A stretch of 64,000 nt of DNA from Antedon mediterranea (taxonomy: Eukaryota; Echinodermata; Crinoidea; Comatulida; Antedonidae): positions 24,346,365-24,410,364 of the forward strand of contig NC_092678.1 in the NCBI RefSeq assembly GCF_964355755.1. The letters run 5' to 3'. A model generated the notes under the pieces. That model searched no databases. It saw only the letters and a list, made by a program, of their open reading frames with translations, and was not told the DNA's origin. Below, piece by piece: positions 1 to 64,000 of the stretch (the stretch's first letter is position 1; the number at the start of each line of letters is the position of its first letter). A program made the translations under genes and the position numbers.

Positions 1-1290
1 ACTATAGTCATTTTGGTATACTTGAGCACAGTGATAAAGAATAGGATAAACTTAACAATATACAACAGATAACATTAATGTACGATCAAGTTTAACCCTG
101 TTCTAAACTATAGTCATTTTGGTATACTTGAGCACAGTGATAAAGAATAGGATAAACTTAACAATATACAACAAATAACATTAATGTACGATCCAGTTTA
201 ACACTGTTCTCAACTATAGTCATTTTGGTATACTTGAGCACAGTGATAAAGAATAGGATAAACTTAACAATATACAACAAATAACATTAATGTACGATCA
301 AGTTTAACCCTGTTCTAAACTATAGTCATTTTGGTATACTTGAGCACAGTGATAAAGAATAGGATAAACTTAACAATATACAACAAATAACATTAATGTA
401 CGATCCAGTTTAACCCTGTTCTAAACTATAGTCATTTTGGTATACTTGAGCACAGTGATAAAGAATAGGATAAACTTAACAATATACAACAAATAGCATT
501 AATGTACGATCCAGTTTAACACTGTTCTCAACTATAGACATTTTGGTATACTTGAGCACAGTGATAAAGAATAGCATAAACTTAACAATATACAACAAAA
601 AACATTAATGTACGATCCAGTTTACCACTGTTCTCAACTATAGTCATTTTGGTATACTTGAGACAGTGATAAAGAATAGGATAAACTTAACAATATACAA
701 CAAATAACATTAATGTACGATCCCGTTTAACACTGTTTTCGACTATAGTCATTTTGGTATACTTGAGCACAGTGATAAAGAATAGGATAAACTTAACAAT
801 ATACAACAAATAACATTAATGTACGATCCAGTTTAACCCTGTTCTAAACTATAGTCATTTTGGTATACTTGAGCACAGTGATAAAGAATAGGATAAACTT
901 AACAATATACAACAAATAACATTAATGTACGATCCCGTTTAACACTGTTCTCGACTATAGTCATTTTGGTATACTTGAGCACAGTGATAAAGAATAGGAT
1001 AAACTTAACAATATACAACAGATAACATTAATGTACGATCAAGTTTAACCCTGTTCTAAACTATAGTCATTTTGGTATACTTGAGCACAGTGATAAAGAA
1101 TAGGATAAACTTAACAATATACAACAAATAACATTAATGTACGATCCAGTTTAACACTGTTCTCAACTATAGTCATTTTGGTATACTTGAGCACAGTGAT
1201 AAAGAATAGGATAAACTTCGAATAAACAGCAAATAACATTAATGTACGATGCCGTTTAATACTGTTTTAAACTATAGTCATTTGAGTATA
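1..1290 (+). repeat. 106-bp tandem satellite, forward array
   Basis: About twelve head-to-tail copies of a 106-bp unit; each copy starts near ACTATAGTCATTTTGGTATA and the starts recur at 1, 107, 213 and so on. Copies differ by a few substitutions and one short deletion (near 660). The last copies (1200-1330) decay. The array runs off the left window edge, so its true length is unknown. The same unit recurs in inverted orientation at 2812-3522. The array has no coding capacity. Confidence 0.95.
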
Positions 1291-1740
1291 ATTAATCACA
1301 GATAAAGAATAAGATCAACTTTATTACTATTTATTAAATAAAAAAACTAATTCTATATTAACACATATTATTTACATATACTTTCACTGCTGATTTCTAG
1401 TATAAACAGTCCATAGGCCTATACATGGCTGCAGTCGCGTGCTCAAATTTGAGTTGGTGTTTACCGACCGACCGACCGACATAGTGAGCTGTAGAGTCGC
1501 GTTTGCACGCTACTAAAAAGTTCACAAAAACCGTAGGATGGTCACAGGGGAGTTTGTTCGAAACTCCAACCCCTCCCCTGGCTATGCGTTTAGATTTTTC
1601 ATGCCTCCTTTACAAACCAAGATTATTAGAATACTATTAGGAGGATCAAACACAATTCTTGTTGCCAGATTTCATTGACATTACAGGTATGAAGTCTATC
1701 AATATACAGTACCGCTTAATACAATACTTGTTGAGGCCAT

Positions 1741-2811
1741 ATCCATCTATACATTTTAGTGTTATTCCACTTTAAAAAAGTCGATTTATATCAATACTCA
1801 TCAACATACGATATAACGATAGAATTTATTGCAACTTGTCCATGTCGTATTCATCTACAAATAAAGTGTCTATTACCGTACTTTTAAAAATCTATTTATA
1901 TCAATACCTATCAACGTATGTACGTGTGCATATTATATATACAAAAATATATACATCAACATAAATGTCATATCATCTACAGTCATTAGTGTTATTTCAC
2001 TTTTAATATTAGTAAATCCAAAGGCAAAATACTGAAATAATAACAATGCTGTGGTCTCAATGGAGATACAAAAAAAGAAGCGAAAAGCTAAATCAAAACG
2101 ATAAAGTAAAACAGCCAGAAAAGTTAGCAGAGTTTTTGGGCAAGTGAGGGTACTTGTACAAGATAGTGTTATTTAACGTTTAGTCGATTTATATCAATAC
2201 ACTCATCAACATATGTACGTGCAATTCACGTCTACAATCAATAGTGTTAATTCCACTTTTAAAAGTCGATTTATATCAATATACTCATCAACATATGTAC
2301 GTGTCCACGTCATATTCATCTATAAATATTAGTGTTATTTCACTTTTAAAAGTCGATTTATCAATATACTCATCAATAAATGTACTTGTCCACGTCATAT
2401 TCATTTACAAATCAGTGTTATTTCACTTTTCGAAGTCAATTATATCAATATAGGCCTACTCATCAACATATGTACGTGCAATTCACGTCATATTCATATA
2501 TGATCAATAGTGTACAACTAATAGTGTTATTTCACTTTTAAAAGTCGATTTATATTAATATACTCATCAATAAATGTACTTGTCCACGTCATATTCATCT
2601 ACAATCAATAGTGTTATTTCACTTTAAAAGTCGATTTATATCAATATACTCATCAACATATGTAAATCGTGTCCAAGTCATATTCATCTACAAATATTAG
2701 TGTTAATTTGACTTTTAAAAGTCGATTTATATCAATATACTAATCAATATATGTACGTGTCCACGTCATATTCATCTACAAATATTAGTGTTATTTCACT
2801 TTTAAAAGTCG
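1741..2811 (+). repeat. second satellite, roughly 80-100 bp units
   Basis: About ten diverged tandem copies built around AGTGTTATTTCACTTTTAAA, then GTCGATTTATATCAATATAC, CATCAACATATGTACGTG and CACGTCATATTCATCTAC. Unit length varies because parts are deleted or duplicated. The array directly abuts the inverted 106-bp array at about 2811 (GTCGAT then CACTGTGCTC). The only reading frame (2244-2453) simply follows the repeat. Positions 1330-1740 are unique sequence with a short GACC/ACCG run near 1465. Confidence 0.85.
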
Positions 2812-3522
2812 ATCACTGTGCTCAAGTATACCAAAATGACTATAGTTGAGAACAGTGTTAAACGGAATCGTATATTAATGTTTTTTGTTGTATATTGTTA
2901 AGTTTATCCTATTCTTTATCACTGTTCTCAAGTATACCAAAATGACTATAGTTGAGAACAGTGTTAAACTGGATCGTACATTAATGTTTTTTGTTGTATA
3001 TTGTTAAGTTTATCCTATTCTTTATCACTGTGCTCAAGTATACCAAAATGACTATAGTTGAGAACAGTGGTAAACTGGATCATACATTAATATTATTTGT
3101 TGTATATTGTTAAGTTTATCCTATTCTTTATCACTGTGCTCTAGTATACCAAAATGACTATAGTTGAGAACAGTGTTAAACGGGATCGTACATTGTTATC
3201 CTATTCTTTATCACTGTGCTCAAGTACACCAAAATGGCTATAGTTGAGAACAGTGTTAAACGGGATCGTACATTAATGTTATTTGTTGTATATTGTTAAG
3301 TTTATCCTATTCTTTATCAATGTGCTCAAGTATACCAAAATGACTATAGTTGAGAACAGTGTTAAACTACATCGTACATTAATGCTATTTGTTGTATATT
3401 GTTAAGTTTATCCTATTCTTTATCAATGTGCTCAAGTATACCAAAATGACTATAGTTGAGAACAGTGTTAAACTGGATCGTACATTAATGTTATTTGTTG
3501 TATATTGTTAAGTGTATTCTTT
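2812..3522 (-). repeat. 106-bp satellite, inverted array
   Basis: About seven copies of the same 106-bp unit as at 1-1290, read as reverse complement (TTGTATATTGTTAAGTTTAT and ACCAAAATGACTATAGT recur). One copy has an internal deletion near 3200. With the forward array it forms a large interrupted inverted repeat around a 1.5-kb centre. Confidence 0.93.
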
Positions 3523-3885
3523 ATTCTTATTAATTGTACTAAATTATTAAAAGAAACAGTAGTAAGCATAACATTTCCCCACTCCTACATTAGCATGGTA
3601 GGACATTGTAGTGGTCGCAGGTGGCTCAACTTTATTACTGCAATGGGATGGACATGGTCCTACTACCACCTTACCATCCAATAGGATTCCAGTAAATTTC
3701 GTTTACTACCAATCATAATTCAGTAATTAAATGACCCCTTAAGTTAACAAGGAAATCAGCCTATCCCATTATACCGGTAGGCTTCGTCGTACAGGCGTAC
3801 TGCGGTAATAGTTGAGAATTCTCAACTAGCCAATTTGGTATATTTTATATACCTGGAGCTGCAGGTGGTCACGTCCAGGTACTTT
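3523..3885. other. gene-free interval upstream of the CARD/death gene
   Basis: No reading frame or repeat stands out. A CCAAT-type ATCCAATAGG lies near 3675. It precedes the inferred first exon of the CRADD-like gene, so part of it may be promoter. Confidence 0.4.
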
Positions 3886-3890
3886 CCAAC

Positions 3891-3902
3891 AAGATGGCCA
3901 CC
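3891..3902 (+). promoter_or_regulatory. YY1-like AAGATGGCCACC, likely start region of the CRADD-like gene
   Basis: AAGATGGCCACC matches the YY1 core found just downstream of many animal transcription starts. Its ATG would open a 14-codon upstream ORF (3894-3938) ending in TAA. A good donor (AAG/GTAATT, exon end 3959) and an acceptor (ATTATAG, exon start 4319) suggest a non-coding first exon spliced to the coding exon. A second short upstream ORF begins at about 4325. Promoter role is inferred. Confidence 0.45.
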
Positions 3903-4379
3903 AATAAGTGCGACAACAATAAACTAGATTTTCTTTAAAGCACAAGCAGAATTATCAAGGTAATTATGTTTATTTCAAATATACGAAAATGCATTAGGCT
4001 TTTGTAGCTGGTCCTAACTCCTAACTAGCTAGCCTACTTAGCTAGGCCCTGGACTGGGTGAGAACCGTCTAGCTCGCCTAGGCTAGAGCCTGTGTAGAGT
4101 AGAGTGGGCTATGCCTAGCTAGCTAGGATAGGCCTAGACAAGACAAGTCACAAGCTACATGGTTTTCCGCTTACCGTTACTCCTCGTCTGTGTAAATTGG
4201 CCTTTAGGCCTATGCTACCACTTACTACTCTAAATCAACTTTCAGCTGTGTCCATTGGGTAGCATAAAAATTAAAAGGCCTTCATAAAGGCTAACATTGA
4301 AATTTCTTTATATTATAGGAGTTTATGAGGAAGAGTGACGAATGAATGTCAATGAATGATGAATACAAATTATTAAATC

Positions 4380-5214
4380 ATGGAGGAAAAACATAGATAT
4401 ATTCTGGAGAAAAACAGAGGACTGATTTTGAATGATCTTGATGTTGAAAAAATTAACAACTACCTTATTCAGGAGTTTATATTCACTCCGGACCAAATGC
4501 AAAAGATCATTGGAAAAGCAACAAGGAAGGAGCGTGCTGAATTCCTGTTGGACTCGTTACCACGACAAGATCAGCGGACATTTTACGTATTTTTAGAAAC
4601 GCTACGCATTACTTATCCACATTTGTACGATGTGCTATTAATAGATTCAAGAAATGTAAGCAGCGTTCCTAAGCAACCAGTCCAGTGCACTGAAAATCAA
4701 TGTAAGTCACTTTCTCCAAATTTTACATAATTTAGTTTCAATTGTTTGGGTTTATTTCTGGTCAATTTTAGAATTAATTTTTAAAGTAAAGTAAGAATTG
4801 GAAAAATAATGATGCTCAATTGATGTACAATCTACAATCCTGTTTTCAATATTTTTATGTCTTCTAGTTATGATGTCAGAATCCATGAAAGAGCCATCAG
4901 CGTACGAACCAGAAGTAGATCATGCCTCAAGGCGGTTAGCCTCTCAAAATGAAAGAGTATCTGAAAGAGACCTAGCCCGCGTTGCTTCACATCTCAGTGG
5001 TGATTTCAACATCATAGCTGGTATGCTAGGCCTAACGTCAGCTGAGCTATACCAGAGCCAGGTACAGCATCAGCACTCGGTTAAAGACCAGTACTTTGCT
5101 ATCTTGTACACATGGAGACGGAAAAACGGTTACGCCGCCACCAAGGCAAATTTAGTGAGATTGCTGCAAGAAATGAACGTAGACTGCAGTGTTTATGACT
5201 TTTTATTTATGTAG
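4380..5214 (+). CDS. CRADD: CARD + death domain adaptor, RAIDD/CRADD-like
   Basis: Two coding exons, 4380-4701 and 4868-5214, join in phase 1 across a GT-AG intron and give 222 aa (human CRADD is 199). Residues 1-95 form a CARD: an N-terminal RGLILNDLDVEKINNYL helix region, then TRKERAEFLLDSLPRQ and a helix ending TYPHLYDVLL. Residues 142-215 form a death domain with DLARVASHLSGDF, IAGMLGLTSAELYQ and FAILYTWRRKNG. This CARD-linker-DD order and length are those of CRADD, which bridges PIDD/RIP-type death domains to caspase-2-type CARDs in the cytosol. No protease or other domain is present. An ATTAAA poly(A) signal lies at 5263-5268. Domain calls are strong; pathway partners are inferred from the family. 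A divergent CARD-DD adaptor of another name is the alternative. Confidence 0.85.
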
Positions 5215-5570
5215 TAAATTAGTTTATTTAAATTATACAATTGGAAAATTCAATTGAACAACATTAAATTAATTATATAGAAATCTGATATAATCATAAT
5301 CAATAATGGGGCTACAATAGAATGCATGCATTAGTGTGTAGTAATGGTATATTTCCCATGGTTCAAATGTGATAAGGGGGGGTTAGCAATTACCCCTCTG
5401 AGCACTTGATCATTGCTTGGTATCTATCGTTGCGGCAACTAAACATTTGTATATCTACTGGAACACCCTTATTTTAATTTACTTTAAGTGCTTATATTAT
5501 TAGTAGATTTTACTGCTAATTAACTGTAATTTATTGTCACCTTTATCAGCATCGTACTACACATACCATT

Positions 5571-5636
5571 GTATGTGGTTCAGTGGTTATAGCGCTCACT
5601 CACCCTGTAAGTTAGAGGTCAAAGGTTCGAATCCAA
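5571..5636 (+). repeat. tRNA-like SINE head
   Basis: An A-box-like TGGTTCAGTGGTTATAGCG and a B-box GGTTCGAATCC are spaced as in a tRNA, but position 33 of the anticodon loop is C and stems are imperfect, so this is a tRNA-derived relic, not a tRNA gene. A closely related copy is at 49826-49890 on the minus strand, which supports a dispersed SINE family. Nothing else is recognisable from 5215 to 5878. Confidence 0.6.
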
Positions 5637-5878
5637 CATTTTGTTATGAAGATTTTTAAAATAGTATTTATGATTGGATATGGAATTAAGATTAATATTC
5701 GTAATTTAGGAACTGTATTTAATTTTTATTTTTACCACTAAACGAAAATGTGACACTTTTTAACAATTATGGTCATTGCTTATTTTAATATGATATTCAA
5801 GATTTTTTAAGAAAAGTCTTGTTTTCTAAGTAAAATGAGCAGAAATTATTGGCACAGATAACAAATAAAATTCCTCGA

Positions 5879-7338
5879 ATCTACAATTTATAGCGTCGAT
5901 TTGTGATCATGCGCATCAGGTATAATCTACAATTAGTAGCGTCGATTTGTGATCATGCGCATCTGGTATAATCTACAATTTAGTAGAGTCGATTTGTGAT
6001 CAAGCGCATCAGGTATAATTTACAATTAGTAGCGTTGATTTGTGATCATGCGCATCTGGTATAATCTACAATTTAGTAGCGTTGATTTGTGATCATGCGC
6101 ATCAGGTATAATCTACAATTAGTAGCGTCGATTTGTGATCATGCGCATCAGGTATAATCTACAATTTAGTAGCGTCGATTTGTGATCATGCGCATCTGGT
6201 ATAATCTACAATTTAGTAGCGTCGATTTGTGATCATGCGCATCTGGTATAATCTACAATTTAGTAGCGTCGATTTGTGATCATGCGCATCAGGTATAATC
6301 TACAATTAGTAGCGTTGATTTGTGATCATGCGCATCTGGTATAATCTACAATTTAGTAGCGTCGATTTGTGATCATGCGCATCAGGTATAATCTACAATT
6401 TAGTAGCGTCGATTTGTGATCATGCGCATCTGGTATAATCTACAATTTAGTAGCGTCGATTTGTGATCATGCGCATCAGGTATAATCTACAATTTAGTAG
6501 CGTTGACTTGTGATCATGCGCATCAGGTATAATCTACAATTTAGTAGCGTCGATTTGTGATCATGCGCATCTGGTATAATCTACAATTTAGTAGCGTCGA
6601 TTTGTGATCATGCGCATCTGGTATAATCTACAATTTAGTAGCGTCGATTTGTGATCATGCGCATCAGGTATAATCTACAATTTAGTAGCGTTGACTTGTG
6701 ATCATGCGCATCTGGTATAATCTACAATTTAGTAGCGTCGATTTGTGATCATGCGCATCAGGTATAATCTACAATTTAGTAGCGTCGATTTGTGATCCTG
6801 CGCATCAGGTATAATCTACAATTTAGTAGCGTCGATTTGTGATCATGCGCATCAGGTATAGTCTACAATTTAGTAGCGTCGATTTGTGATCGTGCGCATC
6901 TGGTATAATCTACAATTTAGTAGCGTCGATTTGTGATCATGCGCATCTGGTATAATCTACAATTTAGTAGCGTCGATTTGTGATCATGCGCATCTGGTAT
7001 AATCTACAATTTAGTAGCGTCGATTTGTGATCATGCGCATCAGGTATAGTCTACAATTTAGTAGCGTCGATTTGTGATCATGCGCATCTGGTATAATCTA
7101 CAATTTAGTAGCGTCGATTTGTGATCATGCGCATCTGGTATAATCTACAATTTAGTAGCGTCGATTTGTGATCATGCGCATCAGGTATAATCTACAATTT
7201 AGTAGCGTCGATTTGTGATCATGCGCATCTGGTATAATCTACAATTTAGTAGCGTCGATTTGTGATCATGCGCATCTGGTATAATCTACAATTTAGTAGC
7301 GTCGATTTGTGATCATGCGCATCAGGTATAATCTACAA
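5879..7338 (+). repeat. 47-bp satellite, about 31 copies
   Basis: Unit: ATCTACAATTTAGTAGCGTC, then GATTTGTGATCATGCGCATC, then A/TGGTATA; some copies are 46 bp. Sequence variation is concentrated at the CATCAGG/CATCTGG position and at GCGTCG/GCGTTG. Each unit contains the palindromes TGATCA and ATGCGCAT. Three more copies lie at 9151-9275. Confidence 0.95.
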
Positions 7339-7545
7339 CGCTGACATTGAGAATTATTTGCTCGGGTAAATAAACTGAATATAGAGATTTTAAATTGGTT
7401 TTTTTTTGTGTAATCTTGTTTAAAATGCTTGACGTTTGCGTTTTTTTGGTATAATCGGAAATCCAAGCATGAACTACTTGATTAACATCAATACAATTTC
7501 TACGTAAACATGTATTAAACTCTCTAAATCAGCGGCACGCAATGT

Positions 7546-7710
7546 GGCTTGGTTCCCACTAGCGCGCAACGTAAAGACGTAAGACGCAATCGAATTGACC
7601 AATCGAAACCTAGGCTTATTCCAACTTGCTTGTGATTGGTTTGCGTTACATCCTAGCATAGTCAAAATAGAAAGTTTCTTTTGACTATGATCCTAGTGAG
7701 AACCAAGCTT
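7546..7710. mobile_element. MITE family 1, copy a
   Basis: Terminal inverted repeats GCTTGGTTCCCACTAG (left) and CTAGTGAGAACCAAGC (right) enclose a non-coding body with ACCAATCGAAA and TTGTGATTGGTTTGCG. A palindromic tail (CATAGTCAAAA / TTTTGACTATG) lies before the right end. The small minus-strand frame across it is not a gene. Confidence 0.75.
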
Positions 7711-7756
7711 AAACAACATTTACATTTTACAAAAGATTATCTTGGTTTGTTTCCTA

Positions 7757-7938
7757 AAGCTTGGTTCCCACTAGAACGTAACGCAAGGACGTAAACGCAA
7801 CGCAAGCGTTTTAACCAATGACAACCGAAGTTATAGACAGTTAGCAATCACAAGCGAATAAGCCATCGCTTGTGATTGGTCAATTCACTTGCGTTGCGTT
7901 ACGTCCTTGCGTTGCGTCGCTAGTGGGAACCACGCTTT
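7757..7938. mobile_element. MITE family 1, copy b (best preserved)
   Basis: About 180 bp, almost fully self-complementary: AAGCTTGGTTCCCACTAG with ACGCAAGGACGTAA on the left mirrors TTACGTCCTTGCGT and CTAGTGGGAACCACGCTT on the right. The centre carries AATCACAAGCGA and CGCTTGTGATTGGTC. No coding capacity. Confidence 0.85.
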
Positions 7939-8395
7939 ATGATGTTACGACATGATTTGTTGAAATATGAAACAAAATATATAAGACCCATTAGGACCTC
8001 AGCTCTATCATGGTTGGGGCTGAGCTGAGAAATAAAAAAAATAGAGCTGCCAGGTCTCTGGAAATTATACTTTATTGCCAACAAAAACAGCATAAACATA
8101 AACAATCATTATTGTTGACAAAAGGTGATAAGATTTAGTTAAAAGAAACTAATTGCACGTATACATTAACATATGAAACGAAATTATATTCTACAGGACC
8201 AGCCCACCATGTTGGGTGGAGCTAATAATTTTGAAAAAATAGAGTTGTTAGGTGCCCGGAAATTGAACTTAGAAATATGGAAAGAACATAAGTCTCCAGG
8301 ACCAGCCCCTGCCTATCCTAAATTAACTTAAATCTCTAAATATCTCTCTTATGAAAAAAAATTTAAAAAAAATTGTATTTATTTAAAAAAAAAAT

Positions 8396-8474
8396 CCGTA
8401 GGGATTCGAACCCCAGCTAGTAGAACTGAGTGAATTCAAACAGTTACTAAGAGCACTACCCGTTATGCCACAAG
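8396..8474 (-). repeat. tRNA-like SINE head, minus strand
   Basis: On the minus strand an A-box-like TGGCATAACGGGTAGTGC and a B-box GGGGTTCGAATCCC are spaced as in a tRNA. The acceptor ends do not pair and a T-rich/A-rich tail follows, as in a retroposed SINE. Confidence 0.55.
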
Positions 8475-8618
8475 TACACGAGTAATGAAGGGTGTATAGT
8501 ATAGTAGTATATTCTTAAACGCGCTTCATATTACATCATTCTAATCGTTACGTCATAACTTTCCATGACGTCATTTTGAAGAAACGAATCTAGTTTTAAC
8601 GTTGATATAAACCAGAGG

Positions 8619-8890
8619 GCCGGATAGCTCAGTTGGTAGAGCGTCGTGGAACACGATATCATGGGTTCAAACCCCATGCCGGTCGGTGGAAAAGAGTTAA
8701 ATCTATGCGAGCTTCTGTGTTTGGGGTTCACAGATTTAAACGTCCCCCTTTCCACCACACATTATGAGGCGATAACATCAAAGCATCTGATGTGTGGTAC
8801 CCCCAAGGCTGTGAGAGAGCCTTACCGTGCTAGAGGCAAGGGAGCACACCATATTTTTTTTCTGTGGCTTTCCACCGCCTTTCGATATCG
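8619..8890 (+). repeat. tRNA-derived SINE
   Basis: The head GCCGGATAGCTCAGTTGGTA with GGGTTCAAACCCC reads as a tRNA with both Pol III boxes, but the acceptor stem is mismatched and the anticodon arm collapses to CGTGGAACACG. A body follows with its own hairpin (TAAATCTATG / CACAGATTTA). The head does not lie in a gene. The right end is approximate. Confidence 0.6.
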
Positions 8891-9150
8891 TAAATTTTAT
8901 GTTTGGCGCCCTCAATTTTAAGAACATCTAAGTTATGTCAGAAAATTAGGAACAAATAATAGAAATGTGTAAAGGTGCCGATGGGATGCCGAGCCTGGCT
9001 AGTATATTCTCTCTATTTGTTTAATTACGTATGCATTTTATAATAAATAATTTCAAAAAAGTTTTTTAAAAAGTGTTATTGTGTTTCTTACAATAATGTA
9101 TGAAATTTCAAAACTTGGATTGGTTGAGTACGCATACTTAAGTATATTTT

Positions 9151-9275
9151 TCTACAATTTAGTAACGTCGATTTGTGATCATGCGCATCAGGTATAATCT
9201 ACAATTTAGTAACGTCGATTTGTGATCATGCGCATCAGGTATAATCTACAATTTAGTAGCGTCGATTTGTGATCA
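9151..9275 (+). repeat. 47-bp satellite, satellite outlier of three copies
   Basis: Two and a half to three copies of the 5879-7338 unit in the same orientation, the first two with TAACG in place of TAGCG. The gap between arrays (7340-9150) is filled by MITE and SINE insertions and unique sequence. Confidence 0.9.
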
Positions 9276-9944
9276 GGTTAAATAGATTGAGAAACATTTA
9301 AAATAAAAAGGGGTTACTGGAATAATGGGGGTGCTGATGGAGCGTCTAGGTAAACGTGATGTTTGGATGATGAGGACATAAGGCTATTGATTTCAAATGA
9401 ATACAAATAGTGAATTAGTTTATTTATTTTATTAAAAACTTGAATAATAATTCAGGTGCATTATATGCTACACTGATGAAACGAAATGAATACTATATTT
9501 AGATAAAAATTGCACATAAAAATGAATACAGACAAATATATACATTAATACAGAATGCAAACAGTGACAGTGGTTGTCCGTCGTACAAACTTCAGTTTCC
9601 GCGCGCGTATGCGCGTTTAAGACGTATGCGCAACGCAAATAATCTGACCAATCACAAGCGTCGTATTGCACAACGTTTACACATTTTCTTTTTACATTTT
9701 CCTTTTATGTAATTAAAATATAAAATCACCCGTTTTTAAAAAATCCTTGATAAAAATTCGTAATTGAGAGAAAGAATCTTTTCCGTGAGACCTTGATGAA
9801 AAATATCGTTGTTCTGGGTAAATGTATCTTAAATAAAAATACAATTTGATGGTAAACTTTGCCATCAGAATTTCAAATCCGTTTCCATATTATATGTATA
9901 CGTTGATAATAGGTTATTACATTTATATCCTGGATTCGTTCTAT
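9276..9944. other. 3' flank of the SRCR/sushi gene with a MITE family 1 fragment
   Basis: A fragment at about 9590-9676 retains GACGTATGCGCAACGCAA and GACCAATCACAAGCG, the body of MITE family 1, without clear termini. The rest is AT-rich and probably includes the 3' untranslated region of the minus-strand gene ending at 9945. I see no other gene. Confidence 0.45.
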
Positions 9945-12900
9945 TTATTGCGTTTGTTTCATTTCTTTCATCTCCAACTTCTCCTCCTCATTCTGTGACG
10001 TCATATCGTCCATGTCCAGCTCATATATATCATTGTCTACACTCATCCTGTTGAATAAAGAAAAACAGACAATGACTGAATTGTTAATGTTACACCAGTC
10101 TCTCTATTTGGAAAGAATGGGCTTTTGTGAACTCCTCTGTGTGTGCGAAGCATTGGTCTACAACAACATGAGAAGAAAATTAGAATTTCTTTAAAAGTTA
10201 TATTTATTTCTATTGTTTTCGGCGAACAAAAATACACGAAGTGTCACTGAAAGTGGTGGAGGGGGTGTGGAGGGGGAGACACAGAAGGTTAAAGGTTCCT
10301 GTAGCCGATTGGGCGTGCCGACTTCGCTTCTTAATTTTTTAAAATCTTTTCTCTGACATTTCGTCATTACTATTTTAGTTATGGATTTTTTCTCAATGAT
10401 TCTTACTTTTCTGAAAGGTCATCTTTCTGCGACATTTCTTCAATAGAATCTTCGTATTCTAAAAATATTCTCGCTCTGTTGACAAAGTAAATTGTAATCA
10501 ATATTTTTTTTATCTTGTTTTTTATCGTGACATGATCACGTTAATGACATTATATCACGTTTTATGTTTTCATATTATTTCATTTTCATATTTCTTACTT
10601 TGTAAACAAGTATACATGTACAGTTTTGTTGTTGTAAATATCGATGACATCAATAAGTTGACGCACATCATGCTTACCGTTGAACGACTAAAACGATGAA
10701 GAATACGAAAGCCACAGCTAAAGCAGTTGCCATGACAATAGACGCTACGACCGCTGGTAAAACGCCTATTGCTGTAAAGAAAACAAAACAATTGATAATT
10801 TGACCAGTACTTTAAATACATAAATGTTCAGCGCATTGAGAGCTTGCTTATATGCGCTATATAAGAATGAACTATTATTATTATTATTATAAATGAATAT
10901 CAACAGTTAGATTTCATCGCAAAAAAATTATTTAGAAAAAACAAGACTTACTGTCGTCTGCTCCAACTTTGTTATGTTTAGACTCTGTGTTGCCTATAAA
11001 ATGAAAAGAAAGGTAAAACATGATTTTAAAATAAATCAATTAATGCACCCAATACAAATCATGTAGATATTATGAAAGTAATAATATGAGTAAAGTTTAT
11101 CATCATCGTCATCATCGTCATCACTTTTTCATTATCGTCATCATCGTCATCACTTTTTCATTATCGTCATCATCGTCATCACTTTTTCATTATCGTCATC
11201 ATCGTCACTTTTTCATTGACGTCATCCTTCTTCGTTATCGCATTTTACCGTCTTCCACTTTTTCATTTGCGACACAACCGATGACCAACCTAGGTGGTCA
11301 GGTCAATCGACATTGGTCGTCGTCTGACGTAGAAACCATCAAACCTGTGTCGACGCGAGGTCCTAATATCCCGGCATGCTCCCATCAACATTATTTTCAT
11401 CAGTTTTTCTTTTTCAAAGATGTATCGTCGTCAAAAATCACATGAAAAAAAAAGAAATTAATGCTTACTTATACATTCTAGTAATACTGCGCTCCATTGT
11501 CGGTCAGCACCACACGTGACCTCAGCTAGCCCTTCTAACTGGAATCTATCTTGGCAACTGTAAGTAACCGTGGTACCAATAAAATAAAAGTCTTGTTCCG
11601 GATTAAAAGTAGCGTTGTTAACTTCGGGCGGTTGTTGTTCACACACAGCTAAAGTTGAAAAGGAATAAGTATGAAATGTTGTAAAGTTGGGTTCCCACTA
11701 GGACGCAACTCAACGACGTAAGCGCAACGCAAGAAACGTTGACCAATCACGACACGATGGATAATTCTGTTGCTTGTGATTGGTCAACACATTTTCGTGC
11801 GTCCAACAAGTGAGAGAACCAATCTTAACATGATGTGTGCGCGGTTATTGTGCTATTTCTGTCAGACTTTCATTGAAGTCTCATTTTGTGAAAAGTAATG
11901 TTTTCTCCTACCACACATACATCATTCCCAAAATCTCCAAAATGCACACCCTACCAAACCCACTCAGCTCATCACCCTAGCGCATGACGTACATAAACAT
12001 CACATGGACTCACACGCGCACATCTTTCAAATAGATGCACAGCGCACGTACGTTTACATTGTAACGGTTTTTCTATCCAACTGCAAGTTGTCTGACAGGT
12101 CCACGTCTCTTCGCTGCTGCCGCCATTTTGAGGGCGGTACCCAGGCGCACAAGATATTTTCACTTGTTCATAGGGTGCGTAATACTGTTTATCGGGAACC
12201 AGCCGAAGACTTTCTGTCATTATTGGCCTCGTACAATTTGCTACAAAAACAAAAGTTTACATCAATACACACCTAATATGTAAATGAGTTTCACACCTGC
12301 CTACACGCTTAGAATGCGGTAGGCCTACTTGCCATTCGATGCTTAACGGCTTTAGTAGGAAAGTGAATATAGAAAATGTGGAATTTATTGATATTTGTTT
12401 AGAAAAAACAATCATGGATTGATATTGGGAATTATAAAACTGTACTGCGATTGTCTTATTATGGTGGATTATAATATTGTAACCGTTTCTTTGTGTGGAT
12501 ATTTTACAAGCAAGCCGGTACAGCATTTCGTGAAGTTGATAGGGTAAGTTCTGTATTGTTTACCTCCGCCAAGGAGGTATGTAATCGATCGCGTGTGTCT
12601 GTCTGTTTGTTTGCAGGATTACTCAAACAATTATTATTATTATTAGTAGTAAGATCTTTACAAAAATGAAACTACAGATAGATATGTGGTCAAGGACCAC
12701 TCCATTAAATTAGAGGCAATCCAGACCACAGTCCCAATTCTAGACCACTTTTTATTTTCAGACCTGCTAGTGTTAAAAGATTTGAGAAAATATTCAAAAG
12801 CAGGCGAACAGTCTTAAGGTAACAAGTAAACTGAAATTGCATTTTCTAGAGAACTACTTGTCCAAAAAACTTCATTGTTGTACAAGAGGCAAGAGTTATA

Positions 12901-14872
12901 ATTTGTCATTTGTAATTTTAAAAGATAATTGATTTAATGTACAGGTTTGTTTATGAGTAGTTAAAAAAAAAATATTTCTTTTTAAATTCTCCCGTTTGTT
13001 TTTGGCGTTGCTGTTCTATTGTTAGTCAACTGAATCTATTGTTATTTGAAAGGCTGGTTACATAACCATAACACCGAACTTGCATAGGCCTACATATGGT
13101 TGTAGTGAAATTAGCCTATTCACACAAAAAAAAAAAAAATTTCTGGTAAAATCTTATGTAGGTGAATTTTAAAGTAGGCGGAGGTATGCACACTCGGAGT
13201 GGCGTTTTAGTTATCATTAGTAGTCGGTCGGTAATGCGGCTTCTCAATAATCAATTGGTATTTGAAGAAATATAGTTTCAGCTGGTACTGTGTATATGAT
13301 TGATAATGTGATTGAGTTACTGTACTTACTTCTACACTCTATACCAGCTCTGCGTTCATCGTTACCTTTACACGTGTTATCGTCATCTTGCGCAAGCTCA
13401 AATTCGCATTCATCGAGCGTAGTCTCATTACCATGACAACTGTAGTAGCGTACTTTTATTGGTACACTCGATGCTTTTTTAAAACCGGCATATGTAGCTT
13501 CCAGCAATGCTGTCTGTGCCGGGCAGGCATACAGCTGGTTACAAGCTACGTCTGCTTCTGGCTTCTCCCATCCCGAAGGGCAAATTGCACCCCATTCGTC
13601 GTTTATATATTTTTCTAGCATGCCTTCTCTTTCGTGGCCTTCAGTTTGAAAAATCAAACGAAAATCTAAATAAAACAAACATTGGAAAAACTAATGATAC
13701 TTTTTAAAAAATTCATTCCATTGCCCGATTTAAAAGCTTTTTGGGCACAGAATTAGAGTATGGATACTTTTTAAGCTTGTTTCCTAGAACGCAACGCAAT
13801 GACGTAATTAAACCTCAACTAATTTGACCAATCACAAGGCGATTGATCATCTGAACTGTCGCTTGTATTTTGGTCAACTCATTTGCGTCGTGCGTACGTC
13901 TTTGTGTTGCGCGTACGTGTTTGAGTTGCGTCAAATTGAAACCATTTTTTAAAACCATCATAGTCAATTAAACACCCTCTTACCATGACAATCAGCTTTT
14001 GCTATATCTTCACATGAGTTTATCTCTTTTATGCATGAATCACCAGCCGAATCACTGCTCAGGCATTCCCAGTCAATGCTTGCGAATTTTGAATTATCGC
14101 CTGATGAAACAAGTTGCCGACTTATTGCGTCACTTCCATGAACGCTCTGGCAGACGAAATGCGCAGATTCAATCGACCAGGGGTTTGCGCAGATTGGTAT
14201 CCACTTAGAACCATACCTTACTCGTACAGTTGATGTTAGTTCTGGGTAGTTGTCAAAGCAAAATGCAAAAGGTGTTCCTAATAATAAATAAAATCATATT
14301 AAAACTGAGTAGGCTTAAGGTATATAATTATTACTGTACTGTATATTCAGATGGATACATCATTTATATATAAACCATTCGATGGTATAGGCCTACTCGG
14401 TAGTGTATGTACAGTTTGTTCTAGATCACATATGATACTGCGCGTTAAGTTTGGTTCCCACATTATAGATACGCAACGCATGCGAGTTGACAAGCAACAG
14501 TGTTCGAATAATCCATCGCTTATGATTGGTCAAATCACTTACGTAGGCCGGGTTGCGTACTTGTGTTTGCGTCTCTAGTGGGAACCATGGAATTTATATT
14601 TTGTATAACCAGCAGGAATGAGTGTATACATTTCACTCTTTTCTGGTATAACCCAATAATTAATTGTTCAAAAAATCGTTATATCAGACAGTAGTGACCA
14701 GTTGACCTTCGAATTAAGCCAAAGGAAGAAAGTTAATCCAACGGTAGGCACAAGAAATAAAACAATAGAAAAGTTACTTACCAACCGGCACTTGGTCTTT
14801 ACATGAATTGCTTTTAGTTTCAGCTACACTGATAAAACTTAACATCAACGTTAAACCTACAATTGCTTTCAT
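9945..14872 (-). CDS. Type I membrane protein: 2 SRCR + 2 sushi (CCP) domains
   Basis: Eight exons join in frame to 433 aa: 14872-14782, 14277-13984, 13638-13330, 12240-12052, 11648-11469, 10993-10952, 10771-10678, 10047-9945. Exon 1 encodes a signal peptide (MKAIVGLTLMLSFISVA). Exons 2 and 3 are one SRCR domain each (VRYGSKWIPICANPW; NDEWGAICPSGWEKPEADVAC). Exons 4 and 5 are one sushi domain each, with four Cys and the terminal W...L.C pattern. Exon 6 is a short linker and exon 7 a transmembrane helix (IGVLPAVVASIVMATALAVA...). Exon 8 gives a 34-residue acidic tail, IYELDMDDM then a Glu/Lys-rich end, with no ITAM or ITIM. Exons 2-6 are all flanked by phase-1 introns, as in shuffled domains. 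A surface recognition or complement-regulating role is inferred from the domains; I know no named orthologue. Exon 1 could be one base off. Confidence 0.8.
11096..11222 (+). repeat. CATCATCGT-type microsatellite in intron 5 of the SRCR/sushi gene
   Basis: About three and a half copies of a roughly 36-bp block: TCATCATCGTCATCAC, TTTTTCATTATCG. A 119-codon plus-strand frame over it is a product of the repeat. Confidence 0.85.
11684..11828. mobile_element. MITE family 1, copy in SRCR/sushi intron 4
   Basis: Starts GGGTTCCCACTAGGACGCAA and ends GTGAGAGAACCAATC, with GACCAATCACGACACGATGG and TTGTGATTGGTC inside. Intron 4 of the SRCR/sushi gene lies at 11649-12051, so it sits between the two sushi exons. 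Confidence 0.75.
12561..13198 (+). mobile_element. CCTCCGCC-ended repeat element, copy 1
   Basis: A 640-bp element beginning TACCTCCGCCAAGGAGGTAT and ending AGTAGGCGGAGGTATGCA, so both ends carry the inverted CCTCCGCC motif. It lies in intron 3 of the SRCR/sushi gene. Another copy is at 56701-57313 in inverse orientation, alignable along most of its length (AACTACTTGTCCAAAAAACT, TGTACAAGAGGCAAGAGTTA). No coding capacity. Class of element not determined. Confidence 0.75.
13772..13947. mobile_element. MITE family 1, copy in SRCR/sushi intron 2
   Basis: Degenerate termini AAGCTTGTTTCCTAG and AATTGAAACCATTTTT. The body keeps AACGCAACGCAATGACGTAA, TTGACCAATCACAAGGCGAT and a duplicated GCGTACGT segment near the right end. 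Confidence 0.65.
14446..14592. mobile_element. MITE family 1, copy in SRCR/sushi intron 1
   Basis: Termini TAAGTTTGGTTCCCAC and CTAGTGGGAACCATGG. The body carries ACGCAACGCATGCGAGTTGA and ATCCATCGCTTATGATTGGT. Confidence 0.7.
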
Positions 14873-15784
14873 CGTTTCTTTATCGTTTCTTTATCGTTTA
14901 AAATAATATCCAATTATATATCCGTACGCGCGCGTGTTAATTGCGTACGTAGCGTATGTTCGCCAGCGTTGTTATGATCGTCGTTTGTATGTCCTGTACT
15001 GTTGGTCTGTCAAGTCATTCCGAGTGTATATGCAGGAAAGACATGCATTGTCAAGTACGGCATCATTTCCTTTCGGACGTGTCATTCCATGTTTCCGTGT
15101 GGTTCTTGGTGGTATATACCAATGCACAAGGAAAAGGTTATGTTTGTCAACTGTCAAAATGAATGTCATTGTTATTCAATATTTTTTCAACAAAAACGAA
15201 AAATAACACAATCACGAATTGTTAACATAACACTTTTTTTAAATTGCGGTTCTAAGTTCTCTATTCGATTGCGACGAAATATACGAATTAAAAGCAAATA
15301 ACACCAAGTGGTGTTTATTATTTAGAATTATTTTTTCATTTTTTTTTTAAAAGGTCGAAAGTTACATATAAACATAGTCGGAGTAAACCATAGTTTTATT
15401 TCTATTTGGCCCATTTATTGAACTGATACAAAGTTTCCGCAGTAGTTGCTCGAAGGGACCGTTCAAAATGTTCAGAAACATATCATAATGTGGATGATGG
15501 CCCTAATTTATTTCTAATCTTAAGTCGGTGTGGTCTACCATACAGTTTCGTAATAATTGTTCTGAGCATCTGTCTTTAGAATTAATTTTGATAGTTGATT
15601 GTGTATTTTTGTTTTTTTAATTGGTTTAGGCCTAATCACGTCTAGATAAAGTTAATATCATTTTACGTATATAATTATTTAGCTTATCTGTTTAGAATTT
15701 ATTTTCATAAAGTGTGTAGAAATTCATTCTATTTTAGACCGTTATTCAGAGAATTTTATATGGTTTTAGCTTAATTGGTCCATC
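14873..15784. other. 5' flank of the SRCR/sushi gene
   Basis: A CGTTTCTTTAT repeat lies just upstream of the start codon on the minus strand. CpG-rich ACGCGCGCGTGTTAATTGCG (14926-14945) may be promoter sequence. Several overlapping small frames at 14934-15301 lack any recognisable domain. No other gene is seen. Confidence 0.35.
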
Positions 15785-15967
15785 GGGTTTATTGCAAATA
15801 CCTTGTTTCGCGAGGAACGTCGTTGCACAATGCATGATGGGAAGGGTTTGTGAGCAAACCTCACGGCGCGTACGTAAGCCTACAAACAAATCACGTACGT
15901 ACTCGTGACGTTTGCTCCCAAACCCTTCCCATCATGCGTCACGCACGCTATTTGAGATAAACCTTAT
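15785..15967. mobile_element. MITE family 2, copy 1
   Basis: Near-palindromic element of about 180 bp. The ends GGTTTATTGCAAATA and TATTTGAGATAAACC are inverted repeats, as are the inner GGGAAGGGTTTGTGAGCAAAC and GTTTGCTCCCAAACCCTTCCC segments. The second copy is at 63582-63798. Confidence 0.8.
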
Positions 15968-16637
15968 TATATAACGAATCTTCTTTTCTGTACTAATTGT
16001 AAAAAAGATGTCAATGAATATTACCTAGTTTAATCCCTCAGTCGTCACTACTTTCTGTGACGTACGTCTGTATCGTGTGTGAGCCCTCTATATCGTATAT
16101 CGTAATGGCCCTCTGTTGTATTACATTTATTAAAAGTGAAATAGAACAATTTTTTCATATTCATTTTATTATTTGTTGTTTATAACATTCCCGGATGTTC
16201 ATTACGTTTCATTGCTATTATTATAGAGGCCCGTGATAGCTATTTTCTCACGAACTTCGGTTTCGATGGAACACTAATGTTTAATAAAATTTACACAAAT
16301 TAGTTATTAAAGTTTTTATTGGAAAAATAGTTGTATTTAGTATTTAGTTGTAAGTATATAGAAAATGGTTTAACATGGAAAGTAAAACATGCGATTTGTC
16401 ACGCTACGTTTTTCCGATTTATGAAAAAGTGTTTCATCAAGTGTTTCATATGATGCTGCTGATATCGCGTTATCAATTATTATTGATTCGCAAAATTATG
16501 ACGATTTCTCTTTTCCAAAATTAAAACATTTTCAAAAACAATTGTTGAACAGAGTTCGTCATACGTTTCTGAACAATTATGACGGCGATAGCGCCCCATA
16601 GATAACAGAATACTGTATCACGGTCCATGAGGTGTAT

Positions 16638-16793
16638 TTAAGCTTGGGTAATAACACAAGGACGTAAGGTGCAACGCAAGTGATTTTACCAATCACAAGC
16701 GATGGATTATTCAAATTTTCTCTTGTCATTGGTCAAGCCGCTTCTTACTTTGTACGTACGTCCTTGAGTTATACATTGTAGTGAGAACCAATT
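16638..16793. mobile_element. MITE family 1, copy upstream of the Ig genes
   Basis: Left AAGCTTGGGTAATAACACAA with GGACGTAAGGTGCAACGCAA; right TACGTCCTTGAGTTA and GTAGTGAGAACCAATTA. The body carries ACCAATCACAAGCGATGG and GTCATTGGTCAAG. Confidence 0.7.
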
Positions 16794-18101
16794 AAAAAAA
16801 ACCCGGACGGAAAATGAAAGAAAAGTAGTATAGTAGATCATCAGCAGCGTGTGAAACTTCAAACCATCGTATTTTAAAACAATTACAACAATGCCAATGC
16901 ATTAGTATGATACGTCGTACATCAGACAATTCGTAGTTGAATTTACTGACTCATGAAATATGTTCAAAATCAGTATTTTCTATTCACACAAAGACAGCAG
17001 CCTCATTAGTGCCAACATCTTGCGATTTCAGGGTTGGGTTGTTGTTGGATATGTTTTGTAATATTGTTTTTGTATTCGGCAGAAAAAAATTCCAACAGAA
17101 ATCTCTTTCGATATTAATCAATAGTTTCCTCTGTATATGTTATTGTTTCCGATATGATATAGCTAATGATCGGTTTGCACTTAGAAAAAGGTTAAAATCA
17201 TTTTATATGGCTTAGAGCTTAAGTTCCGTGTCTGAATATATTATTTAAATATAGAATATAACATTTAAAAGATCTATAATGTGCAATTATCGCATATTTA
17301 TCCATAAGACAATGATTATAAATTATGACGTCATTACGTAGGCCTATGGATACTTCTTTTAATAGACAATAATATTTAGGTATGTCCTTTCTAATATTAA
17401 AAACTATACACGAAAATGTAAATTACTGTTGCTACGGTGACATTTACGTCCTATACCTTGTGTTACAAAATCTTCATAAAAATCTATATTGAAATATAAC
17501 ATAGCATTATACAAATATAACATGACATTTATATACAATACTGAAACATTATTGCACTAATCATAGCAAAATATTAGCCCCTTAATCTATTTCAGGAAGA
17601 GCCTAGAATTCTAAAAATAATATTAATTTACCCCTAACCATGTTTTCTAATTTTAACTCTTTATAATAAAACACTGTCCATATTACCGGTATACCAACAT
17701 CTAACCTATAGCCTATATTCATTATCTACAACATGTTTGCACTTAATTTATCATGGGTACCTGCTAGCTGTTTTAATTGGTTTGAAGAGTTAGACAATGT
17801 ATGTTGCGTGTTAGCTTATAGTTGATCATTATTAATGCATTATACAGTACAGTATTAGTTATTGAAACAAGTGTTCACATTTGTATTCTTCTTCATTATC
17901 TGAGTAGTTAAGTATGCCTATACTAAGTAGGACGGAAATAAGTAAAAAGTAATACATTTAAAAAAACTGTATTGATGATAACTGACGAATATAAATAAGA
18001 AAAAAGTCTCAAGATAAGTATGAAAGAATAAAACGTGACTTAATGATTTCTGAGTTTGGAATCAAGAAATAGAAAAAAAGGCCTATGCATTTACCGCCTG
18101 A
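16794..18101. other. no gene recognised
   Basis: AT-rich sequence, including the 3' flank of the minus-strand Ig gene. The 92-codon frame at 16937-17215 has no recognisable domain or splice context. No tandem repeat is seen. Confidence 0.4.
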
Positions 18102-19406
18102 CTACTTTTCTAAAACATGATATACCGGTTCAGGTGCATGCATTTCATATCGAGTGTTCAGGCTGCTTTCATTTGTTGCTCCCTTGTTGTTATTCTTGTT
18201 TGGGATGGCATATAGAGGCATTTGGCTAACATCGGTGGTAGTCTTGTTTGTTGTACTTTCATCACGCTTTTTACCAATTTCTTGGAGACTAATTTTAATT
18301 TCCGACTTCTTAACAACTATTGCAACAATAATACCAATAATTAACAGCACTACCAGGCATCCAATAACCCATTTTACCCAAATCAGATCTGCTACCTCGT
18401 CGTCGTCTTCAGGTTGTTCAGAAGTGACGTTTAGATAAGCTTGTCCTACACCAACCGCATTTTCAATCTCGCATTTAAGCATAAGATCAGTATTCATTTT
18501 GTCCATCAATGTCAAAGAACTACTTGTGTTGTTTAGCATCTCACAAGAGTCAATTGACGAGTTTGATCTGTTCTCTGAGGTTAGGCAAACTCTCCATCGA
18601 AAAGAAACGTCACTTGGATATGGAGTTGTTGTACTTGTACACTTAAATTCGCTTCCCTTAACCTCTTTGATCTCTGCTTGTGGTTTCACCAACATAGACG
18701 TTGAGCAGTTGACGGGCTCTGGCAACATATGATGAAGCACCACGCACCAGAATCTCCCGCCATCTAATCCACTGACATTAACTTGGAAACTATGTTTGAC
18801 GTCATCAATGGCATTTGATTGTGTTTTGTCAACTGATATAAGAGGAACCGATTGACCTTCTGCAGATTTCAAGATTGTGATGTTTACAACGATATTTGAA
18901 CCGATGTCAGCGGAACAGGTTAGGTTGAGATCCTGAGTAATTTCGTCGGGAGTTTGGCTATTTAAAGCAATGCGTGGTGTTTGAAACAGTTGGCATTCAA
19001 CAGAAGGAGAGTTATGTAAAAAACCCACTGTTAGTGTTATGCCACATGCAAGTATATCTCCGTTCAGTTGGCAAATATAGGTACCTTCGTCTCTACGCTC
19101 TACGTCTTTTATTATCAGTTCATATGTTCTTCCAATAGATTCTGGCGTGGTGTACTTAATCACTTGTTTACCATTTTTTAGATATTGAAGTTCTTTGTCA
19201 ATAGGTTTTTCATATAATAACCATTGTACGTCTGTTGCTCTACTTTTAAATGCTGTGCATTCTAGTGTGACTGACGGTTGCCCATCAATTGCATACACGT
19301 GACCATTCTCAGCTTCATCTCTTATGGCACATGATAATTCAATTGTTAAAATACTGATAATAAGATGCAAGTTATCCAATCTAAAATTTATTCTAGATTT
19401 CTTCAT
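18102..19406 (-). CDS. Intronless three-Ig transmembrane receptor, gene A of an inverted pair
   Basis: Single exon of 434 aa. I start at the ATG at 19406 (MKKSRINFRL); two codons upstream only an in-frame GTG extends the frame, and gene B starts at the matching ATG. A hydrophobic N-terminus (LHLIISILTIELSCA) is the signal peptide. Ig1 has SVTLECTA, a Trp (VQWLLYEKP) and DEGTYICQL. Ig2 has LNLTCSA and GGRFWCVV. Ig3 has SEFKCTS, SFRWRVC and LMLKCEIENAVG. Many Asn-X-Ser/Thr sites are present. The TM helix is WVIGCLVVLLIIGIIVAIVV. The 64-residue tail is basic then polar, with tyrosines in PLYAIPN, TRYEMHAP and PVYHVLEK. Surface immune receptor or adhesion function is inferred. No named family is recognised. 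Its mate is at 21831-23177. Confidence 0.88.
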   Translation of the reverse strand: MKKSRINFRLDNLHLIISILTIELSCAIRDEAENGHVYAIDGQPSVTLECTAFKSRATDVQWLLYEKPIDKELQYLKNGKQVIKYTTPESIGRTYELIIKDVERRDEGTYICQLNGDILACGITLTVGFLHNSPSVECQLFQTPRIALNSQTPDEITQDLNLTCSADIGSNIVVNITILKSAEGQSVPLISVDKTQSNAIDDVKHSFQVNVSGLDGGRFWCVVLHHMLPEPVNCSTSMLVKPQAEIKEVKGSEFKCTSTTTPYPSDVSFRWRVCLTSENRSNSSIDSCEMLNNTSSSLTLMDKMNTDLMLKCEIENAVGVGQAYLNVTSEQPEDDDEVADLIWVKWVIGCLVVLLIIGIIVAIVVKKSEIKISLQEIGKKRDESTTNKTTTDVSQMPLYAIPNKNNNKGATNESSLNTRYEMHAPEPVYHVLEK

Positions 19407-19520
19407 TTCCACTAAATTTCTATTTTATTGGAGAAACTTTGATCATGATACAGTGGCACGTCACACCATACGATCATTCTTTTCAATTGCTGTGAAATCA
19501 CTCTGTTTGGGCGTCTGAAC
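19407..19520 (-). promoter_or_regulatory. Promoter of Ig gene A, shared with gene B
   Basis: Reading towards the gene, this segment carries AATGATCGTATGGTGTGACG, TGCCACTGT, CAAAGTTTCTCC and AGAAATTTAGTGGA just before the ATG. The same blocks in the same order precede gene B (about 21762-21830). TGACG is a CRE/ATF half-site. Conservation between paralogues supports a regulatory or leader role. Confidence 0.55.
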
Positions 19521-19740
19521 GACGTCTTTTCTCAGTTATATAGATTTATTGTAGGCGTTTCTAATAAAAAATAATTAAAGACAGAAACAAAAGTGAGAAA
19601 TTGTAATGGTTGTCAGTTTGATTTGAAATTTACAGTACGACATTTGTATTAGGCTCTTTACGAAATCGCAGTACAGTGCATCATATCTCACTTGGACATG
19701 GCCCTCCTACGAACAGTACCATGGAGAAATGATTTATGGT

Positions 19741-19932
19741 AGTGTAACACTCTGCCCATCAGGTCAAGAACCCTTTTTCACTATTTCTCCCTACTCCAGC
19801 TATTAACATTCCTAGTGGTTTCTTCCTGTTCCTAGGTACTCTTTGTTCACTCTGCTATAACCCACATCATTAATCAGTCACTGTTTCCTCATCGTCAAGG
19901 AATGTTTCCTTGTTCCCCTCCCAGAACATGCA
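19741..19932 (+). repeat. 200-bp direct repeat, left copy
   Basis: From TAACACTCTGCCCATCAGGT to CCTCCCAGAACATGCATAT, roughly 90 % identical by eye to 21261-21473 and in the same orientation. The pair lies between two genes that are inverted to each other, so it is not simply part of the inverted duplication. Short LTRs of a miniature retrotransposon are possible (a TG start and CA near the end), but no target duplication is seen. Confidence 0.7.
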
Positions 19933-21260
19933 TATTAATTAGGACCGTTCCTTAAATATGGATGTACTGGTAAAAAAAAGATAATAAAACGTTTATAATA
20001 GAGAGAAGAAAACGTATGTGATATAGCCAGAACAGACTGTATTACATTGAATATTGAAATAAAACTGTGTCTGGACAAAACCATATTTACTGTTAGTACA
20101 CTATGTGACTGTGTGACATCCTATAGTAACGGATGCACAAAAATACCACCGTTACAACTGGTTCCCACACCGATTTGGACCCACAGAAGCCGATAAAATA
20201 TTAAAAAAATTTAAAAAAAAGAAGATAAAACACGCAGCAGATTGCAGTTTGCAGAGTTTGTGGAGCAGCAGATGTTGATGGCTGTATGAACCTCGACAAA
20301 GAAGAGCAAAAGAAGAAAAAAAAGATTATTGAATGGAACAATTGTCGGACCAGCCCCAAGAATAGAAAACGGAATACAGAAAAGAAAACAGCGAGGCCAA
20401 GGAAGAAGAAAGAAGACAATCATTAACTGCTCTTTCGACTATTTGTTTCACTTTCTTTTGACATTTTTGTAACGTTTTATGTGAACTTATACAATTTTTG
20501 GAGTCGCATATGTAACTTTTATAACATTTTGTTTGTGGAGGGCCTGGCTAATTTTTTTAAAACATTATTTTGGACGTTAGCCTATATTCAACTTTCTGTA
20601 TCAATTGTTTTGTCTACATTTCTTTCATTTGGATTGAACACAATATTAACGATGTGGAAGTGACCCATCATTTCTAGTTCTTTTCTATAACCTTCTCTTT
20701 CTTCTGGTGATATACTGTATTATTATTATAGATATAATCATATTGTAACATTGCTTAATTATTACCTTGTGTACTAACTCCGCCGTACTTTACGACAACT
20801 TTTATAAAAATATTTGACAACGTGTTACGATGTATACTACAGTATATCATCATTCTTTTTACTCTACTTTACTTGTGTTTTTCAATCTATACTTCCTATT
20901 CTCAATGATGGTTCACTTTTCCATAAACTCATTTTGATTAATTGCATGTTTTAAAACTTATGATATTTTATATTTTTTTTTATATATATTCCCTATACTT
21001 ACATAATATATATTGCATGTTGACGAGTTTTTAATACTTACATTTATTTTTAATTAGTAGTAGAAGTAGTAACGTATTATCATCACTATATTTTGATTTT
21101 GGAATGATATTTCATTCCCTTTACTTGATATTACTTGATTTTGTTTTTTAAATTTAATTAACTTACAGTTTTAATAATTTTCGCATTTACTTAATTACTT
21201 AATTTCCTTTATATTACAATTACAATTTAATATACGAAGTGGGACACTTCTTTGGTAGAG
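19933..21260. other. spacer between the two direct repeats
   Basis: AT-rich. A Lys/Arg-rich plus-strand frame ends at about 20424; it contains a CRVCGAADVDGCMN segment but no start or domain I can defend. No retroviral-type gag or pol sequence is visible. Confidence 0.35.
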
Positions 21261-21473
21261 AGGGAATAATATAACACTCTGACCATCAGGTCAACAACCC
21301 TTTTTCACTATTTCTCCCTACTCCAGCTATTAACATTCCTAGTGGTTCTTCCTGTTCCTAGGTACTCTTTGTTCACTCTCCTATAACCCACATCATTAAT
21401 CAGTCACTGTTTCCTCATCATCAAGGAATGTTCCCTTTACTAAATAGTCCCCTCCCAGTACATGCATATATCA
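21261..21473 (+). repeat. 200-bp direct repeat, right copy
   Basis: Same sequence as 19741-19932, with a few substitutions and an extra TTACTAAATAG segment near 21440. It ends about 360 bp before Ig gene B. Confidence 0.7.
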
Positions 21474-21761
21474 AGAACAAGTGGTGCGTTTATGAAACAA
21501 ACTATTTTTAATACCATGTACTGTAATACATACAAAAAACATACAGATATACAATTACAAAGAAAAACTTACCAAAAATTTAAACAATAGGATAATTGAA
21601 AACTTTGTTCAAACTCTCTTGGTGTAAGATTTGCAAAGGATATCAACAGATTTATTTCACACTTAATAATAACAATCGTTCAGGAAATCATCACCGGTTA
21701 AGCCAATCAAATGAAATTACTAGAAACAAAAGCACGCCCAGCAACAACACAAAAATTTAAA

Positions 21762-21830
21762 CGAATGATCGTGGTGTGACGTGCCACTGTGTCAAAGTTT
21801 CTCCCAATAAAAAAAGAAATTTAGTGGACA
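21762..21830 (+). promoter_or_regulatory. Promoter/leader of Ig gene B
   Basis: Carries GAATGATCGT, GGTGTGACGTGCCACTGT, CAAAGTTTCTCCCAATAA and AGAAATTTAGTGGA, the blocks also found upstream of gene A. Similarity to gene A fades upstream of this segment. Confidence 0.55.
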
Positions 21831-23177
21831 ATGAAGAAATCTAGAATAAAGTTCAGATTGGATAACTTGCATCTTATTATCTGTATTTTAACAATTGAAT
21901 TATCATGTGCCATTAGAGATGAAGCTGAGAATGGTCACGTGTATGCAATTGATGGGCAACCGTCAATCACACTAGAATGCACAGCATTTAAAAGTAGAGC
22001 AACAGTACAATGGTCGTTATATGAAAAACCTATTGACAAAGAACTTCAATATCTAAAAAATGGTAAACAAGTGATTAAGTACACCACGCCAGAATCTATT
22101 GGAAGAACATATGAACTGATAATACAAGACGTAGAGCGTAGAGACGAAGGTACCTATATTTGCCAACTGAACGGAGATATACTTGCATGTGGCATAACAC
22201 TAACAGTGGGTTTTTTACATAACTCTCCTTCTGTTGAATGCCAACTGTTTCAAACACCACGCATTGCTTTAAATAGCCAAACTCCCGACGAAATTACTCA
22301 GGATCTCAACCTAACCTGTTCCGCTGACATCGGTTCAAATATCGTTGTAAACATCACAATCTTGAAATCTGCAGAAGGTCAATCGGTTCCTCTTATATCA
22401 GTTGACAAAACACAATCAAATGCCATTGATGACGTCAAACATAGTTTCCAAGTTAATGTCAGTGGATTAGATGGCGGGAGATTCTGGTGCATGGTGCGTC
22501 ATCCTATGTTGCCAGAGCCCGTCAACTGCTCAACGTCTATGTTGGTGAAACCACAAGCAGAGATCAAAGAGGTTAAGGGAAGCGAATTTAAGTGTACAAG
22601 TACAACAACTCCATATCCAAGTGATGTTTCATTTCGATGGAAAGTTTGTCCCAACTGCGATAAAAGATCAAACACGACAAACTCTTGTGAGATGCTAAAC
22701 AACACAAGTAGTTCTTTGACATTGAAAGCCGCAATTGATACTAATCTGTTACTGGTCTGCGAGATTGAAAACGCGGTGGGTGTAGGACGCGCTTCTTTAA
22801 ACGTCTCTGAAGCAGTTGATAACACAGTAACAACTCTCATTAATTGGGTAAATTGGGTTATTGGAAGTTTGGTTGTGTTATTGGTAATTAGTTGGCTAGG
22901 GTGTTTTTACCTACTATGTGCACGCAGGCAATCAAGATGTTCAAAACCCCAGGATGTCACCAATGACGTCACCGACGACCAATACACTAATCTTCAACTT
23001 GATCAAATGCAGCAACAAGATATTAGAATGTCATCTACTGCACTAGACACAGATGGAATTAGAAATGTCTTTATCAATGACCAATACACTGGTTTTCAAC
23101 AACATGAAGATCTTCGAAAGTCAGCTACTGCAACAAACACTGACGATGCTCAGTATATTAATGTCCAAAACAGATAA
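21831..23177 (+). CDS. Intronless three-Ig transmembrane receptor, gene B of an inverted pair
   Basis: Single exon of 448 aa from the ATG at 21831. Signal peptide and Ig1-Ig2 match gene A with only about ten differences in the first 275 residues (for example WCMVRHPMLPEP against WCVVLHHMLPEP). Divergence starts in Ig3 (SFRWKVCPNCDKRSNTT). The TM helix (WVIGSLVVLLVISWLGCFYL) is related but changed, and the tail is unrelated to gene A. It starts ARRQSR and holds three spaced tyrosines: DQYTNLQLD, DQYTGFQQ and AQYINVQN. Two of these are pYxN-type (Grb2-like SH2) sites; YTNL is also YxxL. The first two lie in imperfect tail repeats of about 30 residues. The outer domains suggest the same ligand as gene A and the tail suggests a different signal; both points are inferred. 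Confidence 0.88.
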   Translation: MKKSRIKFRLDNLHLIICILTIELSCAIRDEAENGHVYAIDGQPSITLECTAFKSRATVQWSLYEKPIDKELQYLKNGKQVIKYTTPESIGRTYELIIQDVERRDEGTYICQLNGDILACGITLTVGFLHNSPSVECQLFQTPRIALNSQTPDEITQDLNLTCSADIGSNIVVNITILKSAEGQSVPLISVDKTQSNAIDDVKHSFQVNVSGLDGGRFWCMVRHPMLPEPVNCSTSMLVKPQAEIKEVKGSEFKCTSTTTPYPSDVSFRWKVCPNCDKRSNTTNSCEMLNNTSSSLTLKAAIDTNLLLVCEIENAVGVGRASLNVSEAVDNTVTTLINWVNWVIGSLVVLLVISWLGCFYLLCARRQSRCSKPQDVTNDVTDDQYTNLQLDQMQQQDIRMSSTALDTDGIRNVFINDQYTGFQQHEDLRKSATATNTDDAQYINVQNR

Positions 23178-24479
23178 AATGAAGAAAGAACACACATCAC
23201 CAGCTTAATATCCTATGTTAATTCAGAATACATGCATTATAAGGTACACTCATTATAACATGCTCTAATTCGATAATACCATAATTGAAAATTATATACT
23301 ACTGTATTTATCATTATTGTTTTATCTTTTACGTTTATGATAATAATTTATTTGGAGTTTACACTTTTACAACAGTGGCACTCGACCAAGTGGAAGGTGC
23401 ATCCATAAGAAATATACACACTCGAATGTTGAAGAAGATAGTTTGAATAGTTATTTAAGCCAAAGACTGTAAATGATTGATGATAAGTTTTCGTAGTTTT
23501 TCATCACGGTGCTTAGGGGCCTACTTGCTAGTAAAACATATTCGAATGAGGATGGGGTAACATTTTGCCGGTCTATAACACCCATATAACAGACAAGACA
23601 CATAAGTGGTTTAGCTGTCTGTCGTCCCTTGCTGGATCCGAAACTACACAAATCAGAATATCACAGACATATAATATAGAATGTGTATAATTTATTATTG
23701 TATCTTATACATTATTACATTGCGTGCTTTACATATAAATATACATTCCTAGCATTATAAGACATTAACATCCATTATTATATTACACAAATATTGTTCT
23801 ATATATAAATATTTTATAAACACACACAATATACATTATATATTATTTCACAGTATCTGCTTTAATTATTTTATGGAATGACTAAGTACGACCATGTTTG
23901 CGATTTTAGACATAAAATAATATAAGTTATTAATTCTATGACATTATGAGATTGTATAAAAATTACGTCTTTAAGGCCAATTTATTACTGAACAAAAACT
24001 TTGAATTTTAATTTGATGATTAATATTGGCCATTTGGTAAAACGATCATAAGTTACTCGTTTAGTATACACAGTTACAGTATCTGATTATACAGTACTAT
24101 AAAAATAAATAATTTATAAATAAGAACAGTATTGTAGTGTAGCAAATATTTCACTTTTTAGGCCTATATATTAATACACTGTAGACTATAACAATTATTA
24201 AGTATCAACAATCTTAATAAAAAGATTTAATGTATAAATTTATGAAACTGTTTCAGTTTTTATCATCATAATAGTGATAGTGATAGTCATTAATATTGTA
24301 ATTTAGTTGCTAATACTTCTATTTCCTGGTTAAATGTAATTTAAAAAAGACTTATGACCAAGAATGAGTGCCTCTCCTCACCCCCAACATAAAAAGGCGT
24401 TACGTCGCATTTAAAAACATTAAAATAAGTTGGCCTAGAGCATTAAAAGAGGAAATTAAAATATATTTGGAAAGTTATC
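23178..24479. other. convergent 3' flanks of Ig gene B and LRRK1
   Basis: The two genes end towards each other here. The sequence is AT-rich and should contain both 3' untranslated regions. Near-identical small frames (such as 23451-23651) carry no domain. No repeats stand out. Confidence 0.4.
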
Positions 24480-27400
24480 TCAAATTGTGACGTCAAGACT
24501 AGTTGTTGCTAGCTTCTTCTCAGAAGTGTGTCTACGTTGCGGCCAATTCACTTCGGTTTCCACCAGCTTTCTGTTATTTCGTTCAAACCAATAAAAGTCC
24601 TCGCTGCTCCAAGCTTTCAAATAAAGCAGTTGCTGTCTTGGTTTTGCTGAATGGTTCTGTTGAGCAAGTTGAATCATGTCGGACTCGCATACAGGGGGCA
24701 GCAGGCGTGACGCAATCACTTGGTCCGACCCAATTGGTATAAAGTTTTCCACAATACCGATATCGGTCTGGGTAAGATTGTATGTCGAAATTAACCCTAA
24801 CACTTCCCCATATTTGTAATGGAATGGACTATCCTCATGAATATTAATGATGAGAATATCACCATAACTACGCCCCACCCATAGCGTATCCTTGACAACT
24901 AATAATGCTTTGATTTTACAAGCTGTTTGAGAATTTTCCCTAAGAAATTCTGTGTATGTTTTCCCATTTTTCTGCTGGCCCCAAATATGAACACTTGAAC
25001 TCGAGTTTCTGATTGGTTGTTTACGCTGCTCACCCTGTTCATCATCATTTTCAGAATAATGTCCAAAGTTAAATGCTAATTTACGATCTTCTTCTTCTTT
25101 ATTATCACTTTCGCTGACCCCAGAATCATCCATGTCTTGTGACTCATTTGACCTCAACTTTAACCTTCCACCTTTATAAGAATTGCCTGTATCCATGGTG
25201 ATGACCCAGCCCTGTGCTGAATCAGAGCAATGGAAGGTGGTAACACATTTGCGAGTTCTGACGTCATACTGATACACGTTGGCAGGGGAGCCACAAGAAC
25301 ACCATAGCTTATTGTCTTTCAACTCCATGACCTTCACTGCCATATTCTCGTTCTCTCCGCATTGAACTGGTTCTAACTGGTTTAGATCAACACAGCTTAT
25401 TATATGAATAAAATTCTTTGATCCTATCCAGATTTCGTTAATGCTTTTCACACTGACCATACAATTGCATGGCTCATGGTCCATATTTAGGGCCATGGTC
25501 TTGACCAATGTCCAATCAGGGGGATTTATCAATGGACCATCAATACTGTCTTTTTCCTCATACTTAAATATAGATAACTGACCATCATCAAGGCCAATGA
25601 AAATGTGATATGAAGATGAGGTGTCATCCTGTATATAAAAAAAATTGTAAAATTACAGTCACAGTAATAATATAAATTTGTTTGAAATTAAGTTTTTTAT
25701 ATAATTCTTCTTGTTTGTTGTTTTATTCTAGTCATCATATAACAAAAAATATAACCTCCTTGGCAGAGGTTATAATAAAATAAAATTGTATACTGTATGT
25801 CTGGTTTTCCATAGAGTCTGGTAAATCGGAATGTATTTTTAAGATGGTCAAAATGAATTTGGGAACTTTTAGACTTTGAGCATTATCTGGTTTTGGGAGA
25901 GTTTCCGGTTTTCAGAGGAATGGGAGAGTCGACTGTATTAGTTTAGTAAGCATGGAATCCACTTGTAAAGTTTAGGATGCGTGTTTAAATAAAAACAATA
26001 GTAATACCTTTTTTGCATACGTCATACAATTAGGGGCTGACGATAAGTTCGTTTTGCATAAGATTTCAGAATGTTCCATTCCACCTGCAGGGGTGGTCAA
26101 AACTTGGATCACTCCATCTCTGCCGGTCTACATAGAAAATTTATGTAAATTAGAATTAAGTATAGATTATAACTTGGAACTCTACATTATTATTGAATTA
26201 GGCGCTCTGTTCTCTGTAAGGCGCCATATAAAAACTTGTATAGAATAGAAAAGTATCCTTTGGGTGGATGTGATTGGCCAGATTATAATTGTATATTGAA
26301 ATCTAACCTTTGAACCCAAGATGATACTTTGACCTATCTTGATCATGCATGTGACTGTAGATCCCTGTATATTTTTTTCTTCCATTCCAATTTCTTTTTC
26401 CTTTTTTCTTGATGTTCTTCTAAGTTTACGGAATGTTGATGTTCCTGTCCAAGTCCATAATTCATATGTTCCCTAAAATTGTGAATTTATAAATGAATTT
26501 ATAAACACGCATTTTGTTATTTATGCAAAGAATAACATAAAAAATGTTATGTGTATTTGAAACATAGTACATCAACGGCTGAATGACTCACATATAATGC
26601 CACTGCTAAAGCTCTGTCTACACTATCAAACTAGTTTGACAAAAAAAGTGTGATGTGCCCAAATATGGTAGTGATATACCTAAATATGGTAGTGATATGA
26701 CATCATCATGTCCATATGGGCACATCACATTTTTTTGTCACATAAAGTTAGTGTAGACAGAGCTTTAAACTTATCTATTTTTAGTGTTGTCGCTAGGAAG
26801 TTTAGAATTTCTCCTTATGTTTACATTTTCTCTTAGGGCGGCATGTATAATATGAACTGTGATATTGGCATGTGGGACACAATAATATGTTACAGAAAAG
26901 TGCTCTGACCTTTACGCTATTAAAATGTAGCATTGTAATAACCAAATGATGTGGACTGATATAACAATGTATTTGCTAGATTTACTCACTGTGTTAGTGA
27001 CAGAGCTGTAGATACAATCAATGGGTTCCTTATGCTCTATAACCTGCTGGATTACTAGGAAGCTAGGGTCCTTAAATGCTGTTAGTACTTCACCTATAAA
27101 AGGCCTAGCTTGCTGGTCATCTCTCCAACATGCCTATCAAAAGATAAGAATGTAATGGTCAGTTTGACCAGTAACCATTCAGTTACTATGCAGTGATTGT
27201 TCAAAAGATAAAAATGTAATGGTCAGTTTGACCAGTAGCCATTCAGTTTACTATTCAGTGATTGTTTTTTTCTTATTGCTGATTGTTTTATAGTGTTAAT
27301 GTGTAGGCCCTATTAAATCAACTACTAACTATTTTGATAAAGAAACAAATTGTTTTTCTTTTCTTATCTTTTACCATTATGCTATTTTAAACTTTAATAT

Positions 27401-30400
27401 CATAATATCTGGTTATAGAAACAAAGAAATAACAATTATAGGGCCTGTTTCTGCTGCAACTGCTCAAAATACGGTATAAAAATACGGTATAAAATACGGT
27501 ATTTTTTATACCGTATTTTTTAGTACCCCGTTTCTGCTAACAATACTTCTTGGGTGGTCGTGTTAAATTTCATCTTTTTTACCCAAATTGCCATTCATTT
27601 ATTTGATCGATAATTAAAAGTCGCAATAAAGGAAGTTTTACGTCTCACTTTCAACAGCCTAGCCCTAGTGATAGAGATGTTGTGAGAGCACAGAAAACAT
27701 CGTAATGGGGACAATTAATTTGTTCCCTCCCCGAGTTATTGTATTTTGCAATGTTGTAGGCCTACTGCTTTCGCAGGCTCTTCAGCTTTGAGTTTACTTG
27801 CTTTGGAGACAAGTTTATTCCATACTCCTGCTTTATTTTTTTAGAAATGTCTTTATAAATGTGGTTGTCCCTTTTATTACCTTTTAGTTGGTCAGACATT
27901 TTAGCTTCCCCACACACATTTATTTAGTAAAACTGTGACGTATTCGCTCCACATTTTCGCCGAATATATCTATACATGTGTGTAAAGCAGCTAACAGCGA
28001 CAGAAAATAAAAACACGAATGGTGACCTTTTGTCATGTAAAAAAAAAATACGGTATATTTTATTGGCAGCAGAAACGGGTACAAAAAATACGGTATAAAT
28101 TTGTAAATACCGTATTTTATCCACAAATTTTGTTGGGAAAATACGGTATACAAAATACGGTATATTTTTTATGAGCGCAGTTTCTGCTGCCAAAAATATA
28201 CCGTATATATACGGTATTCAAAAAATACCGTATAATATACGGCATTTAGTTGGCAGCAGAAACAGGGCCATAGAAACTAAATTGTCAAAACTAAACCATT
28301 TCTTATGTTTTTATTAGGCTTTTGTTAGTAATAACAATAATAAAACACAACAGTTATTACTGCACTAAGTGCAATAACACGAAATGCACTCAATACGGAA
28401 GAGAACTCAGCAATGACCATATTAGGAGAGCTCAGCAATGACCATATTAGGAGAGCTCAGCAATGACCATATTAGGCAAACTTTATATAATAACCATATT
28501 AAGGAAAACATGATTTTATGACCATATAAGGAAATGTGGCATAATAATATTGTGATGTCATTAAATCCGAGAGCAGATACATTAAAAATAAAACAGGAAA
28601 TAGATAGAATACTAGGATAGTGACTATATCAGTACGGCAAGCATTTATAATGATTATTAATGTTATCAATTATTGTTGTTACCTGAACAATCTCCTCAAG
28701 ATGTGGGAATTCTGGTACCACATTGAATTCTTTGAATTTGTAACCTGGTCGTTGGTTGTTCCGTATCGCCATGGAGATCTCACCTCTTCCTTGATCATGG
28801 AATGGAGGCATACCTGTTAGTAGATGGTACAGAACCATTCCATAGGAAAAAATATCAACCTGGAAATCAAGAAAAATTAATAGTAATTTTAAAATAACAA
28901 TTAAAACAAGGACATTATACCATTTAGTATACAAAATTTTAATTTTTCTTCTTTTTTAATTCTTTTCTTTTTTCTTAAAAATGTCTTTTAATTTGTCTTT
29001 CAAGTGTCCATTTTACTTTATTATGAATTGAATAAAATATAGATGACATTATTATTGGAAAACAAATAATTAGTAGTGACTGTTTACCTTTTGGTCAAAG
29101 GTCATCCCTCTCTCTACTTCCGGAGCTCGAAATCCTGGCGCACCCTTCGATGTCCTAACCCCTTGCATGATGTTCACCTTTGAGATGCCATAATCTGTCA
29201 TTTTCACATTTATCTTATCATCCACATTCAGTGACCAAAGCAAAACATTGTCTGTTTTCAGATCACAGTAAATGATGCTTTTCTTGTGTAGATAAGCCAA
29301 AGCACATGCTATCTGGTTTGCAATCTTATAAGTTAGCTTCATATCTAAGGGGGAACCCTGCTCAGCAACTCCAAATTTCGCTAAAGCACATCGACGACTG
29401 TTCTGATCATCCAGATATGACATGAGGTCACCGTGCGGAGCATACTCCATTGCGAAACAAAGTTTTGAAATTGATAAACCAATAAGAGAGACGATAAATG
29501 GATGATGTAATCGAGACATCAAAGATACTTCTGCTCGCAGTTGTGAAAGACTTCTAATGATGTCATTGATTTCTTTCTCTGAGAGATCTTCCACTGATGG
29601 CAGTCCAAGAGAGTTTGTTCTTGATTTGCTTTCTTCTCCTCCAGATGATGACTGGCTGTGAGTTCCTTCTCTCCACACCTTTGATTTCGACGGAGCTGAA
29701 TGGTATTTCTTGACAGCAACAATCTCCATCTTGTACTTGGCTTTATAAACAACTCCAAATCCCCCAGAATTCAACTCCTTAATTAACTGCAGATGGTCGT
29801 CATGGATTTTCGTGACTGAGATGTCTTCCAGAAGCAGATCTGGAACTAGGAACTTCAGTGGAACTTCTTGTTCAACATGGTTTGGACACTTTAAGTACAT
29901 TGCGTTTGTGCACACAGCTACAGCGCACTCTGTCAGTGTGAAAGTGTGGATAGAGCCGTCGGATACTGATTGGCGAACGCTCACGTCGCCTTTCTGTTTC
30001 GAAAAGCAATCTGAACAAAGTACAAGACGTTCTAACAACTTGGTACCACCCAGTATATCATCACCACTAAACCCTAGAAAAAGGAAAAAGATTCGTACAT
30101 TAAATCGCAACACATACCCTTTCCACATCTGCATATATAAAATACATTGTTTAAAATACAAAATACAAGCAAGATTGATGTGTGTAAGGGTATAGCAAGA
30201 TTGGTGTGTGTAAGGGTATAGCAAGATTGATGTGTGTAAGGGTATGGCAAGATTGGTGTGTGTAAGGGTATAGCAAGATTGGTGTGTGTAAGGGTATGGC
30301 AAGATTGGTGTGTGTAAGGGTATAGCAAGATTGATGTGTGTAAGGGTATAGCAAGATTGGTGTGTGTAAGGGTATGGCAAGATTGGTGTGTGTAAGGGTA

Positions 30401-33400
30401 TAGCAAGATTGGTGTGTGTAAGGGTATGGCAAGATTGGTGTGTGTAAGGGTATGGCAAGATTGGTGTGTGTAAGGGTATGGCAAGATTGATGTGTGTAAT
30501 GGTATAGCAAGATTGGTGTGTGTAAGGGTATAGCAAGATTGGTGTGTGTAAGGGTATGGCAAGATTGGTGTGTGTAAGGGTATAGCAAGATTGGTGTGTG
30601 TAAGGGTATAGCAAGATTGATGTGTGTAAGGGTATAGCAAGATTGATGTGTGTAAGGGTATAGCAAGATTGGTGTGTGTAAGGGTATAGCAAGGTTGGTG
30701 TGTGTAAGGGTATAGCAAGATTGGTGTGTGTAAGGGTATAGCAAGATTGGTGTGTGTAAGGGTATAGCAAGATTGGTGTGTGTAATGGTATGGCAAGATT
30801 GATGTGTGTAAGGGTATAGCAAGATTGATGTGTGTAATGGTATGGCAAGATTGGTGTGTGTAAGGGTATAGCAAGATTGATGTGTGTAATGGTATGGCAA
30901 GATTGATGTGTGTAAGGGTATAGCAAGATTGGTGTGTGTAAGGGTATAGCAAGATTGGTGTGTGTAAGAGTATAGCAAGATTGGTGTGTGTAAGGGTATA
31001 GCAAGATTGGTGTGTGTAAGGGTATAGCAAGATTGGTGTGTGTAAGGGTATAGCAAGATTGGTGTGTGTAAGGGTATAGCAAGATTGGTGTGTGTAAGGG
31101 TATAGCAAGATTGGTGTGTGTAAGGGTATAGCAAGATTGGTGTGTGTAAGAGTATAGCAAGATTGGTGTGTGTAAGAGTATAGCAAGATTGGTGTGTGTA
31201 AGAGTATAGCAAGATTGGTGTGTGTAAGGGTATGGCAAGATTGGTGTGTGTAAGGGTATAGCAAGATTGGTGTGTGTAAGGGTATGGCAAGATTGATGTG
31301 TGTAAGGGTATAGCAAGATTGATGTGTGTAAGGGTATAACAAGATTGGTGTGTGTAAGGGTATAGCAAGATTGGTGTGTGTAAGGGTATACTGTAGCAAG
31401 ATTGGTGTGTGTAAGGGTATAGCAAGATTGGTGTGTGTAAGGGTATAGCAAGATTGGTGTGTGTAAGGGTATAGCAAGATTGGTGTGTGTAAGGGTATGG
31501 CAAGATTGATGTGTGTAAGGGTATGGCAAGATTGGTGTGTGTAAGGGTATGGCAAGATTGGTGTGTGTAAGGGTATGGCAAGATTGATGTGTGTAAGGGT
31601 ATAGCAAGATTGATGTGTGTAAGGGTATAACAAGATTGGTGTGTGTAAGGGTATAGCAAGATTGGTGTGTGTAAGGGTATAGCAAGATTGGTGTGTGTAA
31701 GGGTATAGCAAGATTGGTGTGTGTAAGGGTATAGCAAGATTGATGTGTGTAAGGGTATAGCAAGATTGGTGTGTGTAAGGGTATAGCAAGATTGGTGTGT
31801 GTAAGGGTATAGCAAGATTGGTGTGTGTAAGGGTATGGCAAGATTGATGTGTGTAAGGGTATAGCAAGATTGGTGTGTGTAAGAGTATAGCAAGATTGGT
31901 GTGTGTAAGGGTATGGCAAGATTGATGTGTGTAAGGGTATAGCAAGATTGGTGTGTGTAAGGGTATAGCAAGATTGGTGTGTGTAAGGGTATAACAAGAT
32001 TGGTGTGTGTAAGGGTATGGCAAGATTGATGTGTGTAAGGGTATAGCAAGATTGGTGTGTGTAAGGGTATAGCAAGATTGGTGTGTGTAAGGGTATAGCA
32101 TAAAATATTTCCATGTTTCATTGAATTGCCTCATTGCAGTAGAGAGAAACGAGTTTCTCATCCTATTGGTTTTCCATCTTGGGTACACTAAACGCCCTGT
32201 CTTACTAAAGACAAGGTAATGGTGGACGGAGGGATCTGACATAATTACTTTAAATGTTTTACTTATGGCACTGTTAACAAGTATAGCACATACAGCAGAC
32301 TTACCTGGATACCATTCCTGTATCAACATCTCTATCTGATCCACGATGAATCCCATTGGAGAGAAATCACCAAAGTAACTTTCAATGGATATACTGATTC
32401 CCATAGATCCATCAGGATAAAAGTAGTAAGGCTCGACAATAAAGAAGCCCTTGTTGCCTCCCTGCGTGACAGCAATCCCTTGACGCCAGTAGATTGTCTG
32501 ACGTCCATCCCATTTAAAACCTGCCATGATAAATGACTGCCGTCTGTAAAGGAAAAAAGAAAAGATAAAACTAATATTGTTAAGTTTTCTGCAAATAACC
32601 ACAACTGAACTTCGATTGTTTTTTATATGTTTTTGGGGTATTTACTGTATTTATTATCTCGTTTTGCTTTTGATGTTGTTTTTACCATTTTGTAAGTGTA
32701 AAGCGATATGTAAATAAAGCTTAATATAATAAATAAATACCAATACTAAAAAGAAGAACTGGATGGCTTGATCAATCAAATCAAATGTCAATGCTATTAT
32801 TGGACAAACATGACAAAGATCATGAATTTATGATTTTGGACACTACAGTATTACGGTGCTGCTCTGTTTGCAGCTGCAACTCCTTGACCATTTGTGTTTA
32901 ATAAATGAATGAAAAAATACATGTATAAACTAATTTTGTAAAATTATAATTGCGAGAAATTTATATAACAAAATGCCATAAGGGAACATGTACAGGTTAC
33001 ATCAATAGTTTTTTTTATTTAGAAAAGAAGACATTATGAGATGCTTTTATTATTTTATTATTTGACATCTGGTCGATGTCAATTTTTTATATAACAAAAT
33101 TTCATAGGGAATATAGGTTACATCAATAGTTTTTTTTATTCAATTACAAGTAAAAAAGAAGACATTATGAGATGCTTTAATTACTTGACAATGGTTGATC
33201 CTCCAAGTGTCATGTTCCTCAACTTCTTCCTGACATGCTTAGAACTGTTGCCACTACCGGTGCTCTCAAGCCATTGCAGGTTGACGATGAGCCTGGACAC
33301 AAGACGACTCCAGAATCCAGTTGGAATGAATGCCATCTTGTACAGTCGTTGGATCTTCAGCGACTTCTTGCCAAATTTTGTTGTATTCAAGATGAATCCT

Positions 33401-36400
33401 GGTTTCTCTTTTGGGAGTTTTGATGGAATTATAAATCTAAAAGTTGATAAATTATAATTGTCACATTGTCATTTTATATTGTCAAATTTGTTTAAGCCTA
33501 AAACAAGGTTTATTTACTGTTTTTATTGACCAATATGAGGACATTTTGAATGGCAAAAAAAAACGATTGTTTAAAAGATTTGTTTCTTACTTGTTGTCAT
33601 CGTATGGTAGAATAATTTCAAATCTAGCCAGCAACTGTATGTATCGTTCGGTCAAATCATCCCTGCATCCATTTTTTGATAATAGTTCCTTTAATGTGTT
33701 CTTCTCAATTCTTCCCTGTTCTACCTAAAAATGCATAACATTGTAGAAATAAATTTACGCCACAACTAAACATTGTTTAGAAATTGCTACTGATCAGGTT
33801 GTTTTAAAAACCTAAAGGTTTGTTTTTGATACATACTATAAATTTAGAACACAACTAACAAAACACACTGACCAATCAGTCTATTTTCCGATACTTACTA
33901 AATGAGGCTGCAATCTGGTTACAACAGACAGGATGCTACTAAGCCAAGCTGGTTCCAGGAAATAGACTGTGTTCAAACCATGAAGCTGCTCATTGTAATG
34001 TAAGATGGTTCCAGTGTGGTTAAGAAAAAGCACCGCTGAAAAACAAGGAAAGAAACTGTCAGCCTAAATGGAAAACAAAACTCGCTCGAAACATTGCAGC
34101 CAAGATCTTTGAAGGATTGCATAGTATAGTAGTATGAATAAAGACTAGTAAAGGTAGTTGTAGTAAATGTCTAAGTGTGATGTGTCTAAATATGGTAGTG
34201 ATATGCTCAAATGTGGTAGTGATATGACATCATCATGTCTATATATGGGCACATCACACTTTTTTTGTCACATCAGGGAGGGTGAACTAACCTTGTTGGA
34301 GGTCGTCGTCGGTGGAGATGTCGTTATCTGGTATTTGCTTTACAAGTTCGTTCAACTCTACCTCCGTCATCACGGGAGGACGAGCGTCCTCTTTTGCTGA
34401 TTTTAGTAGCTGTTCTTTCATGGAAAGAATCTTTTCTCGTAACTTGATATAACTCAATGGAATCTGCAAGATAACAAGATTGTTGAAAAATACAAGATTT
34501 CGTGAGAGCAACGGAAAACAATGTTACATGATGCATACCTGGTACTTTGGAACCATTTTTAGCTCATCATAGGAACTACTGCTCCTATAGTAATCAGGGT
34601 ATACTACGTGATATTTGCATTAAGCTGAATAGTGGCCAGGAAATTAAACTTAACATTAGTTACCTGTTTATGAAGAAGCCTTTCTTTGCCATCTGTTAGC
34701 ATAGTAGCAGCGGTGTAGATCAACTCCCTTAGCTTGTTAATAGGATCGCTGGTGGGCTGTGTGGCTGCCAGAGTAATCACTCCATCTATATGGGGGTAGC
34801 CATCCTTGTGGATGAAGCTGGATTTGATATGCTCCATCAATTTCTGTTTGTCTTCGTTTGAACCGGTGTAATCGTCTTTATGAGTGGCTACGAGAATTAC
34901 GTTTGACTTTGGTGCCCTGGCCTGGAAAATTAAACAAATTGGAAAATCAATTTTTAAAATAAACATGGACGTAGAAGGTAGTATGACTGTGGTTCTAGCA
35001 TGATACAAAAGAAACGAGTTGCGGTCTTTTTACCTGAATATTCAGAAGATGAGGTCGTAGCTTCTCAATTCCTTCTATACCTTCCGTCATATCCCACACC
35101 GCAAGATAGAGGGCGTATGGGGTCAAAAAGCACTGATTAATTGTGTCAAATTTCTCGGCTCCTGATAAATCCCAATAGGTAACCATAATATCAACATCCT
35201 GAAAAGAAATTAATAATTAGATCAGTAAAAATATATCTATTAAAATGAATCACATTCGTTCACGTTTTTACAGTTTTTAAGGTAGTGGTACCATACATTT
35301 TAATAGCAATATGTTGTACACTAGCAAGCAGATAAGAGGTTTAAAACTATCTGGTACGAACCTTTGCAGATTTTTTGTTAGAAACATTTCGCAATTTCCA
35401 TTCTCCAATGTTGATGCATGAGTTATCAATCTTGGTCTCTAACACATCCTTCTTGGACACCTTCTTAAGGCTTGCTAACAGAGTTGTTTTACCACTTTTC
35501 TAATAAAAGAAACACACATTGTTCTATTAATACTGTCAACTTGTGTGTCCTCTTAATAGAGGTGTCCCCTTGAGTACGGGTTAGCCTTATTAAGGGGACA
35601 CAGTGGCCGTATTCACCAATCACACTTAAGTGAGATATTTCCCTTAAATTTTAAGTATTTCACTTAAATTGTATTCACTTAAATAAGAGATTTTTTTTTA
35701 TTTTACGGGTAAGTGTTTCCCTTAGCCTAAGTGTGAATGGTGAATACGGCCACTGTCCTTTTAATAGGGGTGTCCCCTTCAGTACGGGTTAGCCATAGTG
35801 CTCCTCATTCGTTTTACAGGAAAGAGTCTCCTTAGGGTTGTTGTCCTAAAGGAGGGGTTCTAATCTACCCAATATCACTACCTAATATGACGTAGTAGAA
35901 GTAGTAGAAAATATCAGAAACAAGTTTTTATTTTGCTGAATATTGTAATGTGTTTCAGTTTCTCACCTCCGGACCAACAATAAGCAGTTTGATTCCAAGA
36001 TGGCGGACAGCTTTTCGTAAACTATTCCTCAGGTATCGCAGAACATCTTTTGTTAGTACTTTCTTGGACACAGCTTCAGGTATCAAGTGTTGTGGTAGAT
36101 TGGTCGGGCGCACACCTTCAAACCGCAAGATGTCCAAGTTCTTTAAAAGTCCAAGTTCCTCTGGAAGAGTTTGTATTTTGGAATTTCTGTAAAGAAATGT
36201 TACACAAGTCAATAATGTGCATTGACTTTTCTTAATAATACGGTTAACTCTCCCAATACCGGACACCTTTGGGCTGGCGTAATATGTCTGGTTTTCTGGA
36301 AAGTCTGGTAATCAGAATGTGTTTTTAATGGTAAAAATGAATTTGGGACTTTTTGGACCTCAAGAAAAGTTTGATTATGGGAGAGTTTCTGGTTTTCAGA

Positions 36401-39400
36401 GAGTTCGGTATAATTTTTTACGAAAGAAAGTACACTCACCCGCTAATGTCCAGTTCAGCCAAGGAACACATTGTACTAATTCCGTCTGGGACTGCTTCTA
36501 TTGAGTTGTGAGCTAAGGACAGGATGGTCAGACTATCTTGTATCTCAGCTGGGAAGTCTAGTGAAGTCTGCGTTTGAATATTGCACGATTGTTCTTCTGG
36601 TGAGGAAGAGCTGAAAGCGCGGATCGACAGAAAATTCTTCCGCAGTTTGGATAAAGATGATCTTTAAGAGAAAAAAAACATTCAGTGATGTGCCCATCTA
36701 TGGACATGATGATGTCATATCACTATAATATTTGGGCATATCACTACCATGTTTGGGCATATCACTTTTTTTGTCAAACTAGTCTGATAGTGTAGACAGA
36801 GCTTTACAATAACAACAAATATAATTGTTACGACTTTTATTATTAGTATGCTATTAATAGTTAACTCAATTTTCACAATTATTTTTTTTCCAAAATACTT
36901 CACGTATCACAAAGCATAAGTTCAGTTCTCAACAAATAGAGATTTACATTACTTTTTGATGTGTGTATTTTCATATTGGTATACTACCCTCTATAATCTA
37001 ATTATTTCTCGTTGACCACTTACTGTTCAGGTGAATGTATTTGCTGAGGTTGATGAAACACCAACAAGTTATGAGACAGATCCAAGTGCTTTAACCTTTG
37101 AACCTTCCAGTCTTGCATTGTGGGTAATGATACAATCTTATTGCGAGATAACTTAAGTGAGTTTAGAGCTATGAGTTCAGTGATGCATTTTGGAATTACT
37201 TCAACGCCGTTGTTGGCAAGGTTTAAGTACTGTAGTGTTCGTTTCCAGAATTTGTCAAAGTCAGGAGGCAGAGATTCAATTGCGTTATATTCAGCGTGAA
37301 GTCGCTCCTAAAAAAAACAAAAAATGTACTTGATATATGAATTTATTTCTTGTATCCTATTCAAAAGAGTAGGGATAATGAGGTCATATATAGGGTATAC
37401 GAGTAGGGATTGCTGGTGTTGTGTACTGAAAATGCTCACAGCGAAAGAAGATGAGAAAAATAAAATAAAAAATGATAAAGATCGGAAAAGGGAAATAGCT
37501 ACTTTGATAATAAAAACAGCTAGAGGCTATTCAGAACTACATTACCACAATGGGAAAAATGATAATGTGAACGCGTGGGCGGACAATGCCAACGTGCTTC
37601 AGTATAAAGACGAAATGAATGAAAGAAAACATTAAATATAATCTTACCAATGGACAGTTCCAACTGGACGGCAAAGATGTCAACTTATTGTACGCAATAT
37701 TCAACTTGGCAAGTTGTATAGCACCTTCTATTGCTTTAGGGATGGCTGAGAGTTGATTACGAGAAATGTCGAGATCGGATAAAGCGGGGCATTGCCAAAG
37801 ACCAGACGTTGATGACTTTGGTAGCGTGGTGAGAAGATTACGTGACAGGTCGAATTCCTGTAGGTGGGGTAAATTAAAGTAGTTCAAGGGTACAGCATGC
37901 AACTCATTTCTAGACGCATTAATTTCAACAAGCCTACATAAAAAAAAAAATCATACATTATTATTTTCTGAAAGAGATTACAAATATTTACTCTATTGTG
38001 TAAATTGAAAACTTAGGTGTGTCTCTGTTAAAATTACCTTGAAATTATTATTTTCTGAAAGAGATTACAAATATTTAATCTATTGTTTTATTTGAAAACT
38101 TAGGTACAAGTGTGTCAAAATTACCGTGAGTTACTGGAAACGTCTGGCTGAAGAGGCTCAGGCAGACTCTCTAGCCAGTTGTTAGAAATATCAAGCACTT
38201 CCAAATATGGATGTGACCAGATCAATTCAGGCGGAACACGACGCAGGTCATGATTATCTGATAGGTCGATGGAAAACAGATATTCGCTGTATGTAGGCTC
38301 CTTAATCCAGGTTCCAAGAAAGCCATGAAGACCTCTACCACTCCAGTAGGCTTTCAATTTCTAAAATAATAAATTAAGTTTTTTTTAATTTAATTTGATA
38401 AAATGTTATAAAACAATTTTAATACAGAGAGTTCATTATACTTTCAAGGACATAGTTTGACAAAAAAAAGTGTGAAGTGCCCAAATATGGTAGTGATATG
38501 ACATCATCATATCCATATATGGGCACATCACATGTTTTTGTCACATAAAGTTTGATAGTGTAGTCAAAGCTTTACCATAATAGTATGTGGGTTGTAGGAC
38601 AAGAACCACTAAATCCTATTACAGAATGAGCCTAAAATATCCACTAATTATCTATGCTGTTCAAACATCAACACTCCTTTAAAGCTCTGTCTACAATATC
38701 AAACTTTATGTGACACAAAAATGTGATGTGCCCATATATGGACATGATGATGTCACATCACTACCATATTTGGGTATATCACTACCATATTTGGGCACAC
38801 TTTTTTTGTAAAACTAGTTTGATAAGTATAGATAGAGCTTTAGGCACTGGGCGTATCTTTTAATCATGATTATTGTATTAGTAATCCTTGACCATGCATG
38901 GTGTTAACATACTGTACTTCCCTTCAAATCCAAGGGTACTGGGTTCAACTCAAGGTCTACTCTATAACCAGGATGTTATTCATGGCTAAAAAATAATCTA
39001 TCATTCATTATAATGACGGATTATAAAGTTTCTAAAGCACTATTAAACTAGTTTGACAAAAAAAGTGTAACATGCTCAAATATGATAGTGATATACACAA
39101 ATATGGTAGTGATATGCATATATATGGTAGTGATATGCCCATGTGATATGATGTCATCATGTCTATATATCTATTGTTTTTGTCACAAACACATTTGATA
39201 GTGTATACAGAGCTTAACAGTTTCAACATCATAGTTTCTTTTGGTTAGATTCTTTCATAAATTACTAAAAAAAGAATGTTGTAGTTGTTAATACTACCTG
39301 GGATTCCTGTCCGTAAAGTTGTACCCATCTCTCCATCAGGTTTGTCATTTCGTTTGGGAACATTTCAATGATTTCCAAAGTGACATCTTGAAGTTTATTT

Positions 39401-42400
39401 TCGATTATAATTTGTGCCGCTTCCAAGTGTTTTCCTGTAAGTGTATATTGTACACGATTAGTTGATTCAATTGGCATTAATTTTAAGCAGGTTATTTATT
39501 AACTAATTTGAAATAAATTTTATGAAATTTCCATAAATAGTGAATAAAATGAAAGAGTTAGATTAAGTTTAAGATAATTGGTTGACTTAGAAAGGGCATG
39601 GGTAATCCTGTTAATTGCGTAGGCTGAGCTGACGTGATCTTTCCACTTGACGGGTCAAATCAAAGTATGACTTAACTTTTTAAAATTTAATTAATTGCAG
39701 AGCATTTCTAAGTGTAAGATTCTTTTGTACTATAGTTTATTTATGAAAGAGCCTTTTTTTATATAGTAGAAAAAATGGATCTTGTGTGAATGTTCCAATT
39801 CTTGTTAAAAATAATAAAATTCATTCAGAAATGGTTTGTCATTAGATAATAAGATGAACTTCTAAAGTTTAATTGACCAAAAAAGTTTGCTGTCTCGGTA
39901 CTTTATTGTGTTTTTATCCTATAATTTTATGCTAGAATAGAGAAAAAAAACAGCAAAAAAAAAACAAAAAAAAAACTTCACACACTAAATTTGTTTATAA
40001 TTATAGTTGGGTAAGTTTAAGAGACCTGGTGTGAATGGAGCTTAAATCGAAAAAATATAAAAAAACATAGGTATACTCGCATGAACATAAACTTAAAAGT
40101 GAGACATTCAATTCTATGGTTCCAGTGTGAATAGAGCTTAAGTCATAAAAACATGTGGTATTACTCTCATGGACATAATGTTTAAAATGCGAATGGACAT
40201 TAACCCTTTCACTGCGGAGCGTTATTCCCACCTCTGTGCGTAATATATATTTAAGAAAAACATATGATATTTTAATTAATTGCAAAAAAATACTAATTGA
40301 GATAATTGTGTAATTATTTTTGTGGTGTGTGATGAGCAAAGGGTTAGTCTACAGTTGGGTATAAAAAAAAAAGTAATTTGCATATTGATGACGTCATGTG
40401 ACGTCATTACAGGTATTTTGGGTTTCGTGTTTTTTATCAAATCAATGATAAAAACTATATTTTCTATAAGAAATTCTTATGGAATACGTTTTTCCAACTG
40501 GATATTGATGAAGATACGTATAACAAATAAAAATATTTTAAAAAATTGAATTATTTTTATTGTTTTATAAAAATTATGCACAAATCAAAGTTTTGGGGCT
40601 AAATCGTGAAAATAATGACATTTTCGAAAAATTCCCTATAGTACAAAAACTAACTATTTTTTCAGAATTTTTTTTTTTGCGTGTTGTGATAAACACCATG
40701 TTGCCCTATTGGAGCTGGTAAATTTGTGTTACTTTCAAAATGGCCGCCATTACGCTACTCAACACAACTTTCCAAGATAGAAATACTATATAGTATACTA
40801 TATATAATATAACTATAGAGGGCGCATTATTTTCAAGACGATAATACAACTATAGAGGGCCGTTTTTTTTGCTGGAAAAAATTTTTAATGACTTCCAAAA
40901 ATATTCAAGTTCATCGAAAAAATACAGAGGGTGCTATATATTATAGGAAAATACGATTAAATCATTGTTTTGCCCATACCCGGTATTACCGGGTATATGT
41001 ATTTCAACGACGTCTGTTTATACCCGGTAGTACCGGGTATACGCAGTGAAAGGATAAGTCACAACTAAACCATAATAATATTAAAATGACAGTTAGTTTG
41101 TTTGCCTTTTAGATTTTCAAGTGCAAATAGACCTTAAGTCACAAATATAATGATATTAAAATGACAATAAATATGTGTGTATCTGTGAGGAATTTAATTC
41201 CACATTAACCCCTCTTTTTCTAAATACTGGTTAAATTTTGCTATTTTGTTTTCGTCTCTTTCTGCTCGTTAGTTACGCTTCACAGTTTAGTATAATGAGT
41301 TGGGTGAGGTTTACGCTTCCTTAATGGATGGCGCTTGTCATCAACAATTGAGATACAAGTATTATTGGCAGGAAACTCGACGGTTTTTGATAATTAAGAA
41401 CTTTCTCCTCATCATCTGTCAACTAATAACTGTAGAGGGATGTGTACTTAGATAATGGTAATATTAGTTGAAAATAAAATCATGGACCAGTAACACTTGT
41501 CAATAGCATCGTAGCAGTCTCAAGATGGTTTATTTAGTATTTATATTATATAGTTGTGTATGGTTTTATTCAACTCTATGTGCTGAAAAATACATTCTAA
41601 TATAACATATTCATCTTCAGTTGAGGAAGTACAGATTAGGCGCTCCACTCTCCACAAAATAAGGAGAATATGAATCTATGGCTGTTTTTTTTTATGTAAT
41701 TTTTTTGTAAACCTTTACCCTATAAAAGCAAGGAATATACCCGTTGTCTCCTCATCAACTTAAAGCCCATTCAATGAAAATTGAAAGAAGACTTCAGTAA
41801 AGAAGTCAAAAAACAATATACAGTAAAACAAACTGATTTTTAGATGATTTTAACTGTCAATATGATTGGTCTAAAAAACGGAGGTTAGTGGATGCAATTG
41901 GTTCTGACAGGATATGACAATTACATGCAGTTGAGCGAGACGATTGATTACATCCAGTCTACTAAATGTTGAGCGACGATACAAACCCTTTAAGTTGTTC
42001 CTAATCTCAGACATTTAGTTCAAACTTCATACTTATCTTACGGATTAGCATGAGTCATTATCATATCTTAACATTTGCATTTCTTTATAATAGGAAAGTG
42101 AGATATAATTTCAAAAGTGGCTAGGATTGTTTCCTTCTTAAACTTTTCCTTAATGCACATATTTTTAATATTTGAAAAGAAAACTAAAGATCTTGTTCAC
42201 AATAATTTATCTGCTTTCTGAGATATAACTTCAAAAGTGGCTTTTTTCCTCATTAAACTTTTCCTTAACATACATATTTTTAATTATTAAAAAGAAAACA
42301 AAACTAGAGATCTTGTTCACAATAATTTATCTGCTTCCTTTTACTAAATGCCAACTCTCTTTTTCAAAATTAGCGTTTTAAGAATTCTTTTGTGTTTAAT

Positions 42401-44310
42401 TGTAAAAAAACGTATGTTTACGGTAATAAGAAATGAAACATTTATGGATGGAATAAAATAAATATTTATACTGTTTTATCGCCAGTGTGTTGTATGCATG
42501 ATGTCAGGGTTGTTGCTTGTAATGTTTCTTGCTGGGATAAGAACGAACTCAAAAGTTATTAATGTCAATCATAGGCAGGACTTGAAATGAAATAGCAACA
42601 ACTAATTATGATCATCTCCCTCGACATTTAAATAATTAATCAATAATTTAAACCCATAATTTAATAACATGGTTTCAAGGTACAAGTTGATTGGCAGTGA
42701 GAAAAGTCATATAATATATTGAGGAAAATGTTTTGAGGGTAGTGCAATATTTTGAGAGAATGCTCTATTTTCGGAGGCTATGGTTTGGGAGTGTTTGACT
42801 TAGAATGGAAGGATGTAGTTGTTTCAATTAACTGCTATTAATAACTTAACCTGGCATTTTATCCTGGGGGCATTTCTACAAGTTGTAATTTACTATATTA
42901 AAGTGGAATGCATTCGTAGAGGAAATGGCTACCGGTTACCACGCTTCATCTTGAGGTATATGACATAATTAAAGCAGTAAGTGATTCGCCACAATCTTAA
43001 AAGACGATAAAAATACATCAACTGATATTTTACCTTTCAAGGCTGTTTGAAGAGGGTTGATATCGCCGACGATGAATCGTGGGTTTTTTCTAAATTCGTC
43101 CATTTTCTTCAGCTTGTTGGTCCAGAATTTCACCAAACTCACATGACCTCTGCTTGCAGCAGCATACAAAGCTTTCCTTACCAGTACAACGGAATAAAGT
43201 AGTTCTACAAACAACCAAGAAAAGAAACAAACAAAACTGTGTGATTTTCAAAAGTTTAGTTTAGCAGACTAGGTGTAAAAGTGATTTATATTCTTTAGTT
43301 TAGAAAATTTGTCTTGCAAAAAGGTGCAAGCAATGTGGCACAGGCAGGTCTCAAGTTCATGCCTCTTACATGCTAGCATGCTAAGACCCTTACCAATACT
43401 CTACATCGCTCTCTCTCTCTCCTGCCCCCCCCCCTGTCTCTCTCTAGATGATAAATAACACTGTACCTGGTTTCTGTTGTACCAGTAGTTGCACAATAGA
43501 CTCATGGCCATTCAGAGTTGCAACATACAACGGTGTCCCCTATAAGAATCAATTTCAGAGAAGTCCATTAAATAATGCAACTTATGTTAAACACACGATG
43601 GGTTTAGCATAAACAAGTCCAATTTTGTACTTGTACTCATATCTATCTGGGTTTTCTCTCTCTTTTTGGTACATAAAATAAACATTCACATTTATATAGC
43701 TAAAAATCAGTGGTGCTTCAACTACAGTCTCATAACATGGATGTACTTAGCATGTACACCTGTACAGGTATGTACATGCTAAGTACCATGACTTAGTTTT
43801 CAAGAGTTGAATAAACAAAGCATAGAAATGTGATGCATAATGAGAGACTTTTACCTTTTCCGTTTCTTGTGCAGGGTTTGCACCATATTCCATCAATAGG
43901 GCTGCTATGCTACGGTGTCCTAACTCGCAAGCTACATTTAGAAACGGAGGAGCAGAAGAGCTGACGCTCTGTCGACGTCGGTTCACATGAAGGGGAAACA
44001 GGCTGTGCTTAACGATCTCAGACTTGATGTGTGTAGACAAATAGTATTCAAGCTCTCCGACATCGCCAGTCTCAATCAGGTGAAATATCCGTTCGGTCAC
44101 ATCTATACACAGAAAATTTCAGAAAAAATAAAAGCATCATACAATTTGTTTAAAATGAAGCAAATTTTATAAAGAAAGGGCATAACCAGCTTGGGTTGTG
44201 ATTTTTCAAAAATAATATCGAAACAAAAAGTGAACTTTACCATTAAATTGTGATTTCTCCCTCAAGTTTTGATCAACGTTCAAGCTGAGACGATGGAGTT
44301 GTGCTTGCAT
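24480..44310 (-). CDS. LRRK1: LRRK1-like Roco kinase, complete, 24 exons
   Basis: Exons (minus): 44310-44241, 44102-43855, 43539-43467, 43204-43034, 39434-39298, 38360-38125, 37933-37648, 37307-37024, 36661-36440, 36186-35967, 35499-35362, 35198-35034, 34921-34664, 34463-34292, 34035-33899, 33724-33591, 33436-33185, 32543-32305, 30073-29088, 28859-28683, 27133-26990, 26472-26308, 26127-26008, 25628-24480. All join in phase: 2060 codons, near human LRRK1 (2015). An in-frame TGA precedes the ATG. Order: ankyrin repeats (30-190), LRRs (235-610), Roc with P-loop GPEKSGKTT and DLSG, COR (840-1150), kinase (about 1240-1540), then a C-terminal propeller-like region ending near AWSSEDFYWFER. Kinase motifs: GGFGVVYKAKY, VAVKKYHS, catalytic loop YCDLKTDN, DYGIS, APEVERG. 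CDLK with DYG is typical of LRRK1, and QIPDNDI in COR also matches it; LRRK2 has YRDLK. Cytosolic GTPase-regulated Ser/Thr kinase of membrane traffic, by family. Confidence 0.93.
26608..26766. mobile_element. MITE family 3, complete copy in LRRK1 intron 21
   Basis: Termini AAAGCTCTGTCTACACTATC and GTGTAGACAGAGCTTT are inverted. Inside are tandem TATGGTAGTGATAT motifs, the palindrome GACATCATCATGTC and GGGCACATCACA. No coding capacity. Confidence 0.85.
27441..28269. mobile_element. Harbinger-like non-autonomous transposon in LRRK1 intron 20
   Basis: 829 bp with inverted ends: GGGCCTGTTTCTGCTGC at left and GCAGCAGAAACAGGGCC at right. Both are flanked by ATA, a possible 3-bp target duplication. 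Subterminal regions are packed with TACGGTATA/TATACCGTA palindromes, and GCAGCAGAAAC repeats internally (near 28068). The centre holds a truncated MYB/SANT-like frame (27762-27899). A 3-bp target site and a MYB-like gene fit the PIF/Harbinger superfamily; no transposase is present. Confidence 0.7.
27762..27899 (-). pseudogene. MYB/SANT-like DNA-binding fragment inside the Harbinger-like element
   Basis: 45 residues from an ATG at 27899: MSDQLKGNKRDNHIYKDISK, then KIKQEYGINLSPKQVNSKLK and SLRKQ before a stop. The ILE...Y-x-DI-x-KKIK...LS-x-KQ...K-x-KSL pattern resembles Myb_DNA-bind_4-type domains such as those encoded by Harbinger elements. It stops where the third helix would continue into the rest of the protein, so I read it as a remnant. 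Confidence 0.55.
30169..32100. repeat. 26-bp minisatellite, about 74 copies, in LRRK1 intron 18
   Basis: Unit GCAAGATTGGTGTGTGTAAG then GGTATA. Variants are GATGTG for GGTGTG, TATGGC for TATAGC, AGAGTA and AATGGTA. One copy carries a 5-bp insertion (CTGTA at about 31390). The minus-strand unit has no stop codon in any phase, so all three minus frames stay open through the array (up to 1014 codons). Clear splice sites at 32305 and 30073 remove it, and the frames are not real genes. Confidence 0.95.
32964..33180. repeat. tandem duplication at the exon 17 donor of LRRK1
   Basis: TAACAAAATGCCATAAGGGA...GACATTATGAGATGCTTTT (32964-33050) is repeated at 33091-33180. The distal copy includes a decayed version of the exon 17 donor (AAATAA in place of AAGTAA on the minus strand). 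Between 32544 and 32963 nothing else is recognised. Confidence 0.6.
34170..34275. mobile_element. MITE family 3 fragment in LRRK1 intron 14
   Basis: Has AAGTGTGATGTGTCTAAATA, TATGGTAGTGATATG, GACATCATCATGTC and GGGCACATCACAC, and lacks the outer CTCTGTCTACAC termini. It ends 17 bp before exon 14. Confidence 0.7.
35602..35754. mobile_element. 153-bp MITE in LRRK1 intron 10
   Basis: Perfect inverted ends AGTGGCCGTATTCACCA and TGGTGAATACGGCCACT, with inner CACTTAAG / TTAGCCTAAGTG arms. It lies between two copies of a GTGTCCCCTT-AGTACGGGTTAGCC sequence (near 35560 and 35770), so the host site is itself a local duplication. Confidence 0.8.
36684..36806. mobile_element. MITE family 3, truncated copy in LRRK1 intron 8
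   Basis: Inverse orientation: GATGTGCCCATCTATGGACA to GATAGTGTAGACAGAGCTTT. The outer left terminus is lost. Confidence 0.75.
37950..38125. repeat. tandem duplication containing the exon 6 donor region of LRRK1
   Basis: Two copies of an about 90-bp block (ATTATTTTCTGAAAGAGATTACAAATATTT... to ...AAAATTACC). Each carries a donor on the minus strand (CAAG/GTAATTTTA at 38038; CACG/GTAATTTTG at 38125) and a TCTCTTTCAG acceptor-like run. Only the 38125 donor keeps the LRR frame. Confidence 0.6.
38452..38574. mobile_element. MITE family 3, copy in LRRK1 intron 5
   Basis: CATAGTTTGACAAAAAAAAG, AAATATGGTAGTGATATG, GACATCATCATATCC and GTTTGATAGTGTAG with a degenerate CAAAGCTTT end. Confidence 0.75.
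38681..38842. mobile_element. MITE family 3, complete copy in LRRK1 intron 5
   Basis: Starts AAAGCTCTGTCTACAATATC and ends AGTATAGATAGAGCTTT. The body is in the opposite orientation to the neighbouring 38452 and 39034 copies (GGACATGATGATGTC, CCATATTTGGG twice). Confidence 0.8.
39034..39216. mobile_element. MITE family 3, third copy in LRRK1 intron 5
   Basis: AAAGCACTATTAAACTAGTT to GATAGTGTATACAGAGCTT with an expanded run of TATGGTAGTGATAT units (four). Small frames across it are not genes. Confidence 0.75.
40204..41053. mobile_element. piggyBac-like non-autonomous element in LRRK1 intron 4
   Basis: Left end TTAA (40200-40203) then CCCTTTCACTGCG; right end CGCAGTGAAAGG then ATAA. TTAA target plus a CCC start fits the piggyBac superfamily; the right TTAA and third C are mutated. 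Near the right end are two palindromes, TACCCGGTATTACCGGGTA and TACCCGGTAGTACCGGGTA. No transposase frame. Confidence 0.65.
42099..42339. repeat. 120-bp tandem duplication in LRRK1 intron 4
   Basis: TGAGATATAATTTCAAAAGT...AATAATTTATCTGCTTTC is repeated at 42219 with about 10-15 % difference. The rest of this 3.6-kb intron (apart from the element at 40204-41053) shows no gene. Confidence 0.75.
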
Positions 44311-46222
44311 TGCACTCCCGCTTTTACCTGCTCACCAATTATTTAGCACCCCTCGTCCGTACTTAGCTTCTCTCACCTGTTCTTCAGTTCAGAAAAACCT
44401 CTATCATTCATTTTGTCCTGTAAACTTTAATTCCCATTTACTATAACAACTACAATAAAATAAAAAGAAAATAAGTTATAATTATAAGCAATTAAACCAC
44501 AGGCATAGAATTGAAGTGTACAATAGATTGGCTGGTAAAATTGGGTCTTTTTTATCAAAGTTTTATCCTACATTTCAGGTCAATTTGACGTCCATACTTA
44601 TATTCATATTGTCTGACTTGGGTGGAGTACTTTCATTATGGCGAAGTAGTACTTCCTGTGAAGACACTCAACATTCCATTGTTCTAATCTCGTGGTTATT
44701 CTAAAGGGAGATTTCTGTTATGGAAAAAACTAACTAATGGTATATTAATATATTAATATAGTGCACCAGAAGCTGGTGGTGATAACCTTTGATCTGATTT
44801 CCTTTCTACTGTCTATATTTCATATAATGGAACTGTGGCTTGGTGGTTAACACACTTGCCTACCAATATGAAGGTCCTAGGTTCAAGTTATGGATTGTCT
44901 TAAAAACTCTGCCACTCTTAATTTTTTTTTTTTATCAAATAATTTCAGATGAAATAGTGAAATAGTTGTGTGCAAAAAAAAAAAATTCTCAAAATGAATA
45001 ACAAAATTCTGAACAATCACGTACACGGTTTCCGTTAATTCCGACATGACTAAATGTGATTCCCAACTTCTGGTGACAATGAATTATTTATGGGTTTGGT
45101 AATCAGGAGTATTGCGACAAGCGTTTTTTTTAGGATTTAGTGATGTAGGCAGAATTGGTGAGTAAAAAAGCCAGTGGCCCTGCACGTAGTCTAAGCACTC
45201 GCACTACCTCTGACTCAGTGCTTATACTTTTAAGTTTAATCTTCCAAAACGATTTAAACGGTTCTCACGGTATGTCCTTGGTGTTACAGATAAGTTGGCA
45301 GGAATCCAAGTTATATCTAACAACCGGGACGTTGATGAGACGCAATCGTCAAATAGAATACACACACAGATTATCTCTATAACTACTTTGATAATTTATC
45401 TTTGAAATATTACAAATATTTTAACAAAAGATTAAAATGGTTTACAAGCTGTCATAAAAAAAAACCAATACTATAATAATTCTAATGTCAACCAAACTAT
45501 ATTGATGTTCCTAATACATACATTAAAAATAATGAATTCACATTTTTATATTTATAATAACAACAACCAAATTATAAATAAAAATGCTAAACATACCCTA
45601 TCTATCTCTCAATATTGATGATTTTGTACACAAATTATCTTTAACCTTTTTTCTGTATGATTCATCAATAATAAAAATGTTTATGCAGCATTTGAAATAT
45701 CACAAGAGAATTTGTTGATGTCCATTCAACTGTATCAAAATCTGACAATGGCAGGAATACAAATCCTACTGTTTAAATAAAGTAATATACTAATGTATTA
45801 AAAAGCCTGGTTTATAAGCTTTGCTGTTCAGACATGCAGTTCACACCCACACGACGGGGGAGATAGTAGTGACATCACAAACCACAGGTCATTCATGGCT
45901 GACCGCTCGAGTTCCCACACAAGGGTAGTTGATATTTTATCAATAATTTGAATTTAATTTTCACGGTTTTTGAGTTTATCAATAAGTGTTTTACTGTAGA
46001 AAATATTTATAGTCAATTAATACACTATTATTAGTATTCTGACAAATGTTCGATCAATGTCGCATACCTTGTTTTTTTCTGGGTAATATGTAAGTCTATT
46101 AATATACTATTACAGTGAATTTATTTCCCATACTCTTTTTTTTTTCCTAAGTTTTTTTTCTATTGTTAGTTTCTAAGGAAAATCAAAATATCTTATTTTG
46201 ATTGACAGTTTATTCCAGTTGT
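44311..46222. other. upstream of LRRK1; one tRNA-like SINE head
   Basis: The LRRK1 promoter should lie near 44311-44420 (a CCAAT box at about 44334 on the plus strand). At 44828-44893 a SINE head has CTGTGGCTTGGTGGTTAACA (A box) and AGGTTCAAGTT (B box) followed by a T-rich tract. The frame at 45155-45382 has no domain. No gene is recognised. Confidence 0.4.
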
Positions 46223-46364
46223 AAAGCTCTGTCTACACTATCAACTTTTTGTGACAAACAAATGTGATGTGCCCATATATGGACATGATGATGTCATATC
46301 ACTACCGTATTTGGGAATATCACTACCATATATGGGCACATCACACTCTTTTTTGTCAAATAAA
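46223..46364. mobile_element. MITE family 3, intergenic copy
   Basis: Starts AAAGCTCTGTCTACACTATC; the body has GGACATGATGATGTCATATC, CCATATATGGGCACATCACA. The right terminus after TTTTTTGTCAAA is missing. Confidence 0.8.
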
Positions 46365-46489
46365 AATTCAAATTAGTAGAAACCAGATTAGAACCAAACT
46401 ATATAATATGTTTTTACATTTTCTATCTTATTTTTTATTTTTTTTATTTATTCGACTTCTCACTAACTCAGTTAGTGAAGGATCTGGAC

Positions 46490-46796
46490 CAACAGGTGGT
46501 AAACACTTCTAAAACGGTCCAGTCCCAATTTGCACAGTGGCTGTGTGTGACAGTGGCTGTGTTTGTGTGGACTAGTACACCAGGGTAACCCCCTACTCGT
46601 CTCGAAAGATGTACTAGGTTCTTTAAAGTGCGCATGAGCTATGTGTACACTGGACCTACGGTTTATAGTCCTTATCCGAGAAGACTCGTTCTACCACCAG
46701 AACCATGGAGCGAGTGAGCCTCGAACCCTTGCCGATGTTATGTTATGGCTACTTAATTACGGTTCCACTGTCTTAACCGCTTGGCCACTCACTCGC
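46490..46796 (-). repeat. tRNA-derived SINE, minus strand
   Basis: The minus-strand head reads GAGTGAGTGGCCAAGCGGTT (A box, Leu/Ser-like) and AAGGGTTCGAGGC (B box). The following body includes AGAACGAGTCTTCTCGG, GCGCACTTTAAAGAACC and GTTACCCTGGTGTAC. Stems are mismatched, so it is not a tRNA gene. The body may be a conserved SINE core, which I could not identify. Confidence 0.6.
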
Positions 46797-48837
46797 AAAT
46801 CAATCTAAATATTAAAAATTAATTTAGTTTTTCCCTCTAAATATTGTGTAACATATTGTAACAGGACGAGATGACCATGACATGTTAGATTAGAAATAAA
46901 AAGATTAAATTTAGTACAAAATATAAAATGACTTTTTGATAATCGTTACCCACATGGCGGCGATACTATTGGAGTCGCAGTAGGTGGACATGTCAGATAA
47001 AATTTGATTTTTTAAAATAGATGTATTTCAGATTCGAAGGAAGGAAGCTTAGCGTTGATGGATGTGTACTTAATTATTATATTGTATTACGGACGGAGAA
47101 ATAGAGTGCACTAGTGTGTGATTGAGTTTTAGGACTTAGTTTTAGGACTTAGTTCTTAAGTATCGAGGCTTAGATTATATAAAAACAAAATAAAGCAAAT
47201 TAAATTAAATTATTAAAAAAAGTTTATCTGTCTTTGTAATTAAATAAGCAAACAAAATATATATAACAAAATTTTAAAACTTTACAGAAATAATAAAATT
47301 AGGCTTATCATCACATCATCAAATTTTATAAAATTTAAAAAAAAAAGTAAAAGCATGAAGACAGAGTTTACAGTGTTGTAAATTCATTCAGACATTTAAA
47401 TCTATGAAAAAATATATTTTTAGAAAATGCCTGAACATTAATAAATTCAACTGGAAATGAATTTTTACTAATAAGCACTCAACTGTCGTTATCATGGAAT
47501 GGAACACTTCCCATAATTCCACAGGATTGGGAGATTCATTACACAACTTTTCCATCAATTCCTTTGATATGTAATCTTGCAACACTTTCAAGGGGGTTGT
47601 TTTTTTCCCAAAACGAAGAAATAAATTGAAGGATATTAATTTTGAAAGCTACAATATTGAACCGAATGAATTCATTTCCCATTGGAAATGTATAAACATG
47701 ATTTTATTTCTGCTGAGTTTTGGTTTCATTACGAATAAGTTACATTTTTTATTATTAAGCTGATTGAATTTTATAATTTGAAGATAATTTTAAAACTATT
47801 TCTTAGTTTGTTAAAAAACAACCCCCTTGAAGGTGAGAAATTGGTCAGATATTTTTCCCTACCAAATAGGGAAATAATCGAGCAGATGTCATAACATGCT
47901 TTCATATTATGGGTTTTTTTTTCAAGTATGCCACTCCCTATGGTCATATCCTTATCCTTATATCTGCCTAAATCCTTTAATATCCTTACAAAATATTTGT
48001 GGTACACCATGTTATTCTTAAAAAGCAAAATACAATTTGTTTCCATTTTTTGGAATCATATGTGCACAGCAAATCTTATTTCAGCAGTGTTCCTTGCCAC
48101 TAAAACCTCTAACAATAGTTTTTACAAGTATCATTGTATATGGGATTGGTAGGAATAGATATTATGAGAGATATTCCTAAAAGTACAGTATATGCAGTCA
48201 TTATGTTTTGTATACTATATTCAACTCCTCTAATACCAGACTCTCTTGTTATTTGTTTGCATAGCTATCCTTATTATTGGGGACATTTCGCCGTCATTGA
48301 CATTATGTTGACATAGCACAACAACGAGAGACATTAATTTTGATGAGAAGGTCATGGAACACTAATTAATTAAAAAAAACTAAAAACCTAAAACCTGAAA
48401 ACTGGAAACTCTCAAAACTAGACTTTTCTTGTGGTTCAAAGGTTTAAAATTGAATTAATTAGTTTCAGTGGAATTAATAACATGAAAAAATGTTTCACTT
48501 TCGCGTCTTAAGTATTTTAATAATTAATAGTAGTTTGTACAGAATTATATAAAATAAAGAAACGAAATATTGTGCATTTAAAGTGTATATTTCACACATA
48601 ATTTGTCTTTTAATCTTATCAGTTAAAATACTATAAATCTGTCGTGGTTTATATCATAAACCACGCCGGAACCTTTCTCAATTGTAATTCAATTATTGAT
48701 CACAGCTCTACTACGAGACATTCCTTAGTATTAAATCCTCTAATGAAACTATCGTCAGTTTTAGTAGGAAGGAAGTGTACTCTACACTGCTAAACTCTGA
48801 CAAACAAATTTAGCATGGCAATCGTTGAATGAACGTC

Positions 48838-48990
48838 ATGACCGTGCTAACGTTGTCCTTTTGATATCTGACTTTAGAAGAGTGACCAATGAAGTTTGAC
48901 CGTCCTTACTTTGTCCTTTTGATATCTGACTGTGGAAGAGTGACCAATGAAGTTTGACTGTGCTTAGTTCTCCTTTTGATATCTAAACAG
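48838..48990 (+). repeat. three diverged copies of a roughly 65-bp unit
   Basis: GTCCTTTTGATATCTGACT...AGAGTGACCAATGAAGTTTG recurs three times, the last copy shortened. From 46797 to 49825 I see no gene; a short hairpin GTGGTTTATATCATAAACCAC lies at about 48644-48664. Confidence 0.7.
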
Positions 48991-49825
48991 TAACCAATTA
49001 AAAATGTCCTTTTCAAACTGATTTCATTATGCAAACTTTGTGAATTGTTATTTTTTGGAATACTTACTCATTCAATCGGATTGTCTCTTATTACTGGAAA
49101 TATTTTCTATTGGAACTACAGTATCTACTAAATTCTCTTTGGTGATTTTGTAAATTTGCGGTGAGTACAAAACGATACTTATTTGATAAATACCTCTTTT
49201 TATTTTGAAATGTATATAACTAATATGTAATTGGTTTTTTAAAGATTTAGAGTTTCATAGTATTATAATTAATAGTTCCTTAGGTATAATAATTCCACGT
49301 CCCTTGTATGTGAAATTTGTCTTAATTTGAAAGGTGAACAACTATAATGGTATAGTTTATTTTGGATATATTTTTTAGTTTGAACAACCATAACGATACA
49401 TTTTTCCAATTACGGACCTGGGAGAAGGTAAAAAATGACTAACATCATCCAAGAAACTGTCCCACTTTCCTGATGGGTCCCCTTTCTTACTGGGTCCCCC
49501 TTTCCTGATGAGTCTCCCTATAAATATCGCTATTGTGTCATCATCAGTCAGTGTTTGACAAGAACAATGAATTGACTGAAGTTGTATAAAAATGAAAGTA
49601 CTATAATATTGCTACTAGCGACACACATGTTACATCTCCTTACGGGATATAAACAATTAAGTTTAACTTAAGTTTAAGCTTTCTAAGTTCAGAATTCTTG
49701 TTTTAATTTTTAGAGACATTTCTTAACACAATTATAAAATGTTTTAAATAAAATGGTGAAATACTAGATTGTTGATTTCATTGTAATGAAGCATAGCTTA
49801 TCATCTCTTTTGTGTATGATAAACA

Positions 49826-49890
49826 GGATTTGAACTTGCAACCTCTTGTTTACAGGGTGAGTAACATAGTGATGATACCACTGGACCACA
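49826..49890 (-). repeat. tRNA-like SINE head, related to 5571-5636
   Basis: On the minus strand TGGTCCAGTGGTATCATCAC, CTCACCCTGTAAACAAGAGG and AAGTTCAAATCC align with the plus-strand relic at 5571. Confidence 0.55.
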
Positions 49891-50512
49891 TTTATACTTA
49901 GATTTCAAACCCAGACTGGTTTCAAAGAGTAGATTGTTACAAGGGTATGTTGATCTTGTTCCAAGTTTACATGACTGCAAAGTGGAAATAATATATAGGG
50001 CAGTTGAAGAACAAAATCCACTGTCATAAAAAAAATTTTAATACCGTAATGTCACGGTTGATTGCATTTAAAACATCTGCTTGCAATAATTTAAAATGAA
50101 ATCTAATTATAATAAATAATAATTATGATATTATCACCATAATAATTATGTAGTCTTATTCAAGTTTGATGAAATTTTAAATATTTTTTCTTATTTTCAA
50201 GGAAACTTCTAAATGAAGAATGACAGCAATTGACCCGATTTTAAGCTATTATGTAAATTTTTAATTATTAAAAGTGAAATTTGTTTCAAGTCAAGAAATT
50301 ACAAACAGATGAAATGAAACTTGAATTCATGAATGAATTTGAAAGTTGTCTTAATTATTTGAAAACATGACCTGACAAAAGTTATGTTGTAATGTAGGCC
50401 TTAAAAATATAAACTCATCAATAAATGTATTTAAATGAATGACAGATACAATGAAGAAAGAAAGAAATTAGTTAAAGGATGAGGTCATGAGGTGGTTATC
50501 CGAATGATTGTA

Positions 50513-50583
50513 AAATCAAAACAGTACTGGGTATGATCAACTAGCGTTCTTGTCACCAACTAGTCATCCATTCATAGAAAGTA
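50513..50583 (+). repeat. paralogous empty site of the 51060 transposon insertion
   Basis: AATCAAAACAGTACTGGGTATGATC followed by AACTAG...CATCCATTCATAGAA matches the two flanks of the 51060-51466 element joined together, with one copy of the target sequence. Around it is a diverged local repeat with many AATGAATGAA motifs (50420-50700). Confidence 0.7.
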
Positions 50584-51059
50584 CTGATGTAGCAGACTAT
50601 CGTATGAATGAGTGAATAAAGAAAGAAATTAGTAAATGAATGAAAATGAAGAGTATATAGACCGGCAAGAAATGAAAAACATGTGAATGAATGAACTGTC
50701 AGGTCACTCGTTGCATTCCCCTGTCTGTTAAGTGTTATCTACATCATTCACAAATAACTATCTTCTGATTAAATATTCTTATCGTTTGAGTGACATTCTT
50801 ATCTTAAGCACACATGCTTATCTACAATCTACTAGTAAATTCAATAATAGATGTTGTGTTGAATGTACAGTAGTAAAGAGAAAGATCACCAACTCGTCTA
50901 CAAACACAGCTCTATCAAACCATAGAGATATTATAACATCTCTATGATCAAACAATACTAATAAGGTGTCTAGGTGTTTTACAATTCCCGTTCCCGTTCA
51001 AATAACATTGTGAGGTAAATTCCCGATTGATCGTAATCAAAACGGTACTGGGTATGGTC

Positions 51060-51466
51060 AAAGAACTTATAACACAAGAATCTCCTGTTCTTCAATTTGC
51101 ATTCAAAACACAGTATCGGAAGTACAGGGTTAAAAGGTCAAACTGGGCGACGCCATTTCACAGCATGGAGCAGCGCCCCCTCCAAACTAGGAAGTCAATT
51201 ACTCTACCCCCCTAGAGTATTAGCAGATCCCCTCTATGATTTTGACTTTCTAATTTGATGCGGGCGCCCTACTCCTCAGTCAATTACTCTATCCCCCCTA
51301 GAGCATTAGCAGATCCCCTCTATGATTTTGACTTTCTAATTTGATGCGGGCGCCCTACTCCATGGCTCACAATGGCGGCAACCATAGCCCTATTCTATCC
51401 CACAATGCCTTTCAAAATTGTTACGCGCTTCGGACGAACAGGAGATTCTTGTGTTATAAGTTCTTT
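51060..51466. mobile_element. Mutator-like MITE with 9-bp target duplication
   Basis: The ends at 51060-51090 and 51436-51466 are perfect 31-bp inverted repeats (AAAGAACTTATAACACAAGA... outward). GGTATGGTC occurs immediately left (51051-51059) and right (51467-51475), a 9-bp target duplication typical of MULEs. The body has an 85-bp direct repeat (51193 and 51278, GTCAATTACTCTA...GGGCGCCCTACTCC). No transposase. Confidence 0.9.
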
Positions 51467-51475
51467 GGTATGGTC

Positions 51476-52915
51476 TACTAGATTTTCTGCTCCCAACCAG
51501 TACATCCATTCATAGAAGCCTTTTAAATATAGAGGCAGTTTTTATTCAAAGAATTTTTAAATTATCATTATGCATTTAATCTGCAACCATTTAAAAAAAT
51601 TATATAATTTAAAAATAATTAAATTTAATCCTTGAATTAGTCATCACATTAGTTATTATGATTATTAAAATCAAAACATTCTTGGTTTTTTATATCACTT
51701 TTATTTAAATGTTTCCGTTATTTCTTTATAAAACACAAAAATATAAAATACAAGTTTGTTCATCTTTACTCTGATTTTGTGGAATTCATGAGATACAGTA
51801 GTTTTTTTTAACATATAAATAATTACAAAGTTACTAATCCTTGAGATGTCATTAAAATTTAATTATAATACATTGAAAATTGTAGAAGTTTTGCAATTGC
51901 TTTTTCTCCTTAAAAACCCCAATAATAAAGGGTGTGCGAAAATAAAGGTTATTAACAGCACTTACAATAATTATTTAAAATGAGAATGTTCGTTGTACTG
52001 GCCTTGTAATTTGTACTATTCGTAGAGAATACTTCCCCTCTACTAATTTAATCAATCCTCTAACTTTAACTTCAACTTCCTTTCCAGTCAAGTTTATAGA
52101 CTTTTTAAAATACGTAAGCCTAGTTTAAAAAAAGCAGTGCTATCCACTATTAGTTATTGCCTTGATGATTATTATATCATTATAGGACTAGAGGCTAGGC
52201 CTATTATTCTATAATAGGCCTACAGTATCTATCTAAAATTATGATGATCTGATTGATGATGAGGAAGATTTTATTTTTTGGTTTTATTTTCAGCAAATAA
52301 TTAGATGGTCCAGTAAATGATGTAGGGAGGTGAATGGCCAACCCTAGCCTTAGGTTAGTAAGTTTATGTAGGCCTACTCTACATTACTTTGGCTAGGCCT
52401 AGAGAATAGATGTCAACAGAGCAGGCCTCTAGCCCCTCTGGTGGTCCTGGACCTGGACGTAGCTAGCCTAGCCCAACCCAAGGCCTAACTTAGGCTTAAA
52501 TTTGACGATTTAACACAAAAAAATATATGTTATGCTTTATCAGTTGGAAAATATGTATTATTAGCGAGATAAAGAAAATACTCACGTTCTCAAACTGTTA
52601 TTTTAATAAAGATTTATCAAAAATCTTACACGTTCGATGAATAAAATTGTTATGTTTATGTTGTGTTGCCCCCTCTTGCGGTACAGTTCGGATGATTAGA
52701 CTCCTTTTAATTTTGTTGAAAAAAAGAAAAAAGGGCAGTATCATGTCTGCTGCCCCCAATGAATCAGAACGAGATTTGACTCCTCAGTGGGTAGAAGTAC
52801 TTTTTTTTGTCAGGAAGCTAGAAAATAGAGATTTATTTAATTAAAATTCACCTTTTCCTAATAAAACTGTATTGATGAAATAGTGATACGTTTATTATTA
52901 AAGATACCGGGACAG
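51476..52915. other. no coding gene; possible first exon of the Ig-FN3 gene
   Basis: AT-rich with TAGGCCTA-type motifs near 52200-52490. A strong donor CCGGGACAG/GTAAGT ends a possible leader exon at 52915, consistent with the acceptor at 54268. A 33-codon frame (52743-52841, MSAAPNESERDLTPQWVEVL) lies in that possible leader and may be an upstream ORF or chance. Confidence 0.35.
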
Positions 52916-54364
52916 GTAAGTCTGTTAATATTTTACTCAAGCGTATTCAATGATTGGTTTTAACGTTGAAAAAAAAGATGGGTTTGGTTATTGTGTCCTG
53001 TGCTCTCAAATTACGATGGCAACATTGATGATTTTGTACCTGAACAACGTGGGGTGTAGCCGGTAGAGTACACCTTAAAATACTGAAATGTCCTACTACT
53101 GGGCTAGGCCTAGCATTTTTGTTTGTTTTACCACATAATTTATTTATGATAATGAGGTTATCTGTTAATAATAGTTCATTTATAATTAATTGATCAGACT
53201 GTGTTGGAATTGAATGTTTAATAATAATTGTATTTATAATTTTGATTTTAGTATTTAGGACATTAAAAAAATATTAGGCTAGGCTAGTTACTAATTAGGG
53301 TCTAATTTATTTTTATTAATCAATTACAGTATGTACTCTAGACATAGACCAGAATATACAGTATGCTTAGCCTAACTCTAGGCCTTATAATATGTAAAAA
53401 TATTTGATTGAAATATTGCTGTTTACAACCATCAAAGTATGCATAATAAAGTTGTAAATATTTAAAGACAAAGAGTTCACGCAACGTTTCAGTTTTAAGT
53501 GGAGAAACTAAAATTAACTTTGAAATTGTGCTAAATGTTCTTATGGGATTTGTATATTTAAACCTAGAGGTTAAGGACAACCGTGGATATTACGTTATTG
53601 AATTTTTAAACCATCTGCATAAATAAAATACAACATTTCATGAATTTTTAATTCAGGATTGATTAAACTAGATTCAATATTATTGTGAATTTAGAAAGAT
53701 TGTTTAAATCAGAACAATATTTTAGGATCAGTGTTTGTTTATTCTTTGTGTAAAATAGTCAATTATTGACTGACTGTAGGCTAGACCTACTTAATTAAAT
53801 ACTGCAATTTTTTAGTTTATCACAGACCTGCTGCTAGTGTATAAAATTTTGTTATGCTAATGTTACTTATTCATTTATTCAATCTTATTCATAGTACAGT
53901 TAATTTTGTTCTTTTTTCTATTGGAGATTTCTTGTACAGAAGCCAGCATTAAAGAAGACCAGTCCTTTTTTCTAGTCTACTGATACTGATAGTGTTCAGT
54001 ACAGTACAGTAGGTTATTGAAAAAACAAAACAATTGTACAGACAGTATAACCACCCTGTTGTATAACCACCCTGTTGTATTGCTTTCATTTTCCACTATT
54101 TGAATTGAAGTGGATGATCTATTATTACATGTTTTGTTTCATATTGGTGGTCATAATTGATGCTTCTTCACTAAGGGCTGAGCTACAAGTTTGTACAAAT
54201 TTCCCAATAACCATTAAATATATCACCATTTCCTTTACATAATGCTTTTCTCTTGTTTTTATTTCCAGGTGATGACCTTGTAGAGTGGCATTTAGGGATT
54301 ATACTACTACTACTCTAGCATGTAGCCGTTCTTCTACCATACAACTAACCTATCAGCTGCTGCA

Positions 54365-57300
54365 ATGTTTTGCAATACATTAGTTCTAGGAATTATATTA
54401 ATTAAAGGTAAGTGTTGATTAATTTTAATTTGTTGTTCTGATTCTGTTAGTGCTTACTTAAAATCTGGACTTTGTCTAAGTTTTATCCGCAGTCTTGAGT
54501 TAGGGTAGACACTACAGGAAGATACACTCATCTCAGTTTAAATAAATCTATGTGGTAGAAAAGAGAATAATGTTGTTACCCAATAAAGGAGTCTATTTTG
54601 TGTCTTGCTTGCGTCTACTGTACAACTGACAAAAGGCCACCTCTCCAAAAAGAGCATCATTTACAAAAGGAAGAAATCCATTTAGCACCCCCCTATCAGA
54701 TAATGATAGTGACAATCTGTAAATTATTTTATTCAAAATAATTTGTAGTAAATTCTAGATATGTTTGCTAATATAATATTAAAGTGAGAGATAACTCAAC
54801 AGTGCTGCTCGATTAGTGCTAAATTGAGCATTTTATTTCAGAATTCTTGTTTTATGTGTGACACTGCTGTTTAATTAAGTTCAGATGCCATGCTGTTTTT
54901 TTCTGACTTTCACCGAGTAATGACAAGGAACATGTGTTTGCGCCGGAAAACTTTAATTACATTAAGAATAGGAAACTTCTTATAACACACACACATGTAC
55001 AGACATAGACACATTTGTATCGTTCAACACTAAAAATATTTCATTTTTTCATTAACCGGTTATATTACCAAGTCTTGGATATTATTACAGTATTTATTTT
55101 GTTTTTAGGATTTAAATTTAAAATGTTGACATATCTACAATACATTGACAGTAAAAATAAGATACAAGAAACAAGATTAAAATGTTTGTATCGTAGAATA
55201 AGTTTTCGATAAAATTCAGTTAATATAATAATTGTAGAGTACATCAAATATAGTAATTATGATGAGACATGTTAAAGTTAATAATACTGATTCTGGACAT
55301 ACTGTAGTAGTAAAGTATATAAAATGTTGACTTTAATCGAATTATGTTATCTGTTGACGTCCAGTCTTGGAAATGAAATAATTTACTAATAAGTGGCATT
55401 TGAATTGAATGTTAGAAGTCTGAGTTTGGTTAAAAGGGTCGATTAAATCCTGTAGTACCTTTGTAAATGGTTATAAATTGGTTAAAATCTATCAACTGTC
55501 ATCGGTTGTTTATTGTTCCGTTGTTTGTAGCATTATGGGATTTATTTACAATGTCACCAGCTCTGATTATTTCCTGAAAAAAAGGCTGTTCCTGTCTTTG
55601 TTTTACAAAGTTTCATTTTTACAACAATCTTAAATGACTTATCAAATTCAAAAATTAGCTGTTCTTTTGTTTGTTTTGTTCTGGAATTTTATTCTATGGT
55701 TTGTCCATTGATAACTCCATGATAATTTAAAAAATTATTATTAACCAATTTAGAAGAAGTACATCATTGTAACCACTATAACGTAGTCTAATTCCTCTAT
55801 GCGAAAACCCAGCATGTATAAAATAGACCTCTACCAGTAAGTCAGCATGTAAAAGTAAGAATATGCTTAAAATCTGCAGGTAAAATTTAAGCCGCTTCTT
55901 GCATGCTAAAGTAACCTTATGCAATGTATGGCTGCTAATGAGGAGCTGACTGTGATTGGTTATTGGCCTTGAACCTTTTAGTCTTAAGGTTAAGTATTGT
56001 CAGTCCACACTATACAGTTGTAAAAGTATGGAATGCAAACATGGCCAAAATACTGCACTGAATCTTCTTTTATGAGAAGTATTGAGGGATTTAGCTACTG
56101 GTGTGTGTACAGTAGGATTGATTCGAACAAAATCAGTTTTTTTTTCTGCCGGTTCTCGCAGAATATTTAAAAATTAGCTTGCCTTTACAATATGGGTACC
56201 AGCAAACAGGTTCTGTCATTTATTGAACATAAATTATGTTAATGTTAATAATTAATGTTATTTAATGTGAACATTATTGTTATATGTTACTGTATAATTT
56301 TAAGGTTTAAGGCTTACTGTACACAGTATTAATATTAAAATATAAATGTTATCATTGTTATTGTACGCAGGTGTACAGTAACTATGAATTTGTAGTTAGA
56401 TAGTTTGGTTTGAGATTATAATAACGTCTGATGTCAGCGTTAGTGATGACATGATCAATTATTGAACAGTATCAATCATACTATAATAAACAAGCAAAAT
56501 TTTAAATAAATTATTTATAAAAAAACAGTTTAATAATTCATATACTTAAGCCGATGAAAAAAACACCTCTAAACAGGTGTTAGAGTACTGTAGTAATGTA
56601 TTATGATAGAAAATTGTGAAATGCTTACTGTAGAATAAATGAAACTAGAAATAAATTGGAAAGAAAAATTAAGAATCTAAATTAATATAAAACTAGAAAG
56701 ACACTCCGAGAGTGCATACCTCCGCCTACTGTAAAATTCTCCTACATAAGATTTCTCCGGTTAAAAAAAATATATATATTTGTGTGTGTGTTAATGCTGT
56801 TTGTGATTTAGGCTAATTTCACTACAAGCATGTGTATGCGAGTTTGGTGTAATGGTTATGTAACAAGCCTTTCAATTAACAATAGCTTCAGTTGACTAAC
56901 AATAGAACAGCAACGCGAAAATCAAACGAGTGAATTTGAACAAAAATAGGTGCACATTAAATCGAATTATGTTTTTAATTTACAAATCACATAACTCTTG
57001 CCTCTTCTTGTACAAAAATGAAGTTTTTTGGACAAGTAGTTCTTGAGAAAAAGCAATTTTAGTTTACATGTTAATTAAAGACTGCTCACCGGCTTTTTAA
57101 AATTCTGCCCTATCTTTTAACACTAGCAGGTCTGAATAGTATACTAAAAAGGTGGTCCAGAATTGGGACCATGGTCCCAAATGGTCCCAAATATCTATCC
57201 GTATATTCATTTTGGTATAGATCTTGTAATTACTTTTTGAGTAATCCTGCAACAAACACAAACAGACAGACAAACCCACGCGATCGATGACATATACCTC

Positions 57301-60300
57301 TTTGGCGGAGGTAAATAATAGACCAATACAAGTGATGGCATAGTGAGTGCATTGATCAACCCTATGTACCAAATCAAGTGATGGCATAGTGAGTGCATTG
57401 ATCAACCCTATCAATCAAATTAATTTGAATTAATTGATTAATTAGGCTCATTAGATATTGATTCTAAATTCAATTGGAAGTTCTGACATTCTTTACATAA
57501 TTTGAAGCTACTGCACTTAATATCACACACAATGCATATAAGTTTATTCCAAAATGTTACTGTAGCTGATTTTAAACCAGCCTACTGGATTTAAGGCAGG
57601 TATAGACAGAATCAAATGATGGCCATACACTAGTAGTAGTAGTAAGACAGGTATAGACAGAATCAAATGATGGCCATACACTAGTAGTAGTAGTAAGACA
57701 GGTATAGACAGAATCAAATGATGGCCATACACTAGTAGTAGTAGTAGTAGTAAGACAGGTGTAGACAGAATCAAATGATGGCCATACACTAGTAGTAGTA
57801 GTAGTAAGACAGGTATAGACAGAATCAAATGATGGCCATACACTAGTAGTACAGTAGAAGTAAGACAGGTATAGACAGAATCAAATGATGGCCATACACT
57901 AGTAGTACAGTAGAAGTAAGACAGGTATAGACAGAATCAAATGATGGCCATACACTAGTAGTAGTAGTAGTAAGACAGGTATAGACAGAATCAAATGATG
58001 GCCATACACTAGTAGTAGTAGTAAGACAGGTATAGACAGAATCAAATGATGGCCATACACTAGTAGTAGTAGTAAGACAGGTATAGACAGAATCAAATGA
58101 TGGCCATACACTAGTATAGTAGTAGTAAGACAGGTATAGACAGAATCAAATGATGGCCATACACTAGTAGTAGTAGTAAGACAGGTATAGACAGAATCAA
58201 ATGATGGCCATACACTAGTATAGTAGTAGTAAGACAGGTATAGTCAGATAAACGAAAGAAAGAGCTGTTTCTTGCAAGTTCAGTTATTGCAAGAATTTTT
58301 TGTTAATGTAATGCGTCCGTATAATATGTTTTATGTTTATGCTTAGGACTACAAAGACAAGCCACTTTGGCTTCTGTGTATCTTAACCCATAAACTTTGT
58401 AAAATATTGAATATTGAATAAATGTTTTTTTTTATTTTTTTTTTAAATTTTATTCAATCAAAACCAACAGCGATAAATACCGCCACTAACAGGTTTGAAA
58501 CATAAAACAATACAACATCAAAAACGGTTAACAATAAAATACAGATAAAATATATATATAAATATAAAACATAGATTGGCATGCCATAAATAATTTCAAT
58601 TAAAACAGGTTATGCAGACTGCAGAATGTTGTTGTATTCCATTATAAAAGAAACTATTAATAACGGCGTTGTTTTCATAGGCCAAAATGTCCTTAAACTT
58701 GGAAAAAAGTGTGATGTGCCCAAATATTGGTAGTGATAGATATTCCAAATATGGTAGTGCTAGTAACTACAGTATGACATCATCATGTCCATCACAATCC
58801 AGAGAGAGCTTTTTACTGGTACAGTAGAATGAATTGGAACTGAAAATAAAATGAAAATGTGACATTAATACTGTGGATGTGATCAGTGTAGAATTGTTGC
58901 AAGCATAATGTATGTTAAGCTGTAGTTGTCTACATTGATCTTGCTTACGTAGTGTGCACTAGCAGTAGCATTTAAACAAGGCTTGTCATTATACTACGCA
59001 CTCACACAAACAATTTATTTTGAGTTTTAAGGTTAATGTCGGGTTTGGGAAGACTGCGATTGTCTCAATCAGTTGAGAATGTCTCAAGCGATTATCAACA
59101 AAGTATGGTTGAGTCTAAAAGTAGCAATTTTATCCTCTTTAAAATGAAAACAAAGTAGAGAAATGTCACGTTCACTTTGCAGTATTGTTCTGTATTGATT
59201 GGACTTGATAAGGGGTAAATTTGGTATTACACAAAAAAAGAAAACTTAGAGAGGAAATTAGGAACACAGTGCTAAAGGCTAAACTATCATTTAAGGCAAT
59301 ACATTAAGTATCAGTGACTTTTTCACAAACGCCTTGTATCTTTTTTGTTGTGAAAAAAATGTTTACATTAGATACAATAATCAACAATGTACTTGGACAA
59401 TTATACCCACCCATTATGCACTGTACCATATATTTATTGAAGCTACACCTTTACAACACGTTCATTCACGGTGTGTTCTTACATTACAAATAAATATACA
59501 ATAGACAACAAACAGATAATTGTTTGAGTGTGGGGTGTATGATAATTTTATGGTTTACCACTTCAATAGCATGGTGTTACTGTTAGTAATTTGGGCTTTA
59601 AAAAATGGTACCAATAAGAAGTAGACAGACTGACAACCGAAGCTGAACAGTAAGATGTTCTGTCAGCAAATTGTCATTATCTTTAAGTAATAAGACACTG
59701 AGTCACGTTGAGATATTCTGGATTATTATTATAATTTATTAGTAATAACGAAAAATCTTCCTTAAAGATTTGCCGTGTTGTGTTGTAATCCATTTTTTAA
59801 GAACGTTTCTTGTGAATGAACTTAAGTTATTGGGTAATTGTAAATTCAAGGGTAACCATGGGGACCATGTCAACAAGCTGTCATATAATGGAGCAAAATC
59901 TAAGGTCCTGTTCAGACGGGTTGAAAATTACAGCTTATTCCCGATGTGCGGTCGCGGGCGGCAATTAACTTTCGCCCTATGCTAAAAAAATTGAGGCAAA
60001 AAGTTCAACATACTGGCCACAAGGTAAATCAAACAAAATTATATTAAAGGGTATATTTGACAATATTTCCTTTTTCTCCCCATCACATTACAATCATTTA
60101 TATTAATGCATGTCTTATTATGGTGATGGTGATGTACTGTAATTGCTGATGTAAATTCTTCATAAAATGTTTCAAACGTGCATTTTTAACTAAAAAGTGG
60201 CATTTAAAATGATGAATTGATTCTTGCTTGCACAAGTGTTAATTCATGTGCTGAAATATTCACTTTTGAATATGTAATGAAATTTATATTATCTTGCTTT

Positions 60301-63300
60301 CTTGCTCACATACAAAGTATCGACGAGCATACACCCGTCACAAATATTGATTTTCTAAGGATTACATTTTTGCGTTTAAGAACTCTACGGCTGGTAATGT
60401 TACGACGATGACTCAGTGGTTACGTTAGCAATATAAGTAGTAGGTAGACATAATGGCAATTCACTGCAGTATATCTACCATTACCAACGTGAATAAATGA
60501 CGAACAAGCACACAATTTACTACGCACTCTACGCTCTCTGCATAAATCTTGAGTCATTTTATATCTCGTTGCTGATTTATGGCAGATAATTGGTTAAATT
60601 GTTTTATGTGTTTTTGTGTGGTATTTACACAGTGTGAATCATAGCGTTAAATCTCACCAAGTTTGATTTGTAACTTTATGTAAATACTTATAATTAATGT
60701 TCACACTTTACAAATATTTAATTTATTTGTTATTAAATTTTTGTTTTTTGTTATGCTGTTGTGTTTTTGGTTTGTCTCTGGAAACCTTTTTGAAAATAAA
60801 ATAAATATGAAAAAAATATTTAGTTCTGCAATTACATACCATGATGACCACAGTATTTTAAAATTGCTAAATAAAACACAATGTTTAATCTAATAGTATT
60901 TAGTAATACTGCAGGCTCAATGGTTTAGTCTATTTCGTGCCTAGCTTACCTGGATAAACCGACATTGGCCTATTCTCTCCGAGAAGAGAGCTACAATTCG
61001 AATATATATAAAAAAAATGGAAAAACCCCTGTCATATAATGGTACATTCCATGAACCCTGCCCTCAAGTGGGAACATCCCAACATACCACCATCATCATT
61101 TCTTTTCGAGACATGGTAGAAAAGTAACAATAACATGTCTGAATGAAGAGCTACACTACTTTGTTAAGCAATGAGTGGAAACTTGAGCTCAATGGTTTAA
61201 TTTTTTGGCTTGATGCATTGTATTTTGCAACATGTTATATAGACAATAGACTGCCCCTTTGTATTTTGTAATAAGAGGGTTATCTTAGGCTTTACACAAT
61301 ACAAACAACTATTGTATACTTTGTTGTATTATGACTCATCATACTGTATACTAGTATTAGTGGGTTTTTATATAGTTTTAATGTATAACCTGTAATATCC
61401 TGGTATTCACAGTTAAATCATTATTGACCAACCATGGTCCAACCAACCACATACTGTACAATGTGCAGTACTGTGCATTGTATGTATTTCGGGAAATTCG
61501 TATTCTCTAATCAAAATGTTTCTGTATCTAAAATTTACTGACGAGCGAAGAAAATGCAATTATTATTTCACTCATGTTGTGTGAACCAGTTTGTAGAGAA
61601 AGAAAATGAATATACTGTACTTGAATATTAAAATAGCAATCTTGGTGTAATGTAAATCACTTGGCCTATCTACTGCACTAGATTACATTGTGTGATAGCA
61701 TAATTATACTATTTCTTGGTAATTGCCTGTTATTAAAATTGATTTGGCATATATCGCAAAGCGTTGGTTTATGCACTAGGCATCCATATTCCAAACCTCT
61801 TCTAAATTTTAGTTTGTTGTGTTTTTTTTTTCAGCGAAAATAGATTAGTTTCGAAATTATGAATTGCATAATTCAGAGATCATGAAAATGAGTTATCGCA
61901 CAAGCGCTCGAAAATATTGGAGTAGCGCGAATCCACAAGTGCTGGAGACAATCTTGACAACGCACTGAGCAGGCTAAACATACATTTTCTGAAAAATTGT
62001 AAAGTTTATCAAAAAGTAATTCAATATTAGCATTAGTATAAATGGTTTGCACAACCATATGTCAATGGGTTTCTTTCTTTCGTATCTTTCCAGCAGTATT
62101 TAAGATGTTGTTTGTTCTACAGTCTTTATCTTCTCTTATCTAACAACAGCGCTACTCCCTGAGAATCCATAAGCTTGATCTGTTAGTCCAACTTCTGGAA
62201 ACCAATATCATTAGCATACATTCTGAAGCACTGCCTACAAATGTTTAAGCCATACTTTCGGATAAGACCATGCCTATTGCCACATACACGACATGTCCTA
62301 GAGCCTGGGCCAAATTTACTATACTTAATTTTAATATGGAATATGATAACGACAATTTTTAATTATATTTTTCGTATGCCTTACATACAGTACACTGTTT
62401 ATTGATCATTAAATGAGTGCTTATTGAAATATCAATTATGTCGCCATAATGAAAATGTATTTTTAATTGATTTTCATAGTTTTTTGCGTAATCTATTGTA
62501 TCAAATAACCTTTGACATTTCTCTATGACCTTTGACATTTCTGGATGATGACTCATGTTGTGAAATGAACATTACATTATTGCGAGATAATTGTAACATT
62601 GTGAACACTGTAGTATGACATGATAATATTTACTAATTGTAATTTTATTCTGGATATCTATGCTGATAATGTAATTACAGAATGAAATTATAATAATAAT
62701 AAGTGACATCCTCATAAAGTTTATGAATTTCTATTTCATAAAATATTCCAGGCATTTAATGTTAGTCCCCTAAAACATGAACAATTTATTAATATAAAAA
62801 GACTTTTTATAGGACATTTCACAGTTTTGATAAAGTTAATCACTTCCTTAGAAAAAAAAAAATGTTTTTAATTAATATTATAAAGAAAAAATAAACGATT
62901 AAAATTTCAATCAAAAACCCAATTGTCAATTTGACTTACCGTATTTTGCTTATAAATTAATTTCCCATAATTTGTATTTTTTCAGTAGTACCACTATAAT
63001 AAAAACAAATTAGTAGACCTGTGTTAAGGTTAAATATTGTATAATCAATTTTATAATTTAAAAAATGTTTACATTAATGTATGAATCACTTGTACTGTTT
63101 AACTGTAAATTAAAATTAATTTATTCCCAGGAATCCATGCGTTAACCGCAGAAAATGTGACACAATTCATCGGAGAAGATGTGTTTCTTCCGTGTCCGGC
63201 CGCCGAAAACATCCTGCCCGTGGTGACGTCTATCGTCGAGTGGTTAAACGTGACAGACTCGGATTCGTCGGTGATCGTCAATTCGCAGTCTATGGATATG

Positions 63301-64000
63301 GGCAAGTACTTCATAGAGATACACAATGAATACAAATTGCGAGTTCAAGAAGTGACGTTGTTGGACAGCGGGACATACGGATGCAAAGTGTATGGTGACC
63401 TGGAGGTTGACAATATAACGTCTACTCTTAGTAATACAACTCATGTTCGTTTGCTAGTTCAAGGTAACTTATATTACAATTATTGTTTAACACAATCACT
63501 GATATATTTTCATTTCATTTTTTTGAAACTCTTTATTGTAGGTTTTATAATTGCTTGTGTGAAAATTCTATATCATTTGACAATAAGGTTTAGCGCAAAC
63601 AGCTTGATTTCGCAAGGAACGTCATTGCACAGTGCATGATTCGAAGAGTTTGCGAGCAAACGTCACAATGCGTATGCACAAACAACAAATCATGTACTGT
63701 ACGTACACACAACAAATCGCGTACGTACAGGTCGTGACGTTTGCTTCCAAACCTTTCCCACAATGGGTAGTGCACGCTATTTTCGATAAACCTTATTCCT
63801 TTAATACACTGTATTGTGTGACAATTCTTGTTCATCTTTATTTTGTGACAAAGTTTTAAACAAGGATTGTATCTTTTGTAGATCCTGAACCACCAACTAA
63901 ACCACAAGAGGTTGCTAACCTTGTGACTCCAAATGAAATACAGGTGATGTGGGGGCCTGGAAATGGTCTTGATGTCTTGAGAGGATTCATTGTGGAAATC
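54365..64000 (+). CDS. Ig + fibronectin-III cell-surface protein, 5' part
   Basis: Three exons are seen: 54365-54407 (acceptor at 54268, so the exon begins at 54269 with a short upstream ORF), 63131-63463, and 63882 running off the window. They join in phase 1. Exon 1 is a signal peptide core, [15 protein letters not shown]. Exon 2 is one V-type Ig domain: [26 protein letters not shown]. Exon 3 starts an FN3 domain: [26 protein letters not shown]. Ig followed by FN3 behind a signal peptide fits adhesion molecules, receptor tyrosine kinases or phosphatases; the C-terminus decides and is outside the window. Exon 2 is noticeably richer in G and C than its surroundings. Intron 1 is 8.7 kb. Confidence 0.75.
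56701..57313 (-). mobile_element. CCTCCGCC-ended repeat element, copy 2, in Ig-FN3 intron 1
   Basis: Inverse of 12561-13198: starts ACACTCCGAGAGTGCATACC and ends GGCGGAGGTAAATAATAG. A 28-bp stretch (GTGATGGCATAGTGAGTGCATTGATCAACCCTAT family) duplicated just right of it (57330-57410) gives spurious small frames. Confidence 0.75.
57595..58250 (+). repeat. 52-57-bp minisatellite, about 12 copies, with variable TAG run
   Basis: Unit GACAGGTATAGACAGAATCA, AATGATGGCCATACACTAG then (TAG)2-5 TAA. Copies differ mainly in the number of TAG triplets, so two nested repeat processes are at work. Minus-strand frames with [14 protein letters not shown] are repeat products. Confidence 0.93.
58251..62182. 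other. intronic sequence without a gene
   Basis: Holds a MITE family 3 fragment at about 58706-58800 (AAAAGTGTGATGTGCCCAAA, ATGACATCATCATGTCC). A possible degenerate tRNA-like SINE lies at 60910-61000 (GGCTCAATGGTTTAGT, B-box-like ACAATTCGAAT). The frames at 59770-59985, 60217-60411 and 61873-62058 have no domain. Confidence 0.4.
62183..62340 (-). pseudogene. RPS29: RPS29 (uS14) retrocopy, 5' end decayed
   Basis: From 62317 down to the TAA at 62185-62183 the minus strand encodes [20 protein letters not shown], then [20 protein letters not shown] and QKLD: the body of ribosomal protein S29 with both CxxC zinc-binding pairs (CRVC, CRQC). Upstream, TATAGT (Tyr-Ser) is kept but the His-Pro-Lys codons are missing, and the sequence before that (ATATTCCATATTAAAATTAA) is only vaguely like the expected N-terminus with no usable ATG. 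It lies antisense in the 8.7-kb Ig-FN3 intron. I read it as a processed copy; the alternative is the last exon of a real RPS29 gene, for which I found no upstream exon. Confidence 0.7.
62341..63130. other. end of Ig-FN3 intron 1
   Basis: AT-rich, no repeats of note. A CTTACC at 62936 is not connected to any exon I can find. Confidence 0.35.
63582..63798. mobile_element. MITE family 2, copy 2, in Ig-FN3 intron 2
   Basis: Perfect 11-bp ends AATAAGGTTTA and TAAACCTTATT. The body mirrors 15785-15967: TTCGCAAGGAACGTCATTGC, GAAGAGTTTGCGAGCAAACG and CGTGACGTTTGCTTCCAAAC. The middle has a duplicated ACAACAAATC/CGTACGTACA segment. Confidence 0.8.

Follow-up and report, generated by a model that had tools for sequence, protein, structure and literature searches.

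A head-to-head pair of intronless Ig-receptor genes in Antedon mediterranea with a homogenised front and tails that show no detectable relation

We analysed a window of 64,000 nucleotides from the Antedon mediterranea genome (contig NC_092678.1, positions 24,346,365 to 24,410,364 of the forward strand), in which two receptor genes, A and B, face away from each other. The tektins of this genome likewise point to an echinoderm as its probable source, and a search for mitochondrial COX1 gave 0 matches. A and B are probably an old inverted duplicate whose front was recently homogenised, whose tails have no detectable relation, and which would act like paired receptors. The original prediction had described two head-to-head, intronless, three-Ig receptors 2.4 kb apart, and this arrangement was confirmed: both frames are intact, without internal stops, both encode single-pass proteins with three Ig domains, and the ATG-to-ATG distance, taken from the coordinates, is 2425 bp. 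The genes and the repeats in the spacer between them are as follows (positions in the window).

18102 to 19406, minus strand: gene A coding sequence, intronless, 434 aa, with signal peptide, Ig1, Ig2, Ig3, one membrane helix, and a 69-aa tail
21831 to 23177, plus strand: gene B coding sequence, intronless, 448 aa, with the architecture of A and a tail of about 82-87 aa
19745 to 19935, plus strand: first copy of a dispersed repeat of ~198 bp in the A/B spacer
21272 to 21469, plus strand: second copy of that repeat, on the same strand as the first and 91% identical

Gene A starts at the ATG at 19406, two codons downstream of the listed GTG at 19412. Pfam Ig models match both proteins, most strongly at Ig1, and Ig2 and Ig3 were placed by means of their cysteine pattern and an alignment with relatives. 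A Lys in A lies two residues outside the hydrophobic segment, not mid-segment, and B has Asn at that place. A PDB sequence search with B gave weak matches alone (best E 5e-4), and the structure predicted for B, with A as the sole second alignment row, had a mean pLDDT of 36.6 and was not used for placing the binding face. The two spacer repeat copies flank an LTR-like insertion roughly 1.7 kb long.

A and B are outliers within a superfamily of intronless Ig receptors that gave 106 matches in the same genome, two of them with stops. Both genes show the traits of this superfamily, namely a single open frame, three Ig domains, an extra Ig2 cysteine pair (C137/C233 of B), and one membrane helix. 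Among the 11 members of alignment A1, C137, C163, and C220 are invariant and C233 is conserved at 90% or more (B numbering). One of these members, L010, is shorter and has no clear Ig3.

Comparison of A with B base by base delimited the following features.

18604 to 19406, minus strand: putative gene-conversion tract in A, from the ATG to about +803 (signal peptide, Ig1, Ig2, and start of Ig3)
21831 to 22630, plus strand: putative gene-conversion tract in B
18744 to 19108, minus strand: 365-bp stretch of A identical to B, running from +298 to +663 from the ATG
22126 to 22490, plus strand: 365-bp stretch of B identical to A
19407 to 19494, minus strand: upstream/5'UTR block of A homologous to B, about 76-81% identical
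21748 to 21830, plus strand: upstream/5'UTR block of B homologous to A

In 50-bp windows, nucleotide identity stays at 94-100% between the ATG and +803, drops to 76% for one window, returns to 96% in the following one, lies at 67-80% until about +1100, and is 36-60% beyond. Upstream, blastn finds a common block of 83-88 bp, in keeping with the 70-110 bp of shared promoter proposed earlier, and the two 50-bp windows before the ATG are 81% and 76% identical; farther upstream identity is 40-56%, like unrelated DNA. Blocks of lower similarity, mostly 72-81%, therefore lie on both sides of the tract, with Ig3 mostly at 72-80%. The protein alignment has 11 differences up to column 275, one of which is an indel, and 9 within the first 271 columns, close to the ten or so that had been predicted for the first 275 residues, and the step at +803 agrees with the predicted divergence from Ig3 onward.

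Silent sites follow the same profile. Fourfold sites differ at 0 of 104 positions in codons 1-267 vs 5 of 22 in Ig3 (Fisher p 1e-4). Correspondingly, dS is 0.034 in codons 1-140, 0 in codons 141-250, 0.33 in codons 251-279, 0 in a short patch at codons 280-300, 0.55 in codons 301-345, and 1.29 in codons 346-375, and is saturated thereafter. An identity plot and a count of synonymous and non-synonymous changes had been suggested as checks on the pair; the plot is non-uniform, and its steps together with the silent sites exclude uniform divergence over the gene. When 76 mismatches were placed at random in 1110 bp, an identical run of 365 bp arose in 0 of 20,000 placements, and with 22 mismatches in 840 bp it arose in 1 of 20,000. 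A tract of high identity inside less similar homologous blocks points to gene conversion within an older inverted duplication, and conversion is how the homogenised front is best read from these profiles. Ig2 contains three clustered replacements (V/M, L/R, and H/P) with no silent change within the same 30 codons, and the binding faces of A and B could be drifting apart here.

The two cytoplasmic tails are distinct.

18105 to 18311, minus strand: A tail, with a basic start and three Tyr (YAIP, YEMH, and YHVL), no ITIM/ITAM
22929 to 23174, plus strand: B tail, with three spaced motifs (QYTNLQ, QYTGFQ, and QYINVQ), all Yxx[LFV] and two of them YxN, no ITIM/ITAM

A pattern scan of both tails gave no match to ITIM ([SIVLT]xYxx[ILV]) or ITAM. 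In the A tail, a single YxxL is present and the membrane-proximal part is basic. With its three QY[TI]x[LFV]Q motifs, the B tail resembles a docking tail for phosphotyrosine binding, and we take its YxN motifs to be of the Grb2-SH2 type. As had been claimed, the tails do not align: their local protein score was equalled by 761 of 1000 shuffles, which is chance level, and the score of the tail DNA plus 3' flank by 27 of 300. Tails simulated at 24% divergence, like the Ig3 step, scored at least 287 in 50 simulations vs 26 observed. A true tail homolog at 45% divergence can score as low as 20, and the A and B tails could still share a very old common descent. In a search of the genome for relatives of the two tails, strong E-values were obtained for A and B themselves alone, the remaining matches had E 0.66 to 5.14, and donors were not found.

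Other members of the superfamily show both the reverse of the A/B pattern and the same pattern. In four arrays on chromosome 3 (C3), a constant tail stands behind a variable front in 315 of 317 gene pairs, or in 314 of 317 with identity taken over the longer sequence; the genes counted were 14 of 15 listed in the 18.73-18.76 Mb array, 8 of 9 in the 18.766-18.784 Mb array, and 18 of 18 and 10 of 10 in the other two. By contrast, ectodomains at least 80% identical are combined with tails less than 35% identical in 4 of 6 pairs in the C6 cluster and 1 of 1 in C10, vs 0 of 51 in the C3 arrays (identity measured over the longer sequence). The C6 set excludes 6 of 22 frames (fragments, broken genes, one duplicate reading at the locus end, and frames with no early Met or clear membrane segment) and retains C6_28921311, which is the 3' part of a gene interrupted by a stop close to its beginning; the C10 set comprises the 5 frames over 300 aa, shorter and broken frames being left out. 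The aligned parts of the C6_28930271 and C6_28937479 ectodomains are 97% identical, with dS close to 0, and the aligned parts of their tails 31%; the tail of C6_28930271 ends in a C-terminal ITIM (SLYLEI), whereas that of C6_28937479 has six Yxx[IV] and no ITIM. The ectodomains of C10_18090074 and C10_18097212 are likewise 97% identical where aligned, and their tails have 246 residues with 11 Tyr vs 28 residues with 2 Tyr. C6_28930271 has its nearest relative in one gene when ectodomains are compared (99.0%) and in a different gene when membrane segment and tail are compared (95.0%), in a count of nearest relatives that has no C3 control and in which some differences are near ties or involve short or broken genes. 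Ectodomain and tail identity correlate with r 0.09 in C6 and r 0.35, -0.27, 0.02, and -0.07 in the C3 arrays; because the control values are likewise small, the low C6 value is by itself no evidence. Sorted by eye, the C6 tails comprise 7 of class I, 8 of class II, and 1 of neither, and an ITIM occurs in 4 of 8 class II vs 0 of 7 class I tails (Fisher p 0.077). One class II tail, that of C6_28900365, also fits a loose ITAM pattern.

The wording of the original prediction had suggested a conserved binding face as the cause of the shared front. This cause did not hold up: silent sites are identical too, which fits copying by gene conversion, so that conservation of the binding face is not needed to account for the front. 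That purifying selection alone conserved the binding half is accordingly scarcely credible, high as the amino-acid identity of Ig1-Ig2 is, because selection on the protein does not produce equally identical silent sites. An assembly artefact, with one copy a misplaced haplotype, has next to no probability given that both copies lie on one 26-Mb contig and have different tails, Ig3 domains, and flanks. It is also improbable that a front half was recently copied and joined to the Ig3 and tail of another gene, with no old A/B pair. The tails and 3' flanks of A and B do lack homology, and the C6 and C10 chimeras show that fronts and tails recombine; but the intermediate blocks on both sides (76-81% upstream and mostly 72-80% in Ig3) require an older duplication that took in sequence upstream of the ATG and reached as far as the membrane segment. 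A recent whole duplication was ruled out, because similarity is clearly lower in the tract flanks and the tails cannot be aligned.

A stronger competitor, though still unlikely, is conversion without pairing, in which A and B were homogenised merely as close inverted copies, the common front is a neutral side effect, and either the jobs of the two proteins are unrelated or one is a dispensable duplicate. Close gene copies convert readily, and such conversion may be neutral when the copies are inverted. Ready conversion has likewise been argued for genes 9 kb apart, in the available text of PMC5701461. Tails are the homogenised part in the C3 arrays, which means that the binding half is not favoured by homogenisation itself. 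Against this, both frames are intact through the tract and the private tails, and in A/B, C6, and C10 alike the changeover lies within the stretch that runs from the beginning of Ig3 to the membrane segment, with Ig1 and Ig2 undivided.

The old, recently homogenised duplicate that we prefer would have arisen when an ancestral intronless three-Ig receptor underwent inverted duplication into A and B. The tract flanks, comprising the upstream stretch and most of Ig3, differ at roughly a quarter of sites, and the segment that begins at the start codon and ends early in Ig3 has recently been homogenised between the genes, silent sites included. A and B would then show the same ligand-binding face (Ig1-Ig2) and may signal via different intracellular partners, with conversion between neighbours holding the binding half common and selection or exchange acting on the tails. 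C6 and C10 show the same outcome, which would make it something that recombination among intronless receptor genes has produced repeatedly, and not a one-off event.

Paired receptors are mostly treated as something that vertebrates have. Like paired activating/inhibitory Ig receptors, A and B share highly similar ligand-binding domains and have different tails, but they lack ITIMs; the paired-receptor reading of the original prediction thus fits the architecture of the same binding half with different tails and is unsupported in its activating/inhibitory label, since neither tail has an ITIM or ITAM. Among invertebrates, the Hydractinia Alr genes of the cnidarian allorecognition complex carry ITIM/ITAM-type motifs. 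By analogy, the closest precedent for A/B is SIGLEC11/SIGLEC16. According to the available text of PMC5701461, these primate genes are head-to-head paired receptors with converted ectodomains, in which gene conversion has homogenised an upstream stretch together with the N-terminal Ig exons, similarity is lower in the 3' part of the shared region, and the signalling halves differ. A/B resembles them in its head-to-head genes, homogenised 5' part, and divergent 3' part. In contrast to A/B, the Siglecs have introns and bind sialic acid, Siglec-11 being inhibitory and Siglec-16 coupling to an ITAM adaptor; neither introns nor ITIM/ITAM occur in A and B, which belong to another Ig family and have an upstream block outside the most similar tract. 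The fester co-receptors (FcoR) of Botryllus are, like A and B, Ig receptors of an invertebrate deuterostome, and form a large clustered family with opposed signals and tails with an ITIM, hemITAM, or Yxx[ILV] core (PMC12065747, which in its available text also mentions the Hydractinia Alr receptors). Unlike A/B, they are Ig-sushi-Ig proteins, are alternatively spliced, and are paired with a different gene type (fester), and the available text describes no converted-ectodomain twins (PMC12065747). The earlier statement that no such pair is known in an invertebrate deuterostome therefore goes too far for opposed Ig receptors; for the converted-ectodomain twin it stands, as our literature search, within the source text available, found no pair of invertebrate genes in which a converted ectodomain is joined to different tails.

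A/B thus presents the sequence logic of paired receptors in an echinoderm and is, by analogy, a variant of a known receptor-pair logic with SIGLEC11/16 nearest. One genome contains both directions, a constant tail with variable fronts and a constant front with different tails. A modular system is possible, and we put it forward tentatively: gene conversion may reassort ectodomain blocks and tail blocks among more than 100 intronless Ig-receptor genes, with one constant tail behind many fronts in some arrays, and in other clusters and A/B a single front combined with different kinds of tail (ITIM-bearing, multi-Yxx[IV], or short), giving paired receptors of vertebrate logic that would have arisen independently and repeatedly. 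Because the receptor genes are intronless, fronts and tails would be exchangeable by plain conversion, and a change of signal with the target kept would thereby become directly testable in receptors.

Genes A and B are neighbouring Ig-receptor genes directed away from each other, with start codons 2425 bp apart. In both, a start resembling a signal peptide precedes three Ig domains and a single membrane helix.

18102-19406, minus strand: gene A, intact intronless frame of 434 residues
19745-21469: repeat-bracketed insertion, ≈1.7 kb flanked by copies, in the same orientation, of a ≈198-bp dispersed repeat
21831-23177, plus strand: gene B, intact intronless frame of 448 residues

Upstream, 83-88 bp are common to A and B (blastn), where two 50-bp windows 5' of the ATG are 81% and 76% identical. 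Identity is 94-100% from the ATG to +803, with a longest identical run of 365 bp. Windows 3' of +803 show 76%, then 96%, then 67-80% identity, and identity falls to chance level past the membrane segment (≈+1100).

Table. Divergence between A and B by codon block (Nei-Gojobori)
Codons 1-140: dS 0.034, dN 0.015
Codons 141-250: dS 0, dN 0.012
Codons 251-279: dS 0.33, dN 0.093
Codons 280-300 (short patch, 13 sites): dS 0, dN 0.067
Codons 301-345: dS 0.55, dN 0.36
Codons 346-375: dS 1.29, dN 0.62
Tail: dS saturated, dN 1.10

Fourfold sites differ at 0 of 104 positions in codons 1-267 and at 5 of 22 in codons 268-345. The identity of silent sites in the front implies recent copying, not selection on the protein. 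Moreover, homologous DNA of intermediate identity flanks the tract on both sides, which argues for gene conversion inside an older inverted duplicate. Judged by this comparison of sequences, sharing of the A and B front is best explained by gene conversion. The intact frames and their spacing thus bear out the original prediction of a head-to-head pair of intronless three-Ig receptors ≈2.4 kb apart, and windowed identity, dS, and fourfold sites agree with its near-identical front, common upstream block, and divergence from Ig3 onward.

The cytoplasmic tails, said to be impossible to align, proved so: the score of the A and B protein alignment was matched by 761 of 1000 shuffles. For tail DNA, the observed score was 26, compared to at least 287 in 50 simulations of tails diverged by 24% and scores down to 20 at 45% divergence; hence, the tails are either different in origin or diverged by ≈45% or more. 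A genome search returned no close match to either tail elsewhere. The A tail carries the tyrosine motifs YAIP, YEMH, and YHVL, and the B tail three like motifs (QYTNLQ, QYTGFQ, and QYINVQ), of which YTNL and YINV also match YxN, which we take to be the Grb2 SH2 motif. A position immediately outside the hydrophobic segment is lysine in A and asparagine in B. Pattern scans detected neither an ITIM ([SIVLT]xYxx[ILV]) nor an ITAM in A or B. The proposal of an activating/inhibitory paired-receptor system is supported in part: the same binding half joined to different tails fits it, but its activating/inhibitory label is unsupported, since A and B differ from that class in the ITIM.

We searched the 354-Mb assembly (18 contigs), in which the window spans C9:24346365-24410364, for relatives. 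Besides each other, A and B matched eight weak relatives (25-31% identity), six of which look by eye like single-frame three-Ig receptors. One weak relative used as query gave at least 106 matches; among those listed, 94 are on contig C3, 105 of 106 have an open frame of at least 390 residues, and 104 are free of stops within the matched part. Where arrays are tightest, the genes share one strand at ≈1.7 kb each. In an alignment of 11 members, Ig2 has two additional paired cysteines (C137/C233, B numbering). At C2:37.98-38.06 Mb, members lie on both strands, and tails are very short (9-17 residues, at most one tyrosine) in four of five.

C3:18.70-18.91 Mb, C3:11.87-11.90 Mb, and elsewhere: dense, same-strand intronless three-Ig arrays
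C6:28.88-28.97 Mb: C6 cluster, holding genes C6_28930271 and C6_28937479
C10:18.076-18.110 Mb: C10 cluster, with the pair C10_18090074 and C10_18097212

The four C3 arrays (50 genes) follow the opposite rule. Within arrays, 315 of 317 gene pairs (314 by a second measure) are closer in the tail than in the ectodomain, array medians are 45-76% identity for ectodomains and 93-98% for tails, and silent divergence is also lower in the membrane segment and tail than in the ectodomain. The homogenised part in these arrays is the tail. By contrast, A and B are 89% identical in the ectodomain and 17% in the tail. Across the C3 arrays, the membrane segment and tail are nearly constant and the ectodomains diversified.

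The A/B pattern recurs on C6 and C10. Where two ectodomains shared at least 80% identity, tails were below 35% identity in 4 of 6 C6, 1 of 1 C10, and 0 of 51 C3-array pairs. C6_28930271 and C6_28937479 are 97% identical in the ectodomain and 31% in the tail where aligned, and a single silent change falls within codons 1-280; the former ends in an ITIM (SLYLEI), and the latter carries six Yxx[IV] motifs, the pattern scan detecting no ITIM in it. By nucleotide identity, the nearest relative of C6_28930271 is C6_28937479 in the ectodomain (99.0%) and C6_28900365 in the membrane segment and tail (95.0%). Such a change of nearest relative occurs in 11 of 16 C6 and 4 of 5 C10 frames kept, an uncontrolled count that includes several near ties as well as a broken gene. 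The remaining C6 pairs with similar ectodomains and tails below 35% identity join 28948253 to 28952022 and to 28959383 and, less cleanly owing to a short tail, 28924095 to 28955050. The C10 ectodomains are 97% identical where aligned, and the tails have 246 residues with 11 tyrosines (C10_18090074) and 28 residues with 2 (C10_18097212), although the short one could instead be damaged. In C6, identity in the ectodomain does not correlate with identity in the tail (r 0.09, 120 pairs), which does not help the case, because the C3 arrays are nearly uncorrelated too (r -0.27 to 0.35).

Two tail classes occur in the C6 cluster, one often ITIM-ended and the other carrying five or six Yxx[IV]; the ectodomains in front of them include related and unrelated ones. 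C6_28966350 and C6_28970315 are 100% identical over 999 nt of ectodomain DNA and 93% in the membrane segment and tail. By eye, the C10_18090074 tail looks mosaic, its first half resembling C10_18076204 and its second C10_18087016.

The dispersed repeat occupies at least 40 genome places, both window copies counted; among the 40 listed, seven more pairs share a strand at a spacing of 2.8-3.4 kb, LTR-element-like. Without the inserted 1.7 kb, the A and B start codons were probably ≈0.7 kb apart, which makes a common regulatory region a plausible candidate. Other features of the window, by eye except for the minisatellite, are as follows.

13244-13690, minus strand: SRCR-like exon
24480-44118, minus strand: LRRK-type-like exons in translation (ankyrin, leucine-rich, GTPase, kinase with DYG, WD40-like C-terminal part)
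30074-32130: minisatellite within or adjoining the LRRK-like gene, Tyr-Thr-His-Gln-Ser-Cys type reading, open in three minus-strand frames, GC skew 0.73
63109-63639, plus strand: separate Ig V-like exon, hydrophobic stretch downstream

Three tektin exons of the genome were compared with the PDB. Two score well above the next entries against tektins of 8snb (211 versus 135 bits and 199 versus 137 bits); the third comes nearest to tektin-3 entries (138 bits) and reaches at most 107 bits against 8snb. Entry 8snb is the sea-urchin sperm axoneme and most of the other entries are mammalian, so the tektins suggest an echinoderm.

In excerpts of the open-licence literature, we found no relevant report of echinoderm or intronless Ig-receptor arrays or of echinoderm paired receptors. 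Opposed Ig receptors are already known in invertebrate deuterostomes, since Botryllus FcoRs, as excerpted, have tails with ITIM or hemITAM (PMC12065747). The closest match in logic is SIGLEC11/SIGLEC16, for which the excerpted account describes head-to-head genes with a less similar 3' part, different signals, and, in all primates studied, conversion around the sialic-acid-binding exon (PMC5701461).

In A and B, the binding half is homogenised and the tails are unrelated, and this pattern recurs in the genome. A and B would share a binding target but give different signals, and B probably recruits SH2 proteins. The wider pattern, beyond A and B alone, is more interesting than the pair.
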